Source of the DNA: Prosopocoilus inquinatus
Taxonomy: Eukaryota > Arthropoda > Insecta > Coleoptera > Lucanidae
Reading direction: 5' to 3'
Assembly (NCBI GenBank): GCA_036172665.1
Contig: CM069877.1
Span: 23,771,001-23,835,000, forward strand
DNA: 64,000 nucleotides
The position numbers and the translations under genes are program-made. The notes under the pieces are model-generated. The model did no database searches, was not told the DNA's origin, and saw only the letters and a program-made list of their open reading frames with translations. Numbering within the stretch: position 1 is the stretch's first letter; each line of letters opens with the position of its first letter. Of this stretch, positions 1 to 64,000 are shown one piece after another.

Positions 1-657
1 ACTTGACTGAGTTTTTCACAAATTATACGGTTGTTCGTTTAAAATAATTAATTGTTGCATTTTGCACTTCATGACAAAAGTTTTTCACTTAACAGTCATT
101 TTAGAACCCACGTGACATCTACTGGCACGCTTGTTTTAAATTTAAGCGCCAGTTTTAAAGTATCGCACAATTTCATGTTTGATAAATTTTGAATAAAAGC
201 TGTACTTATTTCTGCCCCTTTATCAAACTATAGTAAATAAACGGCCAAAGAAACAAGCAAATATTCGTTAAATTTGTTAATTTTTTTTCAAAAGAATTAA
301 TACATTCTTAAATGTTTTTGCCAATTTCAAATAATTTTTTGCCATATTACTAACGCTACCCAAGAATACCTTTTAAAGTTGATAATGATAAATAATGATG
401 GCAAGAACAGAGAAAAAATCGTTGTCATGGTCGCCAATTCATGAACTCTCGTATCTCGTATGTTTAATCATTTACTTTTATATAAAGAGTTAATACAGTG
501 CCAGCAATCAATAGTGCGCGTTCAGCGGATGATCAGCAGCTGAGTTGCTTACTCAGCAGTTGATTCTGATTGGGTACTACCTTAACCAGAGCCAATCACA
601 ATCTAATTAGATTAGATTGTTGTTAGGTTTATCATTTTTATGATTTTATCAGTGTGA
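1..657. other. No gene recognised
   Basis: AT-rich noncoding sequence. No ORF of recognisable family and no clear repeat boundary was seen. A short hairpin-like stretch lies near 530-560. Confidence 0.5.
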
Positions 658-815
658 TTAAGTTGTTTTTAGATCCTTTTTTTTAGTGTTTTGAAGTTGG
701 TAGCGTAATGAATATGGCAGTTTAGCTGCCGAAATACGTATCTACGGATATAAAAATTATTGTGGGTCAATTATCTCTTAAACCACAGTCTCCTTTACTA
801 TTTTAGTTTGGCAAT
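658..815 (+). repeat. Penelope-like terminal repeat (pLTR), copy 1
   Basis: This block recurs at 11799-11940, 11941-12070, 17213-17330 and 33850-33955. Shared marks are a stem (GGCAGC..GCTGCC) followed by GAAA and then TACGTATCTACGGATATAA. The same arrangement flanks a Penelope RT fragment at 17.4 kb, which is why I assign it to Penelope-like elements. In this copy the core before the stem is mutated (ATGAATA instead of CTGAAGA). The 3' tail 'ccacagtctcctttactat' at about 785 is repeated again near 895. Confidence 0.6.
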
Positions 816-860
816 AAATGAGCGTCTCCATACTTTTAACTGACCCTGTATAATTATGCG

Positions 861-1214
861 GAATTTGAATTGTTATATCTAGCAACACTGGAAACCACAG
901 TCTCCTTTACTATTTTAGTTTTTACCCCTTATTATATCAAGGGGCCTCAAATTTCAGGTTTCAAACAAAACTGTTTCATTAAAATTTTCATTTTATTTCT
1001 TTTTATTACTTTTAAGCGAATATCCGTACTAGAGATGTGGAAATGAAACGTTTCAACAGAAAATGTAATGAAATTTCCAAGAAATTTCATATTAAGAAAA
1101 ATGAATGAAATTTCCAAGAAATTTCAATGAATTATCAAGAAAAATTTAAAACTTCAATGAAAAAATTTAGTATAAATAATAATGTACTATAACAACAATA
1201 AAAAATACATAAGA
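861..1214. other. AT-rich; GAAATTTC palindrome cluster
   Basis: No gene. Between about 1030 and 1150 there are several GGAAATTTC/GAAATTTC half-palindromes. A similar cluster lies at 23990-24130. Such clusters are typical of subterminal repeats of hAT-like elements, but no termini were identified. Confidence 0.4.
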
Positions 1215-1935
1215 CTATATTATTGTTACGATTTCGGGGTTCGCAAATTAAATATCGTTAACCAATTTCAAATACTTCATTAAGTCGCAATTGTCTATAA
1301 AAATAAATACACTACACTAGAAATACTCTATAACACTAAGTTATAAATAAATAACAAATCGCACTTCTATTACGTCTCCGTTTATGGCTTCTTGATACCT
1401 CGCATTCTTCGCTTACTAGATGAGAACTTCCCTACCGCGCGCCGACCTCCCTTATATAAGGTGAATTTTCGCCATACTTGATTCTATAACCAGTATTAAC
1501 CCAGTAGGTTAACCCCTATCATTCGAAAGTTATAACTTTTGCAGTGATGGCGAAAATGCTGCCGGTACGGTACGGTAATAACTGAGGTGTAATTCTAAAA
1601 AAAGATAAATTTAGAAAATTAATCCCAACAATTTAGGAATTATTTTTAATAATGATGTTCAAATATACATTTTTATCACTTTATTTTGTACAGTAGGGAT
1701 TGACAGTTCCGGTTTTCAATTACCTATGTTCATTACCTACCTCGCGACCTAGGTAACAGATTTCTGTTACCGAGTAACAGCAATGACGTATTCGATGACG
1801 TCAAACAGCATTACTCTGACATGGCCAAAATGACAAAAGTAATCGGTTTCAATTACTGGTTAAAACAAGTAGCTGGCGAAAATTCACCTATTGTTAGAGC
1901 GCCCATTTCTCGAACCGCATAGAAAATAGAAAAAC
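1215..1935 (-). repeat. Possible solo LTR (minus strand) split by a MITE
   Basis: Read on the minus strand, this stretch has a TATA-like TATATAAGGGAGG, a 3' end of CGAACCCCGAAATCGTAACA and an inverted-repeat insertion (1460-1888). A 28-bp match plus the TATA segment recurs contiguously at 22355-22400, at the upstream edge of the intronic Gypsy. It is therefore probably a Gypsy-type LTR. The 5' end was not found, and no internal region is attached. Confidence 0.4.
1460..1888. mobile_element. MITE inside the LTR-like repeat
   Basis: Terminal inverted repeats GGTGAATTTTCGCCA / TGGCGAAAATTCACC, about 429 bp apart, with no coding capacity. The related sequence at 22355-22400 reads through without it and acts as an empty-site paralogue. 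The target duplication is unclear (TA-rich site). Confidence 0.6.
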
Positions 1936-3465
1936 AATTTTCTTTTATTTTTGTAACTTTATTAATTCGTCCTCTCAACTCTTCCGTTCACATATTAAAA
2001 GACCGCACCAGACCAGTGTTATAAATTATAAAAAATACAATTTGGTAACAAAAATGACAAGTTTATAAAATAAATGACAATGTTATGAATTGTGAATTTT
2101 TAATTAACTACGAGAGTAATAGTTGATGAGTGCTTCTTTCATTTTAAAATTTAAAATATAAAATATATCTCTGCTTTTGGCACTTGGCAGTATGTGATTG
2201 AAGCAAAGTTAGTAAGTTGGAAACTTAGGGCTCTGAGGAATAGGTAGTACTTACTGTTCGTCATAATTTTTATAGTTTCTTATTTTCACGTGATCGGTTA
2301 GTTAAATTTTTACATTGTAGCTTGTAGCAAATAATTATTTTTCGTTAATTTTCTCACCTGAAAGTTGTCATAATTTCGTTAGTTTTCTCTTCTTTGTTTG
2401 GTGAAAACAATCGTCTTCTTTTAGCATCATTAATGCTATGATTTATACTGACCTCCCCACCTAGAACACGAGAAAACGTTTTAAAGAAATCCTATTAGGC
2501 AGCTATAGTTTAAATGAAAAGTCTCTCGCGCCCTAGTAAACTTGCACTCCCTCTAACCCCGGTCGCTAATAAATATGCGAACCTCAAATACGAAACTCAA
2601 AATTTGTCAGTTTTACTGAACCGCATAAATTATTTTCTGTTTATTTTGTGTTGTTAAAATAACAGGTATGAATATGTAATGTGAATATGATTACTCGTTT
2701 GTGCAGGTTGTTTCACATTATGTTGTTAAAATGATAATGGTGTGCGAAATTGTTTATTCTCAACTATACAACTATGTACGAACTCATAAACCGGGATAGT
2801 AATTACGGATTCATTGCTAGGCGATTTTTCATCGCCGTGTTACGGGATACCTATTTCATTGGTTCGTTTAATTAAACAAATTATATACTTTTAAATTGGG
2901 CCAATAGAATCGCGTAGAATTTTAACGCCAACGCAAAACGCCTAGCAAAGAATCTAGCTTGAATGAGATAGGTGCTTTCTTTCGCTCACAAAAACTTGGT
3001 CCAAACGCGTTTAGTTTCAAAGACAGACGTTCTTTTGCAAACGGATTAATCCCCACTTTCTTTGAAATTTTCGTCCGGATCTCTAACCAGACAAGGCACC
3101 AGCACTACTAGATTTCAGTTAAAATAGATATTTATTTCAAAATAAAATGCAAAATATAAGTACTCTTCAAGATATTTAAGAAATTGTAAAAATTGTAATA
3201 AAATAAAAAAGAGGTTTCGCCTTGAATAGCAATAATTTAGATATTTTAATTCGCAGAAACGCAATGCTGTGTTGATGGTTTTAAAAAAACATGACCCTTC
3301 ATAAATCGGAAAGTTATTTATGCATTCTCTATAGTGGTCGATAACGATTTTTACTTGTAATCAAAATGGCTAACATTCAAATTTGAATTCAAGACTTAAA
3401 ACACTGCTTAAACCAGTAAATATTTTAACTATTGATGTTGGAGGTAATATAGCGTGATAATTATG
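1936..3465. other. No gene recognised
   Basis: Noncoding AT-rich sequence. I searched it for the missing 5' exon of PSME4 and found no convincing match. Confidence 0.5.
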
Positions 3466-5549
3466 CAGGGTGAGTATTAAGTTCCGCAACAAATTAATTA
3501 TTCCGTAATTAAATTTTATTTTGTAGAAAATCCTGAAACAGGTCAATTTTGTTTTCTTCTAAAAAGATACTTTTGACATAAAGTATTTATTTCTACCGTT
3601 ATTAGTTTTCAAGTGATGACGTCATCGAACATTTTTTTAAATGACAACCTACTTTCTTAATCAATTTTGATAGATTGGTTCACGAGCTAAATGACTTATT
3701 ATAGATTGATTCACGAGCTAAATGACAGTGCAAAAATATTAATACTTTACATAACAATTTTTTTAAAAAAGATTAGTTACATTACACATTAAGTTAAAAA
3801 AACAAATTATTTTCTAAGCAAATTAATGCATAATTTATAAAACCAAGACAATAAATAAACATTAAAGCTTTCTTAAAGAACAAATTTAACGGAAATGTTC
3901 AAACTGGCTTCCATTCTGTGTTTGACACATTCCTATACGGAGATAAACACTCTGTGGCACTGGTAATTGTGTCAGGGCTGGTATTCCGCATTTCTTCTTG
4001 AATTCGCTCCTTTCAGTCTTCCAATTTTTTGGATCTCTTAAAATAAACCTGTAACTTAAGAGAAAAAATCTAAAGGTGTTAAGTCGGGTGACCGCGGAGG
4101 TCATTCAAATGGAGAGTGTATATCTACGTATAGGAATGCATCAAACACATATTGGGAGTCAATTTGAACATTACGTTAAACTTGTTCTTTAAGAGCCGTC
4201 TGACACGAGACTAGTTTTAACAGTGAATTCAGTACTGAAATTGCGCGCGTGGATTTAGTTAAAAAATTAGTAGGAACAACGGCGTTTCTGTATGAGACGT
4301 AAGTATGAAAATAATTATATGAGCATGTGCATTAAACGTGTCGAATGTCAAAATACGTCAATTTTAACCTCAAAAATATTAAGTAATAGCACAGTATAGA
4401 CATCAATCAGTAGGGTCAGCTCTTGTCGACACCTTTGAAGTTCATACTACAATTTCCCGAACCTATGTTGGCGAGCAGTCATTCTAATCCTACCAGATGT
4501 CGCTACTTGAAAAACTTATTTATTTCGTAAGATATACTTCTTATGTTAAAAAACTAAAGCTTGTTTTATTAGAAAAATTACAAGTGAGCTCAAAATAGTC
4601 GAAACATGATGAAATTCGATAACATAATCTAATGGTTACTTATCCACCAAAACAGCTGATCAGTAATTGACGGCCATATTGAATGTGTGCCGGAATTCTG
4701 GCGAAACGTTCGTTTTTTGGCCATGTTCAGGTGATCACCGAGCTTGAACGCAGACCCTGATGCAGACTCAGCATAATGAAAGTTAACAACTCGTGTTCTT
4801 AAAGGGTTAATGTGAGAATACTAGTTGCTGAAGTTTGGCACTCCAAAAGCATGTCTGTTCAATAGCTATGTTGAATTAGTAACTCAGATCCTGTGGTTAC
4901 CTGAACGAGGCCATCATTATCGAACCTGATTTATGCAGTGAGTTATTAGTATTTTTTAAGGAAATTTGCTTCTCATTATTGTATGTGTCAATTTCTTAGT
5001 ATGAAATAAAGTGTGAATATTTAAAACGCATATTATTGCTTTATAACTTTTGAAATAAGTATTTATTTAAAACTTAAAGTTTAAAATTCCCGCCTTTGCT
5101 GTGCCCAAAATCCAGGTGGAGCCACTTTTGCGAACTAAACTTCGTTCCATTTTTATTTTATTAAGTGTCACGTTTTCCTAGATCCTTTCATTCGTTTTCA
5201 TCCAAGAAATTATGACTCGTTCTAAATTCTTTAAGACGTTTAAACTAAATCAACGCGCGCAATTTCAGTACTGAATTATGCATTAATTTGCTTAGAGTAT
5301 AATTTGTGTTTTTTCGATTTAATGTGTATTTGTTATTTTGCTTGTGAGCCAATCTATTAAAATTGATTAAGAAAAAAGTAGGTTGTCATTAAAAAAAAAA
5401 AATCGATGACGTCATCACTTGAAAACCAATGATGATAGAAATAAAAAAGTATCTTTTTTGAAACCAAAATCGACCTGTTTCGGGATTTTTTACAAAAAAA
5501 ATTTAATTACGGAATAATGAATTTGTTGCGGAACTTTATACTCACCCTG
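3466..5549 (-). mobile_element. Tc1/mariner-like element remnant with long inverted repeats
   Basis: The ends are CAGGGTGAGTATTAAGTTCCGC (left) and its complement ending CACCCTG (right), with about 260 bp of imperfect inverted repeat on each side. On the minus strand at 3886-4104 a short ORF ends in NGSQFEHFR, like the C-terminus of Tc1/mariner transposases. Just upstream, another frame reads PPRSPDLTPLDFF, the motif around the third catalytic Asp. The transposase is otherwise destroyed, and a second inverted-repeat element sits inside. Confidence 0.6.
4226..5276. mobile_element. Nested inverted-repeat element
   Basis: Inverted repeats of about 34 bp (AATTCAGTACTGAAATTGCG and onward) bound about 1.05 kb inside the mariner relic. 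No coding region was recognised. It is probably a nonautonomous DNA transposon. Confidence 0.5.
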
Positions 5550-5556
5550 TACATAT

Positions 5557-6129
5557 TGTTACAGCCGTGACGCGCAAACAGATCTATTTTTAGCATCAGT
5601 CACGCCACCTTGCATCACAGAACGTTACCGAAGCTTCGCGTTCATTCTAGTAAGTTCGAGCAAAAGAGGACTGTGCTATAAAAGCCGTAACAGTCCGGCA
5701 GGAGTGGAGTTATTAAGTTACCCAAGCAACACACAGATACGTTTAATAAAGGATAAAATGTCCCCGAGATAGATGTTGAAAAAACGTGTTCCATATACTA
5801 AATACGATGTTTCTGTATCCAAATGGTATAACGTATACGTTTATTAGACGGCTTAAAACATGTACGTTGACCATAACCGTTTAATAAATGTAAAAATGTC
5901 CAACCAAAACTTAAATATGGTTGAATACACGAAAATTAAACCAAAGCGAGTTGCTTGGGTAACAAGCGAAGGGTTCGTACCTCGAATAAATACAAAGTAT
6001 ATTTTGTAAAAGTTTATTTGATATACAAGCTCATTACTACTGTGTTGTTAATTGTGTAAAGCGACAGCTTGTAATTAAAGTATTCCGAAATTTAACGACT
6101 ATAATTTGTGAACCCCCAAATTCGTAACA
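5557..6129 (+). repeat. 5' LTR of Gypsy element A
   Basis: Starts TGTTACAGCC and ends ATTCGTAACA, followed at once by a primer-binding site. It contains a promoter-like TATAAAA at about 5679. A 240-bp MITE interrupts it. The partial 3' LTR at 12196-12453 matches it on both sides of that insertion. Confidence 0.75.
5721..5960. mobile_element. MITE inside 5' LTR
   Basis: Terminal inverted repeats ACCCAAGCAAC / GTTGCTTGGGT. The 3' LTR lacks this segment, which gives an empty site and shows it arrived after the retrotransposon inserted. The target duplication is probably TA. Confidence 0.65.
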
Positions 6130-6132
6130 AAT

Positions 6133-6150
6133 TGGTGTCAGAAGCGGAAA
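6133..6150 (+). promoter_or_regulatory. Primer-binding site of Gypsy element A
   Basis: TGGTGTCAGAAGCGG directly after the LTR resembles the complement of a tRNA 3' end ending in CCA. tRNA-Leu is my best guess, from family knowledge only. Confidence 0.55.
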
Positions 6151-6159
6151 TTTTCAACA

Positions 6160-7450
6160 ATGAAGCTGTGCAAGTTAAAAGTGAAAGAGCTGCGTGAGGA
6201 ATTAGAAGAAAGAGGCCTGGAAAATTCGGGAAAGAAAAGCGGCTTGCAAGAACGGCTGAAACAAGTTCTTGTAGATGAGGTAAAGACCCGGAAACATTTG
6301 AATTTGAAATTGAAGACGCGGCAGATCTACTGAAAGAAGTGAAAAAAAAATATGAAATTAGAAATGCAGAAAGTGAAAGAAAATATGAAATTACAAATGC
6401 AAGAAATTAACGGAAAAATAGAGGAAGTGAGTGAAAATGTGAAATTAGAAATGAAAATGGAAACTTACAGTTTAAAAACCGCTCTAAATATAGAAAATAT
6501 GAAGATGCAAATCGATGAAAAGATCGAAGATCTTAAAACCGAACATGACGAGAAAATTGAGGAAAAATTTGAAGATATCCGAATTTAATTTGGCAGTATG
6601 AAGTTTGAATTCAACGACAAACTTGACGAAAATTTTGTTGGAATAAAAATTCAGTTCCAGGATAAACTAGAAGACTTGACCAAACAACTGCTTAAAGTGG
6701 AGCTTGGTCGTACCATTGCACCATCAGCCAGGTCATCCAGTCAAATTGAAACCCACGAAATTTGAAGGCCACTTACCGTGGTCTACTTTCATTCGGCAGT
6801 CCAAAATTGCTGCTGATGTGAATGGCTGGATTGACTGTAACAAAGCCGCAGCACTCGTTTTAGCTCCGTGAGGTCCAGCATTGAATGCCTTACAGTCCAT
6901 TCCTGCGAAAGTCCAAAACAACTTTGATCAACTGGTGGAGAATTTGAAAATGCGTTATGGTGATGCACATATGAAGCAACTGCGTACCATTAAATTAAAA
7001 ACTCGTACCCAGAAAAATGGTGAGTCACTCCAATATTTTGAACTCGACATTAAGAGATTGGTACGCATGGCGTATAGAGATTTCTTGCCCGAACCAGTTT
7101 TCCATCGGTTGGCTGTCCAAGCATTCATCGACGGTGTTAAGGATCAAGAAATGCAGCAAGTATTGCGATTGGGTAACTTCTCTTGCACTGATGTACTGGC
7201 CCGTGTATTGGAATTCGAGGCAGCCAAGCAAGCCTCCAGAAATCTGGTATGCGTACGAGAGGTAAAAGCTGCTGATGAGAGTACCCTAACAGAAATCCTG
7301 GAAAGGCTGAAACACCTCGAAGAGAAGAAATCTACGAACAATAGCAGACGAATTACAACTTGTTGGAACTGTGGTAAACCAGGTCATTTGAGTTCCAACT
7401 GCCGGTGCAAACGGGCGTGCCAAGACGATGACAGTGAGTCTTTAAACTAA
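6160..7450 (+). pseudogene. gag: Gag of Gypsy element A (SAP, coiled coil, CCHC), broken
   Basis: The ATG at 6160 opens an LKVKELREELEERGL stretch that looks like a SAP nucleic-acid-binding motif (about residues 5-38). A frameshift near 6282 breaks it. A Lys/Glu-rich coiled-coil segment follows in another frame at 6352-6588. The main gag piece (6881-7450) ends in a CCHC zinc knuckle, CWNCGKPGHLSSNC, as expected for nucleocapsid binding to element RNA. At least two frame breaks and a stop at 6586 make it nonfunctional. Ty3/Gypsy identity is secure; the SAP call is by eye. Confidence 0.75.
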
Positions 7451-9640
7451 AACCAGTCAGCAAGAAGGGGCGCAAGCTGACTGATTCTCCAGATAGCCCC
7501 AAGATTGTCTCCATTTCCAGGATAAGGAACAATGAAAATAGCTTGATAGCAGATGGAAGAATTGGCGAGAGATCTTTCCAATTCACAATTGGTACAGTGA
7601 CGATACCCATCGGAACAGTGGTGGGCAAATGTGAAGCAATTGCTTCTGTAAACCACATTCAAGTAAACGATGCATCCGCTCGGCATCATTTTAATACTCT
7701 ACCACCACAACTAGAGAAATTGCTGGAAGATATATCAACATCGTTAACACCCATGGAAACAGAAGACATAGGAGGACTGTTTCGGAAATTCAAAAGAATC
7801 TTCGCCTTTACCGATGAAAACTTAATCCGAACGGACATTGTTCAGCAAAGAATAAACACTGGCGATTCGAATCCAATTCGCCAACCCGCACGAAGGCTGC
7901 CATTGGCGAGGAGAGAAGAGGCTGAGAAGTTAATCAAGAAGATGCAAGGCTAAGGAATTATTGAACCATCGCAAAGTCCATGGACATCTCCTGTTGTACT
8001 TGTAACTAAAAAGGATGGCAGCACGCGTTTTTGTGTGGCCTACAGGCGATTAAATGATATCACGAAAAAGGATAGCTATCCCTTACGTCGAATTGATGAC
8101 ACAATTGACACATTATCCGGTGCGAGATGGTTCTCTACTCTGGACTTGAAAAGTGACCATTGGCAAGTTGGAATGCATCCCGAAGACAAGGAAAAGACAG
8201 CCTTCACTGCAGGTACTGGTCTATGGCAGTTCAAGGTGTTGCCTTTTGGTTTATGCAACGCCCCAGCCACTCTTGAGCGACTCATGGAATTGATATTGCG
8301 TGGACTTAGCTGGAAGACTTGCCTCGTATACTTAGATGATGTGATTGTAGTTGGAAGAACTTTCAAAGAACACCTTGCAAATCTAAGGAACGTTTTCCAA
8401 AGGATTGAAGAGGCGAAGCTAAAATTAAATCCGGCCAAATGCAAGTTTTTCCAGAAGAAAGTGAATTACCTTGGACTTTTAACAACTTTTACACACTTTC
8501 TGTGTGGACTACAAGCAATTAAATGATATGACGAAAAAGGATAGCTATCCCTTACTTCAGATTGATGACACAATTGACACCTTATCCGGTACGAGATGGT
8601 TCTCTACTCTGAACTTGAAAAGTGGCTATTGGCAAGTTGGAATGCATCCCGAAGACAAGGAAAAGACAGCCTTCACTGCAGGTACTAGTCTATGGCATTT
8701 CAACGTGATGGCTTTTGGTTTATGCTGCGCCCCAGCCACTTTTGCGCGACTCATGGAATTGGTATTGCGTGGACTTAGCTGGAAGACTTGCCTCGTATAC
8801 TTAGAATGACGTGATTGTGGTTGGAAGAACTTTCAAAGAACACCTTGCAAATCGGAGGAACGTTTTTCAAGGGATTGAAGAGGCGAAGCTAAAATTAAAT
8901 CCGGCCAAATGCAAATTTTTCCAGAAGGAAGTGAATTGGACATGCCATCTCTGAGGTAGGAGTTGCGACCGACCCGGTCAAGGTTTTAGCTGTTAAGAAC
9001 TGGCCACCACCGAAGGTGTGCACGAATTAAGAAGTTTTTTGGTGCTCTGCACTTATTACAGACGATTCGTTAAGGACTTTGCAAAGGCAGCGAAACCTCT
9101 ACATGCACTGACCGAAGGAAAACCCACATTTTTCTGGAATATGGACTGCCAAGAAGCCTTTGACAATCTGAAGGATATTTTGGTGACTGCTTCTGTATTG
9201 TCTTATCCAAGATCAGAGTGCAAGTTTATTATTGATAGTGATGCTACCAACTATGGGATTGGAGGCGTACTCTCACAAGTGCAAGACGGTCAAGAACGTG
9301 TTATTGGTTACTTCAGTAAAGTTTTGTCAAAAGCTGAAAGGAACTACTGTGTAACCGGGAAGGAGCTTCTTGCCGTGGTGAAGACAACAGAACATTTTCA
9401 CAAGCATCTTTATGGTCGACAGTTTCATCTTCGAACAGACCATGCAGCATTGAAGTGGTTGCTTCAGTTTAAGAACATAGAAGACCAGCTTGCCAGATGG
9501 ATAGTAAGATTATAGGAATATGGTTTTACAATCGAACATCGTCCAGGTCGTGTCCATAATAATGCGGACGCATTCTCCAGAAGACATTGTCCTGAGGATA
9601 GTCGGCACTGCTCAGAAGCAGAAAATAAAGAAGGGATAAT
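7451..9640 (+). pseudogene. pol: Pol (RT, RNase H) of Gypsy element A, broken
   Basis: This is the reverse transcriptase and RNase H region of an mdg1/412-like Ty3/Gypsy element. The RT signature YLDD lies near 8330, RT motifs FSTLDLKS and FGLCNAPAT precede it, and RNase H motifs IIDSDATNYGIGG (about 9227) and [11 protein letters not shown] (about 9437) follow. The aspartic protease DTG motif is not visible, so protease appears deleted between gag and RT. Stops and frame changes (7951, 8525, 8807, 9513) inactivate it. Part of RT is duplicated in tandem (separate entry). Confidence 0.85.
8032..8940 (+). repeat. Tandem duplication within RT
   Basis: About 440 bp of RT starting 'tgtgtgg(c/a)ctacaagc' occurs twice, at about 8032-8470 and 8501-8940, with scattered substitutions. 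Both carry the same order of motifs through LSWKTCLVYL. In the second copy a one-base insertion breaks YLDD (near 8807). Confidence 0.8.
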
Positions 9641-9889
9641 TCCCATCAGAGAACTGACGTCGTAGTAGACAGGTGGCAAACCAATTAAGAGGGAACAGCG
9701 AGAAGATCCTTAAATAAGAACCATAATTGAATGGAAGGAAAGACAGCAACATCCCATCTGGGCTGAGATATCGGGGAAGAATCCAGTATTTAAAACTTAT
9801 TGGCACAATGGGATTCTCTGGAATTGAAGGATGGGTTGTTAATGAGAAAATGGAAAACACCTAATTGAAGTGAGATGAAAAACCGACTC

Positions 9890-10710
9890 CGGATAAGGAT
9901 CGCTGCGGTCCTGGAGGAGATTCATGACGGTACGTCCGGTGGACATTTGGGCATCAACAAGACATTGTCGAAAGTACGAGAAAGGTTCTACTAGACGAAA
10001 TGTAGAACTGATGTGAAAAATTGTTGTGCCAGGTGTACTACATGTGCTGCAGTATCCGGACCCGCGAAAAATTACACCCTTACAACGTTGGAGGACCATT
10101 GTAGAGGATTGCCAGTGACATAGCCGGCTCATTTCCAGAAACCAACCATGGAAACAAATACATAATGATAGTGACTGATTATTTCACCAAATTACCAGAA
10201 GATTATGCTTTACCAAACCAAGCGTCATTAATCGTTGTAAATGCCTTGTAAAGGCAGGAACTTTGAAGGATATATTTTCCAGGAATTGACCAGATTACTA
10301 GGCATTTTCAAAACGCGAACAACTCCCTGGCAACCACAGACAGATGGAATGGTGGAGCGTTTCAATAGGACTTTGGAGACACATCTGACTAAAGTTGTTT
10401 CGAAGAACCAACGGGACTGGGACGAACATCTTCCCCTTTTCCTGATGGCGTACCGTACTGCAGAGCATGACACTACTGAGCGAACTCCATACAGTGTCTT
10501 ATTCGGAAGAGAAATGCGTCTGCCTTGTGACTTAAAATTTGGGCGACCAGAAATTCGACTGGGACTACGTGAATACTCGCAAGAATTCGAACGCCGTTTA
10601 ATGAACTCTCACGAATACGTCCGACGTAATATCAGTTTGGCTACAGACAAAATGAAGACCCGCTACGATCGACGAGCCAATGAAACAAGATTCCAAGAAG
10701 TTAAGAACGG
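9890..10710 (+). pseudogene. Integrase of Gypsy element A, broken
   Basis: An HHCC zinc-binding region is recognisable but full of frame changes (9890-10060). The catalytic core with GRNFEGY and [12 protein letters not shown] (third acidic residue Glu) lies in an open frame at 10241-10714. A later piece of the domain lies at 12071-12195. The split is caused by inserted DNA. Confidence 0.8.
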
Positions 10711-11636
10711 TTAATAAAATAATTTCAAGATGGAAACTGGTGTACTCTATAAGTTAAATTATTATGTTATAAATTTACAGACAAAATTCTAGGCTAAAAA
10801 CTCGATTATTTCATAATTATTCGATTTATTTTATCAGTTCATTTCGTGCAAAGGCCCATATTCTAACCTCATCTTTAATTTAGTAATGCCGTGATTAAAT
10901 TCTCTATCACTCTCTTACTCATTAAATTCGCATAAAGCTATATCGTTTTTGTTTATTTTAATCATCGCTTTAGTTAGAGACGACTCTAATCGTGAGATAA
11001 GAATACGGGCCGTTGAATTTAAAATCATTAACCAAGCTTAAGCTCTAACTACGCTCAAGCTTGAACACATAACAACTACGCTAAAACCTGTTGGATGAGT
11101 TAATTCACAAGTGCTAGCTAGTGTGGCCAAAATAAGCGTTAAATGACGCGCTAAATCCTTTTGATGTGTCAAAACAGACCGCCACCGGAGCTATCGTTTA
11201 ACGTTTAACGTCATTCATAACGACGATAACAAATTAGCGTGTTAAACCGTGGCTACACCTATGTTTAATGCCAAATAGCGCAGTAATTAACGGCATTATG
11301 CGCTAGTGTGGCCCTAGCATATGCAAGAATGCCGAACTATCTGAATGCCGTTAAAGGAAAATTTATCTATAGAAGCATGGTAAATTTGAGAACGATAGGA
11401 GAGATAAGATAAAACAAAAGATCGCATAATTACGATTTTAAGCTATTAGAAATAACATGTCTGTGGAGGTAAGAGCTTTTTAAGATTCATGTATGCAAGT
11501 CGAATATATCAGGTCTTTACTTGATGATACTTTTTATCATTTATTTCAACTAAGGCGTTGAAACAAATGATAATATTGAAACAAATACTTTTTCGGCAGT
11601 TCTTGATTATAGTTCTCCTTTGCAATCGCCAAAAAC
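10711..11636. other. Insertion within integrase, MITE-like pieces
   Basis: Noncoding sequence separating two copies of the integrase tail. Imperfect inverted repeats around GGCCCATATTCTAA (about 10854) and GAATACGGGCC (about 11003) suggest a small MITE. The phrase AGTGTGGCC recurs at about 11119 and 11308. Confidence 0.4.
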
Positions 11637-11798
11637 TCGACTGGGACTAAGTGAATACTCGCAAGAGCTTGAACGCTGTTTAATGAACACTCACGAATAC
11701 GTCTGACGTAACATCAGTTTGGCGACAGACAAAATTAAGACCCGCTACAATCGAAGAGCCAATGAAACAAGATTCCAAGAAGGGGACAGGTGTACTAA
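11637..11798 (+). repeat. Second copy of integrase tail
   Basis: Nearly repeats 10556-10710 (LGLxEYSQEx...RYxRRANETRFQE). The element therefore has a direct duplication flanking the 0.9-kb insertion, or recombined with a sister copy. Confidence 0.7.
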
Positions 11799-12070
11799 AA
11801 TAGTAAAGGAGACTGTGGTTTAAGATAATTGAAATTAACCTCCGCCCACAATAATTTTTATATCCGTAGATACATATTTTGGCAGCCTAGCTGCCATCTT
11901 CAGTACGCTATCAACTTTAAGCACTAAAAAGATCTAATTAGGATGATTAGGTTGTTTTTAGATCTTTTTAGTGCTTTAAAGTTGGTAGTGTACTGAAGAT
12001 GGCAGCCTAGCTGCCGAAATACGTTTCTACGGATATAAAAATTATTGTGGGCGGAGGTTAATTTCAATTA
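11799..12070. mobile_element. Head-to-head pair of Penelope-like terminal repeats
   Basis: A minus-oriented copy (11799-11940) and a plus-oriented copy (11941-12070) abut to form a large inverted repeat. The flanks GGGACAGGTGT (11789) and GGGACCAGGTGT (12071) look like a target duplication of about 11 bp within the integrase gene. There is no coding sequence between them, so this is a terminal-repeat-only Penelope insertion. Confidence 0.65.
11993..12036 (+). ncRNA. Candidate hammerhead ribozyme in Penelope pLTR
   Basis: CTGAAGA, a 6-bp stem (GGCAGC/GCTGCC), GAAA, then a short hairpin (TACG..TACGG) ending in UA match the order of a type I hammerhead core (CUGANGA, stem II, GAA, stem III, UH). 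Stem I pairing is weak. Penelope-like elements are known to carry hammerheads. Versions with the same core are at 11.9, 17.3 and 33.9 kb. Confidence 0.4.
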
Positions 12071-12195
12071 TGGGACCAGGTGTGGCTATACAACCCCAGA
12101 AGGACTCGTGGTCTGTGCCCCAAACTACAGGCGGCTTGGGAAGGAACCTATCAACTAATTAAGAGGATCAATGATGTGGTCTGTAGGATACAAAA
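12071..12195 (+). pseudogene. Integrase C-terminal (GPY/F-like) piece of element A
   Basis: Encodes VWLYNPRRTRGLCPKLQAAW followed by EGTYQLIKRIND, which aligns with the same region of the intronic Gypsy ([19 protein letters not shown]). It runs straight into LTR sequence, so the gene end was deleted. Confidence 0.75.
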
Positions 12196-12453
12196 CTACG
12201 CGTTCATTCTAGTAAGTTCGAGCAAAAGAGGCCTGTCCTATAAAAGCCGTAACGGTTCGCCAGGAGTTTAGTTATTAAGTTGGCAAGCGAAGGGTTCGTA
12301 CCTCGAATAATTAGAAAGTACATTTTGTAAAAGTGTTATTTGATAGACAAGCTCATTACTATTGTGTTGTTAATTGTGTAAAGCGATCGTTTGTAATTAA
12401 AGTGTTCTGAAATTTAACGACTATAATTTTTGTGAACTCCCAAATTCGTAACA
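12196..12453 (+). repeat. Truncated 3' LTR of Gypsy element A
   Basis: Matches the 3' half of the 5' LTR from GCGTTCATTCTAGTAAG to ATTCGTAACA and lacks the MITE. No target duplication was found at the outer ends. Confidence 0.75.
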
Positions 12454-12636
12454 TTAACTATATTTTCTGTGTTTACTTTATCTGTTTTTACTTACTTGTA
12501 AGGGGCCGATGCTTAAAAAAAGTTGGGAATCTTTATATTAGTGTGTTGAGACTTTACAATCATGTTGTATTGTTATAGTGCTACTAGATAGTATTCTACA
12601 ATGAAAAGTAATTTTTTAATCGTTTTTGTTTTACAG

Positions 12637-13281
12637 ATATATGAAAATTTATGGACTCAAGTTCTCCAAAGACGACCACGTTTGTCTGATTAAATTATTT
12701 TTTAATTTATTAACCCTCCCAAACCTGGAACCGACAAGAATTAATAAATTCGCTGCAACCCTAACGTTTCTAATCAAGTATGTTATTTTTCCAGGTATTA
12801 TTTTTCATATTCACACATTACAACAAATTGATTGTTGTAGAAAACGAGATTTGCTTTCTCAAGATGACTTACAATTGGAATGGAAACCACTGTACCATTT
12901 ATGTGTTAGAGTTATGGAAAAGAGTAAGACAGACATTGGTATGTTCCGGTATTATACAACTTTAGAAAATACCCTAGAAAATTTAATACGTTATGCTCGC
13001 ATGTATGTGGTTTGATTATTGTTTGCGCCAGTTATTTGTGTTACTTACTAACCGAATGTTTTAGATATTTTCCAGTGAGTGCCACGAAAGAAATTTTAGA
13101 TCAATTTAGACCTAAACTTTGTCCGTATAGTAACACTGACATAACAAATGCAATTGACTGCTTAGAACTATTTCTGCCGATAGTTGTAAGGCCCCAGGAT
13201 GCTGATATTGGATATAACTTGTGGTTTGAAGAATTTATGGATTTGTGGGAGATTTGTCACAATGCAAATTTATGGGAAAAT
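12637..13281 (+). CDS. PSME4: PSME4 exons 1-3 of those visible
   Basis: Three exons with two short introns (12778-12840 and 13003-13064). They encode the conserved N-terminal HEAT region ([58 protein letters not shown]). The first acceptor is TTTTACAG at 12629-12636, and the exon enters on the third base of a codon, so coding exons must precede it. The donor GTAATT at 13282 ends this block before a 1.4-kb intron. Confidence 0.93.
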
Positions 13282-16200
13282 GTAATTATACCTTCATTTA
13301 CTATTAAATTAGTTTTGAAAACCCTTAGTTATTCAAATCAGGAAAAAATAATAATTGCACAATTGCGTTATTTGTTTAGTTGCCTTCTGCGTTTTACTTG
13401 ATAACGTCCAGACTTCGTTCCTTTAGCGGCATCTATTTTCACAGTTTAATAAAATTTTTGAAAAAGTTAATTTATTAATCTTCTTACAGGAATTCGTTCT
13501 GCGACGTTCTCAATTTATTCAGAAATGTGTTGCATAGGATGTTACTGCGATATTAACTGATATTTAATATTCACACTTTTTATCAAATTTCTAGAAACTC
13601 CACTTCTTATCAATATAAAAAGTACTAATAGTGATAAGACATTATGGGAATATCGTCAAGCCAGCGACAGCCATTGAATTAACTTATAATTCTATAATGC
13701 TTAGATAATAATAATAATAATATTGTCATTTGGTAAATTGCTTTCGAAATAATTCAAATTTATAGTTTGAGAAAATGGGAAGAAAATATTTTGGCAAAGA
13801 TGCTATATCAGCAAATTTGCTTTCTTTCTTGAGTGTACCGCTTTCATCTTACAATAATTCATCTTGAAAGAAATTTTTAAGACATTTAGAAATGTTTATA
13901 ACAATTGTTCAACGTAGTGTGCATCATTAGCGACACACAAACGAGTTCGGTGAAAAAGTAATTCTTGTGTTCGTGTGCATGTCAGGATTAGTGCAAATAC
14001 TGTCAACGGCGATATGAATACATTCTTCTGAAATGCTGTTCTTTTGCCGTTCGTGATTTGCGGCGTTTTAATAAATAATAACACCATGTAGATAGTAATC
14101 ATGTCTAGCTTTAACTCGTTCAATCACTCTTCACAAAATAAAATGTTGATTCCAAAGAATACGAAGCAATAAATTGTGTGCCATAATCATAAAAAATGAA
14201 GCAAATTCTTTCGCTCAGCTGTAATACGACTTATTGCGACGTTAAAAGAAAACGCTTTTGTTAGCCTCTCAACTTCGGCAAAGGTCACTGCTGCACTTCT
14301 GTTTTTTGTTCCAATAGAATTTCCTTTTCTTGATCTAACTCAAAGACGTAGATGTACGATTATTTATTGCCCGATTTTCATCTGCTATTATCTCGAAATG
14401 TGTTAAGCACAAGTAAAGGTCAATCGTTCCCATTTATGGTGATGTATTATACTTTTAAATTTCTGCATTTATTTCACAAATACCTGGCAAAAGTGTATCG
14501 AGTGCAACTAAACTGTGCAGTGTAAAAAATATACTGTTCTTGCTGATCTTTTAGTTTAAACGTTATGGTTTCCAACAATTGAATTTATAGAACCTTGCTT
14601 AGTTATTGTTTTGATGCAGCAGCCCACACGCAGTCAAACAATGAGTGCTCCGTGTATTAGTTATTGTTTGTTTCAGCATATTGCATGGTTAATGGCGAGA
14701 CTTGCCAGTTACAACATTGGACATATAAATTGGGAACCTTACATTTCAATTATGTTTGTAAGATTCTTACGAAGTTTGCATCTACCGGTTGGATATCGAC
14801 AGAAACAATCTTTTAAACTCTTCAAAATCGACGTGTCTGCAATGACACTTTGGATAGTGTGCACGTTGGGAGGTGAAAAACAAACAGCATTTTTCCACTT
14901 GGAAAAATTCATGCAGATTTTAGAATCGTACTTCCATCCTGCTAACACAGGACGGTAGGTTTTATTCTCAAAACATTTCCTGTATATCTTTTTTATTCGT
15001 TCTTTTAGTTGGACACCAAAAATTAGGGAATTCATGAGAAAAATCTCGTTTTACTTTGTGCAACGTATCCATTGCGAACGATTCAAAAAACCCACCTGGG
15101 ATTATTACACAAAGGAATCTCATAAACTTACCGATGACGACATTGACAGATTTGTTAACATAATGAAGCCAAGTGCAGAGCTGGCCATATTCTCAAAGCA
15201 GGGATCACAAGAAATTATACTGACACTAAACTACCTCGCCTCGCTTAGACCAAGTGTAATTGTTCCCATTGCCTTAGACAAGCTGTACTCATCTATGGAT
15301 AGTCTAACAGAACCTCACAAGCTCACTTCCTCTATGATGTGTGTTATGGCAGTGTCTAGGTGAAGTGTGTTTTTTTTTTATTTAACTTTTCTTTTATGCG
15401 AAAATATTTAGGTACCTGGTTCAAGGCAAGAAAAATAATTATCCGGAAGGTCCAACGCACGTTATTCCACTTCTGATGACGCTTTTACCAGGCATAGATC
15501 CAAATGACATGCGAAAGTGTTTCACAACGTTCAACTTTATTGTGCACTTCTGTACAATGGCACCGATTGTAAATTCTTCTGAGGCAAGCAAGTACTACGA
15601 TGACCTTACTGAGGAAGAGCATATTGTATGCGAAGCAACGGCAGGTTTTGAGGATTTTGTCATACAATTCTTTGACCGCTTGTGTGCCTGGGTGGAGTCC
15701 AACTCGCTTGAATTTACAAGGATGGAATTAAGTGACAATAATGACTTTAAAAGTAAAGCAGATTCGATGGCGGAGAATGCGTTGATACACGTCATATCCG
15801 CTGTTTTGATGCAGTGTTCATCAGATATTTTTAACTCTGCTTTAAAGAAGGTGTATAATTTTGTGACCAGTCGTATTATGGAGCTAAATATTTCCGGGAA
15901 AATGTTAGCGACGATCTGCCACGCGTTTGTTAAAATTAATCCAAAAGAAACCATGAAATTGTTCGTGCCCCACTTATGTAATACAATTGAACGTTTGCTA
16001 AGCGAGCACGAAGATGTAATGAATGAGGAACACTTAAACGGAGAGTTGCTTTATAACATGTTGTTATTATCTGAGGTGAGTTTATCTCTTTCTTAGATTA
16101 AAAAAAATTTCTGTAAGTACATCAAACGTAATTCTAGGTGGTTTATGCTCGAAAAGAGTTGATTAACTACACAGATAGATTAATGAGAATACTGGATTGC

Positions 16201-19200
16201 ACTTTGCACATGAAATCCACAGAAGGAAGTAGAATTTCTGCACACATGCTCAACGTAATAGTTACATCTCTATCGTTTACTCAGCCTGTAGAATACCGTA
16301 GTGTAAATCGTTCTTTAGATTGTCACATCAAGGACTTTTTACCAATCAGGTAAGGACAACGTTACTTGCACTTAACAAATAAGAAACATTTTTTTGCACT
16401 TTCTTATAGACACTGGGGATGTCCTGGTAATTTAAATGATTTAAGTATCGAATGGTATATGCCCGGCAAGACCGAGATAGATTGTGTTCAGAGTGTCTTA
16501 AATAAATACTTAGTACCTGAATTAGAAAAATTGAACAAGTATTCTGCAGGTGAATTAGAACTGACTAGGGAAGATTTAAATAGAACACTGAAGATTATCA
16601 TTGCGGTGCTTGGGGCACAGCCAGTGCTACCTTTGTGGCAAGAACCTGCTCTGCAAATGTAAGTCATTATATTTTACATTTTCCTCAATTAATTACACAG
16701 GCTAGAAAAAGGAATTTTATTTGAATAACGAGTTTAGAAACATTTACAATCAGTTTGTTCTTAATCTGTATCTGCTGTATAAGAGATGTCTTGCTATCTC
16801 GAATTTCTGGGTATAAACATCTTGAAAAAATCGTACTATTTTAAAAATCCGGTACACAGGGTGTTTGAAAATTGTTAATATAAAAAAAAAACTGTAGCGT
16901 CTGGAAATCCTAAGAAATCCAAGAAACCCATTAATTTTTTTTTTATACTTTTTCGTCAACTCATTATTTGTGTAAGCGACATTCACTTCGGTAATAACAA
17001 TGTACCGAGTTGTGACTGTTGTGACAACTTGTTAGATGTTACCTTAAGTCAGTGGCACAACAATTTTGGCCAAATTTTTAGTAATTTTTATCTCGAAAAC
17101 TCAAGGACTTTTATTCGATTTTTTTTGCCGATAACTTCAACTCACCATCATCATCTACTATCGGTATTTTCATCTCTCTTAAATTTAAAATACCCCTTAT
17201 TATAATTGAAATTAACCTCCGTTCACAATAATTATAACCGTAGATACGTATTTCGGCAGCTAAGTTGCCATCTTCAGTACGCTATCAACTTAAAAGCACT
17301 AAAAAGATCTAAAAACATCATCTAATCATCCTAATAAAATCATAAAAATGTTAAAACTAACAACAATCTAATCATCCTAAAAGATATATATGTGTAAATG
17401 TAAGTAAATATAAATTAATATATAAAGATCTAAAATTAGCCGTCAGAAAAACCTTACAAATAAGTTCTAACCAAACAACACGGAAATACGGAAAATACGG
17501 AATTTTTTTAGTAAATAGATTACTCTCTTTTCTACTTACTAAACCCCGATACGATAAAGAACTTAATAAATATATTAAAAATATTGCGGTTCATAGCGGT
17601 TATTTATACTCCCAAATAGTAGATAATATAATTAGGAAGATTAGCTATAGGAAACGGGTCCAAAATTCTAGCACTTTAAAGGCAACTTCATCTCAGAAAA
17701 ATTTGTTAAAATGCCTTTCGATCCGTTTTGTACCAAAGGTTTTAAAACCCAAAACTTACGATTAGGTTTTTTAACTAACAATACCATAAAGAATTTATTG
17801 GGAAACCCGAAAGATAAAGTTGATGTTGAACAGAAATCTGGAATTTAGAAAATTAAGTGTAACGACTGTACTGTTACGTTTCTAGGGTTTATGTTTATTT
17901 ATTTAAACGAATAAAACACTCGATAAAAACTTAACCGTAATTTAATAAAGCTTAAAAACTAATTTATTTGTAATAATTTATTTTCACACTAAAATCTAAC
18001 TTCGACGTTCGCTGTTAGAATTCGACTGACTGGTGAGTCAACCCGGGGCGATTTTATATCATTCGCCGCCGTCTGGAACTCTCTATGCGGGAAGATTCCA
18101 GTCTGTTCGATGTGACCCCGGTGTAGGCCCCGGTGGCGTGATGGCCGATGACGCACAACAGCGAACCGACCTCCTGACGCCCTCAGCGTGACGCAGCACT
18201 GAGCGGCTCGCCACACTGCCCCCTTCTTAAAAACGTTTCGTCTCGAAATGTTCCTGGTGATAGTCTTGAAGGAGGATGTCGGAATCTACAAGCTGGCCCA
18301 TTCTTGCAATTTCCCGTCTGGAAGAAGTAGCAGTCTACGGTTTTGCTGTTGCTGACTGTTGCCTGTGGGTGATGGCTGCAGACTAGGACTTCAATTCCCG
18401 TTCTGTGAAAGATGACTTCCAGCATGCTTCGTATTACTCTCCAGTCTAGTCCGTCCAATCCGCAGCCCAATTTGGGGATGGCCAACTTCATCTGATGGTT
18501 CTCTATTAGCTGTCTCCTCAGGCTATATAGGGCTCTCCACATACTTTGATAGTCAGGTTTACCGCTTGATGTCTTCTTAGTGACTAAATAATGCACGTGG
18601 CGCCTCCGATCTGCCGTCGAATCAATGATCTGCAAGCTCTTGCCTACCATGGGATGCTGTCTTCGTAGCTCCTCGATTTGGCCAAATTTCTTCCTAAACA
18701 CCTGAGCGATTCCTTTGGACATTTTCAGGTCTTCTGCTACGCAGTGAGCCAGACTGTACTCCAGTGGCACTTTAAAGAGATCTTGTTGCTTCTCCGTGGT
18801 CACTCCAAACCGTGCCTTGCTTCCTTCGGCGTGATGAGACATGAAGGTTTCGAAGTTCACTTCGGAAACTTGCGCCCTTTGTACTGTCCCTTCATCTGCT
18901 TCTCCATGGTAAGGGGCCATCCGGTTGAAGTGGATTACTTTGGGTTTGCCATGGGGGACCTTCTTGATGCGGTAAACGACGTCGTTGATCCGTTTCATCA
19001 CTTTGTAAGGACCTTCCCAAGAGGTCTGTAATTTTTGGGAGAGGCCTCGACGTCTTTGGGGGTTATAAAGCCAGACCAGTGCTCCAGGTTGGTATCCCCC
19101 GTGTTGAGCGTTGATGTCATAGTGCTCCTTCATCCGATCGCTGGCCGTCTGTATATTGTGACGCACTTGGTTGTGGATATCATCCATTTTCCTGCGTAAT

Positions 19201-22200
19201 TTGCTCACGTAATCTTCGTCGGCAGAGACTTCGCCAGGCTTCACACCAAACTTCAGGTCGCAGGGCAGTCTCGGCTCTCGCCCGAATACCACTTTCGCGG
19301 GAGTCTCCCCTGTTGTCTCATGAACAGATGAGCGGTATGCCATTAGAAACAGGGGGATGTACGTGTCCCAGTCCCTCTGATGATTGGAAACGACCTTGGA
19401 CAAATGTCGGTTGATGGTTCTATTGAACCTTTCCACCATTCCGTCCGACTGTGGGTGGAGTGCAGTTGTTCTAGTTTTTCGTACGCCGAGCAGAGTACAC
19501 ACGTTCTTGAACAAGGCCGATTCAAAGTTCCTTCCTTGGTCTGAATGCAGTTCCATAGGTGCACCATACCGACTGATCTATTCCCTGACAAGGACTTCCG
19601 CAATAGTGATTGCCTCTTGGTTAGGTAGGGCGTAAGCTTCAACCCACTTGCTAAAGTAGTCCATTACCACGACGATGTACTTGTTTCCACCATTCGTTTC
19701 TGGAAACGGGCCGGCTACATCGATGGCAACTCTCTCAAAAGGACTTCCAACGTTGTACTGTCTCATGGGAGCCTTACCCCGCCTGTGGGGGCCGTTACTG
19801 GCTGCGCAGACTGCACACTTTCTGCACCAATCCTTCACGTCCTCCTTGCAGTTCACCCAGTAAAATCTTTCGCGCACCTTCTCCATAGTCTTCTTAACTC
19901 CCAGATGCCCTCCCGAAGTTCCATCGTGAAGTTCCCGCAGAACTTCTGGCACCCTATTCTTGGGGATTAGTAACTGTGTCTTCTCTTCCATGCCTTCTGG
20001 ATTCTCCATGCTTCGTCTCAGAAGACCACGATCCAACACTATGGAGTCCCACTGCGCCCAGTATGATTTTACGGACGGTGCACATGGTGCTACCTCTTCC
20101 CAGGTAGGCCTCGCGTCCCTGCTTTTCCACTCTAGCACTAATTTCAAATCCGGGTCGTTCTCCTGGTCTCTTCGCAGTTCTTCGGCTTGCCATTTGTCGT
20201 CAACAATGGCTGTCCTCGCAGTCGTGGCTACTTTCTCGTCCAAACGACTACAGTGCTTACAGTCTTCGGTACAGGGTCTTCTCGACAAAGCATCGGCATT
20301 TCGATGGCTAGTTCCTGCCCGATGCTGAATTTCAAAATCGTACTCTTGAAGTCGTTCGATCCATCGTGCAACTTGCCCTTCTGGGTTCTTGAAACGGAGA
20401 AGCCATTTTAGAGCGGCGTGGTCGGTTCTCAGCAGGAAGCGTCTACCATACAAGTACTTGTAGAAGTGTTCTATCGTTTTTACGACGGCTAGCAATTCCC
20501 TTCTTGTGACGCAATAGTTTCGTTCCGGCTTTGATAGGACTTTACTGAAGTCGCCGATCACCTTCTCTTGCCCCTCTTGTATCTGGGAGAGTACGCCACC
20601 AATCCCAACGTTGCTAGCATCTGTGTCCACGACGAACTTGCCTTCCGGGAGAGGATAACTCAGAATAGGAGCACTAACCAAGTACTGCTTTAGTTGTTCA
20701 AAGCCAATTTGACACTGTTGGTCCCATTCAAATGGACGACCTTCTTCAGTGAGTTTTGTTAACGGCTTAGCAATGTCTGCAAATCCAGGAACGTAGCGCC
20801 GATAGTAAGTGCACAGGCCAAGGAAACTCCTTATTTGGTGTTTATTTCTGGGAGTTGGCCAGTCTTTCACCACCTGAATCTTCACAGGGTCCACGGCGAT
20901 TCCATTTCCATTAACAATGTGCCCCAGGTAATTCACTTCCTTCTGGAACAGGTGACACTTCTTGAGGCTAAGCTTTAGTCCAGCTCCGCGAAGCCGCTGG
21001 AACACTCCTTCCAGGTTCCTTAGGTGGTCGTCGAACGTCTTTCCCACGACAATTATGTCGTCAAGGTACACCATGCACGTTGTCCAGGACAGACCTTTCA
21101 GAACCGTCTCCATTAACCTCTCGAATGTCGCTGGGGCATTACATAATCCGAATGGCATCACTGTGAACTGCCACAGACCCATACCAATGGAAAACGCCGT
21201 CTTTTCTCGATCTTCGGGCGCCAGCTCCACTTGCCAATATCCACTCTTTAAGTCCAAAGTTGAGAAGATCTTTGAGCCGGCCAAGGTGTCCAGGGTATCA
21301 TCAATCCGTGGCAGGGGATAGCTGTCCTTCTTGGTGACATTATTGAGTAACCGGTAGTCTACAGAGAACCTGGTGGACCCATCCTTCTTCTTCACAAGCA
21401 CTACTGGTGACGCCCACGGGCTGCTTGATGGTTCTATTACATTATCCTTTTCCATCTCGCGAATAATGCGTTCCGCTTGCTCACGCTTCGCCAACGGTAA
21501 TCGCCTTGGAGCTTGACGGATAGGTCTTTCTTCTCCAGTCTCTATTTTGTGTTTCACGACATCAGTTCTTCCCTTGGATCCACTTTCTATCTCAAATACA
21601 TCTTGATAGCGGCCGATCAGGTTCTTTGCTTTTGTCTTCTGGTCTGGAGTCAATTCCTGGGCTGTTGACATAACCATTTCCCATAATTTCCTTGGGACTT
21701 TCGCTTCTGGCACGTTTGCTTTAAGGTGGCGGGAGATGGAGGACACCATGGTGCAGCTTCCCAAGATGGTTCCTTTCTTGATATTGACGGAGAAACAATT
21801 GACGTTCATCAGGCGGACAGGTACTTCCTTCTTCGCCGTCAACAACATTTTCCCAACGAGGACTCCTCTTCCAGTCCTTTGATCATCAGTATTAGGTTCA
21901 ACCATAATGACTTGCCCATCTTGAAAAACACCGTCCAGTTTTGCGTCGACGTTAACCTCAGTCCTGCTGGGTAATACAACGTCTTCAGCGAGGACTACTC
22001 GAGCGGCCACGTCTCCTCGTTGATGTAGAACCAATTCCTCATTATTGACCGCCATCACGCCACGCTTTAAGTCCAATTGGAACCCGTGGGCACACATGAC
22101 GTCCATGCCCAAAATTGCCTCGTCCTCTATATCTGCCACCAGTGCACGGTGTTTTATTGGAGTTGAACCAATGGTGATGATAACCTCTACTTCACCGTGG

Positions 22201-25200
22201 ACAGTTGCTGATGTTCCAGTTGCAGTTTTCAGTTTCCACTTGGTCGGCTCGGTGCGTCCAGATGACTTAATGACGTCGGGTCTTAGGATGGTCTTCGTCG
22301 CACCCGTATCCAACAACATGGTGTGAGGAATGTCATCAATGGTGACATCCACCTCCCTTATATAGTTAGAGCGCTCATTTCTCGAACCGCATAGAAACGC
22401 CTGAACTCCTTCGGGAATGTGCTGTAACCATCGCGAGTGTCAGCAGGTAAACAACGGTCGGTGGTGCCTACATGACTATCCCAACCTGTGGCGACGTAAC
22501 ATTATAATAGACTAAAAATTAAATTAAACTATCAATCAAATGAAAAAACCTCGCGCACCTGGGGTCAGGTTTTCAGTCATTACTTAACTTAGGTCTTGCT
22601 TTATTCTTAGAGCAATAATTATCCCGCAGTCAAGGTACAGATAACTGTTTTTATAAGGAAAAACCAAAAGCCAATGAAATGTTTTCATTGAATTTTCACC
22701 AAAATCAGGAAAATTTTCTCATTGTGACTTTCAGTTTGACTGATTATTAAAAATATACCATGCAATTATTTTGAAATGTAACATAGGGATACGGCGAAGC
22801 ATTGTTCGTAGGAGTGTAAGTTTAAAACCGAAAATTAAGAATAAAATGTTGCAAGTGAAAGAATAATAAATTTATCGTGTTTCTGCGAAGCTTAAAAAGT
22901 AACAAAAAATAAAGTATCGAGATGTACAGACGTAGATACTATAATGGCTATGTTCGTCATGACTATATATAGGAGAAATATATTTTGCACGGTTCAAATT
23001 CTAGTGAAGCAGGCAATATAAAATATTAGACCGTAGCGTGTAAACAAACGCGAGGGCTGCGGAAACAATTAAGCTACATTGCTACAGCAATGGTGTTACT
23101 CAGTATAACAAAAAACAGAGCAATATTGCCGCAATAAAAAATTACTTCTTGTTTAAATGTGTAAAGATTTTCAGAGTAATTAGTTGACCAGTTGTACCTC
23201 GACCGGCGGACTGTATTGCGACATTGCGTCATATAGTAAGAACGCCGTAAATTATTTTCACCGTCCCATTACATAATGTGCCTGTTCGATACATTTTTAC
23301 GGCGCTACTGAAACGATGGAGTGTACTTATTCAAATCCTATGCTTAGTCAAGACACTCAGGGCGCCAGAAGTATGAGGGAGAGCGACTGCGTTCCAGCGC
23401 ATGTAAGAATGAGAAAAATAATACCTCGAGTGTCATGTCGAATGCACCCATACTAGATACTATCTCGCTCGCCTATAAGGGAAAGATTTTGTGCGGGAAT
23501 TACGAATTGTATCCGTGGAAAGATGAAAAGTATCCGGATGCGGATACTTTAATAATTACCTGGCGGATACAGATAAGGAATACATTTCTCCCAAAGGATT
23601 CGGGTACAGTATCCGAATACTGTATCTGGATACCGAAGTATCCGAATACTACCCAGCTCTGACACATGCTCAACGTAATAGTTACATCTCTATTTTTTAC
23701 TTAGCCTGCAGAATACCGTATTGTAAATCGTTCATTATATTGTCACATCATTTTTTTTTTATTAATAAATGTGCATTTAAGTTAACATCGATATTATAAA
23801 CAATAATAAAAAACTCAAACCAACAAATTTTAACCGCAAGAAAAATTAAATCTTTTTTATCAATAAATCAGCCCTCAGCATTGCATGCATCAGGTATAAG
23901 GTGTACACTGCATATTTTGTTGCCATTTATTCAGTATCATGTTGGTATCATAAGTATTCTGCTGTACAAGAAGCAACAGTCGACGTTTGGAAATTTCAGT
24001 GAAATTTCTAAACGAAAAAGAAATTTCCAACAGTTAATAAATTTTCACAGAAATTTCAAAAACCTGGAAATTTCCACCCTTTTAGCAATTTCGAAGTGTT
24101 GAACTTTCAGCAAATTTCCTTAATCGTTTCACATTCCTAATCCCTACACATTATGTGAAATATCGTGAATCGATTGTTTTATCCAACACCTGTTTATTAT
24201 GAAGTCATAATAATGCCGATTTTGAACAGTTTAATTTTGGGTTTATAATTCCACTAGTGTTTTATAGACCTCATAATATATTCAAAATCAGCATTATTAT
24301 GGCTTTATAACAAACAGGTGTTGGAAAAAATTCTTTAAATTCAGTTCATATCTATCTTTGTTTCAAGTATTTATTTAGTATTATTTACTAAATAATTTAC
24401 AAAATAGTGAACGTAAGAAGTGGATACTTTTGAGATAAAAACAATGCTTTATTTAAAAAAGTTGAAAATAATTGAAAATGTGATAGCCATTTGTTTTACT
24501 AATGGTATCATCAAGTGGGAAAGATCGTGATGTCGTAAAAATGCAAATAGAAAAGTTAGTTATTGTAGTGGCTTGCCGTGAACACCCTTTGCAGTGATTA
24601 TTCATTTTAAATAATGAATTAATTAAAACACAAAACAACATGATTAAAACTAAACTACACTTACTTTATCCCAAAAGAAATAGCCAGGAAGCCATTTTTC
24701 AGAACCCTTTTTCACAGTCGAGTACACAACAGATTTAATAAAAGATTCTTCAATTTGCTTTGTATTTTAATAATGCATGACTTTTTAAGGGTGGACTCCT
24801 GTTTGGAACCATGGGCATTTGAGCTCATTGTAGGTAGTCAGTATAAAGTTTCAATGCCTGACGGAAGAAATGTAAGGAAAGTAATCGCCGACACTGTGTA
24901 CAAAGTGCAAAGACGGATACAAGAAGTTAACGAAGGAGATACCACGAGCTTAAAATCTATAATACATGTCAGTCACTTGTTTCCGTTAACATTCGTCTTC
25001 ATTAAACGTACACATTTTAGATATACGACATTTTGCTGTTCAACAAGTTCCGGGGACGTGATTTCGAAATGCACTGGAAGGCATTTCACATAACCAAGCG
25101 CACTCTCGAAGACCGGCTGCATCAGAAGAAAGAGCACTTGCGACACATCCTCATCGACAGAGTTATGTTGCATCAAGAGTTTCGTAATGAGAGTAGAAGT

Positions 25201-28200
25201 TGCTCTTTCACCGAAACGCACAAGCAGATTGTGCTGGCGCTTTTCGAGCTTGGTGTAAGCCGCTACAGTGTGGTAAGATACTTTTTTTTAGATATTCACG
25301 ATTAAACTAAAAAATTTATTCTGTGCCATTTCAGGTGAGATTGTTGGCTCAGACCAAGCTCTTCACTGCGGTGTCCACATTTTCTTATTCCTACACTATA
25401 CTGACGCCTTACATTAAAGAGATCTTGCAAATTGATAGTTCGAAACATCATGAAAAATTCAAGGGTTGCTTACATATTCTACTGGGGCCAAAGAACTCGC
25501 CGATTATTACGAGGCACGACTGGAAATTCATAAAGGATATATGGCCGGCGTTGGTCACTTCGATGCCTTCAGAAAAACCTTCTATAGTTAACTTGATGAG
25601 CGCTCTCAACGATGCCATCAATAAATATTTTCCTACCATCGCAATAAATCTAGAAATAAGTGAAGAATCTCTCAAGCCTGCGTTTGCTCTCACCGGAAAT
25701 GTTCCTAAAGTTGATTTAAATGATTTCAAGAATATCATAGAGAATAGTGTAGAAAAGTTACAATCGGGAAGTAAACAGAAGTACGAGGATTATAATTCGA
25801 TAGTGAACTTACTATTGCAAGCTGCTTTAAATGGAAATTTGTAAGTGAAAACTTCCTTTAAAAAAATTTATAATATTATGTACAGGGTGGAACAAATTTG
25901 ACACTTTTAAAGGGAAAAGTTAGGAAAAAACTAATCTCGGTGTCTCGAGCTTGATTTTTATTGCAAAATTAATAATGAAAACCGTGTTTCGATATCTTGA
26001 ACCGTTTGAGAATTACACGGTGCTTTTCTTTCTAAAAACATTCTATAATTTCCTTGTTTATGAAAATTTTCGATTTGTACAAAAACTTCTTTAAGACACT
26101 TTTTAACGTACTCTTCATACTCTTTGTTACATTTTTCAAAGGCCCGTAGTTTTTGAGATATAAGCTGAACTTTTGTTATGTGAAATAGCCTGTATACTGG
26201 GTGTCTCATAAGCTACGGAGGAGATTAAAGAGGTAGCTAGGGGAGATCAAATCAAAGATTTTTTCTTAATAAATTTTTTGGTAAAAAAGCAATAACTAAA
26301 GAATTACAAGAGTTTAAAGTGAAATTAATAAACAAACAAAAGTTACTCCCTGTAGTAATATTCTACCTATTAAATTCAAATTTGAAGCATTTGTGAGTTA
26401 ATTGAACACTGCTTTACAATAAACAACTATTTTAGAAAATGTAGTCACGTTAAAGTACGGCTATTTCACTTTTTCTTTTAATGCCCAAAAACGGGTTTCT
26501 ATCTCGTTGTGCACCGCCTACTAATTAAAAATCAAAACTAGGAAACAGATTAAACTAGACATTTTGTGAACGGTGGTTTTGATAAATTTAGAGTTTATTT
26601 AATAATAACGTTGCATTTGGTGAAATAATTTTGATTTATTAAGAAGTCATAGAAAAAATTTGTGCAAATCGTTTTTGATTGCAGTGAGAACCTCGAGCAG
26701 CCTCTGGACAGCTGTTTCAGCCCTGCTTGGGGCTTCTTCAGCAGAAACGTAGCTCGACATTCCCACTGCAGACCAAAAACGGCTTGCCCAATTTATTCGC
26801 AAATGCGATGTAAGAATGATGAACATATAAAATAGCGACATCTTACTATCGCTTTTTGACCTAACATTGCAGTAGGATAGACAAATTGAAGCGGGATTTG
26901 CTCCTAATGAGTCCCCCATGCAAGGCGGCCATGCTTGCTGTCAAAGCATAATGAAAGATTTTAGAAAAAATTTGTGCAAATCGTTTTTGATTGCAGTGAG
27001 AACCTCGAGCAGCCTCTGGACAGCTGTTTCAGCCCTGCTTGGGGCTTCTTCAGCAGAAACGTAGCTCGACATTCCCACTGCAGACCAAAAACGACTTGCC
27101 CAATTTATTCGCAAATGCGATGTAAGAATGATGAACATATAAAATAGCGTCATCTTACTATCGCTTTTTTACCTAACATTGCAGTAGGATAGACAAATTG
27201 AAGCGGGATTTGCTCCTAATGAAGTTATAAGTGTAAATTAAACAACAAATTAAGAAAGTTAAACTGCTGTAACTTTCTTATTATTGGGTTTTGGTCAAAA
27301 GCGAATTAAGAAAAAAGCTTTATTTTGATATCCTACAGTTGCCCTTTCAATCTCTTCCGTACGTTGTGAGACACCCAGTATTTTACCTTGATTTTTGTGT
27401 TTTGTATGAGTTGTGACATAAGAGTTATTTTATTTCATGGCGTAGTTTACATAATTTTTTCTGGCTTACGGGCGGCGGATCTATCGTCAAGTATAATATA
27501 ATATTATAATAATATTATAACCTAATACTTTTTTGACTTGATAATCGACCGTAAATGGGAATGGGAATAAGGACGCCACCACCACAAATAAATGTCAAAT
27601 AAATTTTTTAAAACTTATAAAATGAGACATATAAAAAATAACATAAAAACGTAACTGGGTCCTGAAAAAACGGGATAAAACGCTCTAGAAAATTACCAAT
27701 TGACAGAAACTACAGAAATAATACCAATACAAAATTTGCTTGGCTTCATTTGGAATTTGGAAACAGCATTGAGCCACATGTATTTTTATTTTCGGCCTCC
27801 ATCTAAAATTACTTATTTTCCATTCGTTCAAATAGTCCTGAAAACACTCTTTTGCATGTCAAGGCAGGAAAATTAAAGCAGAAATTTTGCATGAACGATT
27901 TTTAGATTGACTGAGTGACATTGAAGTGTCAAATTAAATCTCACAAATTAAACAAAAATTATTATTTCAGTGTTTTTAAACCATAATATAGCTAACATTT
28001 TCAATTTTTGTAATTCAAGCGTAGGTAACGTATTAAGTTAATTTATAAAAACATCTTTATGTTCAAATCACTACAGCGTTGAATTGTACCGCCAATATAA
28101 GACAGATAAATTTTCTAACCGACGCTATTTTAACAATAATAATTAATGTTTCAATTTATAAATATTGTCGACCGAAAAAAATATTACACGTCCAAAAACA

Positions 28201-31200
28201 TTTTTTATTCGCACTTGTGGAACATCAGCTTCTCCTCGGCCCACAAACCGTGCTCATAGTCGCAGATGTATAATTTCTGGCATAGTGATACAAATAACTA
28301 TTTTCAAATAAAACAAACGCCACCGCGGTTTCGACCTGTTAGGTCACTTTCAAGTGTAAATAATCTTTATGAGAATTTGTAACAAAAGAAGCAAATAAAT
28401 AAAGTAAAACTTACAAATTAAAAATCCGAGTCCATCTTCTCCTTGTTTTTATTTATTATTATTATTATTATTTGTTAATTATTTGTTACTTATTTTTTTC
28501 ATTCACGCCGTCTTTAGGTGTACATTTATAAGAACTTGTCTCTTGTTTTAATACGGCGCGTAGTGTATGTTTTGTTCACGAAACATACACTACGCGCCGT
28601 ATTAAAACAAGAGACAAGTTCTTATAAATGTACACCTAAAGACGGCGTGAATAAAAAAAATAAGTAACAAATAATTAACAAATAATAATAATAATAATAA
28701 ATAAAAACAAGAAGAAGATGGACTCGGCCACGTCGTATTTTATTTGAAAATGAAACACTTTCTGTGTGGCTCCAGACTTTTTCCAAATTTTAGATTTTCA
28801 ACCTAGCCGCAACTTTATGGAGCTTCTAAATTCTGCTTTGCATAAGTTTAGCACTTTAAATGTTAAAAAAATGATTTCTACAGTACAATAAGTCAAAAGA
28901 TTTTCCTCTTAACAATCACAAAGAAGATCACTAAACAGTAAATTTAAAAAAAATCGCAAACATAAACCACTAAATTTAGTATAAAAGACTTTTAAGTTGG
29001 CAATAGTAGTACAACGCCGTGAACACAGAGCGACATCTGCACGACGAAATTTGACCTTGCCCGATCGTGTCAGCTAACTTAACTTGTAAAGTACAGGCTG
29101 TTCTTTTACTGTATGCAAACAAAAAAAACCTCAGTATAAGTACGTAAAATGTTACTTGACATTGCATTAAAAAACAATTTGCAACAAAAATTTTTAATAA
29201 ACACGTAGTATGTGTATATTCAGTACTACGAATATACTGTATATTTCGTTCCGTATTCATCATTTAATCGCGATATTGGCTGCTGAGCGAGGTTTAATAT
29301 TAAAATATTTAAATTATTTCAAATTATAAAAGTCTTAGGACTATAGGATGTTCAATTTTCCAGCCTAAGCATGGGAATCTCACTTACCTTAAGAGATATG
29401 AGGTCGGTTAAATTAAGAAAACCTTGCGTATTTTCAAACTAATTAATAAAATTAATGAATACTAGTTCAGAGTTAGCTGATATTATCAATGAAATGCCAC
29501 TGACATCTGTCTAACCGTCGCTTAAAATTGTTATTGAATTTAAAAAGCTGATCTTTTATTGGTTGCTTCTTTCATTAATTCATCTTCATTATCCAACGGA
29601 GTTTCTGCTGGAAGAAGGCTTATATCTTATGACAGGTTCTTAAAAGCTTCATAAATTTGAAAAAACGTTGATTCTCGACGAAAGTAAATGAAACAGCTCC
29701 ATTATAGAATGCTCCTACCACAGTTTGATCAGCAACAATTTGAGAAACACCAACCAATGAATCGAAAAATTTTCTTATACTTTTGTTTTCAAAATTTGAA
29801 GAGTTACATGCATTATTATGCACATATTTATATGCTCCTGTTGTATTTATATTTACAGAACTGGTTGGAGCATTTGAAGCCACGATTTGTTTTTCTGCAT
29901 TAAAAAATACATATTAAAATAAGCATGTGAACATAAACTAAAAACGTACATTGTAATTTGTTCCACGATTTTTTTCAGTAAAAGGTTTTACCAATTGCGA
30001 CGGTCAAGCCTCACTCTTTTTAATATGTTTTATCATCCGCAAAGCACGCGCTGAGTACCGCTTTTTACATAAACAGCAATTGGCCTATTTTTCATTGATT
30101 TAGAAAGTTTTATCAAAATAACAAATCAGAGAGTCGAGAGAGAAAGAAAAATTTAAAGCCAAACATTTCCTTTTAAAACTGTCAAACTTTGCCTACCTGT
30201 AGATTATACTTGGAAGGAGAGAAACGCATGATTATTTTAGACGTGCAATTATAGCCAAAGAGGGACTGCAATTGCACAGACGAAATATTTATTAGTCAAT
30301 ACACGATTTTTGTTCCAGACATTGGAGATATCACACGATGACAATAAGCTTACTGCAGTACCTAGTCCACCCGGATGTTAAATATAACCCTGAAGTAGTA
30401 AGGTTTTTCTTGAGAAGTCTAATTAATGAAGCAATTGCAATAAGAAAAATTGCATTAAAAGTAGTGCTGTTTATTCTGATTCAAAATAAGCCTAAGTTCA
30501 AGAAGATGATCATCGATCCCTACAAATTCAGTGAGAAAACCGACAAGAAGCTAGTGCCGGGCATTAGAAATGATAACCAGTGGCTCTTGTACAACAGTAA
30601 AACCGTGCCAAAAAATTCACAGCAGTGGGATGAGCTGCGTTTTGTTCACAATCAGCACAGTGGGTTCTACACTTGGCCGGCGGAACTTGAAGTGTACGCT
30701 CCGTTTAATGAGCAGCCATGCTTTTTAAAAAGAAAAGAAAACAATTTGAGTGAACAGGAAACAGAAATTTACAGTTTCTTCAATAATGCAGACAACATAG
30801 GAACGTTGATTAAATATTGGTCATTGGAAGAAAAGAAAGGGAAAGATCAATTTAATTTGCACAGGTTTTCATTAACGAAGGTAATAATTTCGATTGCTTC
30901 ACACAAGTACTTAATAGTATTTACAATGATACTGTTTTTAGAATCTATTTAAAATACTCGATGACGAACTCTTGGAATTATTTGTGCCTCATCTAGAACG
31001 ATTGGTAAGTGACACTCAAGAGCATAATCAAAGGTGCGCCGCTGAATTAATAGCTGGAATAATACGTGGTTCAAAACATTGGAATTTTGAGTATACGGAG
31101 AAAATGTGGACGGTTATGATTCCTATTTTACGTACTGCATTCAATAATTTAACAGATGAAACCATATTAGATTGGGGGCTGTGTATTGCGATGAGTTTGG

Positions 31201-33548
31201 AATCTCGAGACCCCAACCGAATGCACTGGCTGTTGGAATTCTTAATGGATAATCCATTATCGGAACCCACTTCCTTCGTCGGCTGCGCGAGGATTTACAT
31301 GTTGCAAAATGCCCTGAACCAGCAGTCGTGGAGAAATTCGGAGCTCATAAATAGACTGCTCGAGTACTTCAGAAATTATTTATCGCATCCTTTTCAAAAC
31401 GTCCGCGAGAAAATAAGCACGTGCCTTGTTAGTGTGTTCTGTAAAGACATTGTCTTTCCCGATGGCAACGTCACAAATTGCCCTAGAGTTGGTGATTTCT
31501 TCGCTCAAATAAAACCTAGTTTAGATGTTTTATACGAAACGACGTTGATGAATTTAAACCATTCCACTAATAACGTAGATTTAACTACCACTCGTTTGAA
31601 AACGGTGACTTTAGATGACGCGCAGAAAGAAGAAAATTTACGTTTGTTTAAAACAGGTGTGATTTGAAGCTGTAGCATATTTTCAATTTTTTTTGTTATT
31701 AACGTATTCTTTTATAGTTGCAAAGTATGTTACTGGAAGTGTGGCTCGCATGAATTACTCTGCCGTCACAGAACATTATGACCTTCTTCCGTTGGCGTGT
31801 GTGTTACAAAGCAATGACGTGGACGATGAGCTAAACAGTGTTTGCTGCAATCTCTTAGCCATATTAGGGTGCACTATCATCTTAGATAAGTACTTACCGG
31901 CGGCTATAGAGGCCGCTAAAGTAGTTTCTGTATGTCCATTTTGGTCTGCCAGGGCCGTAATAGCTGAATTTATACCAGTCCTTGTTTTCCATAATATGGC
32001 AACGTTCATCACCAACCCAGAATGGGTTTTAGAGGTACGTTTACTTTTAATAGAAAGGTTTTAATCTTAAACCGGACAGATTAATGATTGGAAAAGCACT
32101 CAACGTTTCACTACCGATTGATAGTTTCGTCAGGAGTGAAAAAAGCAAATAAACAAGTTGTCCTCTGTTTCATTTTTACTTGTTTATTTCCTTTTTTCAC
32201 TCCTGTCGAAGCTAGCAATCGATAGTGAAACATTGAGTGCTTTTCCAATCATAATTCTGTCCAGTTTAAGATTATAAACTGTTTACTTACAATTTTCATC
32301 GGACAAGAATCAATTTATGTTTACTTTTAGAATCAGACATGTCTCATAGCTTATTTGTTACAGATGCTTAGCTTTACAAGAAAACTGCAATAGCTTGGCT
32401 TGCTGAATTCGAAAAAGTACAATTGTAAATATTTGTAACTGGTGTGCAGTAAAAAAGGTTAATAGGAGCAATACTCTTTTAAACTCTATAAGAGTTTAAG
32501 GTTAAACTTTAAAAGAGTATTACTCCTGTTAACCTTTTTGACTGCAGACCAGTTACAGAGTTTATTCCTTAACTGATCAGTCGTGATCAAATTTCGCATT
32601 ATAAATATCAGTATTTCAAAATAATTTTATTGTTCTCGCTACTACTACTAATTATTATACATGTCCGAGGAAATCCGGACCTATGACAACCCTAAGAAAA
32701 GTCAGATTACAATGGTAAATGTTACTAAATCGTGTGGCTTTAGTTACTCATTAAAACGTAAATTGAGCTTAACAGTGTTTTCAACTGATAGCTCGGGTGC
32801 GCTCTCGGAGTATCTGCAAAAACAGAGGATGGAGATACTTTCAGACTGCTAAAGAGTGATCAGTAGAAAACGCCATTAAGTGTGTCGTTGTAAATCTATG
32901 TATGTCAGAGTTGATCCGCATTAACTTATTAGAAGTAAAACATTTATGTGGTATATCATTTGAAGGTCCAGAAGCTGGTGTTGGTACTGTTGGAAGATGT
33001 GCAACCGGAAGTGAGAGTTCAAGCTGGAAAAGTTCTAAGTGGTCTGTTACATTGTAAATTCTTGCCTTCACCTGATGATTTGTTGGTAAGCATATTTTTT
33101 TTATAGTCTTAGTGAAGTTTAACAAGGCTATGTTTTAGCAATTATTTAAGCAGAAGGCAAAAACCAAACTGCAGCGTCCGTATGAAAATAGAAAATCTCA
33201 GAAAACTTATCAGAATGGATCTTTAAAGATTCGTCACGCTGGTGTCTTAGGTCTATGTGCTTTCATTAGTTCACATCCATACGATGTACCTGATTTTTTA
33301 CCTAGCATTTTCAGTGAATTAGGGCCACATTTAAATGACCCTCAGCCAATACCGGTAACATTTTAGGTGTAATTTAAGTGTGCGGTACTTTAATAAAATT
33401 GAATTATTTTCAGGCGACGATACGAAAAACATTAGGAGATTTTAAACGAACTCATCATGATAACTGGGAAGCACATAAATTGAAATTTACAGAGGAAGAA
33501 TTGTCTGTTCTTACCGATCTCACAGTGCCTCCATCATACTATGCATAG
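12637..33548 (+). CDS. PSME4: Proteasome activator complex subunit 4 (PA200/BLM10), 17 exons, 5' incomplete
   Basis: PA200 is a giant HEAT-repeat protein that caps the 20S proteasome, opens its gate and promotes ubiquitin-independent degradation in the nucleus. Exons: 12637-12777, 12841-13002, 13065-13281, 14677-14954, 15009-15359, 15412-16075, 16138-16349, 16410-16658, 24790-24967, 25021-25272, 25335-25840, 30319-30880, 30942-31656, 31718-32034, 32966-33085, 33139-33354, 33414-33548. All introns are GT-AG, and phases agree throughout, giving 1757 residues plus stop. Family-like stretches include [23 protein letters not shown] and RTHHDNW. The C-terminal SYYA matches the HbYX-like tail that docks in the 20S alpha ring. 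The human protein is about 1843 residues, so roughly 80-90 N-terminal residues are upstream. I see no frame lesion, so the gene is probably functional. Confidence 0.95.
13282..14676. other. PSME4 intron, 1.4 kb
   Basis: Mostly featureless AT-rich sequence. A minus-strand ORF at 13896-14123 ends in [10 protein letters not shown], faintly like the tail of a Tc1/mariner transposase, and may be a relic. Acceptor TTTCAG at 14671-14676. Confidence 0.6.
14677..16658 (+). CDS. PSME4: PSME4 exons 4-8 of those visible (central BLM10 region)
   Basis: Five exons separated by introns of 52-62 bp. They encode the central conserved BLM10_mid region: [85 protein letters not shown] and [16 protein letters not shown]. 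The last exon ends ...WQEPALQ at the donor GTAAGT (16659), before the 8.1-kb transposon-filled intron. Confidence 0.94.
16659..17212. other. Start of the 8.1-kb PSME4 intron
   Basis: Noncoding. A CAGGGTGT motif at 16857 resembles ends of mariner-type MITEs, but no partner end was found. Nothing else seen. Confidence 0.5.
17213..17345 (-). repeat. Penelope-like terminal repeat in PSME4 intron
   Basis: Reverse-oriented copy of the block at 11799-11940, with the hammerhead-like core CTGAAGA and GAAA on the minus strand. Confidence 0.65.
17400..17871 (+). pseudogene. Penelope-like element RT to GIY-YIG linker, fragment
   Basis: One frame (about 17512-17750) reads [20 protein letters not shown], and another (about 17752-17870) reads [19 protein letters not shown] followed by KSGI, a stop, and KIKCNDC. 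This matches the region between reverse transcriptase and the GIY-YIG endonuclease of Penelope-like elements. It has a frame change and an in-frame stop, and is cut off by the Gypsy LTR at 17872. Confidence 0.65.
17872..18215 (-). repeat. 3' LTR of Gypsy element B
   Basis: On the minus strand it begins TGTGGCGAGCC and ends AAACGTAACA (344 bp). It is preceded at 18216-18232 by a polypurine tract (AAGAAGGGGGCAG on the minus strand). The start of the same LTR recurs at 56647-56802, in element C. Confidence 0.75.
18183..22352 (-). CDS. pol: Gypsy element B Pol with C-terminal macrodomain and CCCH finger (one premature stop)
   Basis: A single minus-strand frame of 1390 codons, interrupted by one TAG at 19578-19580 where the related copy C has Trp. 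Order (residues from 22352): protease LLDTGA (13-18); RT with YLDD (429-432); RNase H (about 540-660, [21 protein letters not shown]); integrase HHCC zinc site; integrase catalytic core ([25 protein letters not shown]); GPY/F-like WEGPYKV; macrodomain; CCCH zinc finger. The last 11 codons read into the 3' LTR. The RT family looks mdg1/412-like. Gag is missing. An element copy this intact suggests recent activity. The stop may be an old mutation or a sequencing error. Confidence 0.88.
18276..18334 (-). CDS. CCCH zinc finger at Pol C-terminus
   Basis: Cys-X7-Cys-X5-Cys-X3-His (from [20 protein letters not shown]), the usual spacing of RNA-binding CCCH fingers. It lies 14 residues after the macrodomain. 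Copy C is truncated exactly inside it. Confidence 0.8.
18372..18782 (-). CDS. TARG1/OARD1-like macrodomain fused to Gypsy Pol
   Basis: About 137 residues, in frame downstream of integrase. The pattern [20 protein letters not shown], then KKFG, then YLVTKK, then [11 protein letters not shown] follows the terminal ADP-ribose glycohydrolase family TARG1/OARD1 from end to end. The two residues known as catalytic in human TARG1 (Lys84, Asp125) correspond to the first Lys of VTKK and the Asp of GCGLD, and both are present. The predicted activity is removal of ADP-ribose from acidic residues, or O-acetyl-ADP-ribose deacetylation. Its role in the element is unknown; it might counter ADP-ribosylation-based defence or act at integration sites. 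The family call is strong; the function is inference. Confidence 0.88.
22353..22501 (-). repeat. Chimeric 5' edge of Gypsy element B
   Basis: Upstream of the protease there is no gag and no normal LTR. Instead, on the minus strand, TGTTACGTCGCCACA begins about 130 bp that includes a TATATAAGGGAGG box and a 28-bp match to the LTR-like repeat at 1.4-1.9 kb. It joins directly to the protease reading frame. It may be a foreign LTR fragment acquired by recombination, or a deletion junction. Confidence 0.45.
22502..23655. other. Intron sequence; TATCCG-rich stretch
   Basis: No gene. Between about 23500 and 23650 the words GTATCCG, GCGGATAC and TATCCGAATAC recur in both orientations, resembling subterminal repeats of a DNA transposon. 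No ends were found. Confidence 0.45.
23662..23750 (+). pseudogene. Duplicated fragment of a PSME4 exon
   Basis: This 89-bp segment aligns without gaps to 16242-16330, inside the seventh visible PSME4 exon, with 7 differences (about 92% identity), mainly transitions. It lies in the next large intron of the same gene, directly beside the TATCCG repeats. It lacks splice sites and is too short to code usefully, so it is a partial duplicate. Confidence 0.85.
23751..24182. repeat. GAAATTTC-rich intron sequence
   Basis: Contains a cluster of GAAATTTC / GGAAATTTCC palindromes (23990-24130), like the one near 1.1 kb. No gene. Confidence 0.45.
24183..24325. mobile_element. Foldback MITE in PSME4 intron
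   Basis: Inverted arms of about 43 bp begin CCAACACCTGTT and end AACAGGTGTTGG, with a short centre and no coding capacity. Confidence 0.6.
24326..24789. other. End of the 8.1-kb PSME4 intron
   Basis: Nothing recognised until the acceptor TTTTTAAG at 24782-24789. Confidence 0.5.
24790..25840 (+). CDS. PSME4: PSME4 exons 9-11 of those visible
   Basis: Three exons with introns 24968-25020 and 25273-25334. Encodes [33 protein letters not shown] and [20 protein letters not shown], matching PA200 HEAT repeats. The last exon ends in phase 2 (TT) at the donor GTAAGT, and the next exon supplies the A of Leu. Confidence 0.93.
25841..26196. mobile_element. Possible mariner-type MITE in PSME4 intron
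   Basis: TACAGGGTGGAACAAATTTG (about 25882) and an AGCCTGTA end (about 26187) could be the two ends of a short MITE. The inverted match is weak. A minus-strand ORF inside (25958-26209) has no recognised relatives. Confidence 0.3.
26197..27378. mobile_element. TA-flanked inverted-repeat element carrying a 312-bp tandem repeat
   Basis: Ends CTGGGTGTCTCATAAGCTAC / complement ending CACCCAG, with about 35 bp of imperfect inverted repeat, flanked by TA on both sides. This fits a mariner-type nonautonomous element. It encloses the tandem repeat described next. Confidence 0.65.
26647..27220 (-). repeat. 312-bp tandem repeat, first array
   Basis: Two units start at 26651 and 26963 (period 312). Each contains, on the minus strand, an open stretch encoding [18 protein letters not shown]. 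The same unit, with the same 312-bp period, occurs in the opposite orientation at 36040-36600, and a partial unit lies near 34955-35020. Confidence 0.75.
27379..28289. other. PSME4 intron, no gene recognised
   Basis: AT-rich. A short ATAATATTATAATAATATTAT palindrome lies near 27500. Nothing else supported. Confidence 0.5.
28290..28751. mobile_element. Large foldback palindrome
   Basis: The core 28426-28727 is a nearly perfect palindrome with arms of about 145 bp (ends CCGAGTCCATCTTCT / AGAAGATGGACTCGG) around TTTGTTCACGAAAC. A further outer inverted match (TTTTCAAATAAAA) reaches 28290 and 28751. The left flank has GACCTGTTAGGTC next to GGTTTCG, a stem-plus-GAAA arrangement on the minus strand like a second type of Penelope pLTR. 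Confidence 0.75.
28752..29336. other. PSME4 intron, no gene recognised
   Basis: No repeat boundary or coding family seen. Confidence 0.45.
29337..29450. repeat. Diverged end of a DD41D-type transposon
   Basis: Resembles the terminal repeat at 39665-39755 (GGGAATCTC..TTA.CTTAAGAGATA..GGTTAAATTA..). No partner end was seen, so it is a solitary terminus. Confidence 0.55.
29574..30075 (-). pseudogene. hAT transposase remnant with BED zinc finger
   Basis: On the minus strand, about 30000-30075 reads [20 protein letters not shown], like a BED zinc finger. 29883-29620 reads [20 protein letters not shown] and [15 protein letters not shown], matching the segment after the finger in hAT transposases. 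A stop at about 29620 and the missing catalytic part show a truncated relic. Confidence 0.6.
30319..32034 (+). CDS. PSME4: PSME4 exons 12-14 of those visible
   Basis: Introns at 30881-30941 and 31657-31717. Encodes the PA200 C-terminal HEAT repeats: [76 protein letters not shown] and [20 protein letters not shown]. Ends in phase 0 at GTACGT (32035). Confidence 0.94.
32062..32275. mobile_element. Foldback MITE in PSME4 intron
   Basis: Long inverted arms of about 90 bp (AATCTTAAACCGGACAGATT / its complement near 32255-32272) around a short centre (ATAAACAAGTTGTCC). Confidence 0.7.
32430..32562. mobile_element. Second foldback MITE in the same intron
   Basis: Arms GTAACTGGTGTGCAGT..GGTTAATAGGAG and their inverted match ending ACTGCAGACCAGTTAC enclose an inner hairpin rich in CTCTTTTAAACT. 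Confidence 0.7.
32966..33548 (+). CDS. PSME4: PSME4 last three exons and stop
   Basis: Exons 32966-33085, 33139-33354 and 33414-33548 encode the family's C-terminal domain (DUF3437): [70 protein letters not shown] and PPSYYA, then TAG at 33546-33548. A variant poly(A) signal ATTAAA lies at 33609-33614. Confidence 0.95.
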
Positions 33549-33842
33549 CAAATAATTTTTATACTAATGTTACCAATGTTTCATTTTTCTTTAATAAGCT
33601 CACATAGTATTAAATAACGTTTAGTACCTTTGAGATATATTTTCATGTTTTATTATTATTTTTTTGGTCCATGTTGACGTGGTGTTGGATCCTGTATATA
33701 GAAACGATTAATGGGCCACACTGTAACTATGACTTACATTAGCCTTTTTGATATGTAATATGTAATAATTAATGTACTTTTTAATTGTTGAAAAATATGT
33801 TCTGTTAGCACCATTAAATTTTATAAAATGAACATTAAATAT
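33549..33842. other. PSME4 3' untranslated and downstream sequence
   Basis: No coding. The only hexamer close to the stop is ATTAAA (33609); no AATAAA is seen before about 33820. Confidence 0.5.
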
Positions 33843-33849
33843 TTCATAA

Positions 33850-33960
33850 TTGATTAACCTCCGCCCACAATAATTTTTATATCCATAGATACGTATTTCG
33901 GCAGCTAACCTGCCATCTTCAGTACGCTACCAACTTAAAAGCACTAAAAGAAAATTACTA
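33850..33960 (-). repeat. Penelope-like terminal repeat downstream of PSME4
   Basis: Minus-oriented copy with the same stem, GAAA and hammerhead-like core as at 11.8 kb. Confidence 0.65.
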
Positions 33961-35535
33961 AAAAAATATTTTAGATTAAATATTTCAGCAAAATAATACC
34001 TTGTTTAATGCAAACATATTTGGAATATACTGCCAATTTTTCTAAGGTTTCTACAATTTTGAAAGAAAAACAAAAATTTATATGCAAACGTTAAATACAA
34101 TTTAAAATTTTACAAATCAATCATAATGTTGCAATAACTTTCGACGGTCAGGTGCTTCAGTAATAAATGTGGTTAGTGTTGTGGTTGTGAGTCGGTACGG
34201 TAAATAGGTAAAGGAGGCCAAAATAAGACTTTGTTATTATACATCATTGAGTCGGAAATTAATAATTACTTTTTAAGACTCTAAAAATGACTTAATATTG
34301 CAGAATACTGAAGAAATCATTAACGTACCAAAACGAGGTAATTAAATGAATAAAATTTTTATTGTATAAGGTGTTGTAAAAATTAAAAAAAATTGTTTAC
34401 AGACAATTTTTTGATGTTTTTTTTATGGAATTTAAATACTAAAAATGGTAATTGTATTGAATTTTCCGTCAAATTTCAATCTAGAATTTGTTTGTTCAAT
34501 TCCTTGCTTATTTTGAGTTAAGAAAATCAAAATAAACGAGTCACAACTACACATGATAGCAATGAAAATGGTCGACATTGTTCGGACGATGGGTTTTAAG
34601 AAAACTGTTGTCTCTGGCACCGTGAAACAGTGACTCAGGAAAACTAAATTGCGGATCACGATCTATAAAAGCTACTTTATATTGCAGAAACGATGCGCTG
34701 TGATCCCGGTAAGATTAATTTCAAAGCTTACCGCGTACAAACTTTTATCTACACCTTCACATGGCGATTTTAATTAATTCTCTTTAATTTTTATATGAAA
34801 ATGTTTTTATTGAAGACGTTATTTCTAGCTACACGTAGTCATGGTAATATAAACAAACAATCTCCTTTTCTACAAGCCTGTAAAATTTTACAGGTCTTTC
34901 ATACCAATCCGTAAAATATTACAGGTCTGTTCATAAACAACAAAATTAACAAATCCGTTTCAATTTGTCTATCCTACTGCAATGTCAGGTCATAAAGCGA
35001 TCGTAAGATGTCGCTGTTTTATCTGTTCACAACAAAATTAACCTGTAAAATGCCTTTTACTAAGAAGGTGGGAATAAAAAAAGCGTTAAAAAATTCTAAG
35101 ATTCGATCGTATCTCGCCAGCGGCTTCAACATTAAGATCAGTTCCATTTCGTTTTGGTACTGGTGTGAGCTACACATAAATAAAACTCTATAGAATGTAA
35201 ACTCCCTATTACGGAAGTGATTCCATGCGTGCGCGACCTCTTGTGGCCATGAAGAACTCCTGGCGGGAAAATTCAAAAGGGGTTTGAATTTTACCGCCGA
35301 AAAACTTAGGATGTATTGTTGTGAAACACTTCATTCTGACGAACATTTTTGTGTCTCGATGAGTCAAAAATGGTCGAGACGCAAAAATCGCTAATATTCG
35401 TCAGATGAAAGTGTTTCACAACAGTACATATTATAAATGTGGCAAAATAAGGTACAATCAGTAAAATAAGAATATATGTTTTCAGATATTTATTTATTTG
35501 AATTATACACAAGGTGTGTTTATAAAAGTTACATT
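33961..35535. other. No gene recognised; partial 312-bp unit
   Basis: A piece of the 312-bp repeat unit (GTTTCAATTTGTCTATCCTA) occurs near 34955-35020. Short repeats of GTAAAATTTTACAGGTCT lie near 34870-34930. Small ORFs here have no recognised family. Confidence 0.45.
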
Positions 35536-35537
35536 AA

Positions 35538-35586
35538 GTGGTGGTGGTGGTGGTGGTGGTGGTGGTGGTGGTGGTGGTGGTGGTGG
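35538..35586 (+). repeat. (GGT)n microsatellite
   Basis: About 16 uninterrupted GGT/GTG triplets. Confidence 0.95.
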
Positions 35587-35883
35587 AGGAGCTGTTGCCG
35601 CTGCTTCTCTTTAGTCACTGAGACTAGATTCCTACAGATTGTGTCAATAATCTATACCAAGTCTTCACTTCCGTGCCTCAGACTCTGTGGAATTTCATTG
35701 GTGGCCTGAAATTTTGTAATTAGATTAAGTTGTAACGTGTTGTGCTGAAATCTATGCATCCTGCGTTATAATTTTCAGGCACGGCATTATTAGACTTACC
35801 TCTCGCTGATGAAATATTCCTAAGTTCGACACTGCCACAAATATAACATTTATTGAATTGACACAGCTTCTTTGTTAGTTTGT

Positions 35884-37119
35884 TAGGGTGCGTTTCATTT
35901 GCGCGATTATACGCTTTGAGCACTTGTAAGTATTGCTTAACCTGTTCCTTTTGGCTTTGCAAACGCTCACGAAGCGCTAGGTGTCGATATGGAAACATTG
36001 TGACGTCATAGCCTGTGCTCACAATCGCTTATTCCATCAAGGTAGGGCAGCAAAAGCATGAATCCTTAATGGCGCTTATGCCACAAATGGAACGTATGAG
36101 GGCAGCTGAACAGAGGCTGCTCGAGGTTTTCACTGCAATCAAAAACGATTTGCACAAAATTTTGCTAAAAACTTTCATTATGCTTTGACAGCAAGCATGG
36201 CCGCCTTGCATGGGGGACTTATTAGGAGCAAATCCCGCTTCAATTTGTCTATCCTACTGCAATGTTAGGTGAAAAAGCGATAGTAAGATGTCGCTATTTT
36301 ATATGTTCATCATTCTTACATCGCATTTGCGAATAAATTGGGCAAGTCGTTTTTGGTCTGCAGTGGGAATGTCAAGCTACGTCTCTGCTGAAGAAGCCCC
36401 AAGCAGGGCTGAAACAGCTGTCCAGAGGCTGCTCGAGGTTTTCACTGGAATCAAGAACGATTTGCACAAAATTTTTTTAAAAACTTTAATTATGCTTTGA
36501 CAGCAAGCATGACCGCCTTGCATGGGGGACTTATTAGGAGCAAATCCCGCTTCAATTTGTCTATCCTACTGCAATGTCAGGTCAAAAAGCGATCGTAAGA
36601 TGCTATTTTATCTGTTAATTTTTATTGTTATAATAGAAAATGATTTTATGTGGCAGATTTTTAAAAAACTGCACTTTATTTCTCACATACTATATTTTTG
36701 TTTCAAAATACTGACAAGCAGATAGCTTAGGTGTCCATATATTCTAATGATCCTGTCTTGTATATCGATTATTGATCAAATGCTATAAAACTTAAACTGG
36801 TACAGGTCTGCTTAAAATTTTAATTTTCTGCAAGCGAAAGGTTTGCAAAATTTAATTTTGAAATATTGCTGTTATTCATTTTTTGTGAAATTTAACTATG
36901 TATAATTTAAATGGCGTTGGTCTTTAGGAAGATAATTAATTGTAGTACTGCAGCACCGCACAAGTTGTAAAGGTTACGAATTTATTGTGCATACAACAGC
37001 CAAAAGAAACACTTTTGCTTATAACGCCTGATGCGACTAAGCGCCAAAGGAAACGTCAGAAAATAGCGCTTGTAAGCGTAAGCGCTTGAAGCGTATGAGC
37101 GCGCAAACGAAACGCACCC
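35884..37119. mobile_element. Element with GGGTGCGTTTC ends, enclosing 312-bp repeats
   Basis: Left end GGGTGCGTTTCATTTGCGCG at about 35885 and inverted right end GCGCGCAAACGAAACGCACCC at about 37099-37119. Both continue with AGCGCTTG-type words. Two copies of the 312-bp unit (36040-36600, + orientation) lie inside. Related ends recur at 37388 and 37828 (+ orientation). Confidence 0.5.
36040..36600 (+). repeat. 312-bp tandem repeat, second array
   Basis: The word TCGAGGTTTTCACTG recurs at 36121 and 36433 (period 312). It matches the array at 26647-27220 in opposite orientation. Confidence 0.75.
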
Positions 37120-37750
37120 TTAGGGCCGGTTGCTCAGTCACGGTTTAACGTTAACCTTCAGTTAACTTCCATCTGTTCCTATGTAAAAAAACTGAAGATT
37201 AAAGTTAAACTGTGACTGAGCAACCGGGCCTTAGTGTTTTGATTGTTGTCGCAAGCAACAAAATCAAATCTAGTACAAATCTATGGTCGCAGGGTTATGT
37301 TCATGCTATGACAACTTAATCATAAGGGGCGTTCAACAAACAAATCGATTAATTATAATCGGATCGAATCGATTTATAAACACACTAGGGGTGCGTCTCG
37401 TTTGCGCGCTCATACACTTCAAACGCTTACGCTTACAAGCGCTATTTTCTGGTGTTTCCTTTGTCGCTTAGTCGCATCAGGCGTTATAAGCAAAAGTGTT
37501 TCTTTTGGGTGTTGTGTGCACAATAAATTCATAAACTTGTGCGGTGCTGCAGTACTACAATTAATTATCTTCCTAAAGACCAACGCCATTTAAAATATAC
37601 ATAGTCAAATTTGATCAATAATGGATACACAAGACAGGATCATTAGAATATATGGACACCTAAGATGTGTGCTTGTCAGTATTTTGAAACAGAAATATAG
37701 TATGGGAGAAATAAAGGGCACAGTTTTATAACCTACTAGACTGCTTCCTG
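36640..37750. repeat. Large inverted repeat
   Basis: 36640-37119 is the inverted counterpart of about 37388-37745 (GTGTCCATATATTCTAATGA, GTACTGCAGCACCGCACAAG and the GC-rich end). The arms have diverged by indels. A 108-bp MITE sits between them. Confidence 0.7.
37123..37230. mobile_element. Harbinger-type MITE with TTA target duplication
   Basis: Arms GGGCCGGTTGCTCAGTCAC / GTGACTGAGCAACCGGGCC, flanked by TTA at 37120-37122 and 37231-37233, 108 bp long. A relative lies at about 53392-53526. Confidence 0.75.
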
Positions 37751-38420
37751 TGTGACGATTCCCTCATACATTCCATTTGTGGCATAAGCGCTCACGCTTT
37801 TGCTGCCCTACCTCGATGGAGGGTGCGTTTCATTTGCGCGCTTATTCGCTTTGAGCGCTTGTAAGCATTGCTTAACCTGTTCCTTTTGGTTTTGTAAACG
37901 CTCACAAAGCGCTAGGTGACGATATGGAAACGTCATTGTGACGTCATAGCCTGTGCAGTTACTTTTGTAGTTAAATATAGTAATTTGAGAATAATATGTG
38001 GTTTGTTTTATTAGCTTAAAATTTAGTAAATATCATAATTTAAGCATGATTTTCCGTTTCTTTAGGTTTTCTTCTCCATATATTCATTTAGGTAATACGT
38101 TATATTCTGTAAAGACTTGTAATGTATGTTACAGCATATTAGAGTCTTTGCAGAATATAACGTATTACTTAAATGAATGTATGGAAAAGAAAACCTAAAG
38201 AATTATTTAAATTAAAAAGGCGCGTAAAAAAGCGCGCGAAGAATAGTGGCGCCATCGCAACAGATAAATACGTTATTAGTAACGTATGTACACTAAGTAC
38301 TTAGGTACTACTACAACATATGGACAAAAAATTTACATGGGAATTGGCTCTCTCTCCTGCCCTTATTCCATCGAGGTAGGGCAGCAGAAGCGTGAGCGCT
38401 TACGGCTGCTTTCGGTTGTG
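37751..38420. repeat. Further GGGTGCGTTTC repeat pieces and a hairpin
   Basis: 37770-37825 is inverted relative to 36030-36090, and 37828-37960 repeats 35885-36020. 38073-38198 is a foldback with arms of about 52 bp (TTAGGTTTTCTTCTCCATAT / its complement). 38355-38400 carries the GTAGGGCAGCAGAAGCGTGAG word again. Confidence 0.55.
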
Positions 38421-39001
38421 AAGCCGTACGGGTATTTGCGTAGTGTTAAGAAATCATAATACTCTTAAACCTTGCTGATGTTTTTGATAAAAAATTGCTG
38501 TGTTCACAAACACATCTGACTTGAGTGCCGTAACTTCTTTTAAATTCTGTAGAATGTTTATAGACGTGTTAAAAAAATTTAAAAAAACTGAAAAAAAAAT
38601 TCCACAGTTGAAGGTCACTTATCTGTGCTAAATTTTTAAGTAGTGATATAAAAAGAGATTACGGAACTTCTTACATGTTTTATTAATTGATTGTTGTAAA
38701 ACAAAAACAATTATTACACTAAATTATCCCACCATTTGGTTTTTCTTTCACCTCTGTATCAAGTTAGCGAGTGAAAATAACCGCCGAAAGATAGGCCTCT
38801 CTTTCTAAGTTAATCTCACTTGCACCCGGACCGCCCATCAGCCCCAGCGCGGATGTCAAACACGCGCACTGCACTTGACTTGCTATGATCCATAATATTT
38901 TTGATTCGCTTTTGTTACAATTTAAAACCACATATACATACAAGTGTAGCTAGATATTTATTATACTGCAAGATTGTAATTATTTAAATAAACGTTTTAA
39001 A
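38421..39001. other. No gene recognised
   Basis: Noncoding sequence before the Mutator-like gene. TATA-like words exist but no promoter can be assigned. Confidence 0.45.
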
Positions 39002-39365
39002 ATGGCGAATAAAACAAAATTACATTTAAGTAAACGAAGGAAAAGTAGACGATTAATGGGAAAACAGTATGGGTAAAAATATGAAATTATGCAAAATCAA
39101 TGTAGGTAATTGTACAATAATTATTCATTGTTTAAACAGTTCCATGAAAAATGAACAAATTAAAGCAATGAACAACGATGTCTACGATAATCAGCACTCG
39201 CCATCGAGTAGTAATCAACAATATGCTACCAAGGAGAATCATACATTCGACACGTCAGTTTTAAGTTTGGAAGAAGGAATTCGACCACTTGATATTTCAG
39301 AATCTTCTAACATTTTTAACCAAGAAAACGTTTCCAAAAATAGTTTTCGGTGAGTTTTACTATTA

Positions 39366-39555
39366 TACAGGATGTCCCGCGACGTAATGTCAACACTTCA
39401 CTCACGTGATAATCAATTCAAACTGAGTAAAAAACTGTACTAGTTTTGTTTTAAAATAAACCATTGCAGAAATACTGGGTGTTAAATGTTCTATTTTTTA
39501 TTTTTATTTTATTTTCAAGTTCACCGAATCATTTCTCCGTTCACCTAATAATTAA
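39366..39555. repeat. Left arm of an outer inverted repeat in the intron
   Basis: Begins TACAGGATGTCCCGCG, a mariner-type end. 39412-39545 is inverted relative to 44280-44425 (CACCCAGTATTTCTG, TTAGGTGAAC). The hAT element inserted between the arms. Confidence 0.6.
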
Positions 39556-39650
39556 AGAGCGGATTCTATGCTAAATGCATATTGCATGCATATTTTGCAT
39601 ATTTGAGCATTTTGTTCAATTTTCGCATATTTCTTAAAAACGTGCATATA

Positions 39651-41939
39651 CACCCTGTCCGTTTTTCGAGTACCACTATGGGGATCTCGCTTATCTTAAG
39701 AGATACGAAGTTGGTTAAATTAGGGCAAAGTTGCGCATTTTCGTGCTGAATAATAATCTAAAAAGAAATTTGAAATATCTTCAATAGTTTTGAAGATAAC
39801 GCAAAAAAACCAAAATTTCTGATTTTCGTTTTTAATTTTTTTATGATAAACTAATCTTTCTAGACATTTCTAACGAAGACATTATTCAGACACTTTTTTA
39901 TGGAGAATTCGAATATGTCATACACTTTTCAATAAATCTCAAGATGGCGGAGAAACACCTGTCAACTTCATTTTTTCTTATGGACGCCATTTTAGATTTT
40001 AATATTATAAGATTAGATTTTCTTTTTTCTTTACAACGATGTATCACACATGATGGTTCAATCTCACATTTTTGCCAAAAATTCAATTTTTCTTTTTTTT
40101 GTCAAGATTGCTTTGGAAAAACAAAAAACGTTCGTTTGACAGTTTGAACCTATTTTGAGTCTTATCATTTATGTTTGTGCTAAACTAATCGTACTAGATA
40201 TTTCTAACCAAAATATTATTCAGACAGTTCTTTATTGACTATGAAAGTAACATCATAACATGTGTTCAAATTGCCCACCTCCTAATTCTAAACACAGTGC
40301 CACTCTTTTCTTGAGATTTGCTATAGCTCTCGCCACATCCCTCCTTCTAATCTTGTACCTCAGAGTGGTGACAATTCTTTGACGAAGTTCATCAAGGTCG
40401 GCTGGCAATGTTTTATAAATATTATTTTTCATTGTCCCCCATAAAAAATAGTCTAAGGGAGACATGTCAGGAGACCGCGCCGGCCAGGGTACGTCGCCAT
40501 TATTAGCAATAACATGGTTGGGGAATATTTCCGACAAGCATTCCCTAACCCTCATAGCATTATGGGGCGGTGCGCCATCTTGCTGGAACCAGATGGTGTT
40601 CAAACGATGAAGAGGAATGTTGTCGTCAATAAAATCCGTTAGGAATGTCCTTAGAAAATTGAGGTACCGATCAGCATTTAAAGTCTCTTCGTAAATAAAA
40701 GGACCTATTATCGTATCGCCCAATAAACCGACCCATACATTAAGGCTAAAACGTATTTGTGGTCGCCGTGCTTGAAATTGATGTGGATTTTCAATTGACC
40801 AGTAATGTTCATTATGGCGATTAAACATTGCTGCATTGGTGAATTTACATTCATCAGACCATATGATGTTATTAAGAAAAGTAGGGTTTTCCTGAATCTT
40901 ATTATTTACAAACGTGCAAAAAGCTAACCGTCGTTCATAATCCCCAGGATGAAGTGTTTGAGTAATATGAATTGCCCAAGGTCGATATTTGTGTTTTCTA
41001 AGGGTTCTCCAAACAACTTGATGTGACGGCAAATTCAGCTGGGCTGCAATTTCCCTTGAGGAAACAGATGGATTGTGTTGCACCTAATTAAGAATTAAAT
41101 GATGAATACGTATTTTAGTCTTTGTAATCATGTAAAATGTTTACCACTTGTAAAATTTCCTGTTCATATTCATTGGGCCTATCGCCATATTTCCGTCTAG
41201 GTTTCTTAAACGAACCACATTCGCCCAAGTTTCTATGTAGCAAAGAAAAATAGCTCAAACAAGGTTGTTGCCGCTCAGGATAACGCTGCAAATATTTTGC
41301 AGCAGCCACGTGGGTATTTCGATGCGAAGTGTAGTAAATTTGAATCATATCTCTTTGTTCTTGGCTTGAAAAAGGCATTTTCGCGATAAAACTAGCGCAA
41401 ACGTAAAGACAAGACTTGAAATATCATCAAACTGTCAAACTTTTGTTCACAACAAACGAACGTTTTTTGTTTTTCCAAAGCATTCTTGGCAAAAAAGGAA
41501 AAATTGAATTTTTGGCAAAAATATGAGATTGAACCATCGCGTGTGATACATCGTTGTAAAGAGAAAAAAAAATCTAATCTCAAAATATTAAAATCCAAAA
41601 TGGCGTCCATAAGAAAAAATGAAGTTGACAGGTGTTTCTCCGCCATCTTGAGATTTATTGAAAAGTGTATGACATATTCGAATTCTCCATAAAAAAGTGT
41701 CTGAATAATGTCTTCGTTAGAAATGTCTAGAAAGATTAGTTTATCATAAAAAAATTAAAAACGAAAATCAGAAATTTTGGTTTTTTTGCGTTATCTTCAA
41801 AACTATTGAAGATATTTCAAATTTCTTTTTAGATTATTATTCAGCACGAAAATGCGCAACTTTGCCCTAATTTAACCAACTTCGTATCTCTTAAGATAAG
41901 CGAGATCCCCATAGTGGTACTCGAAAAACGGACAGGGTG
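39651..41939 (-). mobile_element. DD41D (rosa-like) Tc1/mariner element, long inverted repeats
   Basis: Ends CACCCTGTCCGTTTTTCGAG and complement, with inverted repeats of about 490-510 bp (39651-40145, 41430-41939), flanked by TATA on both sides (TA target). It carries one spliced transposase gene without visible lesions. The very long inverted repeats are nearly identical, which suggests a young insertion. Confidence 0.85.
40253..41378 (-). CDS. DD41D transposase, two exons
   Basis: Exon 1 41378-41145 (78 codons) has an N-terminal helix-turn-helix region. Intron 41144-41084 (GTAAAC..TTAG, 61 bp). Exon 2 41083-40253. Total 354 residues. Catalytic triad: Asp of IIWSDECKF, Asp of WFQQDGAPPH, Asp of SPDMSPLDYFLWG. 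The last two are separated by 41 residues, hence DD41D. C-terminus GGGQFEHML is typical. It would cut and paste the element using its long repeats. No stop or frameshift interrupts the spliced frame, so it may be active. Confidence 0.88.
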
Positions 41940-42232
41940 TATATGCATATTTGAAAGAATTTGTGTCGAAGTGAGTAAATTTTTTCCTGAATTCTTAATT
42001 CGTCAGAACATGTTGTTGCATTAATTAGGGTCTAGTTTGCACCCTTCTTGGGCTTAAGCAGGCAGAATTTTCCAAGTAGTGAATTAGGGATTTCCAAGTA
42101 CTTTCTTAACGATGCGGTGGGGCGTTCATGTTTGCAATATTGTTTCATCACTTCTTCACGGATTATTAGTCGGTTATTGCTGCGAACGTTTAGTTCTTCC
42201 GTAAAAGTATTTTTGTTTGTGAGAAGTGCAAT

Positions 42233-43816
42233 ATGCCGAAAGACAATTCGAGCCTGGTTAATTCCTGGATCAGAAGCTATCCTGAGCTTGCTTACACCAA
42301 TGGAAGCGTATTCTGTAAAGCCTGTAGTAAAATGGTAAGTTTTAAGTTTGTTTTCTTCCTCCTTAGGTAAATATTTGCTTGGTTCTTGAATATTGAAAGT
42401 TCAGACAGTTTAAAAAAATTCAAGTTCTTGTTGTAGATACCAACCCAACGAAAATTTTCGGTCACACAACATGTCGGGACAGAACTACACAAGTCAAAAT
42501 GCAAGAAGATGAATGAATCGAAAACATTTCAATTACCCTTAGACAGTGGACCGTCGTTGATGACTTCATCTAATGAACAACAAGAATTTAATGCTGATTT
42601 ATGCGAGGCGATGATTTGTGCAAACATACCTTTGAAAAAACTGCAAAATTCTATTTTTAAAAGTTTTTTGGAAAAATATACCAAGAAAAATGTTCCCGAT
42701 GAAAGTACGTTAAGAAAAAATTACGTGCCTCGCATCTACAACGATACTCTAAAAGAAGTCAAGAAAATCGTAGAAAATCAATATATTTATTTTATTGTGG
42801 ATGAAACTACTGATTCTTGTGGGCGTTACATTGTAAATTTGTTAATAGGGTCTTAGCGGGAAGATAAACCTAGTGAATCTTATTTAATAGCCTGTACACA
42901 GTTAGACAAAACTAATCATTTAAGTATTTTAAGATCTGTTAATGAATGTTTTATGAAATTTTTCTCACCTAATGTAGTTTCTACTGAAAAAATTTTACTT
43001 ATGGTATCAGATGCTGCCCCTTACATGGTTAAAGCCGGGCAGCAATTTAAAACAATTTATAAAAATTTAGTTCACGTGAGTTGTTTAGCTCATGGATGTA
43101 ACAGAGTAGCTGAACATATTAGATGTGAATTTTCTGATGTAAATCTACTAATTAGTACCATTAAAAAAATATTTGTCAAAAGTCCCCTACGAGTTCAGTT
43201 GTACAGGGAAAAATTGCCGAATGTACCTTTACCTCCCGAACCAGTGTTGACTAGGTGGGGAACTTGGTTGGAAGCGGCAATGTTTTATGCTGAACATTTT
43301 GTAGCAATTAAGGAATTGGTTGTAGAGTTTAATGCCCAAGATAGTGCTGCTATTGCAAAGGCACAAAATATTGTAACAAAAACTTCATTGGCAAATCAAC
43401 TGAACTTCATCAAAATGCATTACAGTTTTGTAAAACAAACTATAAACAATTTAGAAAAACCGAAAATGTCTTTAATAGAATCCGTTAAAATTGTTAAAGA
43501 ATTTAAAGAGAATATTTCAAAAGTTCCAGGTAAAATCGGCAGTTCAGTAAATAAAAAATGTTTATCCGTTTTAGATAAAAATAGCGGCTTCAAAACCCTT
43601 GAGGAAATTTACGAAATTTTGAATGGAAACTTTGAAATTGACTTAAGTGTAGAATTTTCAGCTATGAGTCACTTTAAATATGCCCCAATTACCTCCGTGG
43701 ATGTTGAAAGGAGTTTTTCAATTTATAAAAATATTTTGTCAGATAAAAGGCAAAATTTCCTGGTAGAGAACTTGGAAAAACACATTGTTGTAAATTATAA
43801 TCGAAGATTTTTTTAG
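42233..43816 (+). pseudogene. hAT transposase, one nonsense codon
   Basis: Exon 1 42233-42334, intron 42335-42436 (GTAAGT..TTGTAG), exon 2 42437-43816. A BED-type finger (FCKACSKM..HVGTELHKSK) is followed by YFIVDETTDSCGRYIV, VSCLAHGCNRVAEHI, LTRWGTWLEAAMFY and a C-terminal hATC-like end (TSVDVERSFSIYKNILSDKR). A single in-frame TAG at 42854-42856 separates the two halves, and the same frame continues on both sides. This makes it nearly intact but inactive as read. Confidence 0.8.
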
Positions 43817-44100
43817 TCGTTATAATATTTACTTAATAATGTACATACATAATATAGATACTTCCTTCATATAAGCGTTTACAAATAAATGTAAATAAAT
43901 TGTATAAAATATAATGTTTTTTATTTGAATAAGAATGCCCATAAAACACAGTAGACCAGTTATTGCATTATTTGAAGTGTTCAGCCTATCTTGCACATAT
44001 TTCGCCATTTTTAGTGCATATATATGTGCATATTTCATCATTTTTTAGTGCATATATATGCGCATATTTCATCAAAATTACTCGCATATAAATCCGCTCT

Positions 44101-44450
44101 CTACAATAATCAATTCAAATTAAAAATAAAATAAAAAACAAACCGTTTTTCAAGAACACAACGTGTCTTGTAATTTAATTTTGTGAAAATACAGTAACAG
44201 TGCTGATAGATATCTAAATTTTTCGTATTCTTGAAAAACGGCTTGTTTTATTAGTTTTCTTTTTATTGAAATTGTTTATTAGATGAACGAGAAACGATTA
44301 GGTGAACTTTAAAATTGCAAAAAATAAAAAATAAAACATTTAACACTCAGTATTTCTGAAACGGTTTACTTTAGAACAAAACTGTATTTGAGTTTTTTAG
44401 TCAGTTTGAATTAATTATCGCGTTTTCTTTCTAATTTATCTTTTTTGTAG
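44101..44450. repeat. Right arm of the outer inverted repeat and intron end
   Basis: 44280-44425 is inverted relative to 39412-39545. A small hairpin (CCGTTTTTCAAGAACAC / ATTCTTGAAAAACGG) lies at 44140-44240. The splice acceptor of the Mutator-like gene is at 44450. Confidence 0.6.
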
Positions 44451-46614
44451 TGAAAATTCTCAAAAGCAAATTGAAGGACGCCGGCTTATTGATGTTCAAT
44501 ATTTTTTTGAACAAATTACATCTTTTGAACACTGGTTTGTTTTCATGTTCTTCAAGAGATTTAGAAATTGTAAAAGAAACACGAAAAGGATTTATGTCAT
44601 CTTTTACTCTAAGGAGTCGAATGTGTAAGGAAACTCGTATAATTAACAGTGAAAGAAATGATGGTAAATTTAATGCCAACGATGGAGCTGTGCTTGGTGC
44701 AATTAGTATTGGATGCGGATATTCTCAGTTGAATGAATTTTGGAGCACCTTAAATACTCCGGGCATTTCTTATCATTTATACAGTTCCACTGAACAACGT
44801 TTACATCAAATTCAATCTATGATTGAAGCTGGTAAACAAGAAGGAATATTAGCAAGAGATAACGGAGACATTGATGAAAATGGCATACCTTTAGTTACAG
44901 TTATTGTAGACGGTGCCTGGTGCAAACGCTCATATCGGCAAAACTACAATGCTAATTCCGGAGCAGCCTGCATCGTAGGTCAAAAAACAGGAAAGTTGTT
45001 GTTTTTGGGAATAGGAAATAAATATTGCAGCATATGTCATATGAACCCAGACAACCTCCATGTTTGTTTCAAAAACTGGACATCATCATCTTCTATGGTA
45101 AGTGACATAATTGTTGAGGGCTTGGAGATGCATGGCCTTAAATATGCTTATTTAGTAGGAGATGGTGACAGCAGTGTAACAAGAAAATTAGCCGAAATAA
45201 AACCCTACGGTGATTTTTTAGTTCAAAAGATAGAATGCTCTAATCACCTTCTCAGAAATTACGTAAATAAATTAAAAGAGCTGAGCCAGAAACGATTTAG
45301 TTCTAAGGGACTTTCAGTTGATGTAGCTCTTAGAAAGAAATTAAAAAAATAATATAAAAAGGCTGCTTGTTGCCGTAGAAAGTGCTGTTACATTTAGAAG
45401 AGGAGAAAATAGCAACTTTCAACAAAAAACACAACCTTAAAAGTGATATTAGCAATAGTGTACACCATGTATTTGGTGATCATAAAAAATGCGATACTTA
45501 TTTCTGCAAAAGGCATCAACTTAACGAAATTAATTTAGTTCCAATGTTTAAATCTTGCGGCCTCTATGAAGATCTTATGTCTTATTTAAATCGTTTAGTG
45601 TTTAATAGTTCTAGTTTAATAAAAAATATGACTACTAATATGGCTGAAAATTACAATTCCATATTAGCCAAGTTTATTGGAGGAAAAAGAATTCCCTATT
45701 CGAAGCGAGGTGGTTACGAAATGCGTTGCCATACAGCAGGAATTTCATTTAATAGTGATGGGGCCTACCAAAGCTCTCTTCATCGTGCAATTACTCAAAA
45801 AAGTCCTGGTGTACATACAAAAAAATTTGTGACTAGAAAAATTAATAGCTCGTGTAAATGGAAACTGCTTTACAAAAATACAAAAAAGGTAAAAAAAACG
45901 GACACGAAAAAAACCGTTATCGAAGACAATGAATATGGTCCAAATATTCACGCCACTACTATAAATTCTGATAAATTTGAAAGAAAAAAACTGTTGCTAT
46001 TAAACAGTTTACAGAAAACCGACGGCGAAATTTTACAACTTTGCCAGACAACTGTAGATCAGTCTCAATCTCTGTTATGGATAACTGAGAGAAGAAAACG
46101 ATTAACAGCTTCTTGTTTTGGTAAAATTTGCAAGTTACGACCCAAAACTGATAAAGTACAAGTAGCAAAATCTTTGCTAACAAATACATTTTTTGGGAAC
46201 AAGTGCACCCAGTGGGGATTGGGACATGAACCAATTGCTAGGCAACAATTTCAAGAACTTGTAAATGTTGAAATAGCTGAAAATGGTTTATTCGTTGGCG
46301 CTGGCAGTTATAGTTATCTATGTGCTACACCGGATGGACTCGTTGGAGAAGATGGAATTTTAGAAATAAAATGCCCTTTTATTGCCCGAAGTTTATCTCC
46401 GCTTGAAGCTATTGAATCAAAGATAATTAAATTTGCAACAGCTGAAAACAATAAAATATCATTAAAACAAAACGATAATTACTATTACCAGGTTCAAGGG
46501 CAACTTCATATAACAGAACGTAATTACTGTTATTTTATTATTTGGACACCAAAAGGTCTTGAATATGAGAAAATCTATAGAAATAAAGAATTTTTAAGGA
46601 AAACATGGAATTAA

Positions 46615-47287
46615 ACTTGAAAGACTTTTATGATAATTATTACTTGCCGCAACTGATTTTTGAACAAACCGCATATTAAAATAACATTTATTTTTTTACT
46701 TTTCTTGTAAATAAATTCTATGTAAATTGTTGGTATTCAGAAGAAGCCTTTACTTTTTTTTTACTTTGTATTGTAGTCTGAAATATAATAAATGAAAATT
46801 AGCATGTAAATTACCTGTACATTTGTACACCAGTGAGAAGTTAGCAACAACGCTCCAGCAAAAAAAATTTGGCTGTAAAAAAACACTCTAATTATCACAG
46901 AACAATAAATTCAGCACCGTTATGAAGGATATTAACTGCAGTTTGTGCTGATGTATCGCAATTGACAAAAAAAAACGAAACCAAATTTGTTTATAGTAAT
47001 TAAATGATCAATATGTAATTACATGAAAAAAATATTAGAAAAGTATTTACATCCCAAATTTTTACGCAACTTGAAAATAATTGACCAAAATTACCGAGAT
47101 ATACCACTAATAAGTTTTGGCCCATCGATTTGATAAAATACTGATTAACTGAAAATGGGCAATTTTGGACAATTAAAACACGACGGATACAAACGCACAT
47201 TACTCTTTGTACAAACATTGTAAAAATGAATTTTTTGTCCATAATTTTCTTTTTTCTTTAATACCATTGTCATTTTTGTGTTTTCAA
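46615..47287. other. No gene recognised
   Basis: AT-rich. AATAAA-type words near 46708 and 46788 could be the poly(A) region of the Mutator-like gene. Confidence 0.45.
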
Positions 47288-47995
47288 ATGGCGAGCAGCA
47301 ATTCACAGAAACATAGTTTTCAATACCAGTTTGCTATATTCGGGTTTGAAACTTTCCACCCGGTATGTGATCAAGTTCGTCCTAATACCTCTGCCATTAA
47401 TACATTATTAGAGGATACGTGCATATTGTCTTCGCAATAATTTAGATCATCGGTATCGGTATTTAATTGATGGAAAGAAAATTGTACATTTTTATGACGT
47501 ACCTCATTTAATGAAAGGCATCCGTAAAGGATTATTAAAGAACGACCTCCACTTTGCAGAAGATGATAAAGCAAAAGTAGCATCTTGGTCACACGTAATG
47601 CAGTTATGTGAAATGGATCAGAGAATGGGACACTATTCACAGTTTTATCATTTGACAGATGAACGTATCCTTCCAAACAAAATTAAAAAAATGACCAGGA
47701 ATGTTTTTCGTCATGGACGCTGAAGAATTGATTGAAATCGTGCGAAACTATCTGGAATTATATGATTTATCAAGGTGAAAAATTGCACACAGGTGTTTAG
47801 TCATACTGTGGGTACTTCAATGAAAGCAAGAGGACTGATCAGTGTAGAGTTAAGTCCTCAGTCTCAATTCTATATCAGTCCACAAGCCTCTGATACAGCA
47901 GATTTACTGCTTTACTTTGATAAACTGTTTGATAGTGTGAACGGCAATTTACTGAAACCCTTACCGGGTAAGGAGTCGAGAGGTGTAGTGACACA
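47288..47995 (+). pseudogene. P-element/THAP9-type transposase fragment
   Basis: Three frames together read VCDQVRPNTSAINTLLEDT, then DGKKIVHFYDVPHLMKGIRK..LLKND..ASWSHVMQLCEMDQ..HLTDERILPNKIKKM, then FSHTVGTSMKA and SDTADLLLYFDKLFDSVNG..KESRGVVT. This is the order of P-element family transposases (DVPHLxKxxRN, ASWSH, KLFDSxNG). At least two frameshifts and stops; the N-terminal THAP part is absent. It is cut off by LTR sequence at about 47996. Confidence 0.75.
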
Positions 47996-48119
47996 AAAAA
48001 CTGCGCAAACAGATTTATTTTTAGCATCAGTACGCCACCTTGCGTCACAGATCATGATCGAAGACTACTCGATTATTCTAGTATGTGCGAGTAACAGAGG
48101 GCTCTACTGTATAAGCCGT
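47996..48119 (+). repeat. Fragment of Gypsy LTR related to element A
   Basis: Similar to 5574-5690 (GCGCAAACAGAT..TATTTTTAGCATCAGT..CGCCACCTTGC..TCACAGA..ATAAGCCGT). It ends at CCGT, where the CsRn1-like element is inserted. Confidence 0.7.
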
Positions 48120-48265
48120 TGTAGTGATTTATATATTAAATCACATTAATGTTTTTTTTAATTAGCAAACTTTTTATACAAAGAATTGTATTGACAATTA
48201 AGTTGTTTTTTTTTTTCTTAATCACTACTACGTTTTTTTATTTAAAATCATTGCCAGTCGCCACA
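48120..48265 (-). repeat. 3' LTR of CsRn1-like element
   Basis: Starts TGTAGTGATTTATATATTAA and ends CAGTCGCCACA in + orientation. Differs from the other LTR by a few bases and homopolymer length. Confidence 0.9.
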
Positions 48266-51200
48266 GTACTCCCCCGCGAGTGAACTGGTTCCAGGAACGA
48301 TACTCTTTTCTTCTTCGCTCCAGGGTATGTTCGTAGGGTGGAATTGTCTCGTTCATGGTCTATTTCTGTAAAGGCTGGTTTTAAACGATCAATTGAAATG
48401 TTAGATGGTTTTCCGTCTAGGTCAACTTCAAAACAGCAATCATTTATTCTGCGAAGAACTTTGTAAGGTCCTTTATACGGTTGGTCTAGTGGTTTCTTGA
48501 CTCCATCCATTCTCACGAATACATGAGAGCATGTGTGAAGAGTTTTATGCACGAAAATTCTTGGTTTTTGATGGTGCGAAGTTGGCTGAGGTCGGATTTT
48601 CCTCATGGCTTGTCGGAGTTGTTCTAAAAAAAATGGTTTGGTCTTGCAGAAATTGTTCTTGGTGGAAGTATTCTCCTGGCAGTCTTAGGGTTGTACCATA
48701 AGTCATTTCTGCTGCCGATGTTCCTATATCTTCTTTGAGACTGTTTCTTAAACCCAATAGTACGATTGGGAGTGCTTTTGTCCAGTTTGCTGTCTCATGG
48801 CATTTTATTGCAGATTTCAAAGTCCTATGCCATCGTTCTACAGTCCCATTTGATTGTGGGTGGTAGGCTGTTGTTTTCACTGTTTTAGCTCCTATTATTT
48901 TCGTCATGGCATCGAACAGTTGCGAATCAAACTGTGTTCCTCTATCCGTGGTGATGATGGCCGGTGCTCCGAATCTTGACACCCATGCATTGAAAAATGT
49001 GTCCACGATGGTGTCTGCGGTGATGTCCTTTATAGGCACTGCTTCTGGCCATCGCGTGAAACGGTCTATCATTGTGAGGCAATAACGAAAACCTTGGGAT
49101 GTTGGCATTGGACCAATGATGTCCATGTGCACGTGGTAGAATCGTTCATCTGGTATCGGGATATGTTCAGGTCGACGTTTTATGTGTCGGCTGATTTTTG
49201 ATCGTTGACATGGTAGGCATGTGCGAGCCCAATCGATGATGTCTTTATTCATCGATGGCCAGACGAATTTTTCCGCAATTGCTCTTCTGGTAGCTCGTCC
49301 GCTGGTGTGTGCAGTGTTGTGCACAGTATCGAAAATCTTCTTCCTCAACGCTACTGGTATGTAAGGTCGAATGGAATCCGTGGATATGTCACAATATACT
49401 TTTGTTTCGGTTCCGTCGAGTCTTAATTGTTTAAGATTAAGTGACCCTGCATCTTGTAGTAGCTGTTGGAGTTCACCATCAGTAAGTTGACTTTCAGCGA
49501 TATCTTCGGTCGTTACGATCACAGGTAACTTGATGCTATCAATCCGAGATAGAGCGTCAGCTACGCAGTTGTCTTCTCCTGATATGTGAATAATGCTTGT
49601 GGTGTATTGTCCAATGTAATCCAAATATCTTTGCTGCCTTGGAGAAGCTTTAGATTGTTTCTGATTGAAAGCATAAGTTAGCGGTTTGTGATCCGTAAAG
49701 ATTACCGTATTTCTTCCTTCAATCATATGCTTAAAGAATTTCACAGACAGATAAATGGCTAACAATTCACGGTCATAAGCACTATATTTAGTTTGAGTTG
49801 GAGACATTTTCTTTGAAAAAAATCCCAGTGGTTGTCTTTTTCCATTGTCGATTTGTTCTAAAACAGCGCCTACTGCAGTGTCTGAGGCGTCGGTGACCAA
49901 AACTAGTTTGGCTTGTTCAGCTGGGTGTGCTAATAATGTTATTTCGCTGAGTTGCTTCTTACATTCGTAGAATGCTTTTTCAGCTGTTGGTGTCCACTGG
50001 ATTGGCCTTTTGTCCCGTTTCTTTGCTCCAGCCGTCAGCGCGTGAAGTTCTGCTTGTGGTTGTGCAGCGTTTCGTATAAATCTCCTGTAGAAATTTAACA
50101 TTCCCAGAAACCTTCTTAGTTCAAAAATATTTTTGGGTCTAGGTAGTTCCTGAAGAATCTTCACACGGTGTTCTAGAGGTTCAGTTCCCTTGATTGAAAC
50201 ACGGTGTCCCAAGTACTCGACGCTTGATTTTCCAAGGAAACATTTGCTTGTTTTGATCGTGAGTCCGTGGTGTTGTAGCCTTGCGAAAACTTGGTCCAGA
50301 TGATCTTTGTGTTCTGCTTCTGTCCTCGAAGCAATAAGAATATCGTCAATATAACAGAATGCAAAATCAATACCTCGAAGAACTGTGTCCATGAACCGTT
50401 GGAAAGTTTGAGCAGCGTTCGCTAAACCAAATGGCATCACTTGGAATTCAAACAGGCCAAAAGGTGTTATGATGGCGGTTTTCTTACTGTCTTCGGGTGC
50501 CATCGGAATATGAAAGTAGGCTCTTTCCAGGTCAATAGTTGAGAATATTGTGCATCCATGTAGCCTTTGGGCGATATCTTGTATGTGCGGCACCGGGTAT
50601 TTATCAGGAATTGTAATTTTGTTCAATGCTCTGTAATCCCCGCAGATTCGCCAGTTACCATCTTTCTTCATCTTCATAAGTATAGCGCTGGAATACGGAC
50701 TGTTTGATGGTTTGACAATGCCCGTAGCTATCCAGTTTTCAATTTCCTTTTTCGCTTGTCTGTACCTCTCTGGTGAAAGGCGTCTAGCATTGTCGGTGCA
50801 TGGTGGTCCTTTAGTTAGGATGTGATGCTGAACGTGGTGTTTAGGCTGTCGCAATTGAACTGGCTGTGTAACTTCAGGATACTTCTTCAAGACTTCATGA
50901 AACCTCATTTCACTGCTTACTGTAGTGAGTGTGGGTATTGTCGTTCTGGTGAATGATCCAGGCGTGGTTCTGCATGTCATGTTATCCACCAAACGTTTAT
51001 TCCTTAGATCAGGTAACAATTGGTATTCATGGAGAAAATCGTTTCCTAAGATGGGTAGACTGACGTCGGCGACGAGGAATGTCCAGGTGAACAAACGCTT
51101 CAGCCCTAGATCCAAAGTTAGTTGTGTTTCTCCGTATGTGTGAATCCTTGTCTCGTTTGCAGCGTAAAGGGTTTTGTTTGTCCATTTGGTATGTTTCACG

Positions 51201-51367
51201 CGGTTGCGTGGTAATACTGATGCGTCGACGCCTGTATCCACTAGGAAACGCAGCCCTGTTTTTTTATCAGTGACGGTGAGGCGTTTTGGTGAGGAGTTAC
51301 CACCAGCGGCTGCCTCAACGCACGCCGGTGATCTTAGTTTTCCTGGTGCTGCTTTTTCCAAGAACAA
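48238..51367 (-). pseudogene. pol: Pol of CsRn1-like element, one frameshift
   Basis: Protease [15 protein letters not shown] with [11 protein letters not shown], RNase [17 protein letters not shown], integrase HHCC ([15 protein letters not shown]) and core ([28 protein letters not shown]), then PYKGPYKVLRRIND in another frame (48606-48238). The frame change lies at an 8-base homopolymer (48626-48633), probably a one-base indel. Pol overlaps gag by 34 nt in the -1 frame, which fits programmed -1 frameshifting at the A-rich site near 51356. Confidence 0.88.
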
Positions 51368-52197
51368 GGACGTCGACAGCGATACGCCTCTGCTCCAAAT
51401 CTATTGTGGTAGTAACAAAATGTGGGGTTGGTGTGTCCTTCTGTTTTGTGTTGAATTCGTGACTTGCTCCGGTGTCGTTGACGTCCTCGTTGGGCCTTTA
51501 ATTCAGCGACTTCTTGTGTAAGTGCTTCAACTCGAGCTACGAGTCCTGTAATTTCAGTTGATTCATGCGATGGCGTAGGCGGAAGAATGTGCGAATCCAA
51601 TGAGGTGGTGCGCTCTCTAGGTATCCAATGTGATTGGCTTGTAGTTGCAATATGGGGTTGAAAAACGTCCATAATGCGATCGGCCATCACGGCTATAGTC
51701 GCGAGATCACTGTCAGTGCCCACCGCTAAAATTCCTCGAGCATTCTCTGGTAGTTGTTCCAGGAATATCGTTCTCAAAATTTCTTCAGGACATTTGGCGC
51801 CCGCAAGGTTGCGAATGCGTTGGAGATACACGCTTGGCTTTTCATCTCCCATGGGTTGCCCACGAAGAAGTTTGCGTAGTTTAGTCTCAACGGAATCGGA
51901 TAAAATGCTTATGATTCGATTTTTTACCGCTTCGTACTTGCCTGTGGATGGCGGTGCGTCCACTATGTCCCCGATCAGATCCAAAATATCTGATTCTAAG
52001 CTAGTCACTACGTGACGGTACATTGATATATCACTTTTGATGTTGTGTGATTCAAAAATCATTTCGCATAAAGTGAAATAACGTGCTGGGCAATTTCTTA
52101 GAAAAGGTTGCGGCATTTTAATTAATTTGAATGTTCCTACGTGGTCTCCGTTGCTCGTGCTTTCAATAATTGGCGTCTGTTGTGGAGTAGACATCAT
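51334..52197 (-). CDS. gag: Gag of CsRn1-like element
   Basis: About 287 residues from ATGATGTCT (52197). The longer frame to 52233 uses a GTG inside the primer site and is rejected. The C-terminus has a Cys-X2-His-X9-Cys-X3-Cys finger ([18 protein letters not shown]), typical of CsRn1 gag and unlike the CCHC knuckle of element A. The body contains [10 protein letters not shown], as in related gags. No lesion. Confidence 0.85.
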
Positions 52198-52225
52198 CAG
52201 CTGCTCTTGAATACTCTTGTACTCA

Positions 52226-52247
52226 CTGATCACGTCGGTGTCACCAA
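52226..52247 (-). promoter_or_regulatory. tRNA-Trp primer-binding site
   Basis: The plus strand reads ATCACGTCGGTGTCACCA just before the LTR. It equals the 3' end of insect tRNA-Trp including CCA, with one mismatch (from memory of the tRNA). This primer is the hallmark of CsRn1-group elements. Confidence 0.75.
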
Positions 52248-52249
52248 TT

Positions 52250-52393
52250 TGTAGTGATTTATATATTAAATCACATTAATGCTTTTTTTAATTAGCAAAT
52301 TTTTTATACAAAGAATTGTATTGACAATTAAGTTGTTTTTTTTTTCTTAATCACTACTACGTTTTTTATTTAAAATCATTGCCAGTCGCCACA
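52250..52393 (-). repeat. 5' LTR of CsRn1-like element
   Basis: Partner of 48120-48265. It is adjacent to the primer site. Confidence 0.9.
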
Positions 52394-52399
52394 CCGTAC

Positions 52400-53245
52400 T
52401 AAGGCACTCGATCTCTGTCTAAGGACACAGGTACTGCCATCATATGGTTTTGACACTTGACGGTGGGTATTTGACCTTGAACGAGCGGGTTGTCAAAAAT
52501 GATAAGCTGCATACTTTATGTAAACCAGAATGCAAATGTAGCGTAAAACACTTTAAATTTCTATTTTATTAACGCAACATATAAGTTTATAATACATCTA
52601 AGCGTTAATAGTGTTAATACGACACAATAAATGGAAAAATAACCCAAAAAGCATACATAAGTATGATGTTGACATGAGTATATTGGACGCTTTTCAGGTA
52701 AAATATTAAATTCACTTAAAACTTCGAAATTATTTCCATGCATAAATTTCTAAATAGTTAATTGTATGAACAGAAGTTTCAATGATTTATTTGTTAATAT
52801 TGAAACTAAAAGAACTGTGGATGATTGTAATTTTACTAACTTGAAAAATAATTAGATTTAGCAAATTCTAAAACCAAGGTTCAGTTTCCAGTCCAAAGAA
52901 CCATAAGTTATACTTGACCAAAACACATGCTTTTTAAGCAGAACCAAAGAGCAGAACTTACAGTTTCTCCTAATAAAAATTGACTCTTGTTCGGTTAAAG
53001 ATTAAAAACTTACAGTTTTCCATTTATTATGTCATATTCCTATTGTAAACGCTTGGAGTTATTATAAATTTATATTTTGTCTCAATAAAATGGAAATTTA
53101 AAGTAATTTGCCTCATTTTTCGTTTTGATTTACATAAAATATTCCAGTTTGTCATTTTTGACAACCCAATCGTTCAAGGTCAAATACCCACTGTCGCGTG
53201 TATGATGGCAGTACCTGTATCCTTAGACAGAGATCGAGTGCCTTA
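52400..53245. mobile_element. Inverted-repeat element, about 105-bp TIRs
   Basis: Arms from TAAGGCACTCGATCTCTGTC to about 52505, and the inverted copy 53145-53245, with a few differences. The ends are CTAA / TTAA, so either TA (mariner) or TTAA (piggyBac-type) targets are possible. The centre is AT-rich with no recognised coding region. It abuts the CsRn1-like element. Confidence 0.7.
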
Positions 53246-53391
53246 AGCCCAAGGATAGTTGACATACAAGATTGCTCAATCGTCCGATATCGTCTGCCGG
53301 GCCCGTGTATAATTAGAGTTATTAGGTGTTTAAATACTTACTTCTCTACGACACTTAGGCTGAGTTGCACCGACATTTGAAATTAAATGCC

Positions 53392-53526
53392 TAAGGCCCG
53401 ATTTCACCATCACAGTTTAACTTTAAACTTCGCTTTATTCCAATGGTAACAATTGCAAGGATAATTGTTTCCATAGGAATAAAACGGAGCTTAATATTAA
53501 ACTGTGCTGAAGAAACCGGGCCTTAA
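53392..53526. mobile_element. Nested MITE of the GGCCCGGTTTC type
   Basis: Arms AAGGCCCGATTTCACCATCA / inverted GAAACCGGGCCTT, about 135 bp. Related to the 108-bp MITE at 37123. Confidence 0.65.
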
Positions 53527-53702
53527 TCCATGTTAGTTAATGTGTGATTAAAATTTAATTCATGTTAAAACAAACGCTGTTGCACCGACGTATTTTTAAC
53601 TCGAATTAGTTGATTTGCAACGTCACTAATACAGTATCAAAACTGTGACGTTTAGCATTATGATTGGCCATTTATCTAGTCCGTTTGTATTCAGATGTGT
53701 CA

Positions 53703-53912
53703 CTAGAGGCAGTATCTATTTTGTGTGCGTTTAAAAATTGAAAAGAGAGAACGCAGATATAATATTACGGATACTATTTTCACATGCATACAGTCGCTGG
53801 CGCCAATCACTCTGGGAAATCGTCGTATTTGATGAAATGCACCAATAATTTTGTTAATTTTCATTGATGCCTGGGCCATATAACTATATAAATTCTCTGG
53901 AATTTGCATCAA
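53703..53912 (-). pseudogene. Harbinger (HARBI1-like) nuclease fragment
   Basis: RRFPRVIGASDCMHVKI matches the F-P-x-V-I-G-A-x-D-C-x-H-I motif around the first catalytic Asp of Harbinger nucleases. Upstream NLYSYMAQASMKINKIIGAF fits less well. The rest of the gene is lost. Confidence 0.65.
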
Positions 53913-54539
53913 TTTGCTTTATAACACGTGGAAATATCCTACTGAGCTGAAGGCCCGCAACCTTCGCATGTGTCTGTTAATCTGTGCTGAAGATATTAAT
54001 ATGGTTCGCTAAAGCTTGCTGAAAACTTTCAGTAGCAAAAAATCGCAAAGTAATCAGTAACTGAGTAATTGCTGATATTGGAAAATTTCTAATTGTTGTA
54101 AGCTCTAATGCAGTGTTTCTCCACCTAGGTTCAGCAAAGGGGTGTTTAGATTCCTCCGCAAATAAAAACGGAAATCACACCACAAAAAAATTTGCCATGT
54201 AAAAGTAGCATAATGTCAATATTTTGATGAAACATTATCTCATATTTTAGTGCTAAGGTGGTCCCTAAGAAAAAAATATAAACACTGTAGAGTTCCTCGC
54301 TTTCGTTTCTTGCACCACTTCTTTAGAAAATCTTTAACGCATCTTACAATCTACATCAGCGTAAATCAATAATGGGTTAGTCCTTTTTTTGGAAATTTTC
54401 GGTCTTGGTATAATCTGATTCCGAGGATTGACCGTGGGAATCTCTTTTTTCAGAAGAAGACATAATTTTATGTTCCAGTACATCCCAATACGTTAATAAA
54501 CGCTTTTGGCTGACTTCCTGACTGACAACTGAAATTTAT

Positions 54540-56130
54540 GCATTAATTTGTGTTAGTTAATCCGTGAGTAAAATATTATTATTATTATTATTAAAATTAA
54601 AATATAATTCGTGTTAAAGCAAACGCTGTTGCACCGACGTATTTTTAACTCGAATTAGTTGATTTCCGATTAAAGTGAAACGTCATTAGTGTAGATGACG
54701 TGTCACGAGTAAGTATGACGTTACTGTTATGGTTTGTCATTATCCAGTCCGTTTGTATCCGATAGTCCATTTATGTACAACTCCCTTGCGGCTTCTCTTT
54801 TAAAAAGGGAACGTTAAACCAACTTCGTTAATTTAAATTAAATTCACAATAGCTGTTAACTCTTGTTCGATGAATTATAATATTGTTTATTATTATTATT
54901 AATGTAATTAACTAATGTAAGTAAGAGTAAGTAAATAAATATAAAAATATACCGGCAATGTTCAGAATTTAAAAAAATATTAGTTAGTTACTTAGTTAGC
55001 TATAGTATTGTGATATGCCCTCCAGTTTTCATAATGATTTAGTTTCAATTTTGGTTAATATAAAATGAAGTTTTTAGTTAAGAATAGAATTTCATAAAGT
55101 TGTTGCTCTTTGGTACTTAATTAAATGTCGTTAAAAATAAAAGACTTTAGAAACAAGCTGAAAATATCTTGACGTATCCTTAACTGGTTGTTTGCTTTTG
55201 ATAAAGCTGCTTGTTTCTAAAGTATTTTATTTTTCACATAAATTTTGCTAATATACGTCTCCGCATTTATTTTTGTTGGTTGTTGAATGCTTGACCAAAC
55301 GATTTGGCGTGGGTTTGAATCGTTTCCTGGTATGTGAGAAAAACTATTTTCATGTGTCGGTGAGTGTTCGGATTCTGACCGACTCCTTGGAATTGGATTT
55401 TCTGCGTTTTTCCGGGTTATAAGTTGAATGCCGAAAGAGTTATAAACATCTGTAAGTCGGTCGCAGTCGCCACGGGCAATATTAGTAACTAGCCAGCCGC
55501 CTCCTCAAAGGAATGGCTTTCTCAAATTACTTGATGGTATTAGAACGAAAATATATGATTTATAACTTTGAAAAAAAAAACCAAATAATTTCGTTGTTGT
55601 GGAAACCAAAATTACCAAGTCACACGTATTAGGACTCACAATGACCTGTAGATTCTAAATATGTAAAAATGTAAAAACCGTTGATGTAATTTCCGGTGAA
55701 ACCGGAAGTCGTACGGTGGCCAGTGCTGCGTCAGAAAATTTTTATTTAATTTATTTGTCCCAAATTTTATGTAAAATATTAAAATTCTAGAAGAGTGAAC
55801 ATATAGCATGGACACTCTGTATTGTGTATTGGATATGAGTTTATTAGAATTTTTTTCTTGTTTTGAACTCTCCTATCACCTGCCAAACTTTGTCCAGGTT
55901 TTTTTATGAACACCCTGTATATTTTATGAATTTACGTTATTTTTTAATTTTTAAAGAGAAATTTGTATTGTTTTCAAATTATGTTAATACAACTACTAAT
56001 TTCTTCGTGTTAAACAAACCACCGCTGCTTGTTCCAATATAATAATAATTTATTATTCATCTTTAATACATTTTCGATTATAATCGTTCAGAATAAAGCA
56101 TGATTTACGCTCTTGTACGCTTCAGAAATT
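54540..56130. other. Interior of Harbinger element, no gene recognised
   Basis: AT-rich, with a repeat of the 53570-53690 segment at 54600-54750. A CCTGTATATTTTATG motif near 55912 resembles a mariner-type end. No further coding seen. Confidence 0.45.
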
Positions 56131-56814
56131 TAAAATATATCCGTTTAACTCGTGTTAAACACTCTAATCAAACAATAATTCCGAATTAACTAATTCAGAT
56201 TTACTAATTATGATTAGGACAAACTACGATCGGTGCAACTCGAAAGTCTCTAATTCAGATTAGTTAACCTGTGTTAACGTTAATTGAGACTGAAATTGCA
56301 GGTCGTGAGTTAATTGCCGAATAAACTAACTCAAGTTTGTTAATCATAGATTAGGGCAAATTAAGGTCGGTGCAACTGAAAAGTCGCTAACTCAGATTAG
56401 TTAATCTGTGTTAACGTTAATCAAGGTCGGTGCAACTCAGCCTTAGTTTAAAAATTATATTATTGTAAACAAATTAATGAATTATCTAATTTCATTCAAT
56501 TTTTTTTTATAAAACACGTATTTATCTTTGCACGGATACTTCGAAAAATTGTTTCTTCGGGATAAATTCTCCACCGAGATTCAGAAATGTGTCCCGATAT
56601 TTTTAGGGTGAAAAGAACATCAACAAATAAGGTCATCTTTCTATACTGTGGCGAGCCACTCAGCACTACGTCACACTGAAGGCGTCAAGAAGCCGGTTCA
56701 TTATTATGCGTCATCAGGAGTCAGTCGAATTCTAACAGTGATCGTCGAAGTTAGATTTTAGTGTGTAAATAAATTGTTACAAATAAATTAGTTTGTAAGC
56801 CGCTCGAGTAGTCC

Positions 56815-59800
56815 TCGCTGAAGACGTTGTATTACCCAGCAGGACTGAGGTTATCGTCGACGCAAAACTGGACGGTGTTTTTCAGGATGGGCAAGTCATT
56901 ATGGTTGAACCTAATACTGATGATCAGAGGATTGGAAGAGGAGTCCTCGTTGGAAAAATGTTGTTGACGGCGAGGAAGGAAGTACCTGTCCGCCTGGTGA
57001 ACGTCAATTGTTTGTCCGTCAATATCAAGAAAGGAACCATCTTGGGAAGCTGCACCATGGTGTCCTCCATCTCCCGCCAACTTGAAACAAACGTGCCAGA
57101 AGCGAAAGTCCCAATGAAGTTATGGGAAATGGTTATGTCAACAGCTCAGGAATTGACTCCAGACCAGAAGACAAAAGAAAAGAATCTGATCGGCCGTTAT
57201 CAAGATGTATTCGAGGTAGAAAATGGATCCAAGGGAAGAACTGATGTCGTGAAACACAAAATAGAGACTGGAGAAGAAAGACCTATCCGTCAAGCTCCAA
57301 GGCGATTACCGTTGGCGAAGCGTGAGGAAGCGGAACGCATTATTCGTGAGATGGAAAAGGATAATGTAATAGAACCATCAAGCAGCCCGTGGACGTCACC
57401 AGTAGTGCTTGTGAAGAAGAAGGATGGGCCCACCAGGTTCTGTGTAGACTACCGGTTACACAACAATGTCACCAAGAAGGACAGCTATCTCCTGCCACGG
57501 ATTGATGATACCCTGGACACCCTGGCCGGCTCAAAGATCTTCTCAACTTTGGACTTAAAGAGTGGATATTGGCAAGAGGAACTGGCGCTTAAAAATCGAG
57601 AAAAGACGGCGTTTTCCATTGGTATGGGTCTGTGGCAGTTCACAGTAATGCCATTCGGGTTATGTAATGCCCCAGCGACATACGAGAGGTTAATGGAGAC
57701 GGTTCTGAAAGGTCTGTCCTGGACAACGTACATGGTGTACCTTGACGACATAATTGTCGTGGGAAAGACGTTCGACGACCACCTGGGAAACCTGGAAGGA
57801 TTGTTCCAGCGGCTTCGCGGAGCTGGACTAAAGCTTAGCCTCAAGAAGTGTCACCTGTTCCAGAAGGAAGTGAATTACCTGGGGCACATTGTTAATGGAA
57901 ATGGAATCGCCGTGGACCCTGTGAAGATTCAGGTGGTGAAAGACTGGCCAACTCACAGAAATAAACACCAAATAAGGAGTTTCCTTGGCCTGTGCACTTA
58001 CTATCAGCGCTACGTTCCTGGAGTTGCAGACATTGCTAAGCCGTTGACAAAACTCACTGAAGAAGGTCGTCCATTTGAATGGGACCAACAGTGTCAAACT
58101 GGTTTTGAACAACTAAAGCAGTACTTAATTAGTGCTCCTATTCTGAGTTATCCTCTCCCGGAAGGCAAGTTCGTCGTGGACACAGATGCTAGCAACGTTG
58201 GGATTGGTGGCGTACTCTCCCAGATACAAGAGGGGCAAGAGAAGGTGATCGGCTACTTCAGTAAAGTCATATCAAAGCCGGAACGAAACTATTGCGTCAC
58301 AAGAAGGGAATTGCTAGCCGTCGTAAAAACGATAGAACATTTCTACAAGTACTTGTATGGTAGACGCTTCCTCCTGAGGACCGTCCATGTCACTCTAAAA
58401 TGGCTTCTCCGTTTCAAGAACCCAGAAGGGCAAGTTGCAAGATGGATCGAACGACTTCAGGAGTACGATTTTGAAATTCAGCATCGGGCAGGAACTAGCC
58501 ATCGAAATGCCGATGCTTTGTCGAGAAGACCCTGTGCCGAAGAGTGTAAGCACTGTAGTCGTTTGAACGAGAAAGTAGCCACGACTGCGAGGACAGCCAT
58601 TGTTGACGACAAATGGCAAGGCGAAGAACTGCGAAGAGACCAGGAAAACGACCCGGATTTGAAATTAGTGCTAGAATGGAAAAGCAGGAACGCGAGGCCA
58701 ACCTGGGAAGAGGTAGCACCATGTGCACCGTCCGTAAAATCATACTGGGCGCAGTGGGACTCCATAGTGTTGAATCGTGGTCTTCTGAGACGAAGCATAG
58801 AAAATCAGGAAGGCATGGAACAGAAGACATAGTTACTAATCCCCAAGAATAGGGTGCCAGAAGTTCTGAGGGAACTTCACGATGGAACTTCGGGAAGGCA
58901 TCTGGGAGTTAAGAAGACTATGGACAAGGTGCGCGAAAGATTTTACTGGGTGAACTGCAAGGAAGACGTGAAGGATTGGTGCAGAAAGTGTGCAGTCTGC
59001 GCAGCCAGTAATGGTCCCCATAGGCGGGGCAAGGCCCCCATGAGACAGTACAACGTTGGAAGTCCTTTTGAGAGAGTTGCCATCGATGTAGCCGGGCCGT
59101 TTCCAGAAACGAATGGTAGAAACAAGTACATCGTCGTGGTAATGGACTACTTTAGTAAGTGGGTTGAAGCTTACGCCCTACCTAACCAAGAGGCAGTCAC
59201 TATTGCGGATGTCCTTGTCAGGGAATGGATCAGTCGGTATGGTGCACCTATGGAACTGCATTCAAACCAAGGAAGGAACTTTGAATCGGCCTTGTTCAAG
59301 AACGTGTGTACTCTGCTTGGCGTACAAAAAACTAGAACAACTGCACTCCACCCACAGTCGGACGGAATGGTGGAAAGGTTCAATAGAACCATCAACCGAT
59401 ATTTGTCCAAGGTCGTTTTCGATCATCAGAGGGACTGGGACACGTACATTCCCCAGTTCCTAATGGCATACCGCTCGTCCGTTCATGAGACAACAGGGGA
59501 GACTCCAGCGAAAGTGGTATTCGGGCGAGAGCCGAGACTGCCCTGCGACCTGAAGTTTGGTGTGAAGCCTGGCGAAGTCTCTGCCGACGAAGTTTACGTG
59601 AGCAAATTACGCAGGAAAATGGACGACATCCACAACCAAGTGCGTCGCAATATACAGACGGCCAGCGATCGGATGAAGGAGCACTATGACATCAACGCTC
59701 AACACGGGGGTACCAACCTGGAGTACTGGTTTGGCTTTATAACCACCAAAGACGTCAACTGCAGACCTCTTGGGAAGGTCCTTACAAAGTGATGAAACGG

Positions 59801-59910
59801 ATCAACGACGTCGTTTACCGCATCAAGAAGGTCCCCCATGGCAAACCCAAAGTAATCCACTTCAACCGGATAGCCCCGTACCATTGAGAAGCAGATGAAG
59901 GGACAGTACA
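56815..59910 (+). pseudogene. pol: Pol of Gypsy element C (RT, RNase H, integrase), broken
   Basis: RT, RNase H and the HHCC site match element B ([20 protein letters not shown]), but with a stop at 58830-58832 and a frameshift near 59709 from loss of one base in a G/A run. In the integrase core the second catalytic Asp is Asn (HSNQGRNF), and in RNase H the conserved RTDHAALKW is RTVHVTLKW. The element is therefore dead in trans as well as in frame. Confidence 0.88.
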
Positions 59911-59929
59911 AAGGGCGTAAGTTTCCTAA

Positions 59930-60475
59930 GTGAACTTCGAAACCTTCATGTCTCATCACGCCGAAGGAAGCAAGGCACGGTTTGGAGTGACCACGGAGAA
60001 GCAACAAGATCTCTTTAAAGTGCCACTGGAGTACAGTCTGGCCCACTGCGTAGCAGAAGACCTGAAAATGTCCAAAGGAATCGCTCAGGTGTTTAGGAAG
60101 AAATTTGGCCAAATCGAGGAGCTCCGAAGACAGCATCCCGTGGTAGGCAAGAGTCTGCAGATCATCGATTCGACGGCAGATTGGAGGCGCCACGTGCATT
60201 ATTTAGTCACTAAGAAGAGATCAAGTGGTAAACCTGACTATTACAGTATGTGGAGAGCCCTATATAGCCTGAGGAGACAGCTAATAGAGAACCACCAAAC
60301 GAAGTTAGCCATCCCCAAATTGGACTGCGGATTGGACGGACTAGACTGGAGAGTAATTCGAAGCATACTGGAAGTCATCTTCCACAGAACGGGAATTGAA
60401 GTCCTAGTCTACAGCCACCACCCACAGGCAATAGTCAGCAACAGCAAAACCGTGGACTGCTACTTCTTCCACTCT
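59930..60475 (+). pseudogene. Macrodomain of Gypsy element C, open but truncated
   Basis: Same TARG1-like domain as in element B, open from 59930. The catalytic Lys (LVTKK) and Asp (CGLD) are kept, but the Gly before Cys is changed to Asp (LDCGLD). The CCCH finger is cut after its first Cys (DCYFFH), where unrelated sequence begins. Confidence 0.85.
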
Positions 60476-61339
60476 TTAGGATGCGTAGAAATTTTCATTT
60501 TAAATGTTTAGTTCCGTTTTGAGTATTTTGGAAATTAATAATAATAATTTTTTTACAACGGCGAATGCATTCCTTCGAATAATTGTAGAAACTATGTACT
60601 TTCCTTTGGGAAGTTATTACAAAGCACATTTTCTCCCTTTACTTTGGTCGGAACCGGCATTTTTACATTTAAATATTAGGCGCTGTATTTGAATATGGAC
60701 CGATGACGTCACAACAGCGGTCGGAGCGGGCTAGGAGAGAGGTTTATTTGCAATTGAAAATTTTTGTCCAAACTGTTGTAGTAACGTATTTATCCGCAGA
60801 GATGGCGCTAGGAGTAATTGTAAATTTGGCGCGAATGAAATGTCAAATGTTGTCAATGTTAATTGCTTTAGTGATGGCGGTGATGGTGATCGTTTAAGTA
60901 AATTAAAGAACTGGCACAAATATAATGGGTTAAATCAAATTGTCCATTAAATAAACATTGTTGATGATTAAATTATTTTTGTGTGACCAGAGAATAGTCT
61001 CCAATATTAACAGAGTTTGAGGAAAAAGGACCTCGCAAGATCTGCAAAAGAAGATTTAAATGTGTAGTTATTGGATGCAATTCTTGTTCCAATCAGACCA
61101 AATTTCCTTCAATTTGGAATTGGAGCTGTTAATTTAGGTAACGAAGCCCTGTGACAATTATCTAAAATGTTTTTATGTTAATAAGGAAAAATTGTTGAAA
61201 AACTGATAAAGGGTAAGTAATACGATTTTTTTAATTGTTTTGACATTATAATGCATTTATATATCATTTTCTTCATTTATATTTACATAAGTTTGTAACC
61301 TCACCGAGAACAAAATTTTTAGCACGAGAAAATAATGGT
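60476..61339. other. No gene recognised
   Basis: Unrelated AT-rich sequence follows the truncated element. A GC-richer stretch at 60700-60850 contains ATGACGTCAC and AGATGGCGC words. Nothing else supported. Confidence 0.45.
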
Positions 61340-61801
61340 GAAGGCATACAATTTTTTGAAGATTATCGACAGCGAACTGAAACTCACAGACGGCAACACT
61401 CTCGAATCAAGGTTAAGGGAGACATAAGAATCAAGGAACCTGTGGAAAATGGCCTCAAGAGCATTCGACTGGAAGAGGCTCTGTATGTTCCAGATCTGAA
61501 AACTAACCTCCTTTCCGTGGCCAAAATTGTCAACAGAAATCACCAGGTGATTTTCAAGAAAGATCCTGTCGTCAAACAAGATAACGAAGGAATAACCAAA
61601 ATGATGGCGGATCGTGTAGGTGATTTGTTCTACCTTCGGGAGAAACCTCAGACGGCGTTCACTGCAGTCAAGAACCAGCGGCCGCCGATCGACATTTGGC
61701 ACGAAAGGTTAGGAGTAGTACAGCTAGCGGGATCCTTGGACAGTTTGACCTTGAAAAAAATTGCGGATGGATATGTGTTCATCCCAAGTGACCATCGTTG
61801 A
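61340..61801 (+). pseudogene. Ty1/Copia pol fragment (protease to integrase start)
   Basis: LKLTDGNTLESR, then a frameshift, VKGDIRIKEPVENGL, LEEALYVPDLKTNLLSV, FKKD, GDLFYLREKP and IDIWHERLG. This is the order of Copia-type Pol between the protease and the GAG-pre-integrase motif. No larger ORF remains. Confidence 0.75.
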
Positions 61802-63480
61802 AGGTCATCCCCTAAGTTAGGGGAGTGATTTAAGAAGTGAAGAAGTTAACCCTTTAGTTCCTGAGCCGAAGAGGCAGAAAAACCTTTAGTTCTTGCAGCT
61901 CTGAAGAATGTTGGCAATGACGTCATAATACCAGAAGAGGTTGTTGAGAAAAAAAAATTAATTCAATCCCCGTTTAGTTCTCGAAGAAGGATTGTTATTT
62001 TATCAAGCGTGTTCGTATAACGAGTCAATGAACTCTGAAAAATGTGCAGATTCAGCAAAACTAGTCCAAGGCTTCTTTTATCGAACCCACTTGTAGTGTG
62101 TTGTACGTGTTTGTCAAAGTGCAAGCTTGCTTAAATTTTTTATGAATTTTCTAATTTTTATTTCTATAAATATTTTTAAGGACGTTTTTTCCCGTCAAAG
62201 AACTTATGAAAATTAATTACGTCTAAAATAAATAATAATAATAAAAATCTTTAAATTTCGAAAGAAAAAAGTAAAGTCGGTTCTCTTGCAATTTTGTAAT
62301 AATATGTTCGTTTTTTTTGCATAAGAAATACTGCTTATAATTAAGATTCGTAAGTGTGGTATTTCAGAAGGAATGTCAGCAAAATTCTTTCTTGTTCGAG
62401 CAATGACTGAACGACGTTGTAATTTTACCTTAGGACAGGTCAGGAGAGAAAATGATAAAATTTTTCGCTATAGATAAACTATCTATTTATTTATATATTT
62501 TTTTAAAGAAAAAGCTAAATGTACATTTTTACATATTCTTACAAATAATTGTCATGTATTTCCAAATACACCAGACAACACCAGACATCTTATGTTAAAT
62601 AATTAAAATTGTTTCGGAGAGCAAAAAAAAAACGTTGTCACGTCGAATTGTCCACGATAGTTCGGTCACTTGACCAATTAATTGTGCATTACGATCACCG
62701 TACACTATCATGTAATCATCGTCGGAATGGTTAAAATGTAGCACGATATTCTTCATCGATGATGTCTGCTCCAACGTCCGTAAAATTTTTTCAATGCTAT
62801 CTTGGTACTATACAGGGAGTTGAATTTTTGTTTATCTCAACATTGATCATTTCTTTGTCTCTTGCTGGGCCTATGTTATTACATATGGTCTTCCTAAATC
62901 GTAGACAACAGCTTTGGTTGATTCTTTTGCAGGTGTAATTAAATTTTAATTTTTCTGTGGTAGGTGTTGTTCGTTTACGACTACAAAGAAGAAATATAAC
63001 TGTAGAGATAAGAAAAAGAAAAATATTGAAAAGCTTACCTGATAAAGTTATCTTTGAGCAACTGCAAATTGAAACTGTTGTATGGTTCAATTCATTTTTT
63101 GATTTTTTTAAAACCTCGGCATTACAAAAAAAAAGAAAATAAAAGAAAGCGGCCATTTACCTGCAAAGACAGGATTCAACGTGTTTGAACAAAACAAGTA
63201 ATAACATCCGGTTGGGTCAGAAGTGTGTTTGACATTTTAGAAAAAAAAATAATAATAATAATAATAACTATCGTTTTACAGAACGAGATTCTCGTTTAAT
63301 TAATTTTTGAAAAATAAGCAGAAGTTCATTTTTTCTGGAGAAACAAAAATAAGTCATATTCGTTGAGTTGAATGAACTCTTGCAATAAGTGTTGGAAATG
63401 CGTTAAAATAACCATATTGAATATAATGTTCTCGAAAGGATGACTAAATGTATTGCGGTTATTTTACTTAGAAAAAGGGT
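61802..63480. other. No gene recognised
   Basis: AT-rich noncoding. Small ORFs (62797-63156, 62957-63142) have no recognised family. An ATAATAATAATAATAATAA run lies near 63250. Confidence 0.45.
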
Positions 63481-63657
63481 TCAGGTAGCCTTACAGTAAG
63501 TTGGTTCTCTCTGCGTAGCCGTGCCGTAATGACACAAAAACTGTATTCCTTTATATAATTATAATTTTAATAAAGCCCAGGAGTATTAACTCGCAATTAA
63601 TTTATAAGTGAATCATATAAACTGAAGTTAAGCACGCGGCATAAAAATTAAGTAAAA

Positions 63658-63774
63658 TGGCTACAGCAACCGGTTTCGCGAACATCGAAAAACTAACCGA
63701 AAATAATTATGAACTGTGGAAAGTACAGGTTAAAAGTGTATTAGTGTTTAATGACTTATGGCAGTATGTGGATG
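63658..63774 (+). pseudogene. Ty1/Copia gag start, cut off
   Basis: From ATG at 63658: MATATGFANIEKL, NYELWKVQVKSVLVFNDLWQ, YVDE. This is the usual beginning of Copia gag. It stops abruptly where Gypsy integrase DNA begins. The upstream 500 bp may include LTR sequence that I could not delimit. Confidence 0.75.
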
Positions 63775-64000
63775 AGAGCCGAGACTGCCCTGCGACCTGA
63801 AGTTTGGTGTGAAGCCTGGCGAAGTCTCTGCCGACGAAGTTTACGTGAGCAAATTACGCAGGAAAATGGACGACATCCACAACCAAGTGCGTCGCAATAT
63901 ACAGACGGCCAGCGATCGGATGAAGGAGCACTATGACATCAACGCTCAACACGGGGGTACCAACCTGGAGTACTGGTTTGGCTTTATAACCACCAAAGAC
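63775..64000 (+). pseudogene. Third Gypsy fragment (integrase), identical to element C
   Basis: From GAGAGCCGAGACTGCCC to the window end it matches 59527-59752 with no difference that I can see, including the one-base deletion (GGGGGTACC) that element B lacks. The piece therefore derives from the element C lineage. Confidence 0.88.

What the first reader, a model, noticed from the sequence alone, without database searches (positions are those of the whole stretch)
18183..19556. Ty3/Gypsy Pol fused in frame to a TARG1/OARD1-like macrodomain and a CCCH zinc finger
Directly after the integrase GPY/F-like region, the same reading frame encodes about 137 residues with the complete TARG1 pattern. 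The positions equivalent to human TARG1 Lys84 and Asp125 are conserved. A Cys-X7-Cys-X5-Cys-X3-His finger and the 3' LTR follow. TARG1 removes ADP-ribose from proteins and reverses DNA-linked ADP-ribose; a retrotransposon carrying it could shield its DNA or integration complex from PARP signalling. I do not know of a standard Ty3/Gypsy lineage defined by this domain, but it may already sit unremarked in databases.
Basis: partly seen in the sequence, partly recalled or inferred. Interest (0 to 1): 0.92.

Follow-up and report, generated by a model that had tools for sequence, protein, structure and literature searches.

The report
Jumping gene carrying ADP-ribose eraser enzyme
A family of insect LTR retrotransposons has fused a relative of the ADP-ribose-removing enzyme TARG1 to the end of its integrase, and other retrotransposons in the same genome carry the same kind of domain at other places in their polyproteins, which suggests that ADP-ribose removal matters for how these elements multiply.

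The parts
17858..18215 (-). 3' LTR, 358 bp, TG...CA ends
   Evidence: Sequence ends read; used as query it finds a 5' and a 3' LTR in 7 of 7 other copies whose ends were fetched
18216..18229 (-). polypurine tract, translated as part of the Pol frame
   Evidence: Sequence; RRGQC-like protein terminus in 53 of 76 relatives with a tail of 45 residues or more
18183..19577 (-). 464-aa open frame: integrase core C-end, p58/SH3, macrodomain, CCCH finger, end inside the LTR
19263..19577 (-). C-terminal part of the integrase core (rve)
   Evidence: sub-threshold rve, residues 3-39; Ty3 and PFV integrase
18909..19079 (-). integrase SH3/p58 C-terminal domain
   Evidence: Integrase_p58_C above cut-off; SH3_Tf2-1 27.6 bits against 30
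18372..18815 (-). TARG1-like macrodomain (residues 255-402 of the frame); Lys84 equivalent at 18576-18578, Asp125 equivalent at 18453-18455
18276..18332 (-). CCCH zinc finger, C-X7-C-X5-C-X3-H
   Evidence: zf-CCCH, 26.1 bits, cut-off 20.5; same spacing in 66 of 76 relatives with a long enough tail
19578..22439 (-). upstream Pol piece: protease, RT, RNase H, integrase zinc domain and N part of the integrase core; separated from the downstream piece by a stop; element truncated 5' of the protease
56647..60484 (+). second, internally deleted copy (95.7% DNA identity over 3689 bp), LTR remnant joined to Pol, with macrodomain at 59975-60418; broken by stops and frame changes
63761..64000 (+). third copy, integrase part, cut by the window end

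Best explanation
It is a Ty3/Gypsy retrotransposon lineage whose Pol ends in a captured TARG1-type ADP-ribosyl-hydrolase macrodomain plus a CCCH finger, joined to the integrase. Shown: the fusion, its wide occurrence, retention of the catalytic pair in most relatives, purifying selection, and recent multiplication of the family. Inferred: the domain enters the particle with integrase as part of Pol and, in the nucleus or during reverse transcription, hydrolyses ADP-ribose that host PARPs put on element cDNA (exposed ends, single-stranded gaps) or on integrase and nearby chromatin, so that integration is not blocked; the CCCH finger probably holds RNA, perhaps the element's own. Related families put the same kind of domain between protease and RT, after another integrase, or between RNase H and integrase, so what selection keeps is delivery with Pol rather than one fixed site.
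Against: No enzyme activity or substrate is shown. Eight of 88 relatives lack Lys84 or Asp125 in the alignment; four of them (P0006 and P0130 of Diabrotica, P0051, P0056) have both changed, so hydrolysis is not needed in every lineage. The role of PARP-1 in retroviral integration is disputed (PMC4808796 passage). The macro trees do not reject a single origin of the element macrodomains tested (p-AU 0.30 for the window clade with P0236 and P0189; 0.196 for all element rows), so repeated capture from the host is not proved; shuffling among elements is possible. dN/dS rests on few changes and on dead copies, and the macrodomain does not differ significantly from the rest of Pol (Fisher p 0.35).
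Confidence: 0.6

Rival explanations
1. Reader, not eraser: the macrodomain tethers integrase to ADP-ribosylated chromatin (for example at breaks) and so directs integration, as the C-terminal chromodomain does in chromoviruses.
For: The window family's domain sits at the integrase C-terminus, the place of chromodomains in chromoviruses (recalled; Gao 2008 was seen only as a reference-list entry). Some lineages lost Lys84/Asp125 but kept the frame.
Against: A pure binder need not keep Lys84 and Asp125, yet both are kept in 80 of 88. In other families the domain lies between protease and RT or between RNase H and integrase, poor sites for a chromatin tether if Pol is cut up.
Confidence: 0.2
2. 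The domain acts on RNA or cytoplasmic steps: it removes ADP-ribose from element RNA ends, Gag or Pol put there by antiviral PARPs, with the CCCH finger binding element RNA.
For: A CCCH finger of fixed spacing follows in 66 of 76 relatives with a long enough tail. A coronavirus macrodomain has ADP-ribosylhydrolase activity and its inactivation attenuates the virus (PMC10499221, title and abstract start in the listing).
Against: The window finger finds no match in the stretches held of the protease-macro-RT loci or L021 (only 1.5-2 kb on each side were held), and the 214 residues after the macro of L021 have no Pfam match. The closest class, TARG1/DarG, acts on DNA-linked ADP-ribose.
Confidence: 0.15
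3. Neutral passenger: a host gene piece carried along by chance in one family.
For: The window copies are themselves dead.
Against: dN/dS 0.21, catalytic pair kept over distant beetles and a leafhopper, several positions in several families.
Confidence: 0.03
4. Assembly or annotation artefact.
For: None found.
Against: Two copies in one window, 150 genome matches, and independent public sources.
Confidence: 0.01

Closest known systems
Human TARG1/OARD1 (C6orf130)
   Different: Here part of a retrotransposon Pol, followed by a CCCH finger; position 35 is Ala in 81 of 88 relatives where human has Ser; activity untested
DarG macrodomain (DarTG)
   Different: Bacterial antitoxin; 21-23% identity
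Orchid Ty3/Gypsy with AlkB m6A demethylase (PMC9289625; outline with abstract and three passages read)
   Same: Ty3/Gypsy elements that acquired an eraser enzyme domain
   Different: Plant element, RNA demethylase in an additional ORF; here an ADP-ribose hydrolase-like domain fused in Pol, in several families and positions
Fish epsilon-like endogenous retroviruses with macro domain ORFs (Basta et al. 2009, known only from one passage in PMC4977317)
   Same: Retroelements with a macro domain
   Different: Fish retrovirus-like elements with additional open reading frames; the class of macrodomain is not stated in the passage
Retroviral dUTPase in Pol (recalled)
   Same: Host-type enzyme carried at different Pol positions in different lineages
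   Different: Different enzyme and chemistry
Chromoviruses (recalled)
   Same: Extra domain at the integrase C-terminus
   Different: Chromodomain, not found here

Membership tests
TARG1/DarG class of macrodomains | closest sequence relative is TARG1 | tested here: met
   phmmer E 5.3e-29 to 2eee; five TARG1 chains lead the list, the DarG chain 5m3i is the next macrodomain shown at 5.7e-5 (best 60 of 132 shown)
   present in the window copy; both in 80 of 88 near-full relatives
TARG1/DarG class of macrodomains | fold | tested here: met
TARG1/DarG class of macrodomains | ADP-ribosyl-hydrolase activity | not testable with these tools
   needs a bench assay
Pfam PF01661 Macro at its curated cut-off | score of 22 bits or more | tested here: not met
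   17.8 bits, E 0.0033; copy 2 16.8 bits. Of two proteins that look cellular, one scored 27.4 and one 17.0, so the generic model is weak for this class
Ty3/Gypsy (Metaviridae) element | protease-RT-RNase H-integrase order with p58/SH3 integrase C-end | tested here: met
   on the two pieces apart; RT to p58 and finger in one protein in P0228, macro between them
Ty3/Gypsy (Metaviridae) element | paired LTRs and polypurine tract | tested here: met
   not in this copy (no direct repeat of 40 bases or more in 16500-26500); 3' LTR and tract present; LTR pairs in 7 of 7 other copies examined
Chromovirus | chromodomain after integrase | tested here: not met
   no chromodomain among the 13 families listed up to E 10 (HMMER's filters drop most matches above about 0.1)
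CCCH zinc finger | C-X7/8-C-X5-C-X3-H, Pfam zf-CCCH above cut-off | tested here: met
   26.1 bits against 20.5; RNA binding not testable here

The most novel reading that the evidence does not exclude
ADP-ribosylation of retrotransposon cDNA or of the integration complex by host PARPs is an unrecognised barrier to LTR retrotransposons in insects, and Ty3/Gypsy elements have answered it repeatedly by building a TARG1-type eraser into Pol at several different positions (after integrase, between protease and RT, between RNase H and integrase); the CCCH finger adds RNA targeting in one lineage.
Probability: 0.35. Interest if true: 0.92.

Novelty: new variant of a known kind. Interest (0 to 1): 0.82.

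Why it matters
Capture of host enzymes by retroelements points to host pathways that hold them back. Repeated presence of an ADP-ribose eraser inside Pol would be a lead to an ADP-ribose-based restriction of retrotransposons, and gives simple tests (hydrolysis assay; ADP-ribose on element DNA with and without PARP). It also matters for annotation: proteins listed as OARD1-like in Macrosteles quadrilineatus and in Diabrotica undecimpunctata fall inside the element clade and are probably retrotransposon pieces, not host genes.

Tried and rejected
Chance or artefact: rejected. Neutral passenger: rejected. A single insertion as the whole story: rejected, because of other Pol positions and the RT tree (p-AU 0.029); but that tree has only six macro-less rows, five of them near kin of the window lineage and three of these under half filled, and one a very long branch; and the macro trees alone do not reject one origin (p-AU 0.30 and 0.196). 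Host donor: a candidate host gene (L034) with tandem TARG1-like domains and a GT-AG intron was found; it falls in a 21-row group with the window clade and one protease-macro-RT group at modest support (91/82), so the donor is open. No relatives in the viral contig collection (1 and 56 pattern matches, none confirmed). Pfam scan of 115 aa upstream of the macro of L029 gave nothing and that of L038 only a sub-threshold protease; L026, L029 and L032 do not have RT in the macro's own frame; L033 looks like a deleted window-type copy without integrase. A promoter scan was uninformative. A DNA search for a firm copy number did not complete, so 1385 and 1304 are first-look candidates only, 150 scored in each. 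Literature: of ten searches of the open library, seven looked for a macrodomain, TARG1/OARD1 or ADP-ribosylation with retrotransposons; their listings show no paper on a TARG1-type macrodomain in Ty3/Gypsy Pol; most subscription papers and Repbase are not held, so this is not proof of absence. The other three asked about fish retroviruses, DNA ADP-ribosylation and PARP in integration. The 2009 fish retrovirus paper is not held (DOI recalled).
Full report
OBSERVATION. The minus-strand frame 18183-19577 encodes 464 residues. Pfam finds Integrase_p58_C and a CCCH finger above cut-off; the integrase core end and the generic Macro model are below theirs (Macro 17.8 against 22 bits). A direct comparison with solved structures settles the class: human TARG1 leads (E 5.3e-29), and the next macrodomain shown is DarG (5.7e-5). 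The upstream Pol piece (19578-22439) holds protease, RT, RNase H, the integrase zinc domain and the N part of the integrase core. The 3' LTR is 17858-18215; the frame passes through the polypurine tract and stops 33 bases inside the LTR. No direct repeat of at least 40 bases was found in 16500-26500, so the 5' LTR is missing, and I recognised no gag upstream.

OTHER COPIES. The window holds a second copy at 56647-60484 (+, 95.7% identity over 3689 bp) with the macrodomain, and part of a third at 63761-64000. In the window's own genome (649.6 Mb), 1385 first-look candidates were found, 150 were scored and 150 matches listed; 58 of the 150, the window's own included, are identical in protein, and 149 have no stop inside the domain. 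The scored ones are the best, so intactness is biased upward. Of the seven copies whose ends I fetched, chosen for long frames, all seven have two LTRs that differ at 1 to 3 of 301-359 aligned sites, with 1 or 2 gap columns, and an LTR-to-LTR span of 6.4-6.8 kb. The family multiplied recently.

PUBLIC RELATIVES. A search of 5.8 billion proteins gave 2012 hits, of which the best 120 were listed. Of the 120, 79 carry the macrodomain, and in all 79 an integrase-homologous stretch lies upstream in the same protein. Named sources of macro-bearing hits are the beetles Harmonia, Aromia, Diabrotica, Callosobruchus, Molorchus, Exocentrus and Gonioctena; the macro-only search adds Brassicogethes, Pyrocoelia and the leafhopper Macrosteles. 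The element macrodomains, Macrosteles included, form one clade (36 rows, 100/98). Of the 41 listed hits without a detected domain, 37 end within 23 residues of the aligned p58 region, 18 of the 41 with an RDE or RDD sequence near the end (counted by eye); whether each end is natural or a contig end was not checked, and P0063 holds the start of the domain. In the integrase tree 30 macro-less rows stand together against the window side (82/99); seven further rows without a detected domain lie on the window side, five of them from contigs of 1.0-1.7 kb; the fewest changes of state on that tree, with four of these seven left out, were four. I infer one insertion of domain and finger, between p58 and the terminus that overlaps the polypurine tract, at the base of this lineage.

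CONSTRAINT. In 88 near-full element macrodomains, 61 of them distinct (rows whose match began after position 25 or ended before 138 of the query were dropped), the Lys84 position is Lys in 83, the Asp125 position Asp in 81, and both are kept in 80. Sites conserved at 90% or more agree with human TARG1 in 35 of 50 cases, other sites in 20 of 85. Between the two window copies the macrodomain has 12 synonymous and 9 nonsynonymous changes, dN/dS 0.208 (p 0.0007), integrase 0.258 and the rest of Pol 0.366; the macrodomain does not differ significantly from the rest (Fisher p 0.35). Over 34 genome copies compared with the window copy there are 176.5 synonymous and 102.5 nonsynonymous differences where neutrality would give 77% nonsynonymous; these comparisons share history and are not independent. 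The CCCH finger is present with identical spacing in 66 of 76 relatives with a tail of 45 residues or more (18 of 94 had shorter tails).

OTHER POSITIONS IN POL. A third protein search (33 hits) found P0236, with order protease-RT-RNase H-macro-integrase, and P0238, with a divergent macrodomain at the far end. Searching the own genome with a flea OARD1 gave 151 matches, many in long frames. Of 38 loci examined, 13 have the window order (integrase, p58, macro, CCCH). L010-L018 and others have RT downstream of the macro; Pfam confirms a protease upstream above cut-off in L010, L019, L022, L024 and L027, not in L038 or L029, of the seven upstream pieces sent, and RT lies in the same open frame in L010, L019, L020, L022, L024, L028 and L038, not in L026, L029 or L032; no RT was found in the stretches of L021 (whose held stretch starts inside Pol), L027 and L034 (13 loci printed). 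L021 has another integrase with the macro after p58. Motifs for the catalytic Lys and Asp are present in 13 of 13 of the non-window loci checked (by pattern). Codon comparisons between such loci give dN/dS 0.18 (L010/L019), 0.22 (L022/L028), 0.29 (L020/L022) and 0.25 (L020/L024), all with dS near saturation, and 0.38 (L027/L029); two near-identical pairs give 0.66 and 0.49 on few changes.

HOW MANY EVENTS. The RT-RNase H tree of 20 rows rejects a single clade of macro-bearing elements (p-AU 0.029) but has few macro-less rows. Macro trees put the groups apart yet do not reject one clade (p-AU 0.30; 0.196). The safe statement is that the domain stands in Pol at several places in several lineages; whether it came each time from a host gene or by exchange between elements is open. 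A candidate host gene, L034, carries tandem TARG1-like domains with an intron; 149 of 150 listed element copies run through the domain without a stop.

MECHANISM. From the literature: PARPs 1-3 modify phosphorylated DNA ends in vitro, and telomeric DNA ADP-ribosylation by PARP1 is removed by TARG1 (PMC11102865, passages); TARG1 reverses thymidine-linked ADP-ribose and needs Lys84 (PMC8501950, passages). Element cDNA has free ends and single-stranded gaps (recalled), and all positions seen place the domain in Pol, so it travels with RT and integrase. I therefore favour an eraser acting on cDNA or the integration complex. That PARP-1 matters for retroviral integration is disputed (PMC4808796, passage).

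KNOWN KINDS. Ty3/Gypsy elements with an acquired eraser are known (orchid AlkB, PMC9289625, abstract and passages), and fish endogenous retroviruses with macro domain ORFs are mentioned in a review (PMC4977317, passage). The searches named under Tried and rejected showed no paper on TARG1-type macrodomains in Ty3/Gypsy Pol. Hence: new variant of a known kind, with unusual breadth.

Noticed in passing
L010-L020, L022, L024, L028, L030, L032, L036, L038 (own genome): Ty3/Gypsy loci with a TARG1-like macrodomain upstream of RT; protease above Pfam's cut-off upstream in L010, L019, L022, L024 (and in L027, where no RT was found); RT in the same open frame in L010, L019, L020, L022, L024, L028, L038; open frames of 1764, 1916 and 1953 aa recur in the list.
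   Followed up: partly
L021 (own genome): Another integrase family with a macrodomain after p58 and 214 further residues without a Pfam match.
   Followed up: partly
P0236 and P0189; P0238 (database proteins, no named source): P0236 has a TARG1-like macrodomain between RNase H and integrase; P0189 looks like a fragment of the same kind; P0238 has a divergent one at its far C-terminus.
   Followed up: partly
L034 (own genome C5:3752910): Candidate host gene: at least two tandem TARG1-like macrodomains, a GT-AG intron inside the domain, an RS-rich stretch; nearest to an Onthophagus taurus protein (97/94 support, 3' piece only).
   Followed up: partly
P0006 and P0130 (Diabrotica), P0051, P0056: Element macrodomains with both catalytic positions changed but the frame kept, possibly binders only.
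   Followed up: no
window 6872-12193 (+): Pieces of a decayed related Ty3/Gypsy element with gag zinc knuckle and p58, without a detectable macrodomain.
   Followed up: no
window 48358-50833 (-): More distant Ty3/Gypsy Pol, 36% identical in RT-RNase H.
   Followed up: no
window 61244-61801 (+): Piece of a Pol polyprotein with a Pol_BBD domain, probably Copia-like (recalled).
   Followed up: no
window 15386-16096 (+): Frame matching PSME4 (proteasome activator, HEAT_PSME4_mid, E 6e-31); the element lies about 1.8 kb away on the other strand. Further exons were not tested for except 25311-25841, which gave no match.
   Followed up: no
L059-L072: Two LTR kinds, about 97% and about 88% identical to the window LTR, both in macro-bearing young copies.
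   Followed up: no
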